DNA of 64,000 nucleotides. Origin: Paludibacter sp. Its GTDB lineage: Bacteria; Bacteroidota; Bacteroidia; Bacteroidales; Paludibacteraceae. Below, one piece after another: positions 1 through 64,000 of the stretch. Under the pieces are notes generated by a model. That model ran no database searches and had not been told where the DNA came from. It worked only from the letters and a program-made list of their open reading frames with translations. The stretch lies in NCBI GenBank assembly GCA_028692715.1, contig JAQUWU010000024.1, positions 1 through 64,000 of the forward strand, read 5' to 3'. A program made the translations under genes and the position numbers. Position 1 is the first letter of the stretch, and each line of letters opens with the position of its first letter.

Positions 1-996
1 AGGGAATTGAAGGAAGATATTAAAGCTCAAATCATACTCGGCAACACCTACCATTTGTACCTTCGTCCCGGGATTGACACTTTAGAAAGAGCTGGTGGAT
101 TGCACAAATTCAATGGTTGGGATGGACCCATTTTAACAGACAGCGGTGGATTTCAGGTATTTTCATTATCGGAAAACCGAAAATTGAAGGAAGAGGGAGC
201 CACATTTCGCTCACATATCGACGGCAGTAAACATTTATTTACGCCCGAAAATGTAGTAGATATCCAGCGCGCTATTGGTGCAGACATTATTATGGCATTC
301 GATGAATGCACTCCGGGAACAGCTGATTATCAATACGCTAAAAAATCGATGGAACTTACACATCGTTGGCTGGAACGAGGATTGAAACATTTCGATGAAA
401 CAACACCAAAATACGGTTATTCTCAAACCTTTTTCCCGATTGTTCAGGGTTGTGTTTATCCCGATTTACGTCGACAATCGGCAGAATTTATAGCTTCTCA
501 AAACCGTGATGGGAATGCCATTGGCGGCTTAGCAGTTGGTGAGCCTACCGAAAAAATGTACGAAATGATTGAGGTTGTAAACGAAATTCTACCCAAAGAT
601 AAACCACGTTATTTGATGGGCGTTGGAAATCCTCTAAATATTTTGGAAGGAATTGAGCGTGGCGTTGACATGTTCGACTGTGTAATGCCTACCCGAAACG
701 GTAGAAATGGAATGCTTTTCACTTCGCAAGGAATAATGAACATGAAAAATGAAAAATGGAAGAATGATTTTTCACCCATTGATGAATTTGGAACTTCATT
801 TGTTGACAGTGCTTATTCAAAAGCATATCTTCGACACCTGTTTATTAGCAAAGAATATTTAGCTTTGCAAATTGCTTCCATACACAATCTTGCATTTTAC
901 CTTTGGCTGGTTGGCGAAGCTCGAAAACACATACAAGCAGGTGATTTTAGCAACTGGAAAAAAGGAATGATAGAACAACTTGGCAGAAGACTATAG
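1..996 (+). CDS. tgt: Queuine/preQ1 tRNA-ribosyltransferase, 5'-truncated by window edge
   Basis: Exchanges guanine 34 of GUN-anticodon tRNAs for a queuosine precursor in the cytoplasm. The frame is open from base 1 (first codons read Arg-Glu-Leu-Lys-Glu-Asp), so the N-terminal part lies outside the window; the remaining 331 codons cover most of a roughly 375-residue family. Visible family motifs are ILGNTYHLYLRPG, LTDSGGFQVFSL (general-base Asp), GGLAVGEP and MFDCVMPTRNGRNG (nucleophilic Asp near base 676). The place where the CxCxxC zinc ligands normally lie reads DEFGTSFVDSAYS (781-819) and has no cysteine, while the following IHN histidine is kept. I recall this loss from other Bacteroidota homologues, so it is probably a lineage trait rather than damage. 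No terminator is obvious before the next gene. Confidence 0.95.
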   Translation, partial: RELKEDIKAQIILGNTYHLYLRPGIDTLERAGGLHKFNGWDGPILTDSGGFQVFSLSENRKLKEEGATFRSHIDGSKHLFTPENVVDIQRAIGADIIMAFDECTPGTADYQYAKKSMELTHRWLERGLKHFDETTPKYGYSQTFFPIVQGCVYPDLRRQSAEFIASQNRDGNAIGGLAVGEPTEKMYEMIEVVNEILPKDKPRYLMGVGNPLNILEGIERGVDMFDCVMPTRNGRNGMLFTSQGIMNMKNEKWKNDFSPIDEFGTSFVDSAYSKAYLRHLFISKEYLALQIASIHNLAFYLWLVGEARKHIQAGDFSNWKKGMIEQLGRRL

Positions 997-1118
997 TAGT
1001 TTATAAAGTAAAAAAAGTTTATAAAGTTTATAAAGGAGAAAATATTGCTTTCAAACCTTTACCTTTACAAACTTTCAACTTTACTAGCTTTCAACGTTAC
1101 AAACTTTATGACTGGAAA

Positions 1119-2219
1119 ATGAAATTCGATTATCGAAAACTTGGCTTAAAACGAATTGATACTTATATCATTATGAAGTTTCTGGGGACTTATTTTTTCT
1201 CCATTGTACTTATTTTGAGTATCTCAATTGTTTTTGACCTTACCGAGAAACTTGATAATTTCTTTGATCACGACGCACCACTAAAAGCAATTATTTTTGA
1301 TTACTATCTGAATTTTATTCCTTTCTACATGAATATGTTCAGTCCGCTGTTCACATTTATTGCTGTTATATTTTTCACTTCAAAAATGGCCGGTAATACT
1401 GAAATTATTGCCATTCTAGCCAGTGGAATGAGTTTCAGAAGATTAATGGTACCGTATTTTTTATCTGCATTCGTAATTGCGTCTATTTCATTCACTATAG
1501 GTGGCTATATTATTCCACCCGGAAATAAGATAATGATTGATTTCGAAGATAAATATGTCCGAAAAATCAAACAGGATAATGCCCGTAACGTACAAATGGA
1601 AGTGGAAAAAGGGGTCATCATGTATATTGAAAGATATGAAATTTCGAATAATACAGGTTACCGGTTTTCGCTAGAAAAATTTGATGGTAAAAAGTTAATT
1701 TCACGTTTAACAGCTCAAACTATTTCATGGGATTCGGCATATAACTGGAAAATAACCGATTACCTTCAGCGGGATTTCAACGGAATGCGGGAAAGTATTA
1801 CAAAAGGCGACACTAAAGATACAACTATCATGGTGCAACCCGAAGAGTTCTTTATTACCTCTGCCGAAGCGGCTCAAATGAATAATCCTGACCTTTCAAA
1901 ATACCTTGTAAAACAAAAGAATCGTGGCGTAGGGAACATACAGGGTTTTGAAGACGAATATTACAAACGCTTCTCCATGCCTTTGGCAGCCTTTATAATG
2001 ACACTGATAGGCGTTTCTCTTTCGTCGCGGAAAGTTCGTGGTGGGATGGGATTACATTTAGGAATCGGACTGGCTCTTAGTTCCTTATATATTTTATTTT
2101 CCACTATGTCCACTACCTTTTCTGTGAGTGGAATTATGTCTGCATTCGCTGCAGTGTGGTTACCAAATTTAGTTTTTCTGATCATTGGAATTTATTTATA
2201 CTATAAAGCACCAAAATAA
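1119..2219 (+). CDS. LptF/LptG-family (YjgP/YjgQ) lipopolysaccharide export permease
   Basis: Inner-membrane permease of the LptBFG transporter, which extracts lipopolysaccharide and feeds it to the periplasmic bridge. The 366-residue chain has the family layout: a first membrane helix around residues 18-40 (IIMKFLGTYFFSIVLILS), two more to about residue 125, a periplasmic beta-rich domain around 140-270 (for example GVIMYIERYE), and three helices at the C-terminus, with the conserved stretch GFEDEYYKRFSMPLAAFIM before them. Length fits single LptF/LptG proteins (about 350-390). The ATG at 1119 was chosen because the first helix follows directly. Whether it is the F or G subunit cannot be told from sequence alone. 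It converges on rfbB, with a strong hairpin between them. Confidence 0.88.
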   Translation: MKFDYRKLGLKRIDTYIIMKFLGTYFFSIVLILSISIVFDLTEKLDNFFDHDAPLKAIIFDYYLNFIPFYMNMFSPLFTFIAVIFFTSKMAGNTEIIAILASGMSFRRLMVPYFLSAFVIASISFTIGGYIIPPGNKIMIDFEDKYVRKIKQDNARNVQMEVEKGVIMYIERYEISNNTGYRFSLEKFDGKKLISRLTAQTISWDSAYNWKITDYLQRDFNGMRESITKGDTKDTTIMVQPEEFFITSAEAAQMNNPDLSKYLVKQKNRGVGNIQGFEDEYYKRFSMPLAAFIMTLIGVSLSSRKVRGGMGLHLGIGLALSSLYILFSTMSTTFSVSGIMSAFAAVWLPNLVFLIIGIYLYYKAPK

Positions 2220-2220
2220 A

Positions 2221-2331
2221 CCCCTAATCCACTAAAGGGGACTATAAAAAAAACAAGAGTTTGTTCTATATTATAGAACAAACTCTTGTTTTTTTATTCG
2301 AATCCCAAAGTCCCCTTTAGGGGATTAGGGG
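2221..2331. repeat. Pair of GC-rich palindromic repeats flanking a terminator
   Basis: Two copies of the dispersed CCCCTAA...TTAGGGG repeat family (2221-2241 and 2309-2331) face each other as inverted copies on either side of the hairpin at 2247-2295. Together they form a nested inverted repeat of about 110 bases between the convergent permease gene and rfbB. This is the only clear occurrence of the family outside the sugar-utilisation locus in this window. Confidence 0.8.
2247..2295. terminator. Bidirectional intrinsic terminator hairpin
   Basis: A perfect 24-bp stem (2247-2270 paired with 2272-2295) around a single central base, beginning with a run of A and ending with a run of T. It therefore has a U-tract in both directions and lies exactly between two convergent genes (permease on +, rfbB on -). 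Confidence 0.9.
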
Positions 2332-2335
2332 CATT

Positions 2336-3394
2336 TTATCTTTCGGAATACTGTTTTTCGTAATATTTTTGATAATCACCGTTAATAATATTATCCATCC
2401 ATTCCTGATTCTGAAGATACCAATCAACTGTTTTTTCCAATCCTTCTTCAAACTGTAAGGAAGGTTTCCAACCCAATTCTCTTTGAAGTTTTGACGAATC
2501 GATAGCATAACGCAAATCGTGTCCGGCACGGTCCTTTACAAATGTAATGAGTTTAGCCGACTCTCCTTCTGCCCTACCCAACTTACGATCCATGATTTTA
2601 CATAATTCGTGTATCAAATCTATATTCGTCCATTCATTATTTCCACCGATATTATAAGTTTCACCGGAGTTACCATTATGGAAAATAACATCAATGGCAC
2701 GGGCGTGATCCTCTACCCACAACCAGTCACGGATATTTTCACCTTTTCCGTAAACTGGAATGGGTTTATTATTCTTAATATTATTGATTGAGAGTGGAAT
2801 TAATTTTTCAGGGAAATGATTGGCTCCGTAATTATTGGAGCAATTAGAGATGACCACCGGCAAACCATAAGTATCATGATAAGCTCTTACAAAATGGTCG
2901 GACGATGCTTTACTGGCTGAATAAGGCGAGTGTGGATCATATTTGGTTGTTTCGGTAAAGAAAGTACCATCGAATTCCAATGCACCATACACTTCATCGG
3001 TTGAAATATGATAGAAACGTTTGCCTTCCATGTTTCCTTTCCAGCTTTCTTTCGCTGTATTTAAAAGAATGCAAGTTCCAAAAACATTGGTTCTGATAAA
3101 GGAGAATGGATCAGTTATTGACCGATCGACATGCGACTCGGCAGCCAAATGCACAACACCATCAAAATTATATGTTGCAAATAATTTCTTAATAAAATTT
3201 TCATCTGTAATATCACCTTTTACAAATTTATAATTCGGAGCGTCTGCAATATCTATAAGGTTACCCAAATTTCCTGCATAAGTCAATGCATCCAAATTTA
3301 TTATCTGATAGTCACTGTACTTTGTTACAAAAAGCCTTACCACGTGCGAACCAATAAAACCCGCACCACCCGTTATCAAAATTGTTTTTTTCAT
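2336..3394 (-). CDS. rfbB: dTDP-glucose 4,6-dehydratase
   Basis: Converts dTDP-D-glucose to dTDP-4-keto-6-deoxy-D-glucose, the second step toward dTDP-L-rhamnose, in the cytoplasm. The 352-residue chain begins with the NAD-binding Rossmann motif GGAGFIG (residues 9-15), has HLAAESHVDRS near 82-92, the catalytic Thr-Asp-Glu triplet in STDEVYG (132-134) and the Tyr-x-x-x-Lys pair in YSASK (158-162), plus NIRDWLWVEDHARA typical of RmlB. Length is standard. rfbA, rfbC and rfbD are not next to it here, so it stands alone; its product may serve the surface-polysaccharide cluster a few kilobases away, whose GT2 proteins include rhamnosyltransferase-like ones. A TATCTTTG -7 element lies about 70 bases upstream. 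Confidence 0.95.
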   Translation of the reverse strand: MKKTILITGGAGFIGSHVVRLFVTKYSDYQIINLDALTYAGNLGNLIDIADAPNYKFVKGDITDENFIKKLFATYNFDGVVHLAAESHVDRSITDPFSFIRTNVFGTCILLNTAKESWKGNMEGKRFYHISTDEVYGALEFDGTFFTETTKYDPHSPYSASKASSDHFVRAYHDTYGLPVVISNCSNNYGANHFPEKLIPLSINNIKNNKPIPVYGKGENIRDWLWVEDHARAIDVIFHNGNSGETYNIGGNNEWTNIDLIHELCKIMDRKLGRAEGESAKLITFVKDRAGHDLRYAIDSSKLQRELGWKPSLQFEEGLEKTVDWYLQNQEWMDNIINGDYQKYYEKQYSER

Positions 3395-3461
3395 TGTAAT
3401 AAATATATTATTTTATTAGCAGACATACACACCCACTTTATAAACTTTATGAACTCGCTTA

Positions 3462-3469
3462 CAAAGATA
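3462..3469 (-). promoter_or_regulatory. Bacteroidota -7 element for rfbB
   Basis: On the minus strand this reads TATCTTTG, a perfect match to the TAnnTTTG -7 consensus, and predicts a start about 60 bases upstream of the rfbB ATG. I do not see a good TTG at the -33 spacing, so only the -7 part is supported. Confidence 0.5.
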
Positions 3470-3542
3470 CATTGATTTTTTAAGTTTAAAAACTTGTTGA
3501 AAACTTTTAATCTAAAAAAGTAAATTTTCAGTACAATTATTC

Positions 3543-3550
3543 TACTTTTG
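3543..3550 (+). promoter_or_regulatory. -7 element abutting the HU/SPOR gene start
   Basis: TACTTTTG matches TAnnTTTG and ends only four bases before the GTG start at 3555. If used, transcription would begin at or near the start codon, giving a leaderless or almost leaderless mRNA. The -33 region is poor (TTTTC only). Confidence 0.4.
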
Positions 3551-3554
3551 CAAG

Positions 3555-4451
3555 GTGGAACAGTTCTGTATACATATAGAAAAATTACTGGCACATCACG
3601 ATTTCGTGGTGGTACCCGGTTTGGGTGGATTTGTGGTTCAAAGCCAATCTGCACAGATTTATCCCGATTACATTACACCCCCTCTAGCTAATATCGGGTT
3701 CAATCCTTCAATGCTTAATTCCGATGGACTTTTAGCAATTGAAATTTCACGATCGCAACAGATCAGTTATCGCATGGCGATGGAATATATTGCCAATGAA
3801 ATAACTGGAATTCGGCATCGATTAAAGACAAATACTGAAGTAAAATTTGGAAATTTAGGTACACTAACGCTGGATGAATCAGGAAAAATTCAATTTCAGC
3901 CTATCGAAAAAGCTGACTTTCTACCCCAAAACTTTGGCCTGAATACAGTTTTCACACAGAGTATTTCGAACAAAAAGAACCAAAAATCCGCTAAAGTCAA
4001 CATAGAATTCAAACCTGCGCGTTTCTATAAATTTGCAGCAGCTATTTTATTGTTGTTAGGACTATTTCTCTCTACAAACGAGGTAAGCGATGTTCGTCAA
4101 AGCAATAATGCCAATTTTAGTTCATTTGCATTTTTAAAGACCCCTGAAATTACAAGCGATTCAATCATTGCCTTAGTAACTGACTCAACAGTTATTGCAG
4201 AACCTATAACTGAAGAGGCTACAGCACATTTCCATGTAATTGTTGCCAGTTTAAGGGACAAAGATGTTGCTGAAAAATACTGCAAGTCGCTCTTAGACAA
4301 GAACTTCAGCAGTGCCAAAGTATTACCACCTGTCAGAACCTATCGGGTAGCATTACGATCTTTTGAAGACAGAGACGAAGCGATTCAATTTATGGAACAT
4401 CTTCGTGCGACAGATTCCAGATTCGAAACCGCTTGGGTACTTTGTGATTAA
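3555..4451 (+). CDS. CCDC81-type HU domain and SPOR domain membrane protein
   Basis: A 298-residue envelope protein typical of Bacteroidota. Residues 1-140 match the bacterial CCDC81-like HU pair (IEKLLAHHDFVVVPGLGGF near the start, then VKFGNLGTL). A single membrane helix follows at about 155-172 (FYKFAAAILLLLGLFLS), and the C-terminal part (about 225-298, HFHVIVASLRDKDVAEKYC ... YRVALRSFEDRDEAIQFM) is a SPOR domain, which binds glycan strands of peptidoglycan lacking stem peptides at division sites. The role is therefore probably in cell division or envelope structure. The GTG start is chosen because family members begin right before IEKLL, and no ATG lies nearby. The gene is divergent from rfbB. 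Confidence 0.85.
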   Translation: MEQFCIHIEKLLAHHDFVVVPGLGGFVVQSQSAQIYPDYITPPLANIGFNPSMLNSDGLLAIEISRSQQISYRMAMEYIANEITGIRHRLKTNTEVKFGNLGTLTLDESGKIQFQPIEKADFLPQNFGLNTVFTQSISNKKNQKSAKVNIEFKPARFYKFAAAILLLLGLFLSTNEVSDVRQSNNANFSSFAFLKTPEITSDSIIALVTDSTVIAEPITEEATAHFHVIVASLRDKDVAEKYCKSLLDKNFSSAKVLPPVRTYRVALRSFEDRDEAIQFMEHLRATDSRFETAWVLCD

Positions 4452-4551
4452 TTCATAATCAAAAATACATAATTTTCCTAATTACAATCCAAGCTTAAAT
4501 TATGATTTATCATAAGAGATTACATTTCAACATCTTAATTATGAATTATAC

Positions 4552-4587
4552 ATTATGCATTGTGAATTAGAAATTATGCATTGTGAA
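4552..4587 (+). repeat. Short direct repeat upstream of rpsP
   Basis: TTATGCATTGTGAA occurs twice in tandem (4552-4566 and 4573-4587) within an AT-rich spacer made of ATTATGAATTATACATTATG-like words. The second copy supplies the TTG used as the -33 element of the rpsP promoter. It may be simple low-complexity drift. Confidence 0.5.
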
Positions 4588-4610
4588 CTAAAATAAAATG
4601 ATTACCTTTG
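4581..4610 (+). promoter_or_regulatory. rpsP promoter
   Basis: TTG at 4581-4583, a 19-base spacer, then TACCTTTG at 4603-4610 fit the Bacteroidota -33/-7 promoter form well. The predicted start near 4616 leaves a leader of about 50 bases before the rpsP ATG. Confidence 0.75.
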
Positions 4611-4665
4611 CATCCGCTTTTCGAGAAAAAGCATCAGGTATAATCATTCATTAAAAAATTTAAAA

Positions 4666-5202
4666 ATGCCAACTAAAATCAGATTGCAACGTCACGGACG
4701 TAAAGGGTATGCTTATTATCATATCGTTATCGCTGACAGTCGCGCACCACGTGATGGTAAATTTATCGAACGAATCGGTTCGTACAATCCAAACACAAAC
4801 CCAGCCACTATCGATTTAAAATTCGAACGTGCTTTGTATTGGATGACAACAGGTGCTCAACCCACCGACACAACTCGCAACATTCTTTCAGGCGAAGGAG
4901 TATTGATGAAAAAACACCTTTTAGAAGGTGTAAAAAAGGGAGCTTTTGATGAAGCTGAAGCCGAAAAACGCTTTGCAGCATGGAAAACTCTTAAAGACAC
5001 AAGTGTAACAAAAACAAAAGAACAATTAGCCGGCGAAAAACAAGCTGATTTAAAAGCTCGATTAAAAGCTGAAGCCGAAGTTAACAAGGCAAAAGCTGCA
5101 GAAGTTGCTAAGAAAAAAGCAGATGCTATTGAAGCTGCTATCGAAAAAGTAGCTGAAGAAACTACTGCTGAAGCTCCTGCTACTGAAGCTATCGCTGAAT
5201 AG
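4666..5202 (+). CDS. rpsP: 30S ribosomal protein S16 with C-terminal extension
   Basis: Component of the small ribosomal subunit, needed for 30S assembly. Residues 1-80 carry the S16 fold, with the family start [41 protein letters not shown]-like core and the LKFERALYW segment. At 178 residues it is about twice the usual bacterial length: residues about 110-178 form an Ala/Lys/Glu-rich low-complexity tail (for example [19 protein letters not shown]), which is common in Bacteroidota S16. It stands as a single gene with its own promoter (4581-4610) and intrinsic terminator (5229-5255); the rimM/trmD/rplS neighbours seen in Proteobacteria are absent. Confidence 0.97.
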
Positions 5203-5228
5203 TTTTTTTTTAGAAAATCAATATCTAA

Positions 5229-5255
5229 AACCCGAAAGAAATTTCGGGTTTTTTT
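5229..5255 (+). terminator. Intrinsic terminator of rpsP
   Basis: Stem CCCGAAA / TTTCGGG (5231-5237 and 5242-5248) with a four-base loop, followed by seven T. It begins 26 bases after the rpsP stop codon. Confidence 0.92.
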
Positions 5256-5360
5256 GTACCTTTATCTATTTATTTTCGAGAAATTGAATATTTATAAATT
5301 TATTCAATTTTTGTACAATTTTCAGACGAAAATAGCGTTTCAATTTAATATTATCACCAA

Positions 5361-5651
5361 ATGGAAAAAATAGTGAACATAGCATTACAAGTATTACCAA
5401 CTTCCAAAACAATTCATCCCTATAAATTGGTTGACGAAGCAATAGAAGTAATAGCAAAATCCGGATTACAATATAAAGTTACTCCTTTCGAAACCGTGAT
5501 GGAAGGTAGTTACGATAAAATAATGGAAGTTATAAAACAAGCCCAGGATGCCTGCTACAAAGCAGGAGCAGAAAGCATGATGACCTATATCAAAATTCAG
5601 AGTTCAAGAGAAGATGTTAGTATTGATGATAAAATGGAGAAATACGAGTAA
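5361..5651 (+). CDS. Thiamine-binding/MTH1187-family small protein, copy 1
   Basis: A 96-residue protein of the MTH1187/YkoF-like family (thiamine_BP fold), small ferredoxin-like proteins thought to bind thiamine or a related ligand. Recognisable parts are NIALQVLPTSK at the N-terminus and KVTPFETVMEGSYDKIMEVIKQAQ in the middle, followed by AGAESMMTYIKI. It is 88/96 identical to the gene at 6865-7155; the two DNA copies are almost the same from the KVTPF codons through the MTYIKI codons. The function in this organism is unknown. It precedes an AAA ATPase gene, from which it is separated by two direct repeats carrying promoter-like boxes. Confidence 0.85.
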   Translation: MEKIVNIALQVLPTSKTIHPYKLVDEAIEVIAKSGLQYKVTPFETVMEGSYDKIMEVIKQAQDACYKAGAESMMTYIKIQSSREDVSIDDKMEKYE

Positions 5652-5667
5652 GAAGAAAACAATGATT

Positions 5668-5721
5668 TTATATGTAAATTTGCGATTATAATCAAATATT
5701 TATATGTAATTTTGCGATTAC
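5668..5721 (+). promoter_or_regulatory. Direct-repeat promoter/operator before the ATPase gene
   Basis: A roughly 20-base word (TATATGTAAATTTGCGATTA, second copy with one T for A) occurs at 5670-5689 and 5701-5720, 31 bases apart. Each copy holds a TAnnTTTG -7 box (TAAATTTG at 5675-5682, TAATTTTG at 5707-5714). This could be a double promoter or an operator read by a regulator; the ATPase ATG follows 20 bases after the second copy. Confidence 0.55.
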
Positions 5722-5741
5722 ACAAATAAATACACCCAAGT

Positions 5742-6872
5742 ATGGTAATCAGAGATTTACAGACAATAATTGAGAGTAATGTCTGTAAAGGCAAAGCTAT
5801 TGTACTGATTGGGGCAAGACAGGTTGGTAAAACAACATTGATTCATCAGGTATCGGATAGTCTTAAATTGTCTACTTTATCACTTAACTGTGATGAACCA
5901 GAAACGAGGGAATTATTGACGAATACAAATACAGTAAAGCTTAAACAGCTTATTGGGTCGCACAAATTACTACTAATTGATGAAGCACAAAGGGTAAAAA
6001 ATATAGGTCTCACATTAAAAATAATTATTGACACAATAAAAGATGTACAATTACTTGTCACAGGTTCTTCATCTTTTGAATTGGCAAACGAAATAAACGA
6101 ACCATTAACCGGAAGGAAATTTGAATATAATCTCTTTCCGTTTTCGACAAATGAACTTGTAAAAAACAGTAATTTTTTAGAGGAAAAACAATCATTGGAA
6201 CAACGGCTCATCTATGGTTCATACCCTGATATAATAAATCGACCTGCTGATGCAGCCGAAAGTCTATACAATATAGTGGGAAGTTATTTATATAAAGATA
6301 TATTAGCATACAACGATGTACGCAAACCGGCACAATTAGAAAAGCTGGTACAAGCGTTGGCACTTCAGATAGGAAGTGAGGTTTCGTATAGTGAACTTGG
6401 ACAAATAATTCAAGCTGATAATCAAACAGTAGAGCGTTACATTGACTTATTGGAACAAAGTTTTGTTATTTTTCGGTTAAGCGCTTTTAGTGGTAATATA
6501 AGAAATGAAATTAAAAAAGGCAGAAAAGTCTATTTTTACGACAATGGCGTACGAAATGCTGTTATTCAGAATTTTAGTCCTTTAAAACTTCGACAAGATG
6601 TTGGAGCTTTATGGGAAAATTATTTTATTTCAGAAAGAAAAAAGTGGAACCATTACAATCGAACTTTTTCCAGATGTTTCTTTTGGAGAAGTTTCCAACA
6701 ACAAGAAATTGATTTGATTGAACAGGAAAATGGGGAACTCAGGGCTTATGAATTAAAATGGAATGTAAAAAAAATGGCAACAGTACCAAAAACATTTACT
6801 AACAATTATAACTTAAAAGCCAATTTTACGGTTACGCCGCATAATTACTTCGATTTTCTAACAAATGAATAA
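5742..6872 (+). CDS. AAA ATPase with DUF4143-type C-terminal domain
   Basis: A 376-residue ATPase of the AAA_14/DUF4143 group, common as multi-copy accessory genes in Bacteroidota and other anaerobes; their physiological role is not established. The N-terminal domain has Walker A GARQVGKT (residues 24-31), Walker B LLLIDEA (about 76-82) and a sensor-like TGSSSFEL (about 107-114). A winged-helix-like segment follows (YSELGQIIQADNQTVERYIDLL), and near the C-terminus EIDLIE ... YELKW (322-340) resembles a PD-(D/E)xK nuclease core. The stop overlaps the start of the second thiamine-binding-family gene by eight bases. Codon use and AT content do not stand out from the neighbouring polysaccharide genes. 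The copy-1/ATPase/copy-2 arrangement suggests insertion together with a local duplication. Confidence 0.85.
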   Translation: MVIRDLQTIIESNVCKGKAIVLIGARQVGKTTLIHQVSDSLKLSTLSLNCDEPETRELLTNTNTVKLKQLIGSHKLLLIDEAQRVKNIGLTLKIIIDTIKDVQLLVTGSSSFELANEINEPLTGRKFEYNLFPFSTNELVKNSNFLEEKQSLEQRLIYGSYPDIINRPADAAESLYNIVGSYLYKDILAYNDVRKPAQLEKLVQALALQIGSEVSYSELGQIIQADNQTVERYIDLLEQSFVIFRLSAFSGNIRNEIKKGRKVYFYDNGVRNAVIQNFSPLKLRQDVGALWENYFISERKKWNHYNRTFSRCFFWRSFQQQEIDLIEQENGELRAYELKWNVKKMATVPKTFTNNYNLKANFTVTPHNYFDFLTNE

Positions 6873-7155
6873 AATAGTAAATATAGCATTACAAGTATTA
6901 CCCACTTCAAAAACTATTCATCCCTATAAATTGGTTGACGAGACAATAGAAGTGATAGCAAACTCCGGATTACGATATAAAGTTACTCCTTTCGAAACCG
7001 TGATGGAAGGTAGCTACGATAAAATAATGGAAGTTATAAAACAAGCCCAGGATGCCTGCTACAAAGCAGGAGCAGAAAGCATGATGACCTATATCAAAAT
7101 TCAACGCTCAACAGAAGATGTGAGTATCGGGGATAAAATGGAGAAATACGCATAA
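6865..7155 (+). CDS. Thiamine-binding/MTH1187-family small protein, copy 2
   Basis: A 96-residue paralogue of the protein at 5361-5651, differing at eight positions: residue 2, a few near the middle of the N-terminal half, and the last 20 residues. It is translationally coupled on both sides: its ATG lies inside the last codons of the ATPase gene, and its TAA shares one base with the ATG of the Wzx flippase gene (TAATG). That places a ligand-binding protein of unknown role as the lead-in to the surface-polysaccharide operon. The coupling may be an accident of the duplication rather than functional. Confidence 0.85.
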   Translation: MNKIVNIALQVLPTSKTIHPYKLVDETIEVIANSGLRYKVTPFETVMEGSYDKIMEVIKQAQDACYKAGAESMMTYIKIQRSTEDVSIGDKMEKYA

Positions 7156-8396
7156 TGGAGCATAAAAGAGAAATTTGGGATACAATTTATTTAATTGCTC
7201 TACAGGGTTTTAATTACGTAGCACCCTTAATTGTATTTCCATATTTAATGATTGTATTAGGTGCTGAAAAATTCGGGTACATCGGTTTTTCTTTAGCAAT
7301 AGTTCAGTATTTGATGCTTATTGTTGATTTTGGGTTTAACCTAAGTGCCACAAAACGAATTGCTCTAGCAAGAGAAAATCAAACTGAGCTAAGCAACATT
7401 TTTTCAGCAACACTGTTTGCAAAATTAGGTTTACTTATTTTGAGTTTTATAATTCTGTTGATTTTTGCATTTGCAATTCCAAGGTTTTCAATTTATTCAT
7501 CAACCCTGTTGATTTTATTTTTAATGGTGATTGCAAATGCTTTTTCTTTTGTTTGGCTTTTTCAAGGGTTAGGTAAGATTAGAATAATCTCAATCGTAAA
7601 TATTATTTCAAAACTTTTAATTTTACCTTTGACTTTTATTTTTGTCAAAGAACCGGCTGATTATCAAAAAGCAGCATTTATTTTATCGCTGGTTTATATA
7701 CTTAGTAGTCTTATTACATGCGGAATTGTTTTTAACAATAAGTATATAAAAAACTGGGTTAAAACAACAAAAAAACAAATAACTGAAGAGATTAAAGCTA
7801 GTTATCCAATTTTTCTCTCTAGTGCAGCAACGAGCATTTACACGGCTTTGTTTGTCATCATTCTAGGTTATTATTCTTCTCCTTCTGAAGTCGGTAAATA
7901 CACGGCTGTTGAAAAAATTATGAGAGCATTTAGTTATTTGATATTCATACCAATTTCACAATCTTTTTATCCAAAAATTAGTTCGATGTCTAAGGAGTCT
8001 AAAATTGAACCCTCTAAATTAGTAAGAAAAATTGTTTTTACTATTTCAGGCATGATGATAATAGTTTTTATAATTATGTTCTTTTTTTCAGGCATCTTAA
8101 CCAATCAACTAGGGAAAGATTTTCTTGGAACAACTGTTCTGTTCAAAGTAATGGCTATTGTTCCCTTTTTTATTGGGATTGGTGGCGCATATGGACAATT
8201 AGGAATACTTGCGTTAGGAAATGAAAAAGAAAAGAAGCACTTTCAAAATAATTATTTTATAGCTGCTGCTGTTTCTTTGGTTTCAGTAGTAATCCTGACT
8301 CCGATCTTTCATTCGTTAGGAACTGCAATTGCTTTACTTATAACTGAGTTTGCAGTTTGTATATTAATGATTTGGTCATATAAAAGAATGAAATAA
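7155..8396 (+). CDS. Wzx-type polysaccharide flippase
   Basis: A 413-residue, very hydrophobic protein with about 12 predicted membrane helices, belonging to the polysaccharide transporter (MOP/Wzx) family. It would flip lipid-linked oligosaccharide repeat units across the inner membrane. Family features include the N-terminal NYVAPLIVFPYLMIVLG segment, the Asn-rich first loop, VWLFQGLGKI in the fifth helix region and the conserved VGKYTAVEKIMRAF loop. The ATG overlaps the previous stop by one base, and the polymerase gene starts one base after its stop. Sequence similarity in this family does not reveal the substrate. Confidence 0.88.
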   Translation: MEHKREIWDTIYLIALQGFNYVAPLIVFPYLMIVLGAEKFGYIGFSLAIVQYLMLIVDFGFNLSATKRIALARENQTELSNIFSATLFAKLGLLILSFIILLIFAFAIPRFSIYSSTLLILFLMVIANAFSFVWLFQGLGKIRIISIVNIISKLLILPLTFIFVKEPADYQKAAFILSLVYILSSLITCGIVFNNKYIKNWVKTTKKQITEEIKASYPIFLSSAATSIYTALFVIILGYYSSPSEVGKYTAVEKIMRAFSYLIFIPISQSFYPKISSMSKESKIEPSKLVRKIVFTISGMMIIVFIIMFFFSGILTNQLGKDFLGTTVLFKVMAIVPFFIGIGGAYGQLGILALGNEKEKKHFQNNYFIAAAVSLVSVVILTPIFHSLGTAIALLITEFAVCILMIWSYKRMK

Positions 8397-8397
8397 G

Positions 8398-9585
8398 ATG
8401 CCATATTCTATACCTTATATATTTTTAATAATATTCTTATTTTTACTTTCTCTATTACAACTAAGTAATTATAATTCTAACGAAATAGGCAATAAGTCCC
8501 TGAACTATATAGCACTAATTGCATTTATTCTTTTTTTTGGATTTAGAGGTTTCATTGGGTATGATTGTATGGTTTATTACCCTTTTTTTGAAAAATTAAG
8601 TACAATACAACAATTAAACTTAACTCAATATACTGGATCTTTTGATATAGGTTTTGTTATATACGCATCAATAATCAAAACAATTTACGCTGATTTTCAT
8701 TTTTTCATATTTTCAAGTACCATTTTAGATGTAATTTTATTGTCATTTTTTTTTAAAAGATATTTGAATAAACGATATTTTATCTTTGGCTTTTTGATGT
8801 TCTTAGGGTTTTATGGTTTCCTACTTGAAATCGAACAAATACGTAATGTCAAAAGCCTCCTATTATTTCTTATTTCAATAAAATACATAGAAAATAGGAA
8901 TCTATTTAAGTTTATGTTATTTAATATATTAGGCATATTATTTCATTGGAGTTCAATCTTCTTGATTCCGTTATATTTTTTCATAAATAAAAAAACTATC
9001 TCCTTAAGATGGTTTCTAATAATACTTATTTTAGGGAATATCGTTTTTATATTGCAATTAGAATTTATTAAACCAATTGTTCATTTATTTGGTTCATTAT
9101 TAGGAGGAACCTTTTCAAAGAAAGTTGATTTTTATTTAATGAGTAAAGTTTTCAGCAACTCATATGGATTATCAATAGGTTATTTTGAACGAGTTTTTAC
9201 AGCAATACTTATTGCTATTAATTACAATAAATTGATGAATTCGGCAAAATATATGAATATCTTCCTTAATTCTTATTTTATTTTTATTTTTATTGAGTTG
9301 TTTTGTTCTGAATTAACAATAGCGATTGAAAGAGTCGCCCCTTTATATGGTTATAGTTACTGGATTTTACTCCCAATGTTAATTTATTCTTATAAAGATA
9401 TCCTTAATAAGCAAATGATATATATTGGGGTGATAATTTTTATCGTCATAAAATTTTGGGTCGGAACAGATGTTTTACACGTATACGATAATGTATTATT
9501 TGGAAAGATGAAATCCTTCAAGGAAAGATCACTAGTTTTTGATAAAAATGCCAAATCACTAAGAGAGAAAAATTTAAAGAAATGA
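8398..9585 (+). CDS. EpsG-family polysaccharide polymerase (Wzy-like)
   Basis: A 395-residue membrane protein with about 10-12 hydrophobic segments and the EpsG-type landmark FRGFIGYDCMVYYPFF after the second helix. In Wzx/Wzy systems such proteins join flipped repeat units into polymer at the outer face of the inner membrane. Its place directly after the flippase, with no spacer, supports the role. The 3' end overlaps the next glycosyltransferase by four bases (ATGA). The DNA is among the most AT-rich in the window, as is usual for polymerase genes. Confidence 0.82.
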   Translation: MPYSIPYIFLIIFLFLLSLLQLSNYNSNEIGNKSLNYIALIAFILFFGFRGFIGYDCMVYYPFFEKLSTIQQLNLTQYTGSFDIGFVIYASIIKTIYADFHFFIFSSTILDVILLSFFFKRYLNKRYFIFGFLMFLGFYGFLLEIEQIRNVKSLLLFLISIKYIENRNLFKFMLFNILGILFHWSSIFLIPLYFFINKKTISLRWFLIILILGNIVFILQLEFIKPIVHLFGSLLGGTFSKKVDFYLMSKVFSNSYGLSIGYFERVFTAILIAINYNKLMNSAKYMNIFLNSYFIFIFIELFCSELTIAIERVAPLYGYSYWILLPMLIYSYKDILNKQMIYIGVIIFIVIKFWVGTDVLHVYDNVLFGKMKSFKERSLVFDKNAKSLREKNLKK

Positions 9586-10415
9586 TAATTAATGATACAT
9601 TAGGGGTTGTGGTTTTGCACGAAATTAAGGTAAACGAATCTACCTCTCTCAAAACTCTTAACAACACTTTGACAGATATCGGAAAATTAGATGTTTTAGT
9701 ATATGATCATAGCTTAAATTCTGCTGAGAATTTAAATAACTTTGAGAATTTAGAACTCTTTTACAAACACGATTCTAGAAATCTCAGTTTGGGTATCGCA
9801 TATAATTATGCAGCAAAAATAGCAAGAAATTTAGGAAAAAAATGGTTATTATTGCTTGACCAAGACACACTATTAAGCGAAGATCTATTTTTTCAATATG
9901 AAAGTTATTTAGAAAAATTTCCAAATGAATTTTTGTTTGCACCAATATTAAAACTTTCAAATGGGAAAATATTTTCGCCTTGCAGATATTTCTTTAAAAG
10001 AGGGTTTTTAATGAAGAAGATCGAACCTGGCATTCACAATTTAAACTATATTTCTCCTGTGAATAGTGGAATGTTGATTAGATTGAACAATTATATTGCG
10101 TGTGGAGGATACAATGAAAATGTCAAATTAGACTTTAGTGATTTCCAGTTTATCGAGCGATTTCGACAATTTAATAGACATTTCGTTGTTACTAATAGTG
10201 TTGGTATTCAAGACTTTTCAAACAGTACAACTGATGTTGAAAAATTAGACTTTAGATATTCAATTTATTGTCAATCTGCTAAAAACTGTAATAAAAAAAA
10301 CTGGTTCGAAAAACTCCAATATATGATTATAGTATTACAAAGATGTATAACATTATCTATTAGAACAAAGAATAAAAAATATTTTCAGACTTTCATTCAA
10401 AATTATATTAAATGA
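9582..10415 (+). CDS. Family 2 glycosyltransferase (rhamnosyltransferase-like)
   Basis: A 277-residue GT-A enzyme expected to add one sugar to the lipid-linked repeat unit on the cytoplasmic face. It carries the nucleotide-sugar/metal motif LLLDQDT (about residues 89-95) and a later acceptor-side segment SPVNSGMLIR ... GGYNENVKLDFSDFQF, the layout seen in GT2 rhamnosyltransferases. The first lines (VVVLHEIKVNESTS) match the usual first strand. Overlaps of four bases at each end (ATGA) show it is one operon with its neighbours. The donor cannot be read from sequence; dTDP-rhamnose is plausible because rfbB is nearby. Confidence 0.8.
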   Translation: MIINDTLGVVVLHEIKVNESTSLKTLNNTLTDIGKLDVLVYDHSLNSAENLNNFENLELFYKHDSRNLSLGIAYNYAAKIARNLGKKWLLLLDQDTLLSEDLFFQYESYLEKFPNEFLFAPILKLSNGKIFSPCRYFFKRGFLMKKIEPGIHNLNYISPVNSGMLIRLNNYIACGGYNENVKLDFSDFQFIERFRQFNRHFVVTNSVGIQDFSNSTTDVEKLDFRYSIYCQSAKNCNKKNWFEKLQYMIIVLQRCITLSIRTKNKKYFQTFIQNYIK

Positions 10416-11149
10416 ATTCCATCTGTATCACAACATATAATGGTGAGAAATACATTATGGAGCAACTTAACTCAATTTTGTCCCAAATTAACGTAGATGA
10501 CGAAGTGATTATCTCTGACGATGGTTCAACAGACAAAACAATTGAGTTAATTATGAGTTTTAATGATAGTCGAATTAAAATTATAAACGCAAATTTCCAT
10601 AATGTAATTAGAAACTTTGAAAACACCTTAAAGCATGCAAAAGGAGAATATGTTTTTTTATCAGATCAAGACGATGTATGGCTTCCTACGAAGTATGAAA
10701 AATGTATTTCATTGCTAAAGAAATACGATTTAGTTGTCACGGACGCGATAGTCACTGATAGTAATCTTAATGTACTTTATTCTTCTTTCGCAAAACATTT
10801 TGGTAGTGGCAAGGGAGTTTTAAAAAATATATGTAGAAGTAGTTATTTTGGGGCATTTATGGCTTTTCGAAAAAAAACACTAGATTATGCCTTGCCATTT
10901 CCTAACGATAAAGAAATAGGACACGATTTATGGATTGGACTTGTGGCAGAATTAACAGGAAAAGTTTACTTCTATAATGAACCATTAATTAAATATAGGC
11001 GCCATGAAAAAGCATTTACAAACATATCTACAAAACTTAATAGAAGTAATAGAAAGTTAATTACGAAAATTTACGGACGAATTATTATGTTTGTAAATGT
11101 TACTAAGTTTTATATTAATTACAAATTTAATCTATGCAAAAAGAATTAG
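10412..11149 (+). CDS. Family 2 glycosyltransferase
   Basis: A 245-residue GT2 enzyme with the classic N-terminal TYNGEKYIMEQL, first Asp motif IISDDGSTD and DxD-like LSDQDDVWLP. This motif set and the downstream GHDLWIGLVAEL ... YRRHEKAFT block are typical of O-antigen rhamnosyl/galactosyltransferases. The start overlaps the previous gene by four bases, and the 3' end overlaps the next gene by 16 bases. Acts in the cytoplasm at the inner membrane in repeat-unit assembly. Donor unknown. Confidence 0.82.
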   Translation: MNSICITTYNGEKYIMEQLNSILSQINVDDEVIISDDGSTDKTIELIMSFNDSRIKIINANFHNVIRNFENTLKHAKGEYVFLSDQDDVWLPTKYEKCISLLKKYDLVVTDAIVTDSNLNVLYSSFAKHFGSGKGVLKNICRSSYFGAFMAFRKKTLDYALPFPNDKEIGHDLWIGLVAELTGKVYFYNEPLIKYRRHEKAFTNISTKLNRSNRKLITKIYGRIIMFVNVTKFYINYKFNLCKKN

Positions 11150-11892
11150 TATCCATAATCACTCCATTATACAACGGTGAACGGTTTGTTTCTCAAACTA
11201 TCGACTGTGTTTTAGCTCAGACGTACTCAAATTGGGAAATGATTATTATAAACGATGGCTCTAAAGATAATAGCTTAGCTATTGTAGAAGAATACGTGCG
11301 CAAAGACAAACGGATTAAATTATTTTCGCAACTAAATGCAGGTTCTGCAGCTGCTCGTAATAACGGTATTAGAAGAGCAGAAGGGCAATATATTGCTTTA
11401 TTTGATGCTGATGATTTATGGGAACCATTTTTTTTAGCAGCTCAATTAGCATTATTGAAAGAAAAAAAGGCATTATTAGTATATGGATCTCATAAACGTA
11501 TTAATGAAAAAAATCAAGAGTGTCTACAACCATTCATAGCACCAGAAAAAATCACATACACAGATCTGTTGAAAACCTGCTCCATTAGTTGTTTAACTGG
11601 ACTTTACGACACATCCAAATACGGCAAAGTGTATTTAAACGAAGATTTTAAAAGCTTACGCGATGATCATATCTACTGGTTGGATATTTTAAAAAAAACA
11701 GGTATAGCTTATGGCAATCAGAAGGTTATTGCCTCGTATCGTATGCTGGGAGCTTCAGTCTCCCGAAACAAGAAAAAAGTAATTATACCCCAGTTCAAAG
11801 TTTATTACAAATGTGAAAAATTAGGTTTAATACGTAGCTTATATTACCTTAGCTGTTGGGCTTATAATGGCTATATTAAATACAACAAATAA
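11134..11892 (+). CDS. Family 2 glycosyltransferase
   Basis: A 252-residue GT2 protein with SIITPLYNGERFVSQTI at the N-terminus, IIINDGSKDNS for nucleotide binding, the GSAAARNNGI segment and DADDLW as the metal-binding DxD. It differs from the two genes before it and looks closer to the large WcaA/teichuronic-type GT2 group. It starts inside the end of the preceding gene, a sign of translational coupling. Its sugar donor cannot be assigned. Confidence 0.85.
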   Translation: MQKELVSIITPLYNGERFVSQTIDCVLAQTYSNWEMIIINDGSKDNSLAIVEEYVRKDKRIKLFSQLNAGSAAARNNGIRRAEGQYIALFDADDLWEPFFLAAQLALLKEKKALLVYGSHKRINEKNQECLQPFIAPEKITYTDLLKTCSISCLTGLYDTSKYGKVYLNEDFKSLRDDHIYWLDILKKTGIAYGNQKVIASYRMLGASVSRNKKKVIIPQFKVYYKCEKLGLIRSLYYLSCWAYNGYIKYNK

Positions 11893-11896
11893 AATT

Positions 11897-13012
11897 ATGA
11901 AGCTAGACAAATATGATTATCTAATCGTTGGGAGTGGTTTATTCGGATCGGTGTTTGCACATCAGGTTATATCTCAAGGCAAAACATGTTTAGTAATAGA
12001 AAAACGTCCACAAGTTGGAGGGAATGTTTATTGTGAAAAAATTGAAGGAATAAATGTTCAAACTTATGGAGCACATATATTTCACACTTTCGATATAGAA
12101 GTCTGGAATTATGTCAATCAATTTGTTAGATTTAACAGATACACAAATAGCCCACTTGCAAGTTACGAAGATGAATTGTACAATTTACCATTCAACATGA
12201 ATACTTTTCATCAATTGTGGAATGTAAAAACGCCAGAAGAAGCTAGGCAAAAAATTGATAAACAAAGAAATAAATATTCTCAAATTCAACCCCTAAATCT
12301 AGAGGAACAAGCTTTACAATTAGTTGGAGAAGATATTTACGAGAAACTAATAAAAGGTTATACGGAGAAGCAATGGGGATGTAGTGCTAAAGAAATACCA
12401 AGTTTCATTATTAAACGAATACCTTTACGATTCACTTACGACAATAATTATTTTAATGATCCATTTCAAGGAATTCCAATAGGAGGATACAATATTCTAG
12501 TAAATAGGCTACTAGAAAGAGCTGAAATTTTGTTAAACACTGATTTTTTAGATAATAAAAATTATTTTGAGAATAAGGCCACAGCGGTAGTGTACTCTGG
12601 TATGCTGGATGCTTATTTTGATTATTGCTTCGGAAATTTAGAATATCGGAGTTTAAGATTTGAAACCACAGTATTAGACACAGACAATTTTCAAGGGAAT
12701 GCTGTAGTCAATTATACAAAAGCCGATGTCCCATACACTCGTATTATAGAGCACAAACATTTTGAATTTGGAACCCAAGAAAAAACAGTTGTAACAAAAG
12801 AATTTCCTTTAGAATGGAACAAAAATTTGGAAGCCTATTATCCGTTCAACAACAAAAAGAATGAACAGCTTGCTGACAAATATAGAGAATTAGCACAACA
12901 ACAAAAAAATGTCATTTTTGGCGGCCGTTTAGCCAATTATAAATATTATGATATGGATAGAGTTGTTCGATTAGCACTAGACACAGCAAAGCAGGCATTA
13001 GAAAAAAAATAA
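11897..13012 (+). CDS. glf: UDP-galactopyranose mutase
   Basis: Flavoenzyme that interconverts UDP-galactopyranose and UDP-galactofuranose, supplying galactofuranose for the surface polysaccharide. FAD-binding motif VGSGLFGSVFA lies at the N-terminus (about residues 9-19), followed by EKRPQVGGNVY and the substrate-site segment YGAHIFHTF; later come GYTEKQWG and IPIGGYNILV. The frame is open from 11867, but I place the start at the ATG at 11897 (371 residues), because family members begin Met-Lys-x-Tyr-Asp-Tyr-Leu-Ile-Val and the upstream codons overlap the preceding gene. Its presence predicts galactofuranose in the polymer and that at least one of the GT2 genes is a galactofuranosyltransferase. 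Confidence 0.95.
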   Translation: MKLDKYDYLIVGSGLFGSVFAHQVISQGKTCLVIEKRPQVGGNVYCEKIEGINVQTYGAHIFHTFDIEVWNYVNQFVRFNRYTNSPLASYEDELYNLPFNMNTFHQLWNVKTPEEARQKIDKQRNKYSQIQPLNLEEQALQLVGEDIYEKLIKGYTEKQWGCSAKEIPSFIIKRIPLRFTYDNNYFNDPFQGIPIGGYNILVNRLLERAEILLNTDFLDNKNYFENKATAVVYSGMLDAYFDYCFGNLEYRSLRFETTVLDTDNFQGNAVVNYTKADVPYTRIIEHKHFEFGTQEKTVVTKEFPLEWNKNLEAYYPFNNKKNEQLADKYRELAQQQKNVIFGGRLANYKYYDMDRVVRLALDTAKQALEKK

Positions 13013-13016
13013 ATTT

Positions 13017-13820
13017 ATGCTAAACGCCTCCATAGTCATTTATAACCACTCCCTTAAGGAAATTACTCCATTAGTCAAGATATTAAGGGAATCAGTATCA
13101 ATTTCCGAGATATTCTTAATCGACAACTCACCCACTCTCACCCCTGAATTTAAAAATTTATCTGTAACATATATTTTTACTGGTAAAAATCTTGGTTACG
13201 GTGCAGCACATAACATTGCCATACGACAAACTATTGCTCAAAACATTCCCTATCATTTAGTTATCAATCCGGATATTTCCTTTGACCCATCAATTCTGAG
13301 GAAAATTGAAAATTACATGAATCAGAATATGGATATTGGACACATTATGCCAAAGGTTTTTTATCCAAATGGTGAAATACAATACTTATGTAAACTTATT
13401 CCAACTCCTTTCGATTTAATTTTTAGAAGATTTTTACCAACCCGTTTGACAAGAAAAAAAACTAATAAATTCGAATTGAGAAATACCGGATACAAAAAAA
13501 CAATGGAAGTTCCTTATTTGTCGGGTTGCTTTATGTTTCTACGTACTGAGGCTCTGGAAGAAGTTGGATTATTTGATGAACGTTTTTTTATGTATCCTGA
13601 AGATATAGATTTAACCCGTAGAATTCATAGAAAATTTAGAACCGTTTTTTATCCCGAAGTTTCAATTGTTCATAATCATGCTCAAAGTTCGTATGTAAAT
13701 TTTAAAATGTTGTTGATTCACACATGGAATATGATAAAATACTTCAACAAATGGGGTTGGATTTTTGATAAAGAACGAAAAAAGATCAACAAAAAGACCC
13801 TTGAATTGCTTAATTTGTAA
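13017..13820 (+). CDS. Family 2 glycosyltransferase (WbbL/RfbF-like)
   Basis: A 267-residue GT2 enzyme of the WbbL type. It has SIVIYNH at the N-terminus, NLGYGAAHNIAIR (the GxGxxxN segment), VINPDI as the DxD equivalent, PYLSGCFMFLR and FMYPEDIDLTRRI. These last two blocks are the signature of rhamnosyltransferases and galactofuranosyltransferases that act on lipid-linked cores. The gene is last in the polysaccharide operon; a TACCTTTG box immediately after its stop codon begins the next transcription unit. Confidence 0.85.
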   Translation: MLNASIVIYNHSLKEITPLVKILRESVSISEIFLIDNSPTLTPEFKNLSVTYIFTGKNLGYGAAHNIAIRQTIAQNIPYHLVINPDISFDPSILRKIENYMNQNMDIGHIMPKVFYPNGEIQYLCKLIPTPFDLIFRRFLPTRLTRKKTNKFELRNTGYKKTMEVPYLSGCFMFLRTEALEEVGLFDERFFMYPEDIDLTRRIHRKFRTVFYPEVSIVHNHAQSSYVNFKMLLIHTWNMIKYFNKWGWIFDKERKKINKKTLELLNL

Positions 13821-13828
13821 TACCTTTG
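13821..13828 (+). promoter_or_regulatory. -7 element of the marC-like gene
   Basis: TACCTTTG matches TAnnTTTG and sits 22 bases before the ATG at 13850. A TTG at 13801-13803 is 17 bases upstream, slightly short of the usual spacing. It argues that the gene does not start at the TTG inside this box. Confidence 0.55.
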
Positions 13829-13849
13829 CATAAATATTCAAATATAGTT

Positions 13850-14425
13850 ATGCATTTCAGCTTAATACAAATTACGAGTGCCTTTATGGTGCTTTTTGCC
13901 ATTATCGATATTTTGGGTTCAATTCCCATTATATTGAATATCAAACGCAAAGGGCAAAGTGTTTATGCGCTAAAAGCCAGTTTGGTGGCTCTGCTGATTC
14001 TTATCGTTTTTCTATTTTCGGGTGAAGCAGTACTCAAATTATTTAATGTTGATATCCAATCATTTGCCGTAGCAGGTGCTTTGATCATTTTTATTTTTTC
14101 ATTAGAAATGATTTTGGATGTAGAAATCTTTCGCAATAAAGGTCCTGAAGGCGGTTCATCCATTGTACCTATTGCTTTTCCACTTATTGCCGGACCAGGT
14201 TCTTTTACAACCTTGCTTTCTCTGAGGGCAGAATATGCTGCAGAGAATATAATTGTTGCATTGGTTTTGAATATCCTTTTTGTCTACTTTGTACTGCAAT
14301 CAACTTCAAAAATTGAAAAAATTATTGGTGAAGGTGGCATTTATATTCTTCGAAAATTTTTTGGAATTATATTATTAGCCATTGCAGTAAAATTATTTAC
14401 CAGCAATATCGGTTCGCTTCTTTAG
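13850..14425 (+). CDS. MarC/UPF0056 family membrane protein
   Basis: A 191-residue inner-membrane protein with about six helices, of the MarC family, whose transport role remains unproven. Diagnostic segments are FAIIDILGSIPIILNI in the first helix, GPEGGSSIVPIAFPLIAGPGS in the middle (kept as short pieces: IVPIAFPLIAGPG) and the C-terminal GIILLAIAVKLF. The reading frame is open back to a TTG at 13826, but that codon is inside the predicted -7 promoter box, so the ATG at 13850 is the better start. The 3' end stops only six bases from the end of convergent purM, with no room for a terminator between them. Confidence 0.88.
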   Translation: MHFSLIQITSAFMVLFAIIDILGSIPIILNIKRKGQSVYALKASLVALLILIVFLFSGEAVLKLFNVDIQSFAVAGALIIFIFSLEMILDVEIFRNKGPEGGSSIVPIAFPLIAGPGSFTTLLSLRAEYAAENIIVALVLNILFVYFVLQSTSKIEKIIGEGGIYILRKFFGIILLAIAVKLFTSNIGSLL

Positions 14426-14431
14426 AAAATC

Positions 14432-15598
14432 TCAATATTCAAATCGTCCAAACTCACTTTCAATCAATAATTCTTTTTTATCGGATGCTTCACAATATCC
14501 AATAATTTGAGCATCAATATTAAACGACTGAGATATCTTGACAACTTGTTCGGCAAATTCAGCGGGTAAATACACTTCCAACCGGTGACCCATATTGAAA
14601 ACTTTGTACATTTCTTTCCAATCAGTATTTGACTCTTTTTGGATCAGTTGAAACAAAGGAGGAACAGGAAACATATTGTTTTTTACTACTTTCAGATTTT
14701 CAATAAAATGAAGTATTTTTGTCTGTGCGCCTCCTGAACAATGCACCATTCCATGTATATTAGGACGAAGTTCCTCTAATAATTTCTTTACTACCGGAGC
14801 ATAAGTACGGGTTGGTGATAATACCAATTTCCCTGCGTCAATACCCAAACCAGCCACTTCATCTGTCAGTTTACGTGAACCGGAATAAGCCAATTTAGCA
14901 GGAATATCTGCATTATAGCTTTCAGGATATTTTGCAGCCAAATAATTTGCGAAAACATCATGACGAGCGGAAGTAAGTCCATTACTACCCATACCACCAT
15001 TGTATTCCTTTTCGTAAGTCGCTTGTCCTGAAGATGACAAACCTACTATAACATCGCCTGCTTTTATATTGGCATTATCAATTACATCCGAACGTTTCAT
15101 GCGGCAAGTTACCGTACTGTCTACAATTATGGTTCGCACCAAATCACCTACATCGGCCGTTTCTCCACCCGTTGGATAAATCTTCACACCCATTTCGGAC
15201 AATTCTTCCACCAGTTCATTAGTGCCGTTTATAATAGCCGAAATTACTTCTCCGGGGATTCGGTTTTTATTTCTTCCAATAGTAGAAGACAGAAGTATAT
15301 TATCCGTTGCGCCAACACATAACAAATCATCAATATTCATTATCAAAGCATCCTGCGAAATGCCTTTCCAAACAGAAATATCTCCGGTTTCTTTCCAGTA
15401 CACATAAGCTAGTGAAGATTTAGTACCTGCCCCATCAGCATGCATAATATTGCAATACTCCGGGTCATTCCCTAAAAAATCAGGAATAATTTTACAAAAT
15501 GCCTGTGGAAATAATCCTTTATCAATATTCTTAATGGCATTGTGAACATCTTCTTTTGAAGCGGAAACGCCACGAAGGTCGTATCGTTGACTACTCAT
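14432..15598 (-). CDS. purM: Phosphoribosylformylglycinamidine cyclo-ligase (AIR synthase)
   Basis: Makes aminoimidazole ribotide from FGAM with ATP, the fifth step of purine synthesis. The 388-residue chain is of the longer Bacteroidota type. It carries MHADGAGTKSSLAY (Asp55 and the Gly-rich ATP site), SQDALIMNIDDLLCVGA and PTGGETADVGD (144-149), all hallmarks of the PurM/PurL/SelD superfamily, with the C-terminal AIRS_C domain including GMVHCSGGAQTKILHF and NMGHRLEVYLP. It stands alone; no other pur gene is near. The start ATG at 15598 is supported by the SSQRYDLRGVSASKEDVH family beginning. Confidence 0.92.
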   Translation of the reverse strand: MSSQRYDLRGVSASKEDVHNAIKNIDKGLFPQAFCKIIPDFLGNDPEYCNIMHADGAGTKSSLAYVYWKETGDISVWKGISQDALIMNIDDLLCVGATDNILLSSTIGRNKNRIPGEVISAIINGTNELVEELSEMGVKIYPTGGETADVGDLVRTIIVDSTVTCRMKRSDVIDNANIKAGDVIVGLSSSGQATYEKEYNGGMGSNGLTSARHDVFANYLAAKYPESYNADIPAKLAYSGSRKLTDEVAGLGIDAGKLVLSPTRTYAPVVKKLLEELRPNIHGMVHCSGGAQTKILHFIENLKVVKNNMFPVPPLFQLIQKESNTDWKEMYKVFNMGHRLEVYLPAEFAEQVVKISQSFNIDAQIIGYCEASDKKELLIESEFGRFEY

Positions 15599-15672
15599 TT
15601 TTAATTAATTTGTTATTTCGTTAATTATTTGTTGACTTGTAAATTTATTAATGAATTGATTTGAACCAAACC

Positions 15673-15770
15673 ATCACATCACCACATCATCACATCACCA
15701 CATCATCACATCATCACTTTATCACATTATCACATCACCACATCACCACATCATCACATCACATCATTCA
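15673..15770 (+). repeat. CATCAC/CACATC microsatellite
   Basis: About 100 bases between purM and malQ are built almost only from the words CATCAC, CACATCA and ATCAT. It is imperfect tandem low-complexity DNA, prone to slippage. It makes an artificial His/Thr/Ser-rich open frame on the plus strand that I do not consider a gene. Confidence 0.85.
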
Positions 15771-18446
15771 TCTTCCTGATTTTACAATCATTTCTTTTAG
15801 TTTTTTATTAAATTTTGTTTCTTTCAAGAGTTGTTCCAATGTCATGTGCATGCGGTAACACCAGAAGTTTCTGGGATTACTGGGTACATTAATTCGCTCG
15901 GCAAAAGGATGCTCCAGACATAATGTAGAATCCAAAGCCATCCAATCCTGCCAAGGCAAAATTATCATCATTGCATTTGAATCTAAATGTTGCTCAATAA
16001 TTCGTTCTGCAATCCATGATTCACAAGTTTCAGGAGCTTTGCCTTGCATCCCTAATGCATGATTATAAAATCGTTGAATCAATACGGGGTCTTCTTCCCA
16101 CCAGGCACGAATTGGATTCATATCGTGAGTAGAAGTGGTACATACCGAACGATAAGGCGCATCAGCCGGCATGGCAAATTCAGTATTCGGTTTTTTTGGC
16201 ATGCGTTGAATTTCCAAACTTAAAATTTCCAGTTGGTTCATTACATCCGGCACCGAGTCGGGAACCATTCCTAAGTCCTCGCCACAAACAAGCATATTGG
16301 TTGCTGAAATTAAAGCCGGCAACTTCTTCATAGCTTGTTGTTTCCAAAAATTGGTGTGACGATGATAAAAATAATCCACATATATTTTATCGAGTAATCG
16401 ACGATTTTCGTCCGGCAAATCACGAAATGTGGCCGAACTGTGCATCGAAATACGTGGATGGAATTTTTCAGGTTGTTGCAAATCCCTGACAAATAAAACC
16501 TCACAATGCAACATATACAAACCATCACGAATCAACACTTCTTTATTCCCAAAATTGTAACCTAATGCGGCAAAATGTTTCTCTATTTTTTTCTGAGTAT
16601 CATATTCGGGTTTGAATTTGTAATTCTGCCAACCGTCCTGAAGCAAGTATTCGCGAATTACATCGTCGGTATACTTCCCAAAAATGGAATATAACACATG
16701 TTCTCTCAAATAAGGTTTTAAAAAGCGGTCTTCGTCCCACCAAATTCCTTTTGATTGTAATTCTTCTTTTGAATAGGGTAATGCCGGTTGAAAACTTCCG
16801 GTTAATCCCCACACATCATTTACCGGAATTCCCCAAATTCTGAAAAATCCCAACACATGATCAATTCTATATGCATCAAAGTATTCTGATAATTTTTGAA
16901 ACCGTTTTTTCCACCATTGATAACCATCTTTCTCCATTAACTCCCAGTTATAGGTAGGGAATCCCCAGTTTTGACCGGTAGCCGAGAAATCATCGGGTGG
17001 TGCTCCTGCTTGTAAATTCAGATTGAAAAGTTCAGGATCAACCCATGCATCCACACTTCGCGGACTAACACCAATCGGGATATCACCTTTTATGGCTATT
17101 CCGTTGGCTTTGGAATATTCGTGTACTTCAACCAATTGCTTGTGCAAATGAAACTGAAGGAAATAATAAATTGCAATTTTGTTATAATGAGCTAATTCGG
17201 GAGATGATAATTGTTCTATTTCAGATTTATTATAAACACTATATTCTTTCCATTTTCCAAATTCAGGAGTGCCATTTACATCTCGCAAATAGGAAAATGC
17301 AGCATAAGGGACAAGCCATTCTTTATTTGTCTCATAAAACTTTTTATATTCTTCTGAAGCAAAAATTGCCGGACTTTCAATAGGATAGATTTCATTGAAA
17401 AATTCCCATTTTGCATTCATCACGTTTTGATAATCGGAGAATGTTTTAGTATTTAATTCCAACTTTTTAGCTTTAAAAGCATCTTTTTGCTTTTTAGATT
17501 TTAGTTTTCCAATACTATTCAAATGAAGATAAATAGGATGCAATGCATAAACCGAAACAGCGTTGTAAGGATAAGAATCGTAGTTTGTGTGGTATAATAT
17601 CGTATCGTTGATAGGCAGCGTTTGAATTATTCGTTGACCGGTTTTTTTTGCCCAGTCTACCATTTTTTTCAAATCATTAAATTCCCCTACACCAAAACCG
17701 TCATCGCTTCTAAGCGAAAAAACAGGAATAGCAACTCCTGTTGTTTTCCAGGAATCAATTGTTCTGATAAAATTTTCATCATTTATAAAAACAGTAGTAT
17801 TTGGCTCTATTTGTGCAACTTTTCGGTTTGGTCCTCCACCCCATGCCAACACTTCATCCGTTTTGGTATCAACTATAAGATACTTATATTCTAAAGGAAA
17901 AATTATGTCTTTAGCATTTAACGATATACTACAAATTGGAAAATTCGTTTCATCCAATCTAATTTTTTTATTCACATCCCAATTGCCCAACACATCCTGA
18001 TTACCAATTATTGCGAAGTGACGTTCCGGCTCCAGTTGAGGACAATTAAGTTGTAAAGTAAGATTAGCCTGAGAGTTTGATTCCTCCGTTATTTTAATAT
18101 TCCTTTTAAAAAAACACTCTGTAAATGCTGCTGTAACAAAAGGGCTGTCGCCATAAGAGGCTCTCCAGTTATCTTCTATAATAGTTTTTTTATTTAATCC
18201 GGCGAAATAAACGTTACGAATACCTCCATATTCATAAAGGAGTGATGTATCGGTTTTATAAATACTATACTGATACGAAATTGAATCAGTAGGTTTTAAT
18301 TCCAGTTCAAGAAACCATTTTGAGGTTTCATTGCATTGCATAAAAAACTGTTCAGGGGTATCTGATGAGGAATCATTAGAATGGAGTAAAAGGCAAATTG
18401 ATTCTCCCCATTGAGTTTTAAAATGTATATTGAACTGTACTATCAT
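15768..18446 (-). CDS. malQ: 4-alpha-glucanotransferase (amylomaltase, DPE2-like) with two CBM20 domains
   Basis: Transfers glucan segments between alpha-1,4-glucans and maltose/glucose (GH77), in glycogen or maltodextrin metabolism. At 892 residues it is far longer than the E. coli enzyme (about 690) because two starch-binding CBM20 domains precede the catalytic barrel: about 1-110 (VQFNIHFKTQWGESICLLL) and about 125-225 (HFAIIGNQDVLGNWDVNK). This is the architecture of plant cytosolic DPE2. The GH77 part begins near IPVFSLRSDDGFGVGEF. Catalytic residues are visible as Asp529 in YRIDHVLGFF, Glu723 in GEDLGM and Asp775 in STHDMNP. No signal peptide, so cytoplasmic. A CAAATTTA box (TAAATTTG on the coding strand) at 18469-18476 could be its -7 element. 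Confidence 0.93.
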   Translation of the reverse strand: MIVQFNIHFKTQWGESICLLLHSNDSSSDTPEQFFMQCNETSKWFLELELKPTDSISYQYSIYKTDTSLLYEYGGIRNVYFAGLNKKTIIEDNWRASYGDSPFVTAAFTECFFKRNIKITEESNSQANLTLQLNCPQLEPERHFAIIGNQDVLGNWDVNKKIRLDETNFPICSISLNAKDIIFPLEYKYLIVDTKTDEVLAWGGGPNRKVAQIEPNTTVFINDENFIRTIDSWKTTGVAIPVFSLRSDDGFGVGEFNDLKKMVDWAKKTGQRIIQTLPINDTILYHTNYDSYPYNAVSVYALHPIYLHLNSIGKLKSKKQKDAFKAKKLELNTKTFSDYQNVMNAKWEFFNEIYPIESPAIFASEEYKKFYETNKEWLVPYAAFSYLRDVNGTPEFGKWKEYSVYNKSEIEQLSSPELAHYNKIAIYYFLQFHLHKQLVEVHEYSKANGIAIKGDIPIGVSPRSVDAWVDPELFNLNLQAGAPPDDFSATGQNWGFPTYNWELMEKDGYQWWKKRFQKLSEYFDAYRIDHVLGFFRIWGIPVNDVWGLTGSFQPALPYSKEELQSKGIWWDEDRFLKPYLREHVLYSIFGKYTDDVIREYLLQDGWQNYKFKPEYDTQKKIEKHFAALGYNFGNKEVLIRDGLYMLHCEVLFVRDLQQPEKFHPRISMHSSATFRDLPDENRRLLDKIYVDYFYHRHTNFWKQQAMKKLPALISATNMLVCGEDLGMVPDSVPDVMNQLEILSLEIQRMPKKPNTEFAMPADAPYRSVCTTSTHDMNPIRAWWEEDPVLIQRFYNHALGMQGKAPETCESWIAERIIEQHLDSNAMMIILPWQDWMALDSTLCLEHPFAERINVPSNPRNFWCYRMHMTLEQLLKETKFNKKLKEMIVKSGR

Positions 18447-18543
18447 AATAAAAATTAGAATTTGGATGCAAATTTACAAAAATAAAGTTCAATATGAAAG
18501 TTGTCATTAGCAACTGAAGTATATTATAGTGCAAACGATTGAA

Positions 18544-18586
18544 AATAAAAAACCTTCCTGATTGTCATGGGACAATATCAGGAAGG
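18544..18586 (-). terminator. Intrinsic terminator after tRNA-Cys
   Basis: On the minus strand CCTTCCTGAT pairs with ATCAGGAAGG, with an inner TGTC/GACA extension interrupted by a two-base bulge, and six T follow. It lies directly after the tRNA 3' end. Confidence 0.85.
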
Positions 18587-18591
18587 ATTTG

Positions 18592-18662
18592 AGGTTCGTG
18601 GCGGATTCGAACCGCCGTATACGGTTTTGCAGACCGGCACCTAGCCACTCGGTCAACGAACC
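18592..18662 (-). tRNA. tRNA-Cys (anticodon GCA)
   Basis: A 71-base cloverleaf on the minus strand: acceptor GGTTCGT / ACGAACC, T-arm GGCGG TTCGAAT CCGCC, anticodon loop CTGCAAA with anticodon GCA, and U as discriminator base, as expected for cysteine tRNA. CCA is not encoded. It has its own promoter (18678-18708) and terminator (18544-18586). Confidence 0.95.
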
Positions 18663-18677
18663 TTGTTTTTCGGAGTG

Positions 18678-18708
18678 CAAAGATAGGATAATTTCGCACT
18701 CGAACAAA
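18678..18708 (-). promoter_or_regulatory. tRNA-Cys promoter
   Basis: On the minus strand TTTG (18708-18705), 19 bases, then TATCTTTG (18685-18678): a textbook Bacteroidota -33/-7 pair. The predicted start is about 10 bases before the tRNA 5' end. Confidence 0.85.
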
Positions 18709-18743
18709 GTTTTTCTGCAAAAAGGTATAAAATTATTTTTATA

Positions 18744-19208
18744 TCAACGTTCGCTATGATCCCCATGAGATGGAAAATCTTGTAATAGTTTTCGTTTAAA
18801 GTCTCTTTCAGCCTTGTAATATTTAAACAAGGACTCAGGAGATAACACCTTACGAAGTTTTAAATGATAATTTTTAAATTGCTGTCCCTGAATCAATTCC
18901 ACATCAGCATACCGATCATTTAATTCAGCATAATTAGGTTTTACGTTATTTTTTATATTACGAGCAGCTTTAAAAAACTCACGGTCTTTAGCATGTTGTT
19001 TCCAAACTGTTTTTTCATATTGCATAAATATTGGTTTAACCAATTCAACTTCTTTTGGTGATAATTGAGACTGATCAACCAAAAATTGCCATTTTTTCTC
19101 GTGCATTTCATCTACCTTTTTCCAACTGTCTACTTTCTGAGCATTTAAAAAATTGCTAAGTACGAGCAATAAAAAAATTATAGGGAATTTTATCGTCTTC
19201 ATATTCAT
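18744..19208 (-). CDS. Periplasmic CpxP/Spy-like helical protein of unknown function
   Basis: A 154-residue protein with a clear signal peptide (IFLLLVLSNFLNAQ, cleavage after about residue 24). The mature part is all-helical, charged and rich in Lys/Glu/Gln (for example LSPKEVELVKPIFMQYEK), resembling the small periplasmic helical sensors or chaperones (CpxP/Spy, heavy-metal-resistance group) often encoded with ECF sigma systems in Bacteroidota. The resemblance is one of composition and layout, not a firm family match. It lies downstream of an anti-sigma-like gene, with a 328-base spacer, so it may or may not be in the same transcript. It could sense envelope state for the sigma factor. Confidence 0.6.
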   Translation of the reverse strand: MNMKTIKFPIIFLLLVLSNFLNAQKVDSWKKVDEMHEKKWQFLVDQSQLSPKEVELVKPIFMQYEKTVWKQHAKDREFFKAARNIKNNVKPNYAELNDRYADVELIQGQQFKNYHLKLRKVLSPESLFKYYKAERDFKRKLLQDFPSHGDHSER

Positions 19209-19536
19209 TTAATTTATTTCAAAAATTATAAATTATTAGAGTTTATGTAAAATAAGAAGTTATACCATTCAAGCACAATGAATTAATTACAAAGACACGA
19301 AAATATAAATTCTTTTAACATCAACCTAATTGAAACACTGAGTAAAACACATAAGTATTTTTTTGCAAATACTTTAGAGAATACATTTTAAATAAAACAT
19401 TTATGCTTTGTGTTTTAATAAAAAAAAAACTGAAATGAATGGGTTTGATAAGTTTTAGTGTCTTTGTGCCTGTCTGCCAACCAGGCAGGTTTAATTATTA
19501 TAAATCAATCATATAGTTTTTTAATCAGAATAATAT
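19209..19536. other. 328-base AT-rich spacer with one small hairpin
   Basis: No convincing gene is visible. The spacer holds poly-A and poly-T runs and one GC-rich hairpin around 19470-19490 (CCTGTCTG and CAGGCAGG around CCAAC), a word I recognise as a recurrent low-copy repeat in Bacteroidota spacers. It could end the sigma/anti-sigma transcript, but there is no strong T-run after it on the minus strand. Confidence 0.5.
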
Positions 19537-19857
19537 CTATTGAATATCTCCATTTTCTACATAATAATCAATCATAGCAGCTTCATCTACCTGAGATAAA
19601 ACATATGATTCATAATTGTCTTCATTTTTAACATTAGCACTTTGATAAACATTGAACAAAATTTGTCCAACAATGAGTAAGCCAACAAACATAGCAGCCA
19701 TATACATCCAGGGAGTAAATGTTTTACGTATGGACACAGGCTTTACTACTATTTGCGCCTCCATCCTATTTGCAAAATCTTCAAAGTAGTTTTCGGGAGT
19801 CCTGAAAGGTAAATCTTTCCCAATTTCTTCGAGCGGTATGTGTTTTTTATCCTTCAT
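19537..19857 (-). CDS. Putative anti-sigma factor (single-pass membrane protein)
   Basis: A 106-residue protein with a cytoplasmic N-terminal part containing FRTPENYFEDFANRM (the PxGYF/PENYF-type motif frequent in Bacteroidota proteins encoded after ECF sigma genes), one membrane helix around residues 48-68 (FTPWMYMAAMFVGLLIVGQI) and a short acidic outer tail with tyrosines. Size, single helix and position 80 bases downstream of the sigma gene fit an anti-sigma or sigma-modulating membrane protein. No zinc-finger (ZAS) motif is present, so it is not of the classical anti-sigma type. Confidence 0.65.
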   Translation of the reverse strand: MKDKKHIPLEEIGKDLPFRTPENYFEDFANRMEAQIVVKPVSIRKTFTPWMYMAAMFVGLLIVGQILFNVYQSANVKNEDNYESYVLSQVDEAAMIDYYVENGDIQ

Positions 19858-19937
19858 GATATATATTTTTATCCTTCATACAATTACTTAGACTAATATT
19901 ATTTATTTAGGTTTAAACAAGGATTGCTTTTTTAAGA

Positions 19938-20486
19938 TTATTCCTCTTCCTCAAAGTATTTTTCAATCTTTTTTACAGCATGATGATACGAGGCTTTTAA
20001 AGCACCTACTGAAGTGCCTAGAATCTTCTCCATTTGATCATAAGTGATATCATCAAAATATTTCATATTAAATACAAGTCGTTGTTTTTCAGGCAATGTA
20101 AGAATTGCTTTTTGCAGTTTGAGCTGAATTTCATTTCCATCAAAGTAAGTATCAGCTCTCAAATTTTGAAGTAATCCATCCTCAACATCAACAATTGAAT
20201 TAATATTTCTCAATCTTTTATTCGCCAGAAAAGTCAGTGTCTCGTTGGTTGCAATCCGATACAGCCATGTAGAAAGTTGAGAATCACCTCTGAATCCGTC
20301 CAAACCATTCCAGGCTTTCATGAAAGTATTTTGCAGCACATCGTTGGAATCTTCATGAGTTAGTACCATTTTACGAATATGCCAATACAAGCGTTCCTGA
20401 TAAGTTTTAAAAACTTTTGAGAATGCAGCTGCACGTTTATTTGGTTGACTCAACTGAAAAAGTAATTCCTCTTCGGTAAGATTCAT
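19938..20486 (-). CDS. ECF-type RNA polymerase sigma-70 factor
   Basis: A 182-residue sigma factor with only regions 2 and 4. Region 2 shows DSNDVLQNTFMKAWNGLDGF and STWLYRIATNETLTFL (about 45-90); region 4 shows LPEKQRLVFNMKYFDDITYDQMEKIL followed by the DNA-binding helix GTSVGALKASYHHAVKKIE. These are diagnostic of ECF sigma factors of the Bacteroidota envelope group. It leads a unit with an anti-sigma-like protein and probably the periplasmic helical protein. Its own promoter (20581-20615) is of the housekeeping type. The regulon cannot be predicted. Confidence 0.9.
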   Translation of the reverse strand: MNLTEEELLFQLSQPNKRAAAFSKVFKTYQERLYWHIRKMVLTHEDSNDVLQNTFMKAWNGLDGFRGDSQLSTWLYRIATNETLTFLANKRLRNINSIVDVEDGLLQNLRADTYFDGNEIQLKLQKAILTLPEKQRLVFNMKYFDDITYDQMEKILGTSVGALKASYHHAVKKIEKYFEEEE

Positions 20487-21361
20487 AAGTAGATTTCGTT
20501 CTTATGCTAAATTGAATTATTAATGTATCACTTTATGACTTAAAAAATCGTTGAAGGTTTAATTCGAATCATTAAAGTTACAAATATACTTAGAATGAAT
20601 CAGTATTACAAAAAATAGCTTAAAACATTTATTCATTCCCAATAACTTTTATCAGCATTAAATCAAGTCATTAAAAACGATCAAATTATTTGTTATTATC
20701 TACATACAACTTTAGAATACTCATTTGATATTTATTCAATTCCTATGCTAATACTCTTTGTTTTTAAATTAAATTTTAAAGATTAAAAAAAAACTCACGA
20801 ACAAAATTAAATCGATACTTATAACTCAGAACTTCGTTATAGAACTATTTATATCATTAATTAACAGCAACATAAATATGTGATATCAACATATAATATA
20901 TCCGCTTCAACTTATCACTTGCGTAAAATGTGAATTTTTTACACAAATATCTGACAAACAGTATAAATAAGGCTTTACACTGATGAGTCATGCTGAATTA
21001 TCAGTAGTAAAAACTTACAACTTTTTACTACTTCTCGGTATCAGCTCTTCGCTACGATTGACAACATGGCGTCTTTTGCGCCTGAGCGCCGAATAGGCAG
21101 ATGAAAATGAATACATCATAATGAAACATTGTTAATCCAAAATAAATTCAATATAAAAATGTGTATAACATATTTCATTTCGATATTTTTATGTAATTTT
21201 CAATTTTAATGAAAAAAAATAACTTTTTTGTAAAAACAAAATTTGCGCACAAAGCGTTAATTAAAGAGTGATACCATAATAATAAGACCCAAAACATTTT
21301 CCACCTGAGAAAAATAATTAAGACAAAACAGAATTTATATATTAATGTAACAAAAATTTAA
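20487..21361. other. 875-base intergenic region between sigma gene and sucC
   Basis: No open frame of note. It carries the sigma-gene promoter near its left end, a perfect 11-bp hairpin AGTAGTAAAAA / TTTTTACTACT at 21003-21032, and a GC-richer island (21033-21110, with GCGCCTGAGCGCC) standing out from very AT-rich surroundings. The sucC leader is AT-rich and no clear TAnnTTTG box is seen. A small RNA or the remnant of a lost gene is possible but unsupported. Confidence 0.5.
20581..20615 (-). promoter_or_regulatory. Promoter of the ECF sigma gene
   Basis: On the minus strand TTTTTTG (20615-20609), 20 bases, then TATATTTG (20588-20581), matching the Bacteroidota vegetative promoter. The predicted leader is about 90 bases. 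Confidence 0.8.
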
Positions 21362-22504
21362 ATGAAAATTCACGAATATCAAGCGAAGGAAATTTTTTCC
21401 CGTTATTCTATCCCGGTCACCAACGAAGTTTTATGTTATACCGTAGAAGAGGTAGTAAAAGCAACTCGAAAGCTGGGATTGCCTGTAGTAGTAAAAGCTC
21501 AGGTTTTAGCCGGAGGACGGGGTAAAGCCGGTGGAGTAAAATTGGCTAAAACAATTGAGGCTGCAACAGAAGCTGCAACCAACATTTTAGGCATGGACAT
21601 AAAAGGTTATAAAGTTGAGAAAGTACTGGTAGCCGAAGGAGTGAAATTCAATGCTGAGTTTTATGTTGGTTTAACTATTGACCGGAATTCAAAATCGGTT
21701 ATTTTTATGGCTAGTAAGGAAGGTGGTGTCGAAATTGAGGAAGTTGCAAAAGATAATCCTGAAGCAATTTTAAAATTCATTGTCGATCCGGATTTAGGGA
21801 TGACAGCATTTTTAGCTCGCAAAATTGCATTCTCACTTTTCGACGATTTTTCGCTCGTAAAACAAGGAGCTGATTTATTTCAAAAGTTGTACAAAATTTT
21901 TATTGAAACAGATGCCTCATTAGTAGAGATAAATCCATTGGTAAAAACTGAGGGGGGAAAAATTCTGGCGTTGGATGGGAAAATGAATTTTGATGATAAT
22001 GCAATGTATCGTCAACGTGATATAGAATTGTTAAATGAACCAACTGAAGAAGAAAAGAAAGAATTAAAAGCGAAAGAAAGTGGATTAACGTATATAAGAC
22101 TAGATGGGACAATTGGCTGTATGGTAAATGGTGCTGGACTTGCTATGGCAACCATGGATATTATAAAGTATTATGGTGGAAATCCTGCAAATTTCCTTGA
22201 TATTGGCGGAAGTTCAAACCCTCAAAAAGTTATTGATGCAATGAATCTTTTGCTCTCTGACAAAAATGTGAAAGTAATAATGATCAACATCTTTGGCGGA
22301 ATTACCCGCTGCGATGATGTTGCAAGAGGTCTGGTTACAGCTCTCGATCAAATGAAAGTAGATATTCCTATTGTAATACGACTTTCGGGAACAAATGCCG
22401 AAGAAGGTCTGAGAATAATTGCAGAGAAAAATCTACCAACCGTAAATTCGTTGAGCGAAGCGGCACAAGAAGCCATCAGATTATGTAAAGATTGTAATAA
22501 ATAA
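21362..22504 (+). CDS. sucC: Succinyl-CoA synthetase, beta subunit (ADP-forming)
   Basis: ATP-grasp subunit of succinate-CoA ligase, interconverting succinyl-CoA plus ADP and phosphate with succinate, CoA and ATP. The 380-residue protein begins [19 protein letters not shown] and has [18 protein letters not shown] (nucleotide loop), [20 protein letters not shown] and the [10 protein letters not shown] segment. Length is close to the E. coli subunit (388). The alpha subunit follows after 57 bases, forming a two-gene operon. In a fermentative Bacteroidota it would run toward succinate/propionate formation or act in a partial TCA cycle. Confidence 0.95.
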
Positions 22505-22561
22505 TTATAAATCGACACATAGACACAAAACATTTATTTCACAATTTTAAAACAAAAGAAA

Positions 22562-23437
22562 ATGAGCATATTAGTAAATAAAAACACAAAATTACTTGTT
22601 CAGGGAATAACCGGACGTGATGGCAGTTTTCATACAGGGAAAATGAAAGCCTATGGTACAAACATTGTTGCAGGTGTATCACCCGGAAAAGGGGGTCAAT
22701 TTGTGCATGACATTCCTGTTTTCAACACAGTAGAAGATGCCGTAAAAGCAACTGGGGCAAACACTTCAATCATAATGGTTCCGGCTCCACTTGCAGGCGA
22801 TGCGATATTAGAAGCAGGGGATACTGCCGGCATTGAATTGGTTATTTGTATTTCCGAAGGCGTTCCAACGCTTGACATGGTAAAAGCCAATGCCTATTTA
22901 AACAAAAAAGGTGTAAAACTAATTGGTGCAAATTGTCCGGGTCTTATTACGCCCAATGAAGCCCTAGTAGGAATCCTACCTGCCAACATTTTCAAAAAAG
23001 GAAATATTGGATTAATGAGCAGAAGTGGCACATTAACTTATCTAATGGTCAGTATTTTAACAAATAGTGGTTTTGGGCAAAGTACCTGTGTTGGAATAGG
23101 TGGTGATCCCGTTGCCGGACTATATTACCAGGAATTGTTGCAAATGTTTCAGGATGATCCTGAAACAGAAGCTATTGTATTAATAGGGGAGATTGGGGGA
23201 GATGCGGAAGAACGTGCAGCTCAATATATTAAAGAGCATATTACAAAACCAGTTGTTGCCTTTATTGCCGGACAAACAGCACCTCCCGGAAAAAGAATGG
23301 GACACGCAGGCGCTATTATTTCAAGTGGTAGTGGAACTGCCGAAGAGAAAATTGCAGCTTTTGAGGCTGTAGGCGTTCCAGTAGCTCGAAGACCTGTAGA
23401 AATACCGGATCTTTTGAAGAAATTAATGAATAAATAA
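22562..23437 (+). CDS. sucD: Succinyl-CoA synthetase, alpha subunit
   Basis: Holds the CoA-binding domain and the phosphohistidine of the ligase. The 291-residue chain starts with [20 protein letters not shown], has the CoA-site [20 protein letters not shown] and the phosphorylated His248 in [10 protein letters not shown], with the following [13 protein letters not shown]. It matches the standard length (about 290). An imperfect hairpin with a T-run follows 15 bases after its stop codon. Confidence 0.96.
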
Positions 23438-23452
23438 AATATTTTGAGATAG

Positions 23453-23488
23453 AAAGGGAGGGTGAATTAATTTTTACTCTCCTTTTTT
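23453..23488 (+). terminator. Probable terminator of sucCD
   Basis: AAAGGGAGGGT pairs with ACTCTCCTTT across a 12-base loop with one bulged G and one G-T pair, followed by six T. Confidence 0.7.
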
Positions 23489-23722
23489 ATTGTTTTTATT
23501 TCAAATCACAGTTTAAATTTTTAAAATAAATTATCAACATTTGTATTTCTGTCAGTTTTTAAATATATAATATCTTAATAATCAATTTAATTGAATAAAA
23601 ATAAAACAAATCATAGTTAATTTTTGTTTTAAAATACAAATTATAGTTTTCATAATGACTCTTTCAAATTTTTAACAAATAGCAAAAAGAATTACAAATA
23701 GTAACCTTAAATTATTGGAGTT

Positions 23723-24668
23723 ATGAAAAAAAAATGGATTTTAATTTTTGTCATTAGTCTATTTGCAGGCATATTTGTGTCATGTAAATCGAAACAAAAA
23801 GCTGAAAAAGAAATTGTAATTGCTGTTATCCCAAAAGTAGATAATGCAATTTTCGATCAGGTAAAAGTGAGTGCCCAACAAGCTGCAAAAGAACTTGGGA
23901 TTGTACTGACTTGGGAAGCCCCTTCATCTGTTGAAAGTAAGAAACAGGAAGAATTAATTGATAATCTGATTCATTACAAAGTAGATGGAATATTAATTAG
24001 TTGCAACGATGCTGTGAACATAAAAAGTTCCATCAACAAAGCATTGGCTGCTGGGATAAAAGTTGCTACTTTTGATTCGGATGTACCAACTAGCGGAAGA
24101 ATATTTTATATCGGAACTGACAATAAAAAAGCAGGAAAAGTTTGTGCCCAAACAATGTTGAATTTGTATGAACAAATGAATAAAAAACCGGATCAAGTGG
24201 TTATTTTAAGTGGTGGTATGGGTGCAAATAATATGCTGGAAAGGATTTCCGGGTTTAGAAGCGTGATGAACGAAAAAAAACATTGTTGGGATTCTGAACT
24301 CATTTGAAATGCCTGATTATGGAAAAGAAATTCTTACTTATACATTGAACAAAAACAAAAAAATTAACGGAGTTCAATTTATGTGGGGAGTTCCAGTTCT
24401 AAATGGTATTGATAGTATTCCGACATTATCAAAATTACTTGACAATAAGGGTGTTTCAGTGTTTTTTGACGTTTCGAAGCCAGTATTAAGATATATAAAG
24501 AATCATTCCAATTGTGCAACTATAAAACAAGATTTTCATGCAATGGGTTATGATGGGGTTAAGAATCTTTTCAATGCTATAAAAGGTGAACCGTTCAAGG
24601 ACGAAATTTTATATGATGTAAAAGTAATTGATTATAATAATGCCGAAGAAGAACTGAAGAACTTGTAA
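23723..24668 (+). pseudogene. LacI-like periplasmic sugar-binding lipoprotein, split by a frameshift
   Basis: Two frames, 23723-24307 and 24309-24668, together make one RbsB-type binding protein (Peripla_BP_4). The first has a lipoprotein signal (LFAGIFVSC), the IAVIPKVDNAIFDQV strand and KVATFDSDVPTSG; the second starts Pro-Asp-Tyr-Gly-Lys and contains DFHAMGYDGVKNLFNAIKGEPF, the family C-terminus. Removing one A from the run of eight A at 24273-24280 restores a continuous reading KNIVGILNSFEMPDYGKEIL across the joint. It is therefore either a recent loss of function, a slippery (phase-variable or programmed) gene, or a homopolymer sequencing error. Bacteroidota proteins of this kind can bind sugars for sensing or uptake; the gene sits next to, and convergent with, the sugar-utilisation locus. 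Confidence 0.8.
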
Positions 24669-24683
24669 AAGAAATCAAAAACT

Positions 24684-24720
24684 AAAACACCGACTGAAAA
24701 TTCGTCTAGTCGGTGTTTTT
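24684..24720. terminator. Bidirectional intrinsic terminator
   Basis: AAAACACCGACT (24684-24695) pairs perfectly with AGTCGGTGTTTT (24708-24719), with A-run before and T-run after. It separates the binding-protein gene (+) from the minus-strand sugar locus ending at 24729. Confidence 0.92.
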
Positions 24721-24728
24721 GCAATATT

Positions 24729-26990
24729 TCAATTTTGAATCAGTATGGTGACATCATTTTGTCTTTCTTTTGGAAACACAGAAATAATTGTAACCACACC
24801 ATTTTTCAACTCAGCTTCCACTGTTGTTTCTTGAGGAGCATGCAGTTTAAAATGGACATCCCACTCACGTGGCCAAGCGGGAAAAAGAAGTAACTTTCCA
24901 TCGTCAGTAGTTTGTAAAAGCATTTCCTGTAAACCAATCATTCCACTTCCACCCCAGTTGTGATCAGGAGTCCAGTCGAAACCCGGGCCCCAAAAAGCAG
25001 GAAAACGATGTGGTCCATTAGCCAATTTTAGCATTGTAAGTTTTTTAGCTTCGTCGGTTAAACCCAAGCAAGCTGCAAAAATATTATCCTGTTTCCAACC
25101 CACATGATTACGGAATTTCAAAGCATCCGGATCATATAAATAAGTATTGCGGGCTATTTCCAAACTATCTTTTTCAACCCCATAAATGCGCCATGGGAAA
25201 ACAGGATAAAGTTGTGTTGGCTCTGTATTATTTTTACGTTCCCATGTTTTTGCAGGCGAAATCATGGTTTTTCCAGCAATTGTTCTGTACTGAATTGGTG
25301 GAATTTTCTTCAATAAAGAATCATTACCTATTTCTTTTAATACAACTTTGAGAGCTGCAATAGTACTCGATGGGTTATTCGCCATTTTGTAGGTTTCGCC
25401 CCCCGATGAAGGATAGAGAATCAATTGTCCATTTCCATCTAAAGACTTTCTACCTCTTTGGGAAGCTAAATATTGATAATGCTCATCGAAAAACTTCACG
25501 CAGCTTTCAATCAATGGTTTATATTTTGAAATATCGGCATTGTTGTACGATTTTGTTTCCAATATCATCTGACAAAACTCCAAAGATGTATCCCATAAAT
25601 ATTCTAGCCATGCATTGTATTCCAACCCTTTGTCAAAATTATCAGGCCGTTTCCAACCATATTCACTTGGATTGGGTAAACCAAAATTCTCTATTTGTTC
25701 AGTAAAACAAGCTCCACTGTGACCCCAATAAAATTTCGAACGCAACTCTGCATTCTTTAGTATTCGGTTGTAAAAGTCAAATTCAGCAGACATCATATCA
25801 AAATCACCACTTTTCAACATGGGCCAATAAAGGAGTCGCTGATTTTGAGCCGTAAATGTTCCGCCACCCCACTTGCGATAATCAGGAGTAAATACGAATG
25901 TAGAATCTACAAAAACTGGATCAAAAGTCAAAAGTCCACCATTGAAACGGGTTGGCCATTGACTATGAGCATTGCAGCCCAACATATACCGAAAAAGCGT
26001 ATAATTACGTGAAACATCACTCGCTTCACCCTCTATTCGTATAAAACTGCGGTTCCAAAACTCATTCCACCAAGCTATGTTTTTTTTCTTGTCTTGTTTT
26101 AAATTAATTGATGAAATTGTTTTGTTTACGTTACTAGTCCATTGGGTAATATTATCTGTTTGCGAAATTTCCAATGCAATATTCAAGGTTTGCTTTTTAG
26201 TGGCTTGTTTGCTTTTAAAAACCCAAGCCTGAAAATCTGTTCCAGCATACACACCATTTTCAATACCTTTGAAAATAAGATTGTCGCCCCACATTTTACC
26301 CCCCGAAGTCAGGTTAATAAGCGGATTATACAGATGAGATTTGACAGATTCCATGTTTTGTTGAGCGACAGTAATATCAAAAATAGTTGGATCAGCATTT
26401 CGATGAAAAAAAGTAATTTGATTCTCAGAAACGAGGACGGAATCTTTATTCATTTTCAAATCTTTAGGGACAGCCCATTTATACGAATTTTGCTGACCTT
26501 CATTTTTTCGAATCAAACGATCTTTATATCGCCAGCTCTCATAGCTAATTTCTGAAGAAATTTTCTTTTTACTTTGAATCTCCAAATGAATCAAGGGTTT
26601 AAACACATCTGCCCAAAGTTGAATAGTTGTTCCATTGGCATAAATTTCAACATATCCTTCGTTTAATTTCAAGGTTTGTTTAAAATCTTTGGCGTTTAGA
26701 AATGGATTTGGACTTAATCGAACACGAATACGACCTTGTTTCAGTAAAGTGTTGTTTTCGTCGAAAGCACCACTACGAGCTATATAAAAAAGTAAATCGC
26801 CGTTTTCCACCCATACATTCATACCAATGTCACCACCGCCACAGGGCATGGATTCGGAGGAATTTTGTGAGGGAGTCGTCCAGGTAAAGTCAGGTTCAGT
26901 AAAGGAACACAATAGCAATAAAAGAAGAACCCCTAACCACTGAAGGGGAACTAAGTTAGTTTTGTCTTTGAAAAAAGTCGTAAGTTTCAT
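24729..26990 (-). CDS. DUF5703-type exported putative glycoside hydrolase
   Basis: A 753-residue exported protein. After the hydrophobic stretch VLLLLLLCSF it shows MPCGGGDIGMNVWVENGDLLFYI and FDENNTLLKQGRIRVRL in short pieces, the N-terminal signature I associate with DUF5703 proteins; the C-terminal half has the look of a six-hairpin (alpha/alpha) toroid (LRYWPMLKSGDFDMMSAEFDFY-like segment, then WKRPDNFDKGLEYNAWLEY and HNWGGSGMIGLQEML). Such proteins are common in polysaccharide loci and related in shape to GH95/GH65-type hydrolases, but no activity is established. It is the last gene of the sugar locus. The N-terminus is unusual: residues 11-21 (TNLVPLQWLGV) are the translation of a dispersed palindromic repeat placed between start codon and signal helix, and there is no Met after the repeat, so the repeat must be translated for export. 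Confidence 0.65.
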   Translation of the reverse strand: MKLTTFFKDKTNLVPLQWLGVLLLLLLCSFTEPDFTWTTPSQNSSESMPCGGGDIGMNVWVENGDLLFYIARSGAFDENNTLLKQGRIRVRLSPNPFLNAKDFKQTLKLNEGYVEIYANGTTIQLWADVFKPLIHLEIQSKKKISSEISYESWRYKDRLIRKNEGQQNSYKWAVPKDLKMNKDSVLVSENQITFFHRNADPTIFDITVAQQNMESVKSHLYNPLINLTSGGKMWGDNLIFKGIENGVYAGTDFQAWVFKSKQATKKQTLNIALEISQTDNITQWTSNVNKTISSINLKQDKKKNIAWWNEFWNRSFIRIEGEASDVSRNYTLFRYMLGCNAHSQWPTRFNGGLLTFDPVFVDSTFVFTPDYRKWGGGTFTAQNQRLLYWPMLKSGDFDMMSAEFDFYNRILKNAELRSKFYWGHSGACFTEQIENFGLPNPSEYGWKRPDNFDKGLEYNAWLEYLWDTSLEFCQMILETKSYNNADISKYKPLIESCVKFFDEHYQYLASQRGRKSLDGNGQLILYPSSGGETYKMANNPSSTIAALKVVLKEIGNDSLLKKIPPIQYRTIAGKTMISPAKTWERKNNTEPTQLYPVFPWRIYGVEKDSLEIARNTYLYDPDALKFRNHVGWKQDNIFAACLGLTDEAKKLTMLKLANGPHRFPAFWGPGFDWTPDHNWGGSGMIGLQEMLLQTTDDGKLLLFPAWPREWDVHFKLHAPQETTVEAELKNGVVTIISVFPKERQNDVTILIQN
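26929..26955. repeat. Palindromic repeat inside the DUF5703 gene start
   Basis: Copy of the CCCCTAAC...GGGG family with stem CCCCTA...TGAAGGGG. It is read in frame on the minus strand as NLVPLQWLGV, directly before the signal helix. Confidence 0.85.
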
Positions 26991-27029
26991 ATTGTCTAAA
27001 GATTCATTTTTAATATTGAGAAGTAACTA

Positions 27030-27075
27030 AGTCCCCCTTTAGGGTTTACCTAACCTTAGGTAGGGTTAGGGGACT
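27030..27075. repeat. Compound palindromic repeat in spacer
   Basis: AGTCCCC...GGGGACT outer arms enclose a second palindrome, TTTACCTAACCTTAGGTAGGG-like, split here into ACCTAA and TTAGGT arms. This compound form recurs at 50630 and 57386. It lies between the DUF5703 and acetylesterase genes. Confidence 0.8.
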
Positions 27076-27089
27076 TTAAGGGATGGGGA

Positions 27090-28511
27090 TTACCAATTAT
27101 CACTCCTAAACGACGAAACTGGTAAACCTTCGGTACTGAATAAATCGCCTTCCACATAGTTTTCAAATGCATAACGCACTGCAACCGGTTTTTTTACTTC
27201 ATCGCTTTTCACGTACATTTTACTACGAACAATCCATGCTTTAGCAGGATAAAAAACTTTATCTTCGCCAGCTACTTTGAATAATTTCGACTCGAAAGTT
27301 TTGGAAGCTATCCACATGGGAGACTGATCGAAACTTACGATAACTGTGTCGTTTTGTACTGTAATTTCCTTAAAACATGGACTTTGACCCGTCACACTTT
27401 TTACATCGTAGGTTTTGCTTAAAGCCAATAAAGCTAGACGCTCGCCTGCAACTTGCTTTTTGCCGGGGTGAATTCCTCTTTCCAATCCGGCATCGAGCAA
27501 TACAGCCATAGCCGTTTTTGGAACAGTTTGTTCCACTTTCGACTGTGCTTCACGTAGATATGCCGAATTAATTACAGTCTGACCTTCTTTTACAAAGATA
27601 CTATAATCAAAAGGGGCAATCTGACAATAATAAAATGGGATGGTATCTTTTTGTGCCCAATTTTTACGCCATCCATTTATCATAGTCGTAAACATATCGG
27701 TGTATGATTCAGCACGGTCGTAGTTTGTTTCGCCCTGATACCATATAACACCTTTTATTGTCAAACCAACAATCGGGTTCATCATGGCCTGATAAAGCGT
27801 AGTTGGTGTGCGGTTTTCTTCTTTGATATCCGCCTTTCCTTTCGGTATTTTCACTTGAGGAAAGGCACGTAACATATCTTCTGTCATCCAGGCTTCGACC
27901 GATGAACCTCCCCACGCACTTAATACCAATCCAACTGGAACATGCAGCATTTCATTTAGTAATCGACCAAAATAATAACCAGTTGCACTAAACTCCTTAA
28001 CTGTTTCAGGTTTGGCTTCATCCCAGTTTCCTGTAACGTCATTTTGTGCTTCAATAGTTGAATTACGTTTCACTGTAAAAATCCGAATGTCAGGATTAGT
28101 ACTTCTTAAAATATCCATATTCGAATTCTCAACAGGTTGGTTTTTAAATCCTTTCATGGGCATTTCCATATTGCTTTGACCGGAACAGAGCCACAGTTCA
28201 CCTAAAAGCAAATTATTCAATGTCAGCCTTTTACCATCACTTATGGTAATCGATTGGGGTTTTCCATCTGTTTTTGGCGTTTGAATAGACGTTTTCCAGT
28301 TTCCATTTTTATCGGCAGTGGTTTTAACCGGGTTTTCTGTCCATGTTGCACTGATAATAACTATTTTATTGGCATCGGCTTTTCCCCAGATATTTACCTG
28401 TGTGTTTTGCTGCATGAGCATATTGTCGGAAAAAATTGCCGGAAGTTTGATTTCTGCCTGAGAGAAAAAAGTCACAATCAGAAATAGCGAAATTAATTTA
28501 ATACGAGTCAT
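27090..28511 (-). CDS. Exported sialate O-acetylesterase-family carbohydrate esterase
   Basis: A 473-residue SGNH-type esterase (SASA domain) expected to remove acetyl groups from sugars in the periplasm or outside. A signal peptide covers residues 1-18 (ISLFLIVTFFSQA). Key blocks: LWLCSGQSNMEMP with nucleophile Ser113, VIWYQGETNYDRA, and a C-terminal ERGIHPGKKQ with His348 as catalytic base. The family includes sialic-acid and plant-polysaccharide acetylesterases; in a locus with GH106 and GH2 enzymes, deacetylation of a pectin- or hemicellulose-like substrate is more likely than sialic acid. The domain around residues 25-100 is a beta-sandwich typical of these two-domain members. Confidence 0.88.
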   Translation of the reverse strand: MTRIKLISLFLIVTFFSQAEIKLPAIFSDNMLMQQNTQVNIWGKADANKIVIISATWTENPVKTTADKNGNWKTSIQTPKTDGKPQSITISDGKRLTLNNLLLGELWLCSGQSNMEMPMKGFKNQPVENSNMDILRSTNPDIRIFTVKRNSTIEAQNDVTGNWDEAKPETVKEFSATGYYFGRLLNEMLHVPVGLVLSAWGGSSVEAWMTEDMLRAFPQVKIPKGKADIKEENRTPTTLYQAMMNPIVGLTIKGVIWYQGETNYDRAESYTDMFTTMINGWRKNWAQKDTIPFYYCQIAPFDYSIFVKEGQTVINSAYLREAQSKVEQTVPKTAMAVLLDAGLERGIHPGKKQVAGERLALLALSKTYDVKSVTGQSPCFKEITVQNDTVIVSFDQSPMWIASKTFESKLFKVAGEDKVFYPAKAWIVRSKMYVKSDEVKKPVAVRYAFENYVEGDLFSTEGLPVSSFRSDNW

Positions 28512-28621
28512 AATATTTTATTTATTCATTTACAAATTCAGAGTCATGAAATTGGTCTAATCGATAAATATTATAATATTCATCGATTATATCCGAGAAT
28601 TATTATGTTCTCTTTTGAAAA

Positions 28622-28658
28622 TTAGTGAGAGGGTGATTTTGAGTCACCCTCTCACTAA
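28622..28658 (-). terminator. Strong hairpin after the GH106 gene
   Basis: Perfect 15-bp inverted repeat TTAGTGAGAGGGTGA / TCACCCTCTCACTAA with a seven-base loop, between the GH106 stop and the acetylesterase start. TTTTC follows on the minus strand, so it may be a terminator or an mRNA-stabilising hairpin. Confidence 0.7.
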
Positions 28659-28667
28659 CCAAAACCT

Positions 28668-31600
28668 TTATCTTTGAATGATGTTGACAGGTCCAATTAA
28701 ACCTGCTTCCAACAGTTTATTGTCACTCAATCTATATTTAGCATTTGTCCAAATTCCTTCAAATGGAGGAATTCCTTTATCGTAACCGTTTATTGCATTT
28801 GCCCAAGTATTGGTTACTGCAATTTCAAGCATATTTTCTCCTTTTTTCAATGCTTTTGTTATATCAACTTCGTAAGGAGCAGTCCATGCAGTTCCACAAT
28901 CAATATCATTCAATTTTACTGTAGCTAAGTTGCAGACTTTTCCCAAACTAAGCTTTGTTGTTTGAAAAGTATTTTCATTAAAACTGAAAGTTGATGAATA
29001 AATAGCTGTACCAGAATAAAATTTTATCATCTTATTTTCATTTTTACTCCAATCGAAAAGAGTATCGGAAGTAATTTCCAAATTTACTTTTGGGAAATTC
29101 ACCTCCCATCTTTCAATTTTAATATTAGGTACATAAATTTTGTTCTGAGGTTCAAGTTGAGTAGCTATACCAACTGGTGCAGTATTTCCAAAAACTACAA
29201 AAACAGATTCGTAAGGTTTAAGGTCTAATGAGACATTAACTCTACCATTATTCTCCTGACATCTGGCTGGAATAGTTATTTCTCCATTTACAGGATTCCA
29301 TAATTCCGGAATTCCTTTACTTATTCTGAATGATACGCCAAATGATTTATATAAATTTTCTTGATTGGAAAGGAAGTATATATCGGTATTGTCTCCTTTT
29401 CGGTGTGTCCATGCTATATTCTGAGGAATATCTATGTCAGGACTACAACCTATTGGAGTAAAGCTATCACTATTCCAATATGGTAGTATAGGAACAACAA
29501 TTCCCTTTTGTTTAAGCACTTCAATCAGGTTTTGAGTTGACTTCGAATATTTTTTTTCTGCAGGAAAAATCACGACCTTATATTTTGCTCCACTCGGCAA
29601 AACCATTTCTCCATTTTCGCATTTTGCATTTGACAATGCATCTTTATTAAACGAATCATACGCATAACCATTCAGCGGATTAATCCAATCTTCAGCTTTT
29701 AAAATATTTGCCGAATGAAAAACTCCCGCTGGCATTTCATTTATGGGTTGCCCAACATTTGCAAGTCTTTTTTGCTCGCTTTTTACACGTTCTTCACCAA
29801 AAATTCCCGGCATAAATGGTACTAATCGATCGGGAGTAAATGCACGACGTGGAATCTCCTCACCTGTAAATACTGCAATATCAACAACGGGATGACCATA
29901 TTGCAACAAAGCCTGACAACGAGCTACATAATCCACAAATATCTTGCCTTGCTTCCACCATGTTTGGTTGCGTTGAAAATAGAGACCAATTCCATCAAGT
30001 GTCATTCCTGGAGCTTTGTCGATATAAGGATTGTGTACAAAAACGTGAAAAAAAAGCTTGTTAATTCCCAATGCAAAGTTCCGGTCAAGTAAGGGTTTCA
30101 ACAAAGCCGGATCTTCGTCCCAGTTGGTTCGTAATTGTGTAAATCCTTCGGCCTGTATAATATTTTTTCCGTAAATATGTGCAGCACTAATGGCATCGAG
30201 CATATCGTTGGGCTTGTCGTGCGTAGGGCTGCGTAACCAAAACTCGCCCATTGGTCGATCGACTTCCTTGGAATGCAACATTCCGTCACTCACCATAGTT
30301 GGCGCCACAGATTCGGCCGAAGTTTCGCAACCGTAAGATTTGGCATTTTTGACCATCACCTTGAAAAAAACATCGTTTACCAGTTCGGCAATGGTGGTTC
30401 TCACATCGTGTAAAACTTGTTCAGACTTCTCAGCACTTTCAATGGGAAATCCAGCTAACAAAGGCAAATAAGGAATTACATCATATCCTCTACGAGTTTT
30501 AAATTCAGCAGCAAAATTTTCACTCCAGTTTTGACTTCCACATTCCCAACTATCAATATGCATAAATTTCAAAACACGATGAGCTAAGGTAGAATCAGTT
30601 TTTGCAAATGCTGCACCAAACCAGTTATCAAATTGTTTTTGTACTGCTGCTTCGGAAAACTTATCACATTCCAAGCCTTTCCCACCGCCGCCCGTAGCAT
30701 TAGTCATTCCGGTAGAAGTATGTCCCATGCGTAAAATTCGCCAGTTTCCTTTTGGTAAATTACAAGTCAATATTCCATTTTTAAAATAGGAAGTCAGGTT
30801 GATAATTTTATCTTTTGTCGTGCAATCTGTTGTTGGAATTTCATTAGGTAAAGTTTCTGAACCAATACGCCAAACCAGTCCAGCCTTACCTTCCCATTGA
30901 TTTATAAGAGGTTCTGAACTCAGTTTAATGGCTTTTATTTTCAATGTAGGTTTCCATTTAGCAGCATCCAAATCTTCACTTCCGGGTTCAGTTCCTTCCG
31001 GTGTCCATGAAAATCGGAAATATTTTGCTTTCGTTGGATGAATGGAGAAAGTTGAATTAAAACCTGTATTTTGCCACCCCTGACGAGCAGGCTCCAGTTG
31101 TTTTACAAAACGAAAATCCACACCATTATCACTGGCTAAAACTGCTAATCGTTGCGATTGAATATTATTTCCTGCTGGAGTTATTTCAATCGTTCTCAAT
31201 GTAAATGGTTTATCGTAAGAGTATTGAATGTAACAAGGAACTTCAGATCTGAAGGCCTTTTCTGGATCAGAGAAAGGAGTTGGGTCATCGGGATTGTTTG
31301 ACCTCACCCCTAGCCCCTCTCCTTGAGGAGAGGGGAACAAGAGCGGAAGTGCATAAATAGCAATATCTTCGTAGTAATTTTCTACCGTTTCGGGCTGTTG
31401 TAATTTTAAGTTTTTTATTCTACCACCTTTAATTATAGAGTCGGTAAACACCACTTTTTGCATAGACTCCGAAGGTTTTATCCAAGGCCCACCTGCCAAT
31501 GCAAAACCGTCGGAAATGTGCATTCCCATTTTTAAACCTAAACTATCGGCAATTTGGAAACTATAGCGTACCATCTCCCACCATTCATGTGTAAGTTGTG

Positions 31601-31928
31601 AAACAGCATTTGGATAATCATTATTCTCTATTCCTTTTATTGGCATTAAATAAGCGCCACCCAACCCAATTTCTTTCATGGCTTCCAAATCGGCTTTTAT
31701 GCATGGTTTAGAAACCTCTCCCCTCATCCAATACCAGAAAGTCCAGGGCTTGGCTTCTTCGGGTGGTGTTTTGAATTGATTGTAAAGAGAGGATTGAGCA
31801 AATGAAAAAGAAGAAATGAATAACAACAAGAAGATCATAAAATAACCCCTAACCCCTAAAGGGGAATTTACCCCTAGCCACTGAAGGGGAACTAAATTAG
31901 TTCTGATTTGTATATCCTTATTATTCAT
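28668..31928 (-). CDS. GH106-family alpha-L-rhamnosidase
   Basis: Releases terminal L-rhamnose from polysaccharide or oligosaccharide. The exported protein (1086 residues from 31928) shows the GH106 N-terminal signature PPEEAKPWTFWYWMRGEV and DLEAMKEIGLGGAYLMPI, then HEWWEMVRYSFQIADSLGLK and the central HIDSWECGSQNWSENF block with acidic residues in a TIM barrel, ending with a beta-sandwich (NTWANAINGYDKG). The mature enzyme starts near Gln45 after the helix MIFLLLFISSFSFA. Two palindromic repeats lie before that helix (LVPLQWLGV, SPLGVRG); Met31 (31838) is a possible start that avoids them. A third repeat is inside the protein near residues 197-209 ([12 protein letters not shown]), where homologous proteins should have a shorter loop. 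GH106 implies L-rhamnose in the substrate. Confidence 0.88.
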   Translation of the reverse strand: MNNKDIQIRTNLVPLQWLGVNSPLGVRGYFMIFLLLFISSFSFAQSSLYNQFKTPPEEAKPWTFWYWMRGEVSKPCIKADLEAMKEIGLGGAYLMPIKGIENNDYPNAVSQLTHEWWEMVRYSFQIADSLGLKMGMHISDGFALAGGPWIKPSESMQKVVFTDSIIKGGRIKNLKLQQPETVENYYEDIAIYALPLLFPSPQGEGLGVRSNNPDDPTPFSDPEKAFRSEVPCYIQYSYDKPFTLRTIEITPAGNNIQSQRLAVLASDNGVDFRFVKQLEPARQGWQNTGFNSTFSIHPTKAKYFRFSWTPEGTEPGSEDLDAAKWKPTLKIKAIKLSSEPLINQWEGKAGLVWRIGSETLPNEIPTTDCTTKDKIINLTSYFKNGILTCNLPKGNWRILRMGHTSTGMTNATGGGGKGLECDKFSEAAVQKQFDNWFGAAFAKTDSTLAHRVLKFMHIDSWECGSQNWSENFAAEFKTRRGYDVIPYLPLLAGFPIESAEKSEQVLHDVRTTIAELVNDVFFKVMVKNAKSYGCETSAESVAPTMVSDGMLHSKEVDRPMGEFWLRSPTHDKPNDMLDAISAAHIYGKNIIQAEGFTQLRTNWDEDPALLKPLLDRNFALGINKLFFHVFVHNPYIDKAPGMTLDGIGLYFQRNQTWWKQGKIFVDYVARCQALLQYGHPVVDIAVFTGEEIPRRAFTPDRLVPFMPGIFGEERVKSEQKRLANVGQPINEMPAGVFHSANILKAEDWINPLNGYAYDSFNKDALSNAKCENGEMVLPSGAKYKVVIFPAEKKYSKSTQNLIEVLKQKGIVVPILPYWNSDSFTPIGCSPDIDIPQNIAWTHRKGDNTDIYFLSNQENLYKSFGVSFRISKGIPELWNPVNGEITIPARCQENNGRVNVSLDLKPYESVFVVFGNTAPVGIATQLEPQNKIYVPNIKIERWEVNFPKVNLEITSDTLFDWSKNENKMIKFYSGTAIYSSTFSFNENTFQTTKLSLGKVCNLATVKLNDIDCGTAWTAPYEVDITKALKKGENMLEIAVTNTWANAINGYDKGIPPFEGIWTNAKYRLSDNKLLEAGLIGPVNIIQR
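31302..31335. repeat. Palindromic repeat inside the GH106 coding region
   Basis: Long form of the family: CCTCACCCCTAGCCCC, then TCTCC-TTGA-GGAGA hairpin and GGGG. On the minus strand it adds about 11 codons ([11 protein letters not shown]) in frame, without a stop. Confidence 0.9.
31845..31893. repeat. Two tandem palindromic repeats at the GH106 gene start
   Basis: CCCCTAACCCCTAAAGGGG followed by CCCCTAGCCACTGAAGGGG. Read on the minus strand they encode LVPLQWLGV and SPLGVRG between the upstream ATG (31928) and the signal helix. Confidence 0.9.
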
Positions 31929-31962
31929 GATCGTAATTTTAAAATAGAACGAAGTAATTATT

Positions 31963-31984
31963 TTCCCCTTTAGGGGTTAGGGGT
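31963..31984. repeat. Palindromic repeat in spacer
   Basis: CCCCTTTAGGGGTTAGGGG, a short copy between the GH106 start and the end of the GH2 gene upstream of it. Confidence 0.85.
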
Positions 31985-31988
31985 AGCT

Positions 31989-34838
31989 CTATTTAAATTT
32001 CAAAATAATTCTTCCTGTATAAACTCCATCCACCCACTTAGGTTGTGCCGATGGACCATTTAAATCTGTTGTATTTACTTTATTACGAACAGCAGGTATA
32101 ACATTTAAAATTGATATTCCGCTTTTTGGTAAAGTGTATAATAATTGATCACGACCATCACGTGGTTCGTAAATGCCAACATAAGTATCAGGAGTTTCAT
32201 TCGTAATGCTAATTTCACCTTCAGTAGTTTTCAGATTCATCCAACTCACATTAGCAAAATAGCCTTTAAACTCAGGATAAGTAAATGATTCTCCGGGAAT
32301 TGGATCGTTATAATCATTTTCCCATAGATCATAAACAGGACCTTGTAAGCGATTTTGCCAAACACGGTATGGACCATTACCTAACCAACGTTTGTGTTGC
32401 ATTTTTTCTTCGGGATAATCAAATTTGATTCCCATTAGATCAACCACAGCACTGAAATTATAGCTATAATCAAGGGTTAATGTTCCATCTGGTGCAATTG
32501 TCCATTGTGTCTTATCAAGATTTCCAAGTTTATAGTTTGCAGTAACAATCAGTTTATTTCCTTCATTTTTCACATCAAAACCATTGAAAATAGCAGCATC
32601 AGTAAATTCTGTATAAGTGCGTTCTTTAGCGTGAGCTTGTTCGTCGTCATGATTATAGAACTGATCGAGCGAGCGATCGGCACGACGGGCAGCGATAAAT
32701 CGCGGCCCATTTGTAAAGTTTATTTCTTTGCCTTTAATCGATACGCCTTTTAATTCTCCATCTTTATTGCTAAATGTAAATTTATTTTTCCCAACCGAAA
32801 CAATCAGGTTTTCATCCGTTTTATCAGAAGTCGGAGTTGTGCCTTTTGAAGTATGCTCTTGTTTTGTAGTTTCCAATTGGAACGACCAGCGCCAAAGTTC
32901 TTCACCACGAAAATCAATAGCACTTAAAAATAATGCTTCTGCTTTCGGATCAATAGTTGTACTCAAATTCAATTTTCCGGAAGAATGTGCAGCAATATCA
33001 GTTCCTTTTACTTCGCCTTGTTTCAATACATTCACTTTCCCTTTTTCGTCATCTACAGTAGGAAAGGTTACTTGTTTCCAGACAAATTTACAGCTATTTA
33101 TATTCAAGAAATCGTAGCGATTTTCAATAGTCAATTCACCATCAAAAGTACGATCGATGCTTTTTTCAACTACCTGAACAGGATTCCATATTTCTTTTAC
33201 ACTATAATAACTTCCTTCTTTTTCGTGCTGAGGGCCAACTATTCCATCGGCTCCCCAGTTGCCCTGATTATCGATAAAACCGTCTTTATCAACCCGTTTT
33301 ACACCTTCATCGGCAAAAACCCACAGAAATGCACCTGCACAACGTGGATGTTTGCGCATCATTTCCCAATAATCGTACAAACCTGCACCATGACCGCCAT
33401 CGTACAAACCGTGTAATATTTCTGTTGGCATAAAAATCTCCGGTTTGCGCAAATATTCTTGTGTTTCACCATACGAGCGATAATGCATGGTTTCGAATCC
33501 ACCAAAATTTCCCTGAGGATGAATTACCGGACGTTTTTGAACATCATATTTATGAAACTCACCATTCAGTTCGTTGTTCCAACCACCTTCATTTCCATTG
33601 CTCCACCAGATTACCGAAGGATGGTTCACATCACGCTCCACCATTTCTTTTACCAATTTTACGCCAACAGTAGTATCATATTTTCCATGCCAACCACCCA
33701 ATTCATTTTCGACATATAATCCCAATGAATCACAAGCATCCAAAAATTCAGGGTCGGCAGGATAATGTGATAGTCGTACTGAATTCATGTTCATACTTTT
33801 TATCAACTCCACGTCTTCGATATTTTTTGCTTTTGATAATGTGCGACCCGTTTCAGGACGGAAACTATGACGGTTCACACCACGAATATTCACACGAACT
33901 CCATTGATATATAATCCATCACTCGGACGAACTTCAATGGTTCGGAATCCAAATCTATCCGTAATTTGATGAAGAATCTTGCCTTCTTTGGAGATTAATG
34001 AAACCTGAGCAAAGTATCTGTTTGGAGTTTCAGCTGTCCACAATAGAGGCTGTGAAATAGTGCATTCTATTATTGACCAATCACTTGCTGTTCTGATTTG
34101 AGAGCTAACATCAGAAACTTTTTTACCTTTTTCATCAAACAAAACCGTTTTCAAACTTGCACCTTCCATAGCTCTGTTTAATCGGCAATATGCATGAAAA
34201 GAGCCATTCGCTTTTGCATCAATCGATAATTGTTCTATATTGATCGCTGGTTTTACTTCCAGAAAAACAGGGCGAAAAATTCCACCAAAATTCCAATAGT
34301 CAGCTCTTCGTTCAGCCAGATTTACCCCTGCATTGGCACTTTCTTTACTCACTGTTACTTCCAATACGTTTTTCTTGCCAAATTTCAAGCGACGACCGAT
34401 GTCATACGAGAAACGATAAAATGCTCCTTGATGCATTTCGCCGGCTTTTTGACCGTTAATCTTCACTTCAGTATCGGTCATAGAAGCTTCAAAAGTTATA
34501 TAAACTTGTTTATTGCTCCACGATAGTGGCACATCAAACTCATATTTATACATGCCTTTTTCATTTGCCACGCCATCCGGAAAAGCTTTCCCGTACCAAC
34601 GCATCCCGTATTGATAAGTTCCAAAGCCCTGTAATTCCCAACAGGAAGGCACACCGATTTTCGTCCATTTTCCGGAGTTCATTCCATCGGTACAAAAAAA
34701 ATCCCATTGTACCAGATCATCACAACCATGACCGGAAAGATAGATTCTTTCGGTAACAGGTATAGTTTTTTGAGCTAAGGATGTTTGGAAAAAGAAAGTG
34801 GAAAGTGAAACTATCAAAAATATTTTTAAACGGGTCAT
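31989..34838 (-). CDS. Exported GH2 glycoside hydrolase (beta-galactosidase/glucuronidase type)
   Basis: A 949-residue hydrolase with signal peptide (LIVSLSTFFFQTSLAQ). Domain order is GH2 sugar-binding sandwich (about 60-200, with FRPVFLEV), immunoglobulin-like domain, TIM barrel starting near NGVRVNIRGVNRHSF, then two further beta domains; the C-terminus (residues about 690-940) resembles the small beta-galactosidase domain (YNFSAVVDLMGIKFDYP). Acid/base Glu417 is in WSNGNEGGW and the likely nucleophile Glu473 in PTEILHG. The nucleophile context (ILHGLYDGGHGAG) differs from classical LacZ (SEYAHAMGN), so the linkage may not be a plain beta-galactoside. Sits upstream of the GH106 gene, probably in one transcript. 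Confidence 0.87.
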   Translation of the reverse strand: MTRLKIFLIVSLSTFFFQTSLAQKTIPVTERIYLSGHGCDDLVQWDFFCTDGMNSGKWTKIGVPSCWELQGFGTYQYGMRWYGKAFPDGVANEKGMYKYEFDVPLSWSNKQVYITFEASMTDTEVKINGQKAGEMHQGAFYRFSYDIGRRLKFGKKNVLEVTVSKESANAGVNLAERRADYWNFGGIFRPVFLEVKPAINIEQLSIDAKANGSFHAYCRLNRAMEGASLKTVLFDEKGKKVSDVSSQIRTASDWSIIECTISQPLLWTAETPNRYFAQVSLISKEGKILHQITDRFGFRTIEVRPSDGLYINGVRVNIRGVNRHSFRPETGRTLSKAKNIEDVELIKSMNMNSVRLSHYPADPEFLDACDSLGLYVENELGGWHGKYDTTVGVKLVKEMVERDVNHPSVIWWSNGNEGGWNNELNGEFHKYDVQKRPVIHPQGNFGGFETMHYRSYGETQEYLRKPEIFMPTEILHGLYDGGHGAGLYDYWEMMRKHPRCAGAFLWVFADEGVKRVDKDGFIDNQGNWGADGIVGPQHEKEGSYYSVKEIWNPVQVVEKSIDRTFDGELTIENRYDFLNINSCKFVWKQVTFPTVDDEKGKVNVLKQGEVKGTDIAAHSSGKLNLSTTIDPKAEALFLSAIDFRGEELWRWSFQLETTKQEHTSKGTTPTSDKTDENLIVSVGKNKFTFSNKDGELKGVSIKGKEINFTNGPRFIAARRADRSLDQFYNHDDEQAHAKERTYTEFTDAAIFNGFDVKNEGNKLIVTANYKLGNLDKTQWTIAPDGTLTLDYSYNFSAVVDLMGIKFDYPEEKMQHKRWLGNGPYRVWQNRLQGPVYDLWENDYNDPIPGESFTYPEFKGYFANVSWMNLKTTEGEISITNETPDTYVGIYEPRDGRDQLLYTLPKSGISILNVIPAVRNKVNTTDLNGPSAQPKWVDGVYTGRIILKFK

Positions 34839-34967
34839 TATATCTGATTTTGATGAAATAGTATATAAATTTAGACGAAAGAAAGTGTGAATTGTACTAA
34901 AAATATGAAGTTGGAATACTGAATTAAGTAGACTATAACAAAGTTATACGCTAAATCAAATATCACA

Positions 34968-35777
34968 TTAATTTACGAACAACTCTCCAACTTTCAATTT
35001 AAATTCATTAAAAATGAGAGCATTTGATGCCAACACTGAACTCTTCTTTATAAAATAGTTATTTCCACCCTTGAAATCAGAAACAAAACCACCTGCTTGT
35101 ATAATAATAAGTACTCCTGCTGCAATATCCCATGGATTGAGGTTGAATTCGTAGCGACCATCGTAGCGTCCACAAGCCACATAAGCTAAATCGACTGCTG
35201 CAGAACCACTTAATCGTAAACCATGAGTATTTTTCAGAAAAAAATCAAATGAATTTAATAACTCGGGGTAACGATCCATATAATAATGGGGACGTCCCGT
35301 AACGATAAGTGCATCAGACAACTTATTTGTTTTTGAAACATGAATTTCAGTTCCGTTTAAGTAGGATTTACTCCCGTCCCATGCGTAAAATATTTCCTCA
35401 CGGGTAATTTCGTAAATAACACCAACAACTGGTATCTCTTTGTAAGTCAGGGCTACACTTATTGCATAAGGAGTGGAATTATGAATAAAGTTAGTTGTTC
35501 CATCCAAGGGATCAATAATCCATAAATATTCTTCGCCATTTGCTTTTGTTGTAGTTCCTTCTTCTGTAACAAAACCTGCTTCGGGAACAATTTTTTTGAG
35601 TGCTTTAACCAATAGTTTCTCGGCTTCCTGATCCACGTACGAAACAAAATCGTTTTTACTTTTTGTTTCTACTTTATCGAGCGAAAAATTGAGACTTTCC
35701 TTATTTATATATTCTGCAACTTGCTTTGTAAGTTCAATCACCTCAAAAGTAATCACTTTAAAATCTTTATTTGCCAT
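34968..35777 (-). CDS. Inositol-monophosphatase-family phosphatase
   Basis: A 269-residue metal-dependent sugar phosphatase of the IMPase/SuhB/CysQ superfamily. Metal-site motifs are EEGTTT near residue 65, DPLDGTTNF (the hallmark DPxDGT) and NPWDIAAG near the C-terminus. The frame is open from 35819, but the ATG at 35777 gives the natural start (MANKDFKVITFEVIE) and an 11-base overlap with the upstream symporter gene, so the two are translationally coupled. Its placement after a transporter and an aldolase-family gene suggests it acts on a phosphorylated sugar or polyol, but the substrate is not readable from sequence. Confidence 0.85.
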   Translation of the reverse strand: MANKDFKVITFEVIELTKQVAEYINKESLNFSLDKVETKSKNDFVSYVDQEAEKLLVKALKKIVPEAGFVTEEGTTTKANGEEYLWIIDPLDGTTNFIHNSTPYAISVALTYKEIPVVGVIYEITREEIFYAWDGSKSYLNGTEIHVSKTNKLSDALIVTGRPHYYMDRYPELLNSFDFFLKNTHGLRLSGSAAVDLAYVACGRYDGRYEFNLNPWDIAAGVLIIIQAGGFVSDFKGGNNYFIKKSSVLASNALIFNEFKLKVGELFVN

Positions 35778-37218
35778 TATGCTTTGTTTTCGACACAAAA
35801 AATGAGAGTATAAAACCAACTAAGAATATCGTAGTTGTTCCCAGCACTATTGTAAAATAATTATGAAAAATAGTTTGTCCACTAAAAGTCAACCACGAAA
35901 TTAGTATAACTCCGGATAAAACAGCAACAAAAGCATGAATATTTCTGGTGTTTTTTGAAATATAACCCAGGAAGAACAATCCTAACATACCCCCACTGAA
36001 AATTCCTGCCAGGCTCCACCATGCATCTAATGCACTCTTGACAGACATCATGGCCAACCCGACTCCCATACCTAAAACACCAAGAATAAATGACGTAATG
36101 TACAATACTTTCATTTTCGATTTTTCTGTCAATGCAATCTTTCGCTTTTGAAAAAAATCAGTTAGTATAATAGTTGCCGAACTATTAATGCTTGTGGAAA
36201 TGGTGCTCATTCCCGCTGCAAAAATGGCTGCTATAAGCAATCCTGTAACGCCAACAGGCAATTCACTTACTATAAAATATGGAAAAACTTTATCGCCAGT
36301 AATATCACCAGGCAATAATTGAGGATATACCTGATAATACGCAAAAAGTGCTGTTCCTATAAAAAAGAAGAAAAAGCTTATTGGAACGTACAATAATCCA
36401 CCGAACAAAGTAGAAAATTTTGCACTTTTCTCGTTTTTTGCACTCTTATAGCGTTGTACATAATTTTGGTCAATTCCAAAGTTCTGCAAATTAATGAATG
36501 TTCCGTAGAGTAACATTACCCAGAAAGTGGATTTATCGAGTTCGAGACCCAATGAGCCCAATGAAAATTTATCATTTTCCAGTCCAATCTTGATAATTTG
36601 TGCAGGGCCTTCGGGTAATGAAAAAAGCAAATATCCGACACAAACCAACGCTCCAAAAATCAAAATTGATCCCTGAATTGCATCAGTCCATATTACCGCT
36701 TTTATGCCGCCTAAAACAGAATAAATGATTACTGCAACACTCGTAATAATGATAATTAATGGAACACTCCAACCTAACATAGAGTGTAATGGTAAAGCCA
36801 TTAGAAATAAAACTGAACCAATACGGGCAATTTGAGTCAGGATATAACATATTGCTGCATAAGCCCTTGCCCAATATCCAAAACGTGCTTCAAGGAAGCT
36901 ATAAGCCGACACGCTATCAATATTTCTATAAAATGGGACAAAGAATTTTGCAGCTAAAATAGCGGCTAAAGGGATAGTAAAACTAAAAACCAACGAATTC
37001 CAATTACCTAAATATGCATTTCCGGGCAAAGCCAAAAAACTAATACTACTCACATAGGTGGCAAATATTGACATTCCTACCACAAATCCGGGCATATTTC
37101 CACTTCCACTAGTGTAGTCAGAAGCATTCTTATTTTTTCGGACAAATGAACTTCCGAAAAGGACAGTACCCGCCGTAAAAACGAGAAACACGATGAGATC
37201 AATGGTGCTTATTTGCAT
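35767..37218 (-). CDS. Sodium:solute symporter (SSS family)
   Basis: A 483-residue inner-membrane carrier with about 13 helices, of the SLC5-type sodium symporter group. Landmarks are the first-helix region DLIVFLVFTAGTVLFGSSFV, the ASDYTSGSGNMPGFVVGMS loop and the GVTGLLIAAIFAAGMSTISTSINSSATI segment typical of sugar and sialic-acid members. It probably imports a monosaccharide or sugar acid released by the locus. Its stop overlaps the phosphatase start. A hairpin at 37259-37292 lies in the gap between it and the aldolase gene. Confidence 0.88.
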   Translation of the reverse strand: MQISTIDLIVFLVFTAGTVLFGSSFVRKNKNASDYTSGSGNMPGFVVGMSIFATYVSSISFLALPGNAYLGNWNSLVFSFTIPLAAILAAKFFVPFYRNIDSVSAYSFLEARFGYWARAYAAICYILTQIARIGSVLFLMALPLHSMLGWSVPLIIIITSVAVIIYSVLGGIKAVIWTDAIQGSILIFGALVCVGYLLFSLPEGPAQIIKIGLENDKFSLGSLGLELDKSTFWVMLLYGTFINLQNFGIDQNYVQRYKSAKNEKSAKFSTLFGGLLYVPISFFFFFIGTALFAYYQVYPQLLPGDITGDKVFPYFIVSELPVGVTGLLIAAIFAAGMSTISTSINSSATIILTDFFQKRKIALTEKSKMKVLYITSFILGVLGMGVGLAMMSVKSALDAWWSLAGIFSGGMLGLFFLGYISKNTRNIHAFVAVLSGVILISWLTFSGQTIFHNYFTIVLGTTTIFLVGFILSFFVSKTKHNGK

Positions 37219-37258
37219 GAAATTAAGTGATTTTAGCTGAAGGTAAACTGAGAAAAGA

Positions 37259-37292
37259 AATCTATTCCAACACTAAAGCGTTGGAATAGATT
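37259..37292 (-). terminator. Hairpin between aldolase and symporter genes
   Basis: AATCTATTCCAAC (37259-37271) pairs with GTTGGAATAGATT (37280-37292). On the minus strand it is followed by TTTCTTTTCTC, a weak T-tract, so partial termination after the aldolase gene is possible. Confidence 0.6.
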
Positions 37293-37309
37293 GAATATTG
37301 ACAACTGAA

Positions 37310-38212
37310 TTATAATTCAAGTTTTGCAATAGCTTCCCTAATTTTATTTTTATGTTCTCTGTCAAATTTATTGAATGGAGTTGCTAAATAATCGTTACAG
37401 ATGTCCAAAATTGAAAGTCCTGCTTTAACCCCTTTGAGATAACTTGAACCGTAACTACCTACAGTATAAATTGACGAACTGATTTGCATCACTTTTGCGT
37501 GTAATTCACGTACTTTATCTACATCTTTTGCAACAGCGGCATTGTACAAATCCACATACAATTTAGGGAACATATTTGCCCCACCATTTACACCACCATG
37601 AGCACCCATCAATACCGATTCGGCCATCATCTCTTCGGGTCCTACAAATAATGAAAAATCGGGTCGATCACGGAACTCATGCATCACCGACTGAAAATAT
37701 GCTCCACCTGCCGAACTATCTTTAAATCCAATTACTTTTGGATTTTCTGCAATTCTACAAATAGTAGATGGCGCAAAAGAAACTTTTGTGTGCGTTGGCA
37801 TATTGTACAAAAAAACCGGTAATGGCAATTTTGGAATAAGTTTTTTGTAAAAATCAGTCAGTTCAGCCTGTGATGTGGCATAATAATAAGGGGGAGCAGA
37901 AACCACTGCATCAGCACCGTATTCAGCTGCCACATTTGCTAATAACACACTATCTTCTACTGAAGTATCAGAAATGCCAACAAGTAACGGAATACGATTT
38001 TTCAAAATGCGTGATGATCGTTTAATCATTTCACAGCGTAATTTAAAACTCAAACTTTGGGCTTCGCCTGTAGTTCCTAAAATAAAAATACCGTGAACAC
38101 CTCCGGCAATAACATGTTCAATTAATTTTTCCAGACCATCCACATCAAGTGTATCATTGTCTAAAAGTGGTGTTACTAATGGTGGAACGATTCCACGTAA
38201 TGTTGTTTTCAT
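37310..38212 (-). CDS. DHDPS/NAL-family lyase (keto-deoxy sugar acid aldolase candidate)
   Basis: A 300-residue TIM-barrel Schiff-base aldolase. Family motifs: VPPLVTPL, GTTGEAQSLS (the carboxylate-binding GTTGE), Tyr136 in FLYNMP and the Schiff-base Lys164 in VIGFKDSS. Members include dihydrodipicolinate synthase, N-acetylneuraminate lyase, 2-keto-3-deoxygluconate aldolase and 2-keto-3-deoxy-L-rhamnonate aldolase. The residues here do not decide between them. Position beside symporter and rhamnosidase genes makes splitting of a 2-keto-3-deoxy sugar acid (from rhamnose or a uronic acid) more likely than lysine synthesis. Cytoplasmic. Confidence 0.85.
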   Translation of the reverse strand: MKTTLRGIVPPLVTPLLDNDTLDVDGLEKLIEHVIAGGVHGIFILGTTGEAQSLSFKLRCEMIKRSSRILKNRIPLLVGISDTSVEDSVLLANVAAEYGADAVVSAPPYYYATSQAELTDFYKKLIPKLPLPVFLYNMPTHTKVSFAPSTICRIAENPKVIGFKDSSAGGAYFQSVMHEFRDRPDFSLFVGPEEMMAESVLMGAHGGVNGGANMFPKLYVDLYNAAVAKDVDKVRELHAKVMQISSSIYTVGSYGSSYLKGVKAGLSILDICNDYLATPFNKFDREHKNKIREAIAKLEL

Positions 38213-38249
38213 AATGATAATATAATTCTAATTTAATACGAGTTTCCTT

Positions 38250-41509
<3,260 letters not shown>

Positions 41510-41523
41510 TTATTAAAAATGCA

Positions 41524-41558
41524 AAGTGTAGAAACTGCAGAATACAGTTTCTACACTT
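41524..41558 (-). terminator. Hairpin terminator after the CotH/T9SS gene
   Basis: AAGTGTAGAAACTG / CAGTTTCTACACTT, a perfect 14-bp stem with seven-base loop, followed on the minus strand by TTGCATTTTT. It separates the CotH gene from the LacZ-type GH2 gene. Confidence 0.7.
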
Positions 41559-41574
41559 AAAAAAACTAATTCAA

Positions 41575-44283
41575 TTATTGTCTGATTAATTTCAGATAAG
41601 TACTTTGTCCTTCAAATAAAATTCTACAAATAAAGATTCCTTTTTCTGACGTTTTTGGAGACCATTCATACTGTTGAGTTCCATTTTCTGCTGTTCCTCT
41701 GTATATCTGTTCAATTAATCTACCATCGATACTATAAACATCTAACTGAATATTTCCGTTATATGGTAATGTTAATTGAATGTGTGTTGACTCGCTGAAT
41801 GGATTAGGATAACCCTTGCAAACTAGCATTTCAGCAAATGGAAGATTAACAGCACTTGCAAAACTAAAGCTTACTTCCGAAATAGCCGACCATTCTGTAC
41901 TTGTTTTTGACCGTGCTTTAATTGTTACATCTGAACCAATACTGAATTGAGATGAGTAAGTTTTTGCTGTTGTAGCAACTACATTGGAAATAGCAATACG
42001 AGGGTCAGATCCATCTATTGTGTAATAAATGGTACCTTTATTCGAAGTAATACCTAAATTAATAGCAGAACTTAATTGACCACCATCATGTGAATATTTT
42101 GGTGCATCAACAGAAGGGAATAATCCGGCATCCTGTAATTGTGTAACTACATTTTGAGTTCTTACCGGAAAATAATTTGTCAATAAATCGTTCTTGCGTG
42201 GTATCCAATGATCATTTCGGGTATATGGACCTGTATTGTTATACCAATCGCCCCATCTTGCAGACTCTCCAATTATGGGCAAATCAATTTCATCTGCCAG
42301 ATTATTATATCTTTCTTCGATAACAGTTGGTGTTAACATACCACCTGCATCAATCATGCTTTTCTGAATATGATCAGCCATTAACACCAGAAAATCGTTA
42401 TTTTTTTTAAGGTATTTAATAAATGCAGCAGGATTTCCATCTGTTCCACCAGCTTTTACAATGTCTAAATTTACATCTGTCATGGTTGTTTCTCCATCCC
42501 AACAGAAAAATTTAAATCCTGCATCATTTTTTACCCTGTTACGTCCTACCGTCCAGTTATTTTTATCCCAGTCCTGATTTCCCAAATAATAATTAATCAG
42601 TAAATAATCAATATAGTTATCTACATCTAATAAATTTAAATAAGCAGAATTTACTGAACCATCAGTATTTCGGCCTTGTAATTTTTGATATTTTGTATTA
42701 TCCGAAAGAGAAGTCGTTTGTACCTGAGACAACAAGTCTTTCCATGCCGTCATATTTCCGGCAGTGGGTGTGGTAGATTGCTGTTCCTTTATAACATCAA
42801 ATTCTGATTTATCTCCTGAAAAATACGATTCCATAAAATCGTCATCATATTCTTCCGTAATATTATAAAGTCCCCAATATAAACCATTTAAATACAAATG
42901 AACGAACCGTTCGTGAGCTGAAGTTTGCCCCATATCCAATTGAGTGGTTTTAGCCCACGAATCCTGAATGTATTGAGCTGAGACTTGTTGAGTTGCCGAA
43001 TTTTTTACCCATGTATAATTATAGCCACCACGTAAAACCAGTCCATTAAATTCGTTTGTAACTTTTTTTTCGTCAAATAAGTTAAAGTTTAATTTTGAAG
43101 GACCATATGAAGATTTAAAACCAATCTCAAAACCATGCTTCGGACAGTTTCCCGGATTTCGACTGTTTCCTCCATGAAGTTTCAATTCACAATTAATCTG
43201 GAATTCTTTACCGGTTATTGGGTCAAAATACTCCACCGAAGTCGGCCGTACCCAATCAACACCAACTCCACTAGGTTTACCTGTATAAATATAGATTCCA
43301 CCTGTATTTTCATCTTCAACATCCGAAAACAAATTTTCAATATCAGTAACAATATGCATAGTTGGTATTGCCGTTAACGCTGATTCCATCTGACTTTTAT
43401 AGGTTGAACTATTACAAATAGCAGGATCCATTTCATAGTCTGTTGGAATCGTTGTTGTACTTTTATATTGTTTCCAGTCTGTTGGATAACCGGCAGGTTC
43501 AGATGGTTGTTTAACCACATCAGCCAAAAAAACATAGGTATTAGTAATGATTTCGCTGTATAAATTGGCAGAATTTATTGTTATGGCACTCAATGGTGTT
43601 GTAGTAGAAACATGAATCGGTGCTGAATAAAGTGTGCCGTTGGATTTTGTGGGACGAGTTCCGTTGGTTGTATAATAAATTGAACCATCGCCACCGGGAA
43701 GTGATAAGGTAACATCAAATGCCGTTTTATAAAAGCCTCTTGTTGCACTAAAATTTGGAGCAAAAGGAAGACTTCCTGCTACATTCTCAGCACCGGGAGT
43801 AGAAGTTGTAAAAAACACTTCCTGACCCTGAAAATATCCGAACGAAACATCCTGACGTTGTGCAGGAAACATTGGGCTATATGAAAAGGAAATGGTTGAA
43901 TCGGGTTCGCAAATAGCCAAAAACTCTCCTGAACCAGACAATTTAAAATTGGTATGTAAATTTCCAGTGGGATCGATTCGGTCTTTCCCTGAGGCAAAAA
44001 TGACCATATATCCTGCTTTGGGGATAGTGACGGACGGGAATTGCCACTCTTTCAATGTATTTGGGTTATCAGTCAGATACCAACCAGTTAAATCAATCGC
44101 ACTATTAGTGTTGTTGTAAATTTCTAACCAGTCAGAATGCTCGTTATCTTCATCTACAATTCCATTTGAATTTACTGCCATAAATTCAGTGATAAGTACT
44201 TTCCGGCTTTGAGCCGACAAAAATGTAAATGAAAAAAGAGCGAAAGTTATCAGAATAATTTTTGTGAAACTTGTGATTTTCAT
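41575..44283 (-). CDS. CotH-kinase-like cell-surface protein with T9SS sorting domain
   Basis: A 902-residue secreted multidomain protein. Order: signal peptide (ILITFALFSFTFLSAQ); lamin-tail domain (LITEFMAVNSNG ... DWLEIYNNTNSAIDLTGWYL); chitobiase-type C-terminal sandwich (GSIYYTTNGTRPT); a CotH kinase-like domain (about 300-650, CELKLHGGNSRN and LYLNGLYWGLYNITEEYDD); a second chitobiase-type sandwich (GTIYYTIDGSDPR); and a C-terminal T9SS sorting domain (YPNPFSESTHIQL ... EKGIFICRI). It should cross the outer membrane by the type IX system and stay on the surface. CotH proteins phosphorylate other proteins in Bacillus spores; the role in polysaccharide loci is unknown. It may bind or modify the glycan. 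Confidence 0.85.
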   Translation of the reverse strand: MKITSFTKIILITFALFSFTFLSAQSRKVLITEFMAVNSNGIVDEDNEHSDWLEIYNNTNSAIDLTGWYLTDNPNTLKEWQFPSVTIPKAGYMVIFASGKDRIDPTGNLHTNFKLSGSGEFLAICEPDSTISFSYSPMFPAQRQDVSFGYFQGQEVFFTTSTPGAENVAGSLPFAPNFSATRGFYKTAFDVTLSLPGGDGSIYYTTNGTRPTKSNGTLYSAPIHVSTTTPLSAITINSANLYSEIITNTYVFLADVVKQPSEPAGYPTDWKQYKSTTTIPTDYEMDPAICNSSTYKSQMESALTAIPTMHIVTDIENLFSDVEDENTGGIYIYTGKPSGVGVDWVRPTSVEYFDPITGKEFQINCELKLHGGNSRNPGNCPKHGFEIGFKSSYGPSKLNFNLFDEKKVTNEFNGLVLRGGYNYTWVKNSATQQVSAQYIQDSWAKTTQLDMGQTSAHERFVHLYLNGLYWGLYNITEEYDDDFMESYFSGDKSEFDVIKEQQSTTPTAGNMTAWKDLLSQVQTTSLSDNTKYQKLQGRNTDGSVNSAYLNLLDVDNYIDYLLINYYLGNQDWDKNNWTVGRNRVKNDAGFKFFCWDGETTMTDVNLDIVKAGGTDGNPAAFIKYLKKNNDFLVLMADHIQKSMIDAGGMLTPTVIEERYNNLADEIDLPIIGESARWGDWYNNTGPYTRNDHWIPRKNDLLTNYFPVRTQNVVTQLQDAGLFPSVDAPKYSHDGGQLSSAINLGITSNKGTIYYTIDGSDPRIAISNVVATTAKTYSSQFSIGSDVTIKARSKTSTEWSAISEVSFSFASAVNLPFAEMLVCKGYPNPFSESTHIQLTLPYNGNIQLDVYSIDGRLIEQIYRGTAENGTQQYEWSPKTSEKGIFICRILFEGQSTYLKLIRQ

Positions 44284-44325
44284 TTATTTTTTTCAATTAT
44301 TAGTTTAAAGTATAAAAAAGCAAAA

Positions 44326-44333
44326 CAAAAGTA
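44326..44333 (-). promoter_or_regulatory. Possible -7 element of the CotH gene
   Basis: Reads TACTTTTG on the minus strand, matching TAnnTTTG, 43 bases before the ATG. No TTG is found at the proper -33 spacing, so support is partial. Confidence 0.35.
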
Positions 44334-44405
44334 ATTATTTTCTATCATCTATTTTTTATCAAAGTGATTGAAAAACTATATAATTTGTTATTTGTCAAGT
44401 TATTT

Positions 44406-47400
44406 TTATTGAATTTCCAAACTTGTAAATGCAAGTCCTGAAACATTTTCACCAGAAATAACTACTTTGTAATTTCCTGCATTAATATATGTTCCAGTAG
44501 TTGTGCTAATTTGCTTCCATTTTTCCGGTGTTTCAGGAAAAGTTATTTCATCATTTTTAAGTATTACTCCTTTTGAATCGACCAATTGAATGTTGAACAC
44601 TTTCGCTTCACCTGAAATATTCATATAATTAAATCGCAACGCATAAACCTGAGCCAATCCTGGAGAAATATTCCATTGAATGATTGCCGTTTTTGAATTA
44701 CTAAATTTTATTCCAGCAATATTTTTTAAAGTGATCTTTTTGTATTTCCCCGATAGAATTGCACTTTCCACCTTATAAACAGCACTTTGTCTTACATTTT
44801 CATCTTCGGGAAGCATCTCTTTTGGTGTTTTTACCAACACATTTTTATCTGCTTCATCCCACGACCAATCACTTATTTGATATGCTTTAGTTAGAATACT
44901 TTTATCAGTTGATGCTATTGCGATAGCAGAAATAATTGCTTGCCCGGCCTTCACTTCCGGAAATGAAATTTCAAGTTTTCCTCCCTTAACATTGGCATTT
45001 ACTACTTTTTTCAATGCTGCATCGTGACCACTTTCTGCCCAAATATCCAAATCGTTCAACACTACCGAATCGTTTACAGCCACATCAAAAAGACGTAAAC
45101 CTTCACAATCCGTACCTACTCCACCACCTGTTCCGTGCCATGGTTCTGTAAAATAAAGTTCCACACGATAATTACCATCCGGTACAGCAAAATTGTATTT
45201 CAGTTTATGACGACCGAAACGAAAATGACCGAACAATGACCAATCCTTTGTCCCTCGAATTGGGTCGTATGTTACTCGCTGACTTGCCTGATAAGGATTC
45301 AACTCCTTAAAATCAGCTGCCCACGATGTTGAAAATAAGGTGTCATCTTTCAACCAGTTTTGACCAAATTCGTCGGTGTACGCATCACCTCCACAGTTGA
45401 GGCGATAGAGGTAATTATAGTTTGGATCTCCTTTTAGATTATCTACCTTATTGATAGTATGACTTGAAGTCGTGCTATCAATAAACAAAACATCAAAATG
45501 CGGTGCTTTTTCCAGATTATTCATAACGATCACATCTTCTACAACCGTTTTTCCACCATAAAAACCAATAGCACGCAATACATTGTAACGAATGTCTCTG
45601 TTCTCCCACATAAAATGGGTTCCAATACCGTTATTTTTCTTGCGTCCAAGATAAACTGAATCCACAGCATCATTGTATAATTTCACACTATCGCAATTGC
45701 TGTAGACTTCAATAGTAGCTCTGGTACGTTTCTTAAATCGGTTTGGCCAGGTATGCGATACGATATAGACCATCGGATCTTTTTTAGCTGATACATAATT
45801 GGCACGATACATATAATAAGCATCCGTTGGCTCTTCCCAGGGCGAAACCAAGCCTTTGTAATTAAATGGTCCGACTTTATCCATCACCCGATACATTTCG
45901 TCGGGTTGACGACGACCCGGATTATCGTGCGAACTAAAAACCCATTGAAATTGTCCACAAACACTATCTTTTACCAATTCTACCAGTCGTATTTTTTTTT
46001 CGAGCAACTGAGTTGCACGATCTTCGCTCCAAATACCATTTTCATCAAATTCAGCAGGTTCGGTATGCAAGCCTAAACTTCGCCATGCACCATATTCTCC
46101 ATTTAGCAATTGATTTTTCTGTATTAATTCCTGACCATAATTTTCAATATTGCCGCCATATGTTCCACTCCAATTTTGAATTACATCCCAATCTGTTCCT
46201 TCGCCACCATTACAGGTAGTAATCACACGCATATCATTTGCAGTAGGATCCATCTCACGAATAATGGCACTGCACTCTTCGGCAAAATCTTTTGGCAATA
46301 CACTTTCGTTTTGTAAGCCCCACATAATCAAAGAAGGAGAGTTACGACGTTCTTTTACCCATTGACGTAATAGGTTCTTAAAGTTTTCACGAAATTGGGG
46401 TGTATCATACCAAATATGTGCAGAAAACTGAGTCCATTCAAGCAAGCCATTTTCATCCAACAAGCGTTGATATTCCAAATTATGCGGTTGATGCGCATCA
46501 CGGAAAGCATTAAATCCGGCCGCTTTTATTTGTTTTACGCGAGAATAAATCTGATCATCGGAAAAAGCATGCGATTGTCCGAATTGATGTTCGTATTCAC
46601 AAGTTCCATTAATAAAAAACGGCTTTTCATTTAAATAAAACCGTCCATCTTCATCATTCCGTTTTACCGGCCAACTAATAGTTCTGATGCCAAAAGAAGT
46701 TATTATTTCATCGGTTGTAACATTGTCTCCCCTTTTAATCATCGATGCAAGTTTGTACAAATAGGGTCTTTCAGTACTCCATCGAATTTGATCATTAATT
46801 GGAGATGATCTGCGAATAATTTTAGTTTCACCAGCTTTTAGTATTACTTTTCCGGCTAATCGGAATGCTGCTATTCCATCCTCATTATTCAATTTGTTTA
46901 CAAGCTCTACTTCTTCTGTTTTGTTGGAATAATTTTTTACTTCGGTTTCAATAAATATTGAATCGGCTTTAGCATTGTTCCAAACATGAACTCCAAATGG
47001 TTCGATACGAATATTATCTGTCACTTCCAACACTACAGGTCGGAAAATTCCCAAAGGTTGTGAGCCTTCGCTAAAACCCCACTCCGACGAACAACCGCCA
47101 CATACCCATGGCATATCCCAAATCATTTCAGGGTGTTCGGCAATAACAGTCAATTGATTTGTTGTTCCGGGTTTAATTTCTTTTGAAACATCTATGGTAA
47201 AAGTTGTTCTTCCACTCAAAAACCGTCCGTAATTTTTCCCGTTTAAAATAACTGTTGCATAGGTTCCAACTCCTTCAAAGCGAAGAAAAGTGCTTTTATT
47301 TTTTTCTATTATAGGAGCAGTAAATATTTTTATATAGGTCGCTGTTCCATGCAAGTTCCCATGTGTTAGCTGGCGATAACCGTAATAATCGTCCCAGTTA

Positions 47401-48701
47401 TGTGGGATATTTACTTTCAAGGTATCATTTTTCATCCAGGTTTTCCAGCCTTCGTTCAGATTCACGGTTGTACGCCGATCTTTTACTTCCGGAATTGGGA
47501 AATTGAGAGTAGAACGTCCCAGAGGTTTGCTGGTAGCCACAGCTATTCCACGCTGATCGAATTTATTTACGGCACAATAAAAATGATAAACAACACCATT
47601 GTGATTGATGACATAACTTTTATGAGCAAATAAATCGTCGTATTTTTTTGAAGGAATAATTAAATCATCACCTTTCCAATCGAACCAATGAATTAGGTCG
47701 TAACTGCATGCAAAAGTATTGTAAGCTTTATAAGTTTTGTTTGGATTAAACGCCGAAAAATAAAACATGACAAACACATCGCCAAACTTTTGGATTTGTG
47801 CATCGCCAGTTATCATCCCCTGAATTTCGTGAGTAAAAACCGGATTGCCCACATAACGTTTCCAATGTTTCATATCGTTGGAAAGCGCAATACCAATTCG
47901 TTCGCCTTTCAGGTTTGTTTCGGGATGTATTCCCCCGGCATTGTAAAACATAACAAAAGGAGCTCCCAGAGTTTTTGATTTATCCCAATAAATGGTGCTT
48001 TTGTATTGCGTCAGATTTTCAAACCATTGGGCATCTTTATCTTTGCTGGAAAGTATCGGTTTTTTAATTGAATTCCATTCTTCGGCTTTGCTAAGATTTT
48101 TTTCATCAGTCCAGGCTAAACCAATACTTAAAGGTCCTGCCTCATATCCGGCATTAGCACCACCAATATAAGTCATCCAGTTTTTCCCTTTGAAGGGTTG
48201 CAATTCGTAACTTCCACCCCACTCCATATCGGGCAAAGAAGGGAAGCCACCACGCTGATTCATGTCCCACACTCCCTCACGAAACGAAAGTATGCGACCT
48301 TTTGTTTTCCATTCCAGCAAATTATCACTTTCGGCCAACCAGGTTTCGTACCCCCGACCGTCCGTTCCTGTTTTTCCGTTGTAAATAACGAAAGTCATGA
48401 ACCATTTCCCATCTTTCTGAAAAACAGTAGGGCAATCTATTTTATAATTATTAGTGGTTGGAGCCAGTACTAAACCATATTTATAGGGTGTTTTTACCTG
48501 CTCGTAAATTTCAGACATTTTTGACTGGGAAACAACAACCTCACCCCCAACCCCTCTCCCCTGGGAGAGAGGAGCTGATTGTGCAGATAAAAATATTGAA
48601 AAAAGCAGCACTAAGAAAAGGAGTACCTCACCCCTAACCCCTCTCCCAGCGGAGAGAAGAACTGAATTACTTTTATCAATTTTAAATATATCGTTTGTCA
48701 T
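44406..48701 (-). CDS. Multimodular exported GH43-like / GH2 / malectin fusion enzyme
   Basis: At 1431 residues the largest gene here. After the signal helix (LLFLVLLFSIFLSAQ) comes a five-bladed propeller of GH43/GH32-like type (about 75-395: DCPTVFQKDGKWFMTFV, GDAQIQKFGDVFVMFYF). A complete GH2 module follows (about 400-1050): sandwich with GIFRPVVLEV, barrel with acid/base Glu799 in WGLQNES and nucleophile Glu869 in LNGEYGAW. Then a malectin-like carbohydrate-binding domain (RLNCGGDAYTDEFGQNW) and a C-terminal CBM6-like sandwich. Two catalytic modules on one chain imply sequential removal of two sugars. Two palindromic repeats flank the signal helix in frame (LLSAGRGVRGEV and APLSQGRGVGGEV); no Met lies between the first repeat and the helix, so translation must pass through it. 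Confidence 0.82.
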   Translation of the reverse strand: MTNDIFKIDKSNSVLLSAGRGVRGEVLLFLVLLFSIFLSAQSAPLSQGRGVGGEVVVSQSKMSEIYEQVKTPYKYGLVLAPTTNNYKIDCPTVFQKDGKWFMTFVIYNGKTGTDGRGYETWLAESDNLLEWKTKGRILSFREGVWDMNQRGGFPSLPDMEWGGSYELQPFKGKNWMTYIGGANAGYEAGPLSIGLAWTDEKNLSKAEEWNSIKKPILSSKDKDAQWFENLTQYKSTIYWDKSKTLGAPFVMFYNAGGIHPETNLKGERIGIALSNDMKHWKRYVGNPVFTHEIQGMITGDAQIQKFGDVFVMFYFSAFNPNKTYKAYNTFACSYDLIHWFDWKGDDLIIPSKKYDDLFAHKSYVINHNGVVYHFYCAVNKFDQRGIAVATSKPLGRSTLNFPIPEVKDRRTTVNLNEGWKTWMKNDTLKVNIPHNWDDYYGYRQLTHGNLHGTATYIKIFTAPIIEKNKSTFLRFEGVGTYATVILNGKNYGRFLSGRTTFTIDVSKEIKPGTTNQLTVIAEHPEMIWDMPWVCGGCSSEWGFSEGSQPLGIFRPVVLEVTDNIRIEPFGVHVWNNAKADSIFIETEVKNYSNKTEEVELVNKLNNEDGIAAFRLAGKVILKAGETKIIRRSSPINDQIRWSTERPYLYKLASMIKRGDNVTTDEIITSFGIRTISWPVKRNDEDGRFYLNEKPFFINGTCEYEHQFGQSHAFSDDQIYSRVKQIKAAGFNAFRDAHQPHNLEYQRLLDENGLLEWTQFSAHIWYDTPQFRENFKNLLRQWVKERRNSPSLIMWGLQNESVLPKDFAEECSAIIREMDPTANDMRVITTCNGGEGTDWDVIQNWSGTYGGNIENYGQELIQKNQLLNGEYGAWRSLGLHTEPAEFDENGIWSEDRATQLLEKKIRLVELVKDSVCGQFQWVFSSHDNPGRRQPDEMYRVMDKVGPFNYKGLVSPWEEPTDAYYMYRANYVSAKKDPMVYIVSHTWPNRFKKRTRATIEVYSNCDSVKLYNDAVDSVYLGRKKNNGIGTHFMWENRDIRYNVLRAIGFYGGKTVVEDVIVMNNLEKAPHFDVLFIDSTTSSHTINKVDNLKGDPNYNYLYRLNCGGDAYTDEFGQNWLKDDTLFSTSWAADFKELNPYQASQRVTYDPIRGTKDWSLFGHFRFGRHKLKYNFAVPDGNYRVELYFTEPWHGTGGGVGTDCEGLRLFDVAVNDSVVLNDLDIWAESGHDAALKKVVNANVKGGKLEISFPEVKAGQAIISAIAIASTDKSILTKAYQISDWSWDEADKNVLVKTPKEMLPEDENVRQSAVYKVESAILSGKYKKITLKNIAGIKFSNSKTAIIQWNISPGLAQVYALRFNYMNISGEAKVFNIQLVDSKGVILKNDEITFPETPEKWKQISTTTGTYINAGNYKVVISGENVSGLAFTSLEIQ
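48539..48573. repeat. Palindromic repeat after the signal-peptide codons
   Basis: CCTCACCCCCAACCCC then TCTCCC-CTGG-GAGAGA. Encodes APLSQGRGVGGEV right after the predicted cleavage site of the fusion enzyme. Confidence 0.9.
48626..48657. repeat. Palindromic repeat before the signal-peptide codons
   Basis: CCTCACCCCTAACCCC then TCTCCC-AGC-GGAGAGA. Encodes LLSAGRGVRGEV directly before the hydrophobic signal helix of the fusion enzyme. Confidence 0.9.
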
Positions 48702-48810
48702 ATAGCACTTTCATTTGGTGACGAGGTGACGTAAAATGACCTTCCTCACCTAATTTTTTTCATCCGCAACTAATAAAAAAAATGTTTATTCGGAACATTT
48801 TTCATTTACT

Positions 48811-49584
48811 TTATTCGTGCAAAATTCTTCTATAAATGCAGGTTGTATTGTTGCAAATTTTGCAACCGTATTCGTGGAGCTTTAGATTTTTGCCAAGACC
48901 AATTAATCCGCTGACTGATTTTCGTGGAGTCATCAAACAAGAATCACTTAAAGCAATTCCGGTTGGATTCTCACCAATCAACTGAAATAAATTTTGCTGA
49001 TCGGATAGTGGCCAGTTACAATAACCGGGACTATAACGATTGGAAATTTTCAATTTCTTTTCAAGCATCTTTATTTTCAAACTTTCCTGAATTTTATCCA
49101 TTGCTTTCTCAACAGTAAGCGAGCCAATAGCATCCAAGATATAGGCTTCCATGATATCGCCCTGTTCGTTCAACCTGTTTGTAAGTTGAGTAAAATATTC
49201 ACCGGCAGTACATACGAAAAGGGCAACCTGAGTAGCTTCCTTAATATATCCACACAACTGGCGACCTAAATTGAATTCGATGTTTTCAATGCAAATTAAT
49301 CCATCTTTCAACCTCAATTCTTCTAAATTTTTCAATATATAGTAACCCGAAATACCAGTATCAAGATTTAACTGAGGTAGAACCTCCTTAATGAAAACAA
49401 TGGCAGGATGCTCTTCTTCCAAATTTGTAGACTTGATAAAATCAAGAATCTCTGCAAATGTAGGTGCCACTTCGGAGAAAGTGAAATGATAAAAAATACC
49501 CTCGCCCCCTAAAGGGGAGTCTACCCCTAACCCCTGAAGGGGAACAGAGTTACTTTCTTTTCCGTTTTTGATTATATTTTGCAT
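48811..49584 (-). CDS. MetH activation-domain-like protein (corrinoid system)
   Basis: A 257-residue cytoplasmic protein similar to the vitamin B12-dependent methionine synthase activation domain, here as a free-standing protein. The signature is SNRYSPGYCNWPLSDQQNLF followed by LSDSCLMTPRKSVSGLIG (the SAM-site region in MetH), with a C-terminal CKICNNTTCIYRR cysteine cluster seen in stand-alone relatives from corrinoid methyltransferase operons. Such proteins bind SAM and the corrinoid protein and may help restore the cobalt to its active state; the relation is from family knowledge. The gene lies just downstream of the MtaA-like and corrinoid-protein genes. Residues 11-31 (SVPLQGLGVDSPLGGEG) come from two palindromic repeats; no Met occurs after them until far inside, so the original start codon seems to have been replaced. 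Confidence 0.82.
   Translation of the reverse strand: MQNIIKNGKESNSVPLQGLGVDSPLGGEGIFYHFTFSEVAPTFAEILDFIKSTNLEEEHPAIVFIKEVLPQLNLDTGISGYYILKNLEELRLKDGLICIENIEFNLGRQLCGYIKEATQVALFVCTAGEYFTQLTNRLNEQGDIMEAYILDAIGSLTVEKAMDKIQESLKIKMLEKKLKISNRYSPGYCNWPLSDQQNLFQLIGENPTGIALSDSCLMTPRKSVSGLIGLGKNLKLHEYGCKICNNTTCIYRRILHE
49499..49543. repeat. Two tandem palindromic repeats at a gene start
   Basis: CCCCCTAAAGGGGAGT followed by CCCCTAACCCCTGAAGGGG. In frame on the minus strand as VPLQGLGV and SPLGGEG at the N-terminus of the activation-domain protein. Confidence 0.9.
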
Positions 49585-49609
49585 TTGTATTAGTCTGTTG
49601 ACACTAATT

Positions 49610-50611
49610 TTATTCCCCTTTAGGGGTTGTATTCATTATTGTTTCAAGAAAAATTCTGATATTCTCTTCCGGCACATGAGGCGGTAAATCGCAACCACTC
49701 GAAATAACAAAATTTTTATATCCCGAAGTTTTACTTAATAAACTTTCAGTTTCCAATTTTACTGAATCAACACTTCCTTGCTTGAATACTCCTACCGGAT
49801 CCAGATTTCCCATAACAATAATATCTTCGGGACATTCTTTCAGAACTTCAACCATATTTATAGCGTTCCCAAAATGCAGTGCCTTGGCGCCACTAGCAAT
49901 CATTGCCTGAGTACAATGTCCATAATTTCCACAATTATGAAGTATTACAGTGAAATTATCATCTTGAACTGCTTCAACAATTTTTTTTACAAAATCTGTT
50001 GAATACAGGTTACAATCATCGTTCGAAAGTAACCCTGCAGCCGGTTCAGCAATAATAACTCCGTGAGAACCAACATCCTTTAATGCCTGACAATAATTCA
50101 ATAGAAACTCGGTACATTTCGATAATAAATTGAGTATTGTTTCAGGGTCTATATAAATACCTACCATTATTTCCGACATATCGAATAAGCGACCAGCCAG
50201 CGAAAATGGACCAATACATCCTGAAAAAACAGGTTTATCTTTAATGTGATCTATTGCTAATTTATTTGCTAATAGATATTGTGAAATCCGACCTTTATCA
50301 AGCGTCGGAACTTTTAATGCATCAACTGTTTCAGCATCCCACACCAATCTTCCGGTTACTGATGGAATTTTATCTTCAGAAAAATTTACTTCAGCACCAA
50401 AAGCTTCAGCCTCAACAGTCAAATCCATAATAGAAGTACAAACATTGGTGTTGAAATTCTCGGATATATATTTAATTGCTTCGAAATGAATCTGTCCGTT
50501 CGTGACAGCATCTTTTACAGTATATCCTAATGCTTCAATGCCGGGATGCGTCATTATTGGGAAAGCAGTTACTGTGGAACTTTGTAAAATTTGATCTATA
50601 AATTGTTTCAT
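49610..50611 (-). CDS. MtaA/UroD-fold cobalamin methyltransferase (zinc type)
   Basis: A 333-residue TIM-barrel protein of the uroporphyrinogen-decarboxylase superfamily, MtaA/CmuA-like branch. The zinc-binding set of methyl-accepting methyltransferases is visible: His225-x-Cys227 in ILHNCGNYG and Cys307 in SSGCDLPPH. In methanogens and acetogens such enzymes move the methyl group from a corrinoid protein to coenzyme M or tetrahydrofolate; a tetrahydrofolate acceptor is likeliest in Bacteroidota. It neighbours the corrinoid protein (50763-51434). The last residues (TTPKGE) and stop come from a palindromic repeat. True heme-pathway UroD lacks these cysteines, so hemE is excluded. Confidence 0.85.
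   Translation of the reverse strand: MKQFIDQILQSSTVTAFPIMTHPGIEALGYTVKDAVTNGQIHFEAIKYISENFNTNVCTSIMDLTVEAEAFGAEVNFSEDKIPSVTGRLVWDAETVDALKVPTLDKGRISQYLLANKLAIDHIKDKPVFSGCIGPFSLAGRLFDMSEIMVGIYIDPETILNLLSKCTEFLLNYCQALKDVGSHGVIIAEPAAGLLSNDDCNLYSTDFVKKIVEAVQDDNFTVILHNCGNYGHCTQAMIASGAKALHFGNAINMVEVLKECPEDIIVMGNLDPVGVFKQGSVDSVKLETESLLSKTSGYKNFVISSGCDLPPHVPEENIRIFLETIMNTTPKGE
49613..49629. repeat. Palindromic repeat forming a gene end
   Basis: CCCCTTTAGGGG core. Read on the minus strand it gives the C-terminal TPKGE and TAA stop of the MtaA-like gene. Confidence 0.85.
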
Positions 50612-50629
50612 AAAGATACGACCTCTAAC

Positions 50630-50664
50630 CCTACCTAAAGTTAGGTAAACCCTAAAGGGGAATT
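50630..50664. repeat. Compound palindromic repeat in spacer
   Basis: CCCTACCTAAAGTTAGGT arms nested inside CCCTAAAGGGG, the same compound form as at 27030 and 57386, between the corrinoid-protein and MtaA-like genes. Confidence 0.8.
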
Positions 50665-50738
50665 AAGTTACTTTCGTCTATTAAATGGGTTGAAATGATT
50701 CTTAAAATACGATAATGTCTCGCATTGCGCTCTATCAA

Positions 50739-50764
50739 AGTCCTCTTTAGGGGATTTAGGGGTC
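50739..50764. repeat. Palindromic repeat at the corrinoid-protein gene end
   Basis: CCTCTTTAGGGGATTTAGGGG, adjoining (and just touching) the TGA stop of the corrinoid-protein gene. Confidence 0.82.
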
Positions 50765-51434
50765 ATGCAGAAATTTTATCTAACCACACAATTCCTTCCT
50801 GAGGATTTTTTCCGTAACCATCAGCTCCGATTTGTAATGCAAAATCAGCTGAGAGAGGTGCTCCACCCACAATCACTTTTGTGTCCGGAGAAATAGCTTT
50901 TATAGCTTCAATTACGGGTTTCATGTTTACCATAGTTGTTGTAAGCAAAGCAGAAATCCCTACTACTGCACCCGGATTTTGTTGTAATGTTTCAACAAAT
51001 TTCTCTGCTCTCACATCAATTCCTAAATCAATTACTTCCCAGCCGGCACCTTCCACCATCATACTAAAAAGATTTTTGCCTATATCGTGTAAATCGCCAA
51101 ACACTGTTCCGATAATGAATTTTCCTTTTCGTTGAACAGCACCACTGGCAAAATAGGGTTTTAAATGCATCATCGAAGCACTCATCGCCTTGGCCGACAA
51201 CAACATTTGAGGAACAAATATTTTATTTTCTGTAAATTTTTGGCCCACTTTATTCATAGCCGAAATCAAAGCATTATTCAAAATTTCACCGGGTTCTACA
51301 CCTGCTTCTAATGCTTCTTTAGTGATTTCATCAGCACCGGGTTGTCCTTTCATTTGAGGTGGATACGGCGATGCCAAATTGATTTTTCCGAATTCTACAC
51401 ATTCGGATAGTTTTTCCAATAATTCTGAATTCAT
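50763..51434 (-). CDS. Corrinoid (cobalamin-binding) methyl-carrier protein
   Basis: A 223-residue methyl carrier of the MtaC/MtbC/MttC type. Residues 1-100 form the four-helix cap (B12-binding 2: LNNALISAMNKVGQKF, FVPQMLLSAKAMS). The Rossmann-like B12 domain follows, with His116 in GDLHDIGKN as lower cobalt ligand (DxHxxG), VGISALLTTTM and VGGAPLS. These are the complete set of marks for base-off/His-on cobalamin binding. It accepts a methyl group from a substrate-specific methyltransferase and passes it to an MtaA-like partner. Found beside the MtaA-like gene and the activation-domain gene, and next to rhaT. Confidence 0.95.
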   Translation of the reverse strand: MNSELLEKLSECVEFGKINLASPYPPQMKGQPGADEITKEALEAGVEPGEILNNALISAMNKVGQKFTENKIFVPQMLLSAKAMSASMMHLKPYFASGAVQRKGKFIIGTVFGDLHDIGKNLFSMMVEGAGWEVIDLGIDVRAEKFVETLQQNPGAVVGISALLTTTMVNMKPVIEAIKAISPDTKVIVGGAPLSADFALQIGADGYGKNPQEGIVWLDKISA

Positions 51435-51690
51435 AATATCTATGTTGTTATTTATTTCATGTTATATGCCCTTTGGACGTTGTTTTATTATTTAAATTCG
51501 TCATTCTTATTTCGAACTCGTCTTGACTTTTTATAATATCGCTCCTACGGAGCTTTTGTTTCATTGAATAAATATTTCTACCATACTATCGCTTCTCCGG
51601 AGCTCTGAAAACACCTTATTCTCTTTGCAACACTAAATAATTACAGTCGAAGACTAGATAACTATTAATTGAGACAAAGCCAAATAACAT
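51435..51690. repeat. Spacer with two small GGAGC hairpins
   Basis: Within the 256-base spacer, ATCGCTCCTACGGAGC (about 51538-51553) and a variant ATCGCTTCTCCGGAGC (about 51589-51604) each carry a GCTCC/GGAGC-type inverted repeat and share flanks. They look like a second, minor dispersed repeat family. No gene is visible in the spacer. Confidence 0.55.
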
Positions 51691-52755
51691 TTATTTCTGT
51701 GCAGCTAAAATTTGCTCTCCATAATAGCTTCCATACGATATAATGACGGATGAAGCGAGTAATAGTACTAATGCGACTATTAGAATTAAGTAAGTACGTT
51801 TTGACACTTGCTTCCATTCTTTCATAAGTAAACCAACTCCATAACTGAAAAATATCAACATTGACATGTGCAATACCCAACTTATAAACTGGAAATTACC
51901 CATGCGAACATGACCTAAACCGTAAAAGAAAAATTGTCCGAACCATAGAGTTCCAGCCAATGCAGACCACAATGTATTTTTAAATCGTTGTCCGAAAGGA
52001 ATTCCGCTTGCTTTTGTAAATTCTTTCAATGTTTTATTTTTCCAACCGGCAACAAGAAACCAAATCAGATTCACAACGAAACATCCGGCTGTTGAAACAA
52101 TCAATTTGGCATTTCCTTCAAACTCCCCGGCTCCATGCTGTGCTGCCATATCTGCTATAGGCTGTCCTGTTTCCAGCGAGATATTGAAAACTGCAGATAA
52201 AAATCCTGCTGCAATGGCCAAAGCCAAGCCCACTTTCATATTAAAATGAGCTGAATGTTTCAATTCGCCCAAATCTTTTTCTTTTTTGAAGCCCGCGACT
52301 CCAATAAATACGATTCCCAAAATAGATAATATCATTCCCAAAAGGACAATACTGCTTCCCGGACGATTAAAATACTCAATCACCTGACCGTGTAATAATA
52401 AAGGAGTCATTGTTCCTAAAATGGCCGAAAGTCCGATACTGATGGAATAGGTTAACGAATAACCAATATGCTGAATGGCAAAACCGAAAGACATGCCACC
52501 AAACCCATACACCGCACCTAACAAAAATGCACCCCAAAAAGCGTTGTTTGGTGCATCTCTCAAAATCTCAAAGAAATCGGGAACCGTAAGATAGCCTATA
52601 ATCAGTGGCATTATCAGCCAGGCAAAAGCAGATTGTACCAACCAAAATGTCCCCCAAGACCATTGCTTGGTTTTTTGACTTGGCAGATAGCAAGTGGAAG
52701 CCGAAGCTCCACCAATGGCGTGAAAAAATGTACCGAGTAATGGATTTGATGTCAT
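51691..52755 (-). CDS. rhaT: L-rhamnose:proton symporter
   Basis: A 354-residue inner-membrane carrier with ten helices, of the RhaT branch of the drug/metabolite transporter superfamily. Recognisable stretches: LLGTFFHAIGGASASTCYLP at the N-terminus, FWGAFLLGAVYGFGGMSFG, YSISIGLSAILGTMTPLL and GHVRMGNFQFISWVLHMS. Imports L-rhamnose, and in some members L-lyxose. Together with the GH106 enzyme and the mutarotase it is good evidence that the locus handles L-rhamnose. In this window no rhamnose isomerase, kinase or aldolase (rhaABD) is seen, so later steps are encoded elsewhere or by the keto-acid route. Confidence 0.93.
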   Translation of the reverse strand: MTSNPLLGTFFHAIGGASASTCYLPSQKTKQWSWGTFWLVQSAFAWLIMPLIIGYLTVPDFFEILRDAPNNAFWGAFLLGAVYGFGGMSFGFAIQHIGYSLTYSISIGLSAILGTMTPLLLHGQVIEYFNRPGSSIVLLGMILSILGIVFIGVAGFKKEKDLGELKHSAHFNMKVGLALAIAAGFLSAVFNISLETGQPIADMAAQHGAGEFEGNAKLIVSTAGCFVVNLIWFLVAGWKNKTLKEFTKASGIPFGQRFKNTLWSALAGTLWFGQFFFYGLGHVRMGNFQFISWVLHMSMLIFFSYGVGLLMKEWKQVSKRTYLILIVALVLLLASSVIISYGSYYGEQILAAQK

Positions 52756-52758
52756 ATA

Positions 52759-52790
52759 ACCTCCCCTTAGTCCCGTCCAAAGGAAGGGAA
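52759..52790. repeat. Degenerate palindromic repeat before rhaT
   Basis: CCTCCCCTTAGTCCCG with an imperfect CCAAAGGAAGGG arm, a decayed copy upstream of the rhaT start. Confidence 0.6.
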
Positions 52791-52817
52791 ACCTGTTTTA
52801 TTATAAGTTGTTTAATA

Positions 52818-53183
52818 TTATTTTTCGCAATCTCCCTCTCCCTCTCCTTTGGAGAGGGTTGGGGAGAGGTAAAAAATCTCTTCCATATCCGCCCAAAATT
52901 CACCGACATTTCTCGTTTCAATGGGTTGCATCAATGGTTTTACAACATCCCACCACCGTTGCGTTTCCGAGTCGGAAGCCATTTTTGCCATATCGCCTTC
53001 AAAATCAGTTCCCACATATTCGAAATAGGCAAAAAGTACTAAATCTTTTTTAAAAATGGAATAGTTCTGAATATTGCAATCAGAAATCATTTTCAACACT
53101 CCAGGCCAAACAGCAGCATGTTGTTTTACATACTCGTTGGCACATTCGGGTTTTAAGTAAATTATCTGTCCAAAACGTTTCAT
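52818..53183 (-). CDS. rhaM: L-rhamnose mutarotase
   Basis: Interconverts alpha and beta anomers of L-rhamnose. The 121-residue protein starts at 53183 (MKRFGQIIYLKPECANEY); the frame is open to 53234, but those codons translate another palindromic repeat and are not needed. Tyr18 and His22 (ANEYVKQHAAVWP) match the catalytic residues of E. coli RhaM, and MKRFGQ, WWDVVKPLMQP and FWADMEEIF are family marks. The usual length is about 104; the surplus C-terminal residues (LSPTLSKGEGEGDCEK) come from a palindromic repeat that also supplies the stop region. Lies directly upstream of rhaT in the same orientation. Confidence 0.92.
   Translation of the reverse strand: MKRFGQIIYLKPECANEYVKQHAAVWPGVLKMISDCNIQNYSIFKKDLVLFAYFEYVGTDFEGDMAKMASDSETQRWWDVVKPLMQPIETRNVGEFWADMEEIFYLSPTLSKGEGEGDCEK
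52830..52869. repeat. Palindromic repeat forming the rhaM C-terminus
   Basis: TCTCCCTCTCC-TTTGG-AGAGGG form with GGGGAGAGG. It is read as LSPTLSKGEGEGD at the end of rhamnose mutarotase. Confidence 0.85.
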
Positions 53184-53197
53184 AATAATCTCTTGCC

Positions 53198-53223
53198 CAC
53201 TAAATCCCCCTAAAGAGGGACTT
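53198..53223. repeat. Palindromic repeat at the rhaM start
   Basis: CACTAAATCCCCCTAAAGAGGGACT, a short copy 15 bases upstream of the preferred rhaM ATG. Confidence 0.75.
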
Positions 53224-53292
53224 TCAGATAGCATACATTTTTAATTGTTTATTATTTAAATTTCAATGAAAGAAACTTTCAATTTCGAAAGA

Positions 53293-53312
53293 ATTCCCCC
53301 TTTAGGGGATCA
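53293..53312. repeat. Palindromic repeat at the end of a UroD-fold gene
   Basis: TTCCCCCTTTAGGGGATC, overlapping the TGA stop of the gene 53310-54344 by a few bases. Confidence 0.8.
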
Positions 53313-54344
53313 GATGCCCAATGCCAAAAACATTGCCTCCACATTTGCAGGTGGAATATCCGGCAAAATGGCTTCGTGACTGGGTGAAATGATTAATCCG
53401 GTTGGAAATAATTGTTTCAATTCCATCACCTTAGCAGAAACCTGCTCAGGTGTACCATTTACTAATAAATGTTGTGCATCCACCCCGCCACAAAAAGAAG
53501 CTTTACCACCAAATCCGGCTTTTAATGTTGAAGCATCCATATCGGCAGCTAAAGCTTGTATCGGATGAATGGAATCAACACCTAAATCAATCAAATCCTG
53601 AATAATCGGATAAATAGATCCACAGGAATGATGAATTACTTTTAGACCATAACCTTTTGCCTGATCAATCAGTTTTTTTGTTCCCGGAAAAACATAGGTA
53701 CGTAACGAGTCCGGATCGACCATTAAACCATTCTGACTACCAAAATCATTTCCAATCAACACTGCATCCAAATATCCTTTGGTGGCTTCGTAAAAAATTT
53801 CGTTTGCTTTCAAATAAAAATCAGTAATTCTATCAATCACTGCCTGAAACATATCAGGATTCATCAGCATCACCATCAGCGCCTTTTCCATACCGAAAGC
53901 CGCACATACATCCTGAAAATGAGCACTCCACATTACTCCCATACGAACATAATCGGGATTTACCGCCATTGCAAGTCTGCGTGATTCTTCCACATCAAGA
54001 TAATGTGCCGGATCGGGCCACGGGAAAGTATCAACCAATGCAGGATCGTCAATATCTTCGAAAAACCCCGGAGCTGTCAGTGTTCGTTCATCAGGTTTAT
54101 CATCATGAGCCATTTTAGCAAATTTAAACGCACAAGCTATATGGTTCGAAGGCGGAAAATTATACGGAACTTCAATGGGATAAATATCATCATCAAGTTT
54201 TATTTTCAATTCATCAACTGAATTTACATGGAAATACTCCAGTAATCCGGGAATAGCAGCCGGAACAGGCAACCCTAACCACGAAGCCGGACGATCAACC
54301 GGGTGGTTGATTATTGTTGCGTAAAAACGTTCTTTGTGTGTCAT
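53310..54344 (-). CDS. UroD/MtaA-fold putative methyltransferase, second paralogue
   Basis: A 344-residue TIM-barrel protein of the UroD superfamily, starting at the ATG at 54344 (MTHKERFYATIINHPVDRP). The open frame reaches 54401 but those codons cross a palindromic repeat. It keeps His239-Ser-Cys241 in VIHHSCGSIYP, but at the place of the third zinc ligand it has ISPSHEAILPD (His instead of Cys). This variant occurs in UroD-like proteins encoded with corrinoid proteins and often annotated only as decarboxylase. It could be the substrate-specific (first) methyltransferase that demethylates a sugar and loads the corrinoid protein. This is an inference. Neighbours are rhaM, rhaT and a symporter. 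Confidence 0.8.
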   Translation of the reverse strand: MTHKERFYATIINHPVDRPASWLGLPVPAAIPGLLEYFHVNSVDELKIKLDDDIYPIEVPYNFPPSNHIACAFKFAKMAHDDKPDERTLTAPGFFEDIDDPALVDTFPWPDPAHYLDVEESRRLAMAVNPDYVRMGVMWSAHFQDVCAAFGMEKALMVMLMNPDMFQAVIDRITDFYLKANEIFYEATKGYLDAVLIGNDFGSQNGLMVDPDSLRTYVFPGTKKLIDQAKGYGLKVIHHSCGSIYPIIQDLIDLGVDSIHPIQALAADMDASTLKAGFGGKASFCGGVDAQHLLVNGTPEQVSAKVMELKQLFPTGLIISPSHEAILPDIPPANVEAMFLALGI

Positions 54345-54346
54345 AA

Positions 54347-54372
54347 AACCCCTAGCCCCTAAAGGGGAACTA
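54347..54372. repeat. Palindromic repeat before the second UroD-fold gene
   Basis: CCCCTAGCCCCTAAAGGGG, two bases before the preferred ATG. If the upstream ATG at 54401 were used it would be translated as ISSPLGARG. Confidence 0.88.
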
Positions 54373-54431
54373 ATATTACTATTATTTATTATGTTTTCCA
54401 TTTTTATAAAAGTATAAAAACTATCATTTCT

Positions 54432-54457
54432 TATTCCCCTTTTGGATTTGGGGTCAT
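54432..54457. repeat. Palindromic repeat variant in spacer
   Basis: ATTCCCCTTTTGGATTTGGGG, a decayed copy just after the stop of the symporter gene 54458-56017. Confidence 0.65.
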
Positions 54458-56017
54458 TTAATTAAAAAACAAATACAACCCAACCATTACTACAACTAAT
54501 AATATCCAAGCAACTTTTACTTTTGCATCAATTTTTATTGGTTGATAATCAATCTTTGCAATTGTTTGATTTGATTTTGAATCTATTAACGAATAAACAA
54601 AAACATAAATGCCCAAAATTACAAAAATAATAAACGAAATATATAAGAAATGTAATCCTTTAAATATTAAATTATTGTAATAAAGGATTCCAATGCCTAA
54701 ACTAAAAATTGTGCCTAGAGTCAGAACAGAATTAATGGCTTTGTGGGACGTTTTCTTCCAAAGTACTGCAAAGAGAAAAGCAACCGACATTGGCGGAGCA
54801 ATAAAACCTAAAACTGATTGGAAAATATTGAAAAAACTCAAGCCCTGAATATAGGTAATACCAATGGCCAAAAATATAGATAATAAAGCACCAATCACAA
54901 CAACAATACGTCCAATTAACGTAATTTCTTTGTTGGATGCAGTAGGTTTAAACTGTTTTATGTAAATATCCATTGTAAAGACGGCACTCAAAGAGTTCAA
55001 TGCCGAGCCAACCGTACTAATCAACGCAGCCATCATCACCACGATCACCAGACCAATTAATCCCGGAGGAAAAACGGCTTCCACCAATTTTAAATAAGCA
55101 TCGGTCGAATTACTCAGGCCGGGTAATAATATAAAAGCTAGAATACCCGGAATCATAAACAATGGAATATCAATCACTTTGAGCCAGGCTACGAAGTTTG
55201 CTCCCATTTGTCCATTCTTTAAATCTTTTGTTCCCAAAACCGATTGAACCATCGACTGATCGGTACACCAAAACCAAACACCCATAATTGGATAACCAAT
55301 GAGTATAGCCAGCCATGGAAAATTAGGATCATCGAGTGGTTGAAACATTTTCCAGTAACTCACAGGAGTGGAATTAACAATTTCAGAAATTCCACCGACT
55401 TTTATAACAGCCATTACTACCAATAATATTGAAACTCCAATCAATAATAGCATTTGAAAAACATTGGTATAAGCAATTGCTTTTAACCCTCCGGCAATAA
55501 CAAATGCAGCTGAAATAGCTACTAAAATTACAATACTTGTTGAAAGTGGAATAGCCAGAATTTGCGACATAAATACACCTCCGGAGAATAGTGTAAGACC
55601 CAACCACGAAATCAGAATGGTTATAATGGTGTACCAGGCAAGGTAACGTCGTGTTTTATCGCCAAAGCGTTTTCCCATATATTCGGGCAAAGTCATCACT
55701 TGAGCACCCAGATATCGGGGAGCAAAAACAAAAGCAAGTAAAAGAATAAACGGAAAGGCATACCACGAGAAATTTCCAGCAACAATGCCACTCTCGTAGC
55801 CACTACTAGCATTAGCAATAAGCATCGACGGTCCAACATTCGTTCCCCACATGGTTAACCCAATGGCAAACCAGCCCAAGCTTTTGTTCGCTGTAAAGAG
55901 GTTTTCGCTCTTATTCTTTTTGCTAAAACTTGCCCAATAGGCAATGCCCAGCAAAACAATAACATAAACTACAATTACAACAATATCTAAAGTTGATAAG
56001 TGAATTAATTCTTTCAT
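54458..56017 (-). CDS. Sodium:solute symporter (SGLT-like), second copy
   Basis: A 519-residue SSS-family carrier with about 14 helices. Features: LGIAYWASFSKKNKSENLF in the first loop, GWFAIGLTMWGTNVGPSMLI, APRYLGAQVMTLPEYMGKRFG and AALISTVGSALNSLSAVFTMDIY. The first-helix/GTNVGPS pattern is that of SGLT-type sugar symporters rather than the SSS at 35767. It lies between two UroD-fold genes of the corrinoid module, so it may import the methylated sugar or the glycoside that they demethylate. Substrate unknown. Confidence 0.87.
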   Translation of the reverse strand: MKELIHLSTLDIVVIVVYVIVLLGIAYWASFSKKNKSENLFTANKSLGWFAIGLTMWGTNVGPSMLIANASSGYESGIVAGNFSWYAFPFILLLAFVFAPRYLGAQVMTLPEYMGKRFGDKTRRYLAWYTIITILISWLGLTLFSGGVFMSQILAIPLSTSIVILVAISAAFVIAGGLKAIAYTNVFQMLLLIGVSILLVVMAVIKVGGISEIVNSTPVSYWKMFQPLDDPNFPWLAILIGYPIMGVWFWCTDQSMVQSVLGTKDLKNGQMGANFVAWLKVIDIPLFMIPGILAFILLPGLSNSTDAYLKLVEAVFPPGLIGLVIVVMMAALISTVGSALNSLSAVFTMDIYIKQFKPTASNKEITLIGRIVVVIGALLSIFLAIGITYIQGLSFFNIFQSVLGFIAPPMSVAFLFAVLWKKTSHKAINSVLTLGTIFSLGIGILYYNNLIFKGLHFLYISFIIFVILGIYVFVYSLIDSKSNQTIAKIDYQPIKIDAKVKVAWILLVVVMVGLYLFFN

Positions 56018-56020
56018 AAG

Positions 56021-56073
56021 ACCTCTCCCTAACCCCTAAACCTCACCCCAACCCTCTCCAAGTGGAGAGGGAG
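56021..56073. repeat. Two tandem palindromic repeats upstream of the symporter
   Basis: CTCTCCCTAACCCCTAAAC followed by CCTCACCCCAACCC and TCTCCAAGTGGAGAGG. Placed just upstream of the symporter ATG at 56017. Confidence 0.85.
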
Positions 56074-56216
56074 TAAGAGAGGAGAAAAGACTTGTGATAT
56101 AATTTAAAGTTATTTTTTAATTCCAAGGCATTTTGCTTTAGAATAATTAATTTTTCAAAAAAACGTCCAATGGACAAATAAAGGACGAAGTCCAACTATC
56201 AGCCGAAGCGAAAATA

Positions 56217-57341
56217 TCAACGATACCGTTCAACAATTTTCATCGCCTGCTCAATTTCCTTTTCCGATTTAAAATCTACATTGATATGTAAACCCTGATT
56301 ACCCACATTATCCAGCAAAGGCTCTAATTCATCTAAAGTCACCCAATTGGCCATCACTGATTTGCCGGCAGAAAGTATTTTTTTATATAAATCATACCAT
56401 TGTGCATTTCCACCTTGTGGTTGACCATAACCCGGTGTCCACTGAATGGCATTTAATTTTTCAAGTTCCAATACGGCATCTAAATGACGAATAGCATCCA
56501 CACCATCCAAATGATAAAGCGTGTAATCAATCTCTTCAGTTTGTTCGCGTAAAAATGGCAAACAGAAGGTGCGATAATCATCTTCCGAAATCATGATGGA
56601 TAAATCGACCTGCAACTTCGACACTTTTCCTGGTGCCCATAAAGAAAAATAACAAAACGCCATTTCACCATTTACATTAATAATATCGTAAATTTCGTTG
56701 AAGACTTTGAAATAAACATCATTTACTTTCTGGAGTTGTTCCAATGTGCCATCCGGATCCATTATCAAATCCATCAACACATTATCAGAACCTTTCAGAC
56801 TGGCTAAAACATCTAATCCTTCCACCAAATCGGGACAACCCACCATGTAATTTCCCTGTGCTTTTGATTTGCAGGCATTCAGTAAATCTTTGTGCAACTT
56901 CCACCATTTTCCATTTTCGTCGAAAATAATCTGTCCGTCAAAACCTTCTTTGTCCCGAATCCAAATAGTGTCATCGCGTCCTTCCAGTTCGGCTCCAAGT
57001 AACGAAGCCAGCGAGCCAGGCCCAAGTTGTGTATTGGCAACCGGCAAAATATCTGCCATATACGAATTGTGCGACATGGTATAATGCAGATATTCAGCAC
57101 GCCATTGTGGATCAAACCAAAACTGATTCATATTCTTGTGTGGCGGTGGCGGTAAAATATTTTCGTAAGGAGCACCTTCTTTAAAAAGATGTTCCCACAT
57201 GGTCAGCACTATTCCTTTTCCATTCCACCAATCAGTGTAATGTTTTTTTGTTTCGGAAAAATTTGATTTCCAGTAGCCCCCCAACCCCCTAACGGGTGAG
57301 CTGAAGATACCATCGCCTGATATTTCCTTATCTTTATTCAT
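56217..57341 (-). CDS. UroD-fold protein, third paralogue (no cysteine ligands)
   Basis: A 374-residue TIM-barrel protein related to the UroD/MtaA superfamily. It differs from the other two: DWWNGKGIVLTMWEHLF near the start, then LYHLDGVDAIRHLDAVLE, where the His-x-Cys of zinc enzymes is replaced by His-Leu-Asp, and NAIQWTPGYGQPQGG. It could bind substrate rather than zinc, for example as the sugar-specific demethylase, or could be inactive in methyl transfer. Residues 14-21 (SSPVRGLGG) stem from a palindromic repeat next to the original N-terminus (WKSNFSETKKHY). It precedes the symporter gene and follows the GH31 gene. Confidence 0.72.
   Translation of the reverse strand: MNKDKEISGDGIFSSPVRGLGGYWKSNFSETKKHYTDWWNGKGIVLTMWEHLFKEGAPYENILPPPPHKNMNQFWFDPQWRAEYLHYTMSHNSYMADILPVANTQLGPGSLASLLGAELEGRDDTIWIRDKEGFDGQIIFDENGKWWKLHKDLLNACKSKAQGNYMVGCPDLVEGLDVLASLKGSDNVLMDLIMDPDGTLEQLQKVNDVYFKVFNEIYDIINVNGEMAFCYFSLWAPGKVSKLQVDLSIMISEDDYRTFCLPFLREQTEEIDYTLYHLDGVDAIRHLDAVLELEKLNAIQWTPGYGQPQGGNAQWYDLYKKILSAGKSVMANWVTLDELEPLLDNVGNQGLHINVDFKSEKEIEQAMKIVERYR
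57276..57303. repeat. Palindromic repeat at the start of the third UroD-fold gene
   Basis: CCCCCCAACCCCCTAACGGG, an imperfect copy read in frame as SPVRGLGG. Confidence 0.8.
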
Positions 57342-57385
57342 AATACTATAAACATCTTGTTCTAATTATCAATACTAAATATTAC

Positions 57386-57427
57386 ACCCATATAGGGTTT
57401 ACCTAACTTTAGGTAGGGTTGGGGTCG
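57386..57427. repeat. Compound palindromic repeat in spacer
   Basis: CCCATATAGGGTTT, then the ACCTAACTTTAGGT inner palindrome and AGGGTTGGGG. Same compound type as 27030 and 50630, between the GH31 gene and the third UroD-fold gene. Confidence 0.8.
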
Positions 57428-57429
57428 TC

Positions 57430-59652
57430 TTATTTAAACACTTTTTCTACAACTTTACTCATATCCATATCGTCAGTACAACTCACGTCTTCCATATACA
57501 TCGGGATTTTAGCTCCTTGTTTTACAAAAACCGGAATTTCATCCATTGGAACTTCTACTTTTTTCAACCATCTTTCCCCTTCAAAAACTTCCTTTGTGAA
57601 AAAATGAACCCACATTCCTTCGGGAAGATAAATATCGCGTTTATTTTCGGGATTTATCACAGGAGCTACTAACATATTTTCCCCAAAGAAATACTGATCA
57701 TCTATTTGCCGACAAGTTTTATCGTTGGGGTAATGTAAAATCATGGCACGTAACACGGGCATTCCGGTACGAGTAGTAATTTCGCTTTGTTCCAAGATAT
57801 ATGGAATCAACTGATACCGGAGTTTCCAGTATTTTTTTATTATCCCTGAGATATTAGGAAAATGCCATGGCTCGCGTTTACTGGTTCCGTGATAACGTAA
57901 ATGTGAGGTAAAGACACCAAATTGAGTCCATCGAACATATAAATCATCCGGAATAACCGAATTCATAAAGTTTGGAACTCCATGGAAACCTGGCACATCA
58001 TGACTCCAAAAGCCAAATCCTGAAAGACCGAGTTGCAAGCCACCTTTAAGCGAACCAGCTAAACCGTCCCACGAGCAAGCTGAATCACCACCCCAATGCA
58101 AGGGATAACGTTGACAACCTGCCCAACCTGCACGTGCCCAAATAATTCCGTTGCCGGTAACTTCTTTGGTCACTTCATAAGCTGCTTTTTGATACAATAA
58201 GGGGTAAAGATTGTGTAATTTTTCAGGCGACATATTCCGATATTCGGCACCGAGATGAATATCTTCGCCAAAATCTGTTTTAATACATACAACGCCCATT
58301 TCCAATAAATTGCGAAGTAAATCTTTATACCACTCCGTTGCTTTATCGTAGGTAAAATCGATAGTACCGGCAAAATCCTGCACGCTAAAATTTGACGATC
58401 CGGTAAGGACACGTTCGCTCTTGCTGATATATTCATTTTCGTCGGCTTCTTTGTACTGAATGGCGTTGTACGAAATGTAAGGCAATTGCCACAAACTCAC
58501 CCGATAGCCATTTTTTTTCAGGTTTCCAATAAATTCTTTCGGATTAGGGAAACGTTCTTCATTAAATTTCCATTCGCACAACCAATCGGTTTCGAACCAA
58601 CCGGTATCTATGTGAATCACATCGCAGGGATAATCTTCGGCACGCATGCGGTCACAGATCTCAGTTACTTCCTTAGCCGAAAAATAACTCATGCGACTCA
58701 TCCATGTGCCAAAACTCCAAAGTGGTGGCATGGATGGAAAGCCGGTAAGTTGACGATAACCGAACAGAATTTCTTCGGGAGTATCACCACCTATCAAGAA
58801 AAAATCGACCACCGGTTCTTCTACCATTACCTGAGCCGAACGAGTTGAATGGTCAGCCAATGAAAATTTTGCAAAGGAAGTTGTATGCAAAAACAATCCG
58901 TAATTTTCGGAGGAAAGATAAAATGGAATGCTCTTATACGAACGACTATTATTTACGCCCTGACCGTCGAGATTACGAAGTTGCATGGTTTTTCCCGACA
59001 AATCCATTTTAGTAAATCGTTCACCTGTTCCATAGAAACATTCGTCCGGTGCAGCATGAAGGGAGAAAGTTGCTCGTTGAGGCACTTCGTTTCGTTCCAC
59101 AAAAGCCAATGCGAAAGCATCGTGACGTGCAGGAGAAAACATATCGTACCCCGAAAGGGCAATTTCATTTTTACCATCGGGGTAAAATTCCAACTCAATA
59201 GTTTCAGCAGGTGCAGGAACTAAATCGCTCCACCAATCAATTTCGGGTGATTGGAAACCGATTATTGCCTTTTTATTTCCGTTGCCGTCAAAAACAGTCC
59301 AATTGAGTTCTGTTTTTTTGAAAGACAACGAATTCATCTGTAAACGTGCATCCAATTCCAACATCTCAGAATCCTCCATTATTCCTCCGGCTAATGCCAT
59401 TGAAATACGCAGAATCTTATCGCCGTAGCCTTTTATTCGAAGAACATAGTCTCTCCGTGAAACAGTAGTATCGGGAGTAATTTCGTTAGAATTATTTTGT
59501 TGTTGAAATGGGATAGTAATAAAAATATCACCATTTTTTTCTTCAATATCAGTTGGCGAGCAAGCTCTCCACAATCTGTCGCCTTCGTTCAATTCCGGAC
59601 TAAAATCTAAAAAGTCAAAAAGCTGATAGTTTGTTTGTTTCATACATTCCAA
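57430..59652 (-). CDS. GH31-family alpha-glycosidase (alpha-xylosidase-like)
   Basis: A 740-residue GH31 enzyme with no signal peptide, so probably cytoplasmic and acting on imported oligosaccharides. The barrel starts near PSMPPLWSFGTWMSRMSY; the nucleophile is Asp460 in CIKTDFGEDIH and the acid/base is Asp523 in HWGGDSACSWDGL. The WMSRMSYFSA segment after PPLWSFG and the KTDFGE nucleophile context resemble alpha-xylosidases and 6-deoxy- or methyl-tolerant members more than alpha-glucosidases, but specificity cannot be fixed. The start may be the ATG four codons downstream (59643). Separated from the GH67N-like gene by 37 bases, thus probably one operon. Confidence 0.85.
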   Translation of the reverse strand: MECMKQTNYQLFDFLDFSPELNEGDRLWRACSPTDIEEKNGDIFITIPFQQQNNSNEITPDTTVSRRDYVLRIKGYGDKILRISMALAGGIMEDSEMLELDARLQMNSLSFKKTELNWTVFDGNGNKKAIIGFQSPEIDWWSDLVPAPAETIELEFYPDGKNEIALSGYDMFSPARHDAFALAFVERNEVPQRATFSLHAAPDECFYGTGERFTKMDLSGKTMQLRNLDGQGVNNSRSYKSIPFYLSSENYGLFLHTTSFAKFSLADHSTRSAQVMVEEPVVDFFLIGGDTPEEILFGYRQLTGFPSMPPLWSFGTWMSRMSYFSAKEVTEICDRMRAEDYPCDVIHIDTGWFETDWLCEWKFNEERFPNPKEFIGNLKKNGYRVSLWQLPYISYNAIQYKEADENEYISKSERVLTGSSNFSVQDFAGTIDFTYDKATEWYKDLLRNLLEMGVVCIKTDFGEDIHLGAEYRNMSPEKLHNLYPLLYQKAAYEVTKEVTGNGIIWARAGWAGCQRYPLHWGGDSACSWDGLAGSLKGGLQLGLSGFGFWSHDVPGFHGVPNFMNSVIPDDLYVRWTQFGVFTSHLRYHGTSKREPWHFPNISGIIKKYWKLRYQLIPYILEQSEITTRTGMPVLRAMILHYPNDKTCRQIDDQYFFGENMLVAPVINPENKRDIYLPEGMWVHFFTKEVFEGERWLKKVEVPMDEIPVFVKQGAKIPMYMEDVSCTDDMDMSKVVEKVFK

Positions 59653-59667
59653 CCCCTAATGGGGCTT
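59649..59667. repeat. Palindromic repeat upstream of the GH31 gene
   Basis: CCAACCCCTAATGGGGCT, a short copy at the GH31 start. It is the last copy of the family I see toward the right end of the window. Confidence 0.7.
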
Positions 59668-59689
59668 TTTATAATTAGTTCGTTCAAAT

Positions 59690-62428
59690 TCAATAAAACA
59701 TCCAATCCATCGTTTCTTCATCATCTGTTCCGGCTAATCCGGCATTTCTTGGAATAAGCTCTGAATTTGTAAATCCGAGTATTAAGCAATACCCTCTTGG
59801 CAATAACAATTTACTTTTTCCTGCTTTAAAACTGTAAACATGAACATTGATAGCCGGTAAATCATCAATTTTCATCGCATTTCGTAATTTAGCCTCCACC
59901 TGTCCATATAAATTAGCTGAAGCATCTGTTTCAAGTGCCGGTGCTTTAGCGAAAGTTTTCTGATCATCGCGAAAATACCCAACAAGCAAGTTGACCGGTT
60001 TCGTTGATTCAAATTCTACTTTCGTACCATTATCGTATTGCGATGAAGCGTTTAAAACCCAAGCATCCAACCCAATCAATTCCGGAGCAATTTCCTGTAT
60101 ATCCGATTCAATATCGGAATAAAGCGATACTCCCGGCTCTAATTTTACAGTAGAAATATCCTTATTTAATATTGTCACTTCAGCATTAACAATTGCTTCA
60201 ATTTGAATTGGTTTTTGAATATCCGTATTTTGTTTCGATTTGAGTAATACCAAATTATTCTTAAAATTGACAAATTCTTTTTGGTAATGAACCAACATTT
60301 CTTCCCACGTTTTATTTTTTCCATTATCGCCTCCTATCGGAATACGACGCTGAGAAGTCTGCATACTATTGGCATATAGATAATGATCTTTGGTCAAATC
60401 AACCAGTCTGCTGTAATGTTCCAGACTTTTTTCAAGAAATGGAACAGCTGCATCAAGGTTTTTAATATCTTTTTCCCATTGGTAATCTAGTACCAATTTA
60501 GCGGCTTTTACCTTATTATTAAAGAAATAAGCAAACTCACTATAGCAATGCATGTCATTTCTTAAACGTTCAAATTCCTCATTGTTTCTGGTCACTTTCC
60601 CATCTACAGCATCAATAGCTTCCACCGCTTTATCAGCATGTACAATCACCTGAGCAATAATATCCAAAGGAAGTTCTCCCACATGAGCCTGATGTTTCCA
60701 TTCTTTTTCAACGAATTCAATCAATTTTTCCCCTTCAGGGCCACAACTTTCGTAAAATCCCGGCCAAATTTTATATTTATAAGGATTAACCAATTGACTC
60801 ATAAACATACCCAACAACAATGTTTGTCGATTTCCCTCAGTAATGCCAAATCGACGTAAAAGTTTAGGAGAAATTTCTCCCGATTCATCATAGGCAAGTT
60901 GAATTTTACGCGCATCAGTATCATTAATGCCATAATAATCTCCTAATTGTGTGTTCCAATAAGCAATTTCTTCGTTACGGTCACGATGACAATTCCATGC
61001 ATAGCGAGCCCAGGTTTTGTACCACATCCAGTCACGATCAATTTGTTTTTCGCGCTGTCCGTTAGGTAATTTATCCGCGGTATAAGGATAATCCCAGAAA
61101 GAAGCCTGAGGATAAAGATGTAATGCATTTGCCCCATGAACATTGTGCATAGCCAATACTGATTTGCGAACAAAATCGGGCGAACTCCAACGCCATGGTT
61201 CAAGATTTGCAAGAATATGAACATTGCTTATATGTACACTTCCCAAAGCACTCAACTCCTGATGTGTTTGAGTCCACGGACCACGAGGTTCGTAGGTCGT
61301 CAAACTCTCGCCATTGTATTTATTCATGGTGTAGAGATTTTTGTACAGCAGTTTTGCAGCATCAATATCCATTTTTGCATCTGTGTCGTGAGCACGCAAA
61401 ATAATTGGAGGTTCGTCGGTTCTCCCAAGAGTTTTTAAACCATCCTTAACACCGGGAATAATGGTTTCGGTAAACCATTTCACATCATCTTCGTAAGTAG
61501 CCATAGCCTCTCCCAGTGCCACTAACAACCCTACATTAGGATATTTTCCAACAAAAGCAGCTATGCTTTTACGCGTATAATCACTTATATATGGTATAAT
61601 AGGTCGATTTCGATCCTGTGTTTTAATACCATAATGTTCTGCAAAAGGTTTGGAAACAATAATGTTGTAAAACATTTGAATAACAAAAATTCCACGTTTA
61701 TCAGCTTCTCTAGTCAAGAAGGTATATATCTCTTCATTTTTTTTAAACGTTGCATCGTCCACTTCCACAGCAAAGGGATACTCTTTTAATCGAACCAATG
61801 AAGCAAATGGATGTCCATTCCACAAATAAACTGAATTCATGCGGTTTTCAACAAGCATATCAAGATATTTTATCCATTGTTCTTTATCATAAAACCATGG
61901 GAAAGTTTCGGGCGTATAAGGATATTCGTAAACCGTACGTCCGGGGAGATAAGTTGGTTTTTGGACACCAATAGCAGTGCCACGTAGAACCATTTCAGGA
62001 GCATCTGAAAAAGAAGAGGGCAAATCAAGCGTTTTAGTGTTTTCTAATCTATCGATAATTTCGCGACAGCCATATATTGCACCACTGCCATCAGTACCGC
62101 AAATTAATGTGACATTTTTTTTTGTTGAAATAAAAAAGCCCTCTTTTTTCATTGAATCGGGCAACTGAATCTTCAACTTTTTTAAAACTGATTTTAATTC
62201 TTTGTCATTTTTTTCAAAAACAAAAATCGATTTATTTCTTGAATATTTAATTCTCGAAACTTTTTCTTCAACAGTATAACCTGCTTTATTCAAAGCTTTG
62301 GATAATGATTCGACACCGAACTGAACGCGATTTGATGCTGACTGAGAATTATAGATATAAATAGTTTCGCCAAAGACAAAACCATTAAAAAATAACATTA
62401 AAAATAAAACCAACCGACTAAATTTCAT
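59690..62428 (-). CDS. Exported putative glycosidase with GH67-N-like domain
   Basis: A 912-residue secreted protein with signal peptide (RLVLFLMLFFNGFVFG). The first 130 residues (IYIYNSQSASNRVQFGVESLSKAL and GTDGSGAIYGCREIIDRL) look like the N-terminal alpha/beta domain shared by GH67, GH84, GH20 and GH115. A TIM barrel follows (APEMVLRGTAIGVQKPTYL, MLVENRMNSVYLWNGHPF, LLVALGEAMATYEDDVKWF with a candidate catalytic Glu). The C-terminal 300 residues are helical, then a small beta domain. I know no exact family with characterised activity. With the hexuronate-type carrier right downstream, release of a (methyl)glucuronic acid is an attractive guess. It could also be a hexosaminidase-like enzyme. 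Confidence 0.6.
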   Translation of the reverse strand: MKFSRLVLFLMLFFNGFVFGETIYIYNSQSASNRVQFGVESLSKALNKAGYTVEEKVSRIKYSRNKSIFVFEKNDKELKSVLKKLKIQLPDSMKKEGFFISTKKNVTLICGTDGSGAIYGCREIIDRLENTKTLDLPSSFSDAPEMVLRGTAIGVQKPTYLPGRTVYEYPYTPETFPWFYDKEQWIKYLDMLVENRMNSVYLWNGHPFASLVRLKEYPFAVEVDDATFKKNEEIYTFLTREADKRGIFVIQMFYNIIVSKPFAEHYGIKTQDRNRPIIPYISDYTRKSIAAFVGKYPNVGLLVALGEAMATYEDDVKWFTETIIPGVKDGLKTLGRTDEPPIILRAHDTDAKMDIDAAKLLYKNLYTMNKYNGESLTTYEPRGPWTQTHQELSALGSVHISNVHILANLEPWRWSSPDFVRKSVLAMHNVHGANALHLYPQASFWDYPYTADKLPNGQREKQIDRDWMWYKTWARYAWNCHRDRNEEIAYWNTQLGDYYGINDTDARKIQLAYDESGEISPKLLRRFGITEGNRQTLLLGMFMSQLVNPYKYKIWPGFYESCGPEGEKLIEFVEKEWKHQAHVGELPLDIIAQVIVHADKAVEAIDAVDGKVTRNNEEFERLRNDMHCYSEFAYFFNNKVKAAKLVLDYQWEKDIKNLDAAVPFLEKSLEHYSRLVDLTKDHYLYANSMQTSQRRIPIGGDNGKNKTWEEMLVHYQKEFVNFKNNLVLLKSKQNTDIQKPIQIEAIVNAEVTILNKDISTVKLEPGVSLYSDIESDIQEIAPELIGLDAWVLNASSQYDNGTKVEFESTKPVNLLVGYFRDDQKTFAKAPALETDASANLYGQVEAKLRNAMKIDDLPAINVHVYSFKAGKSKLLLPRGYCLILGFTNSELIPRNAGLAGTDDEETMDWMFY

Positions 62429-62581
62429 ATTTCAAATTCTGACGTTTTTAATCCTTTTAATAATACCACAATGACGTATAAACAGGCATTCTGTACTCAA
62501 ATTAACAATCTTATTCATAAGCTATCATTCTATATAAATACAGTATTTTAAATCACAACGCAAAGTCAGTAATTTCAAAAA

Positions 62582-63838
62582 CTATACAATAACAATCTTT
62601 TTATTATTGGGCACCAATAAATATAATGATAACCAACAAAGTAAATAAGCAACACTGGCAATTCCAAAAACAATATAATAACTGCCGGTAAATTGAAGAA
62701 TCAGCCCAACAGTGCCGGAAAACAGAACGCCTCCAATAGCTCCGGCAAAACCTGCCAATCCGGTTACTGTACCTACGGCATTTTTTGGATAAATATCAGA
62801 GACAATCGTAAAAATATTTGCAGCATAACCCTGATGTGCAAAAGTTGCCATGGAAATAAGCGTAACGGCTACCCAAACATTAGAACTGAATGAAGTTAAG
62901 AAAATAGGCACGACCAACAATGCCATAAAAAAGATCGTTTTCTTACGTGCAGCAACGGTGTTGTTACCACGATTAATTAGAAATGACGACATCCAACCGC
63001 CAAACACTGAGCCACCCATTGAAATAACGTAAATAATGATAAGTGGCAATCCAATGTGAGTCAGGTCGATATTGTAATTTGAATGTAAAAATTTTGGTAA
63101 CCAATAAAGAAAAAACCACCAAATAGGATCGGTTAGAAACCTCGCCAAACAAATCCCCCAGGTTTGTTTATACGAAATGATGGACTTCCAGGGAAGTTTT
63201 TTTGTTTCCGGTTCAATCTCATCCTGTAATATATAATCAAGTTCTGCTTTACTAAGCTTCTTATTTTCTTCCGGTTTTTTATAGGTCAACATCCAAAATA
63301 TCAACCAGATAAAACCTAATGCTCCCGCACTGATAAAAGCCCATTGCCAACCCCATTTCAGGGCAATTATCGGAATAAGTAGCGGTGCTAGTATAGCTCC
63401 AATATTCGATCCGGTATTTAAAACTCCGGTGGCTAATGCACGTTCTTTTTTGGGGAACCATTCGGCCACCGTTTTAATAGCTGCAGGAAAATTAGCCGAA
63501 GCACCTACACCTAATCCGAATCGGGCTGTAGCAAAGGCAGCCACACTACTGAATGCAGCATGAAACATTCCTGCCACACTCAATAAAGTTACAGAAACAA
63601 TAAACCCCAACCGTGTTCCAATTTTGTCGAGCAAAGTACCCATGGAAATAAGACCAATGGCATAAGCCGCTTGAAATGCCATGATTATAAAACCATAATC
63701 AGCTTCCGACCAACCAAATTGAGTTGATAATTGTGGCGCAAGAATACCCAGCACTTGTCGGTCGATATAATTGATAGTGGTTGCAAAGAAAAGCAATACA
63801 ACAATACGCCAACGATAATTCCCGATTTTTACTGACAT
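62582..63838 (-). CDS. Major facilitator carrier, hexuronate (ExuT) type
   Basis: A 418-residue 12-helix MFS carrier of the anion:cation symporter branch that contains ExuT (glucuronate, galacturonate) and sugar-acid importers. Landmarks: INYIDRQVLGILAPQLS in helix 1, LLDKIGTRLGF in loop 2-3, RFGLGVGASANFPAAIK and WFPKKERALATGVLNTGSNIG, WGWQWAFISAGALG. These blocks distinguish it from general sugar porters. It most likely imports a hexuronate into the cytoplasm. Its start overlaps the end of the gene that enters from the right edge of the window by ten bases. Confidence 0.87.
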   Translation of the reverse strand: MSVKIGNYRWRIVVLLFFATTINYIDRQVLGILAPQLSTQFGWSEADYGFIIMAFQAAYAIGLISMGTLLDKIGTRLGFIVSVTLLSVAGMFHAAFSSVAAFATARFGLGVGASANFPAAIKTVAEWFPKKERALATGVLNTGSNIGAILAPLLIPIIALKWGWQWAFISAGALGFIWLIFWMLTYKKPEENKKLSKAELDYILQDEIEPETKKLPWKSIISYKQTWGICLARFLTDPIWWFFLYWLPKFLHSNYNIDLTHIGLPLIIIYVISMGGSVFGGWMSSFLINRGNNTVAARKKTIFFMALLVVPIFLTSFSSNVWVAVTLISMATFAHQGYAANIFTIVSDIYPKNAVGTVTGLAGFAGAIGGVLFSGTVGLILQFTGSYYIVFGIASVAYLLCWLSLYLLVPNNKKIVIV

Positions 63839-64000
63839 AATTCATGAATTAAATGATAGGCGTCTTCTTGTTCTGCAGGCGTTTCGCAATACGTTACCAC
63901 CACCATTTTCATCCCTGTAACCCATAGTCGTGTTAATTGCTCCCGCACCGTTTCCAAATCTCCCACAATACGTGTATTTAAAACTACTCCGGTATTCGCA
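63829..64000 (-). CDS. C-terminal end of an unidentified gene, truncated by window edge
   Basis: The last 56 codons of a minus-strand gene reading in from beyond the window; the stop TAA (63831-63829) lies inside the start of the MFS gene, so the two are translationally coupled. The visible part contains TGVVLNTRIVGDLETVREQL and TYCETPAEQEDAYHLIHEL. I do not recognise the family. Being coupled to a hexuronate-type carrier, it probably belongs to the same sugar pathway. Confidence 0.75.
   Translation of the reverse strand, partial: ANTGVVLNTRIVGDLETVREQLTRLWVTGMKMVVVTYCETPAEQEDAYHLIHELCQ

Follow-up and report, generated by a model that had tools for sequence, protein, structure and literature searches.

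The window, the whole 64,000-nucleotide stretch analysed here, comprises contig positions 1 to 64,000, and the gene run studied occupies 48811 to 57341 on its minus strand. The genes named in that run by a first-pass annotation all lie on the minus strand at the coordinates it gave, and Pfam profile matches agree that rhaT, rhaM and a symporter gene lie between the methyl-transfer genes (Table 1). The module had been taken to end at 57341. This proved wrong: M3 and M4 come after the ExuT-like gene, which overlaps M3 by 10 bases, so that five URO-D proteins are encoded on one strand across about 17 kb. M1 and M2, proposed earlier as the substrate methyltransferases, remain candidates for that role, but the candidates number four (M1 to M4), not two. 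The genes, folds, fusions and co-occurrences reported below are computed.

Table 1. Genes of the corrinoid methyl-transfer locus and associated glycan genes
Feature	Position	Strand	Basis
MetH-type activation protein, stand-alone	48811..49584	-	Met_synt_B12 PF02965, E 6e-10
A, URO-D-fold acceptor methyltransferase (predicted)	49610..50611	-	PF01208 6e-51; TIGR01463 mtaA_cmuA 1e-37, below its cut-off
Corrinoid methyl-carrier protein	50763..51434	-	B12-binding PF02310 3e-27 and B12-binding_2 PF02607; GDLHDIGKN
RhaT sugar symporter	51691..52755	-	PF06379 5e-56
RhaM deoxy-sugar mutarotase	52818..53234	-	PF05336 1e-29
M1, URO-D-fold substrate methyltransferase (predicted)	53310..54401	-	PF01208 1e-21
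SSS-family sodium:solute symporter, M2-linked	54458..56017	-	SSF PF00474
M2, URO-D-fold substrate methyltransferase (predicted)	56217..57341	-	fold search
GH31	57430..59652	-	PF01055
GH138-type enzyme of RG-II	59690..62428	-	1293 bits to BPa0997, PDB 6hzf
ExuT-like MFS transporter (name from first-pass annotation)	62582..63838	-	TIGR00893 1e-75, below cut-off
M3 3' end, URO-D	63829..64000	-	gene runs on to contig base 64956
M4, URO-D, outside window	contig 65083-66150	same strand	comes after M3
GH106, BT_0986 type (RG-II chain B rhamnosidase)	28668..31928	-	PF17132; 1420 bits to PDB 5mqm

The gene before the ExuT-like transporter, first described as GH67N-like, is of GH138 type: it matches BPa0997, GH67N scored below threshold only, and PDB entry 6hze is titled 'BP0997, GH138 enzyme targeting pectin rhamnogalacturonan II'. 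Passages of PMC6828813 identify 5MQM as BT_0986 and suggest for it a substrate from chain B of rhamnogalacturonan II (RG-II). Both marks of an RG-II locus, GH138 and the chain-B GH106, are present. Hence, what had been called a rhamnose/uronate glycan locus can be narrowed, and its main glycan is probably RG-II. No SusC or SusD was found among the part of the window's proteins that was scanned.

Candidate substrate methyltransferases and their neighbours

In M1, H258-x-C260 and S341-H342 are invariant in eight aligned sequences; the protein lacks the full His-Cys-Cys set, and its closest fold is 4ay8 (E 3e-13). We kept 80 of the 106 M1 loci found. The gene next after M1 is rhaM in 39 of the 80, and rhaM lies at most five genes away in 46. 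A rhaT or FucP-like transporter gene lies within the same distance in 48, 'FucP-like' being a label assigned from 23-28% BLAST similarity. At least one of the three genes occurs within five genes of M1 at 57/80 loci. At one locus (L092), GH106 and GH78 genes lie a few genes from M1-rhaM-rhaT. At another, in Clostridium thailandense (L131), M1, rhaM, corrinoid and Pterin_bind genes stand together, with RACo one gene further. It seems rather likely that M1 acts on an O-methyl 6-deoxyhexose, either 2-O-methylfucose or an O-methylrhamnose. GH138 is absent from 11 of 51 M1 genomes; therefore, the M1 sugar need not derive from RG-II.

M2 has no Pfam match. Its UroD fold, claimed earlier, is upheld by an AlphaFold model (pLDDT 75) whose best folds are the Methanosarcina mazei methyltransferase 4ay8 (E 4e-7) and uroporphyrinogen decarboxylases. 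The twin entry 4ay7 is named methylcobalamin:CoM methyltransferase. H277-x-D279 is invariant in 11 aligned M2 sequences, and here too the full His-Cys-Cys set is lacking. Eight of 33 M2 genes, some from gut Bacteroidales including Prevotella and Xylanibacter, are fused to a corrinoid domain, and in six of the eight a homocysteine S-methyltransferase domain lies between. Two fusions were scanned: with M2 N-terminal, both carry homocysteine (PF02574, 9e-89 and 4e-81) and B12 domains (PF02310, PF02607), and neither matched a pterin-binding methyl-THF domain. An SSS symporter gene lies at most two genes from 29/33 M2 genes and a GH31 gene from 30/33.

No signal peptide is visible in the first residues of the GH31 enzyme. 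Its best NCBIfam match is the alpha-xylosidase family PRK10658 (488 bits against a cut-off of 606), and its nearest solved structure is 5f7c, 'Alpha-glucosidase' (1118 bits), presumably a Bacteroides thetaiotaomicron protein. If so, that species owns such a GH31 yet leaves the disaccharide 2-O-Me-Xyl-alpha1,3-Fuc uncut, which would count against our reading. According to PMC7939467, B. thetaiotaomicron cleaves 21 of the 22 RG-II linkages; the one in this disaccharide stays intact, and the disaccharide accumulates. We suggest, tentatively, that the GH31 enzyme cuts this disaccharide. That M2 acts on 2-O-methylxylose appears slightly favoured.

We also compared the distribution of these genes, in counts that, like those of neighbourhoods, ignore relatedness. 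GH138 is present in 39/50 M1 genomes versus 7/197 genomes of the host's order. In the 51-genome set, 38 of the 39 genomes with M2 at no less than 58% identity have GH138. Among 198 unselected genomes of the order, all six with M2 at 57% identity or more have both GH138 and the corrinoid protein, and the two that have GH138 but no M2 are without the corrinoid protein as well. In the 51-genome set, the exceptions are M2 without GH138 in G519 and GH138 without M2 in G517 and G526.

An ExuT-like relative lies at most two genes from 17 of 23 M3 genes, and M4 is fused to M3 in three of the 23. Both M3 and M4 carry H-x-C...C. By the rule set out in PMC10418091, in which a His-Cys-Cys zinc set denotes a thiol-type substrate, this motif predicts a thiol rather than an ether and counts against our proposal.

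The corrinoid protein, its activator and the methyl acceptor

DxHxxG is the B12-binding motif of corrinoid carriers, and a motif of this type, GDLHDIGKN, is found in the corrinoid protein. A dedicated corrinoid protein (E<=1e-60) occurs in 49/50 M1 genomes versus 34/198 genomes of the order. Of the unselected 198 genomes, 30 encode an M1-like protein, and 24 of these have the corrinoid protein; of the remaining 168, 10 have it (Fisher p 5e-17 after omission of the host's own genome and ignoring the relatedness of genomes). G517, the sole M1 genome without a corrinoid match, is also without M2, which forms one gene with a corrinoid domain in some relatives. The fetched loci contain 32 M-bearing corrinoid clusters. 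In 22 of them, a relative of the MetH-type activator lies no more than six genes away from the corrinoid gene; RACo, which can share a cluster with the MetH-type protein, occurs in three of the 32. No ATP-dependent RACo activator was found in the window run, and one lies elsewhere in the genome (contig C10). The 48811 protein is presumably a SAM-dependent re-activator of the corrinoid.

His225, Cys227 and Cys307 of protein A were singled out in the first-pass annotation, and they are invariant in eight aligned sequences, A included. The same annotation had A passing the methyl group to tetrahydrofolate. This does not hold up well: the zinc set is of the thiol type, no Pterin_bind protein (the second methyltransferase, to tetrahydrofolate) was matched by Pfam among the scanned genes of the run, and homocysteine S-methyltransferase occurs in comparable operons or fused. 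Of the 32 M-bearing clusters, 15 contain A alone and seven contain a homocysteine methyltransferase. PF02574 lies inside one operon (L074), and BLAST relatives of homocysteine methyltransferase occur in two further loci (L125, L178). The thiol-type zinc set of A and these recurring domains make methionine a likelier product than methyl-folate in Bacteroidota, and a thiol such as homocysteine is a reasonably likely acceptor there. Three gut loci (L183-L185) retain A next to a fused homocysteine domain, so A may have another acceptor.

Could the same corrinoid demethylation instead feed tetrahydrofolate, with A or a separate protein making methyl-tetrahydrofolate that is oxidised for energy? Part of PMC8630106 describes use of H4F by bacteria, and a Pterin_bind protein adjoins the corrinoid gene at the clostridial locus L131. 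Against this stands the zinc set of A, together with the cluster counts: relatives of the L131 pterin protein occur in only three of the 32 clusters, two of them being L131 itself and the third L103. The L103 protein may be FolP, and L103 also has A. We consider the tetrahydrofolate route unlikely.

Two other readings concern the substrate methyltransferases themselves. Pectin is methyl-esterified, and M1 to M4 might act on methanol or methyl esters freed from it; an MtaB-type cluster lies on another contig of this genome near a gene that resembles a polygalacturonase by its letters alone, and L125 combines an MtaB relative with M1 and M2 in a single run. However, MtaB (PF12176 4e-163, contig C10) already covers methanol, and the M genes pair with sugar transporters and a sugar mutarotase that would be superfluous for it, which makes this reading improbable. 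Alternatively, M1 and M2 could be URO-D-fold sugar enzymes without methyl transfer, such as an epimerase or decarboxylase, their corrinoid company being indirect. Six genomes of the order have M1-like proteins, all of them distant, without a dedicated corrinoid protein, and no corrinoid gene was seen within five genes at 70/80 M1 loci (it lies that close in only 10/80, although some loci end at contig ends). Yet M2 is fused to a corrinoid domain, L131 groups M1 with corrinoid, Pterin_bind and RACo genes, and the corrinoid protein accompanies M1 in nearly every genome. This last reading is, if anything, the least probable.

A predicted route for methyl-etherified sugars

The sugar genes at M1 loci, the corrinoid protein in M1 genomes, the M2-corrinoid fusions and L131 connect corrinoid methyl transfer with imported sugars, not with methylamines or thiols, as first proposed. 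These comparisons lend good support to corrinoid-dependent demethylation of sugar methyl ethers, the prediction in which we have most confidence. We further consider it likely that these genes make up the demethylating branch of a locus for RG-II degradation. We infer every substrate, acceptor and transfer direction in what follows. RG-II sugars, partly methyl ethers, would enter the cytoplasm through RhaT or FucP-like, SSS and ExuT-like transporters. There, one URO-D-fold methyltransferase per methyl sugar would pass the O-methyl group to the shared Co(I) corrinoid protein. M1 and RhaM would handle the O-methyl 6-deoxyhexose; GH31 would first split 2-O-Me-Xyl-alpha1,3-Fuc, after which M2, working with GH31 and the SSS symporter, would take 2-O-methylxylose; and M3 and M4, with the ExuT-like transporter, would serve a methyl-etherified uronic acid. 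A would take the methyl group off the corrinoid and hand it to a thiol, homocysteine being the likeliest, with methionine as the product. The 48811 protein would restore corrinoid that had become oxidised, in the manner of the MetH activation domain.

The four-part O-demethylases of acetogens and methoxydotrophic archaea (OdmB/VdmB, MtoABCD) share this part list: substrate methyltransferase, corrinoid carrier, second methyltransferase and activating protein (PMC8630106, in part). OdmB and VdmB belong to the UroD superfamily (excerpts of PMC10418091), and M1 and M2 are of URO-D fold. The known enzymes act on aromatic methyl ethers with H4F or H4MPT as acceptor. In our run, by contrast, sugar genes are the neighbours, a MetH-type activator takes the place of RACo, and the zinc set of the acceptor protein is of the thiol type. 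Anaerobes also have Type 1 mlp clusters (Kountz and Balskus, PMC10418091), which likewise set a number of URO-D methyltransferases beside a single corrinoid protein. Those Mlps, except several Mlps1, have His-Cys-Cys, and the clusters include Ram/RACE proteins alongside sulfur or selenium genes. The Type 1 combination (Mlp2 and Mlp3, His-Cys-Cys throughout, Ram/RACE, sulfur/selenium genes) is not that of our locus: M1 has H-x-C with H, M2 has H-x-D, and neither RACo nor sulfur/selenium genes were found among the run's scanned genes. A term search of the main text of PMC10418091 returned no 'sugar', 'carbohydrate' or 'Bacteroid'. MtgBCD, a methionine synthase/glycine-betaine demethylase described in part of PMC12478193, also leads from demethylation to methionine through a corrinoid protein; its donor is a quaternary amine and its hosts are aerobic bacteria, whereas here a URO-D donor domain is fused to homocysteine and corrinoid domains. 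The MtaABC methanol system shares the corrinoid protein and an MtaA-like protein; the window run differs in having no MtaB. Finally, the RG-II system of B. thetaiotaomicron has the GH138-type and BT_0986-type GH106 enzymes, and to that system, which leaves 2-O-Me-Xyl-alpha1,3-Fuc uncut, our locus would add the GH31-M2-SSS group together with the demethylase genes.

Methyl-etherified sugars are widespread in plant and algal glycans. Among the titles and abstract openings listed by searches of the open-access literature, there was no B12-dependent sugar demethylase. Perhaps anaerobic Bacteroidota have a modular, O2-independent sugar O-demethylase, with interchangeable URO-D modules on one corrinoid protein. 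On this bolder proposal, which we offer as a possibility, the M2-homocysteine-B12 fusion of some gut Bacteroidales (Prevotella, Xylanibacter and others) would be a new kind of methionine synthase, taking its methyl group from a pectin-sugar ether rather than methyl-folate, and with GH31 it would consume the disaccharide that B. thetaiotaomicron leaves. Several named strains carry M1, and B12-dependent sugar demethylation is therefore directly testable. If it occurs, anaerobes gain a route to methyl-etherified sugars, and a likely fate is named for the piece of RG-II that B. thetaiotaomicron is unable to use. The route might account for bacterial growth on sugars left over by a well-studied gut species, and would connect pectin in the diet with methionine and vitamin B12 in the Bacteroidota of herbivore guts.

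Layout of the gene run and its methyltransferase folds

The first-pass annotation had described a corrinoid methyl-transfer system at 48811-57341, and we found every gene of that set in place, all on the minus strand. The contig extends 6.8 kb beyond the window, and this extension supplied two further URO-D-fold genes, M3 and M4. Gaps between neighboring genes across the resulting 13-gene run are -10 to 256 bases.

Genes of the run on contig JAQUWU010000024.1
Feature	Position	Strand	Remark
MetH-activation-type protein	48811	-	
URO-D protein A (candidate acceptor methyltransferase)	49610	-	
Corrinoid protein	50763	-	
RhaT, then RhaM	between the 50763 and 53310 genes, window order	-	
URO-D protein M1 (candidate substrate methyltransferase)	53310	-	
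SSS symporter	between M1 and M2	-	
M2 (candidate substrate methyltransferase)	56217	-	
GH31	57430	-	
GH138	59690-62428	-	912 aa
ExuT-like	62582	-	
URO-D protein M3 (3' end still in the window)	63829-64956		contig past window
URO-D protein M4	65083-66150		contig past window

Pfam gave no match for M2. Perhaps M2 is unrelated to URO-D proteins? This was ruled out by hhalign, which gave 94% for M2 against M4 (and no match for M2 against A directly), and by the fold search, in which the AlphaFold model of M2 (pLDDT 75) found 4ay8, a methyltransferase of Methanosarcina mazei, at E 4e-7, along with uroporphyrinogen decarboxylases. The M1 model (pLDDT 78) matched 4ay8 at 3e-13. Alignments showed that A keeps H225-C227-C307 (8 sequences), M1 keeps H258-x-C260 and S341-H342 (8 sequences), M2 keeps H277-x-D279 (11 sequences), and both M3 and M4 keep H-x-C...C. 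Judged by these alignments and by the rule in PMC10418091, the kept residues of all five proteins would be zinc ligands.

The same genome carries a second corrinoid cluster outside the window (locus L008, G000:C10:76001-94000). Its genes encode MtaB (PF12176) and two MtaA-like proteins, a corrinoid protein together with RACo and an activation-type protein, and an MFS transporter; a polygalacturonase-like and a CobW-like gene, both judged by their sequence letters, also lie there. It looks like a pectin-methanol system.

Genomic company of M1 and M2

Relatives of M1 were kept at 80 of 106 loci (62-91% identical; the best, at 88-91%, in Paludibacter MAGs), from Bacteroidales, Clostridia, Spirochaetes, Lentisphaerae, Planctomycetota, Opitutaceae, and others by record title. 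Named strains with M1 include Mangrovibacterium lignilyticum BM_7, Sunxiuqinia indica, Maribellus sediminis, Gaoshiqia sediminis, and Clostridium thailandense PL3. A search of the source genome gave no 16S gene, and the 88-91% M1 matches place the organism near Paludibacter. In 39 of the 80 loci, rhaM was the next gene. Of 50 M1 genomes, 49 held a dedicated corrinoid protein, which at E values of 1e-68 or below stands apart from MetH (about 1e-31 to 1e-42). These 50, mostly with longer contigs and one locus per genome, were taken from the 80 loci before the result was known, and 30 loci were left out. The one genome without the corrinoid protein, G517, is missing M2 too. Within five genes of M1, rhaM, rhaT, or a FucP-like transporter was found in 57 of 80 loci and a corrinoid gene in only 10.

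A dedicated corrinoid protein (E<=1e-60) was present in 34 of 198 genomes drawn from the same order: of the 30 genomes that have an M1-like protein, 24 carry it, versus 10 of the 168 without (Fisher p 5e-17 with the source genome excluded; this statistic, like the other counts here, ignores kinship). The cutoff excludes G313 (1e-56, 823-aa frame) and G298 (8e-48, 778-aa frame), whose matches have intermediate E values and fall below full MetH length. Distant M1-like URO-D proteins are common in the order genomes (L045-L049, L057-L059), with up to ten per genome, and in L049 one adjoins rhaT/rhaM relatives. They form a larger unexplored family, and some host genomes have no dedicated corrinoid protein.

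Counting the window's own gene and excluding genes at locus ends, GH31 lay within two genes of 30 of 33 M2 genes and an SSS symporter within two genes of 29. In a 51-genome set, GH138 accompanied M2 (>=58% identity; four distant matches of 43, in G526, G539, G515, and G540, were dropped) in 38 of 39 genomes, and 2 of 40 GH138 genomes had no M2. Among the 198 unselected genomes, all six M2 carriers (>=57% identity; one distant match of seven, G462 at 29%, dropped) held GH138 and the corrinoid protein, and the two GH138 genomes without M2 were also without the corrinoid protein. A search for M2 in 296 genomes spread evenly over the phylum matched the source genome alone and yields no rate.

Rhamnogalacturonan II as the probable glycan

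The gene at 59690-62428 had been labeled GH67N-like in the first pass. That label must be replaced: the GH67 match is sub-threshold, and GH67 identity was ruled out in favor of GH138, whose founder we take to be BT0997, by the score against BPa0997 (1293 bits) and the fold search. The PDB title for BPa0997 (6hze) reads 'BP0997, GH138 enzyme targeting pectin rhamnogalacturonan II', and PMC7939467 describes BT0997 as an alpha-galacturonidase of RG-II chain A. The GH106 protein at 28668-31928 matched 5mqm with 1420 bits; this entry is BT_0986, for which PMC6828813 suggests a substrate derived from chain B of RG-II. Because of the GH138 and GH106 matches, we read the window as a probable RG-II locus. 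Methyl-etherified uronic acids reportedly occur in RG-II, to go by the title of a 2020 article by O'Neill. PMC12282258 and PMC7939467 name 2-O-methylfucose and 2-O-methylxylose, respectively, as RG-II components. Together, these methyl sugars match the three transporter/module sets of the run.

The PDB entry nearest to the GH31 beside M2 was 5f7c, 'Alpha-glucosidase' (1118 bits), followed by YicI (376 bits and less). The enzyme would be a cytoplasmic alpha-xylosidase acting on 2-O-methylxylosides; that it cuts 2-O-Me-Xyl-alpha1,3-Fuc we propose only tentatively. In nine gut-genome loci, the next gene upstream of GH31-M2 encodes a 607-622 aa protein (L170:10268-12091 and L184:2845-4713; by size L171-L173, L185, L218, L219, and L228) that, from its sequence letters, looks exported and repeat-built.

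ExuT-like genes lay within two genes of 17 of 23 M3 genes, counted in the same way as M2. M4 was near M3 in 14 of the 23 and fused to it in three. M3 was present in 34 of the 51 genomes, M4 in 31, and both in 30. Among genomes from cattle, deer, and yak gut, A accompanies ExuT-M3 in L097 and L100, and in L103 corrinoid and activator genes do so as well. We infer the substrates of M1 to M4 throughout, and the assignment for M3 and M4 is the weakest, because under the PMC10418091 rule a zinc set so rich in cysteine argues against an ether substrate.

Elsewhere in the window, DHDPS-family, SSF symporter, and inositol-monophosphatase-family genes occupy 34968-38212. Since relatives of the first two (L228) or of the SSF symporter (L229) lie directly upstream of GH31-M2, these genes may act in RG-II sugar-acid metabolism. 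DUF5703 proteins of unknown function (24729-26990, and in L040) are recurrent neighbors of these loci. A surface-polysaccharide cluster at 7155-13012 (flippase family, EpsG, glycosyltransferases, UDP-galactopyranose mutase) lies ahead of the pectin genes.

The methyl acceptor

Which compound receives the methyl group? In Clostridium thailandense, which we take to be an acetogen, locus L131 reads M1-rhaM, corrinoid protein, Pterin_bind protein, chemotaxis-type gene, and RACo. BLAST gave 29% similarity between the N-terminal part of this RACo and the activation-type protein, and Pfam had no match there. Apart from the rhamnose mutarotase, the locus comes close to a textbook O-demethylase set. 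The Bacteroidota clusters differ from L131 in their acceptor and activator genes. We counted 32 M-bearing corrinoid clusters (L131 twice), dropping own-genome loci, duplicates, and loci with <6 called genes; the M1 label had no identity floor and takes in the distant M1-like L053, L055, and L056, and L125 was entered as lacking an M gene because its M genes are >6 genes off. A alone was found in 15, a homocysteine methyltransferase, fused or free, in seven (three of which also hold A), a pterin-protein relative in three (two being L131), a URO-D-thioredoxin protein in one, and none of these acceptor genes in six. A MetH-type activator was present in 22 and RACo in three.

Several gut Bacteroidales carry M2 at the N-terminus of a longer protein (938-1046 aa), in which a homocysteine S-methyltransferase (PF02574; two scanned, with E 9e-89 and 4e-81) and B12 domains follow. 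By record title the carriers are Bacteroidaceae, Bacteroidales, Xylanibacter, Prevotella, and Bacteroides sp.; G405 is another. Two Phocaeicola genomes (L218, L219) have an M2-corrinoid domain fusion without the homocysteine domain. Such fusions made up 8 of the 33 M2 genes, six with the homocysteine domain, a biased rate given that the M2 and M3 stretches were fetched partly for corrinoid matches. Stand-alone homocysteine-methyltransferase relatives occur in the runs of L074 (PF02574), L125, and L178 (BLAST).

The first-pass annotation had named tetrahydrofolate as acceptor; the scarcity of pterin-protein relatives, set against A or a homocysteine methyltransferase, speaks against it. The Bacteroidota cluster counts and the homocysteine-methyltransferase relatives lead us to favor homocysteine as the likely acceptor. 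The role of A is less settled, because some fused forms of M2 also keep A. In several genomes, the corrinoid gene and one for a CobW-like protein adjoin a URO-D protein fused to thioredoxin_3 (L074:13186-14805 and L175:10412-11758, two scanned; BLAST relatives in L055, L174, L177-L179, L186, and L200); this fusion is perhaps a thiol-linked acceptor variant.

Both the direction of methyl transfer in this pathway and the anaerobic life of the organism are presumed here. Literature searches, which covered few subscription papers and so give weak evidence of novelty, met no report of sugar methyl ethers feeding a corrinoid protein. For glycine betaine, PMC12478193 describes a corrinoid system coupling demethylation with the making of methionine, as we propose here for sugars. 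The single parts of the run are of known kinds; in the combination proposed here, sugar methyl ethers would feed the corrinoid protein.
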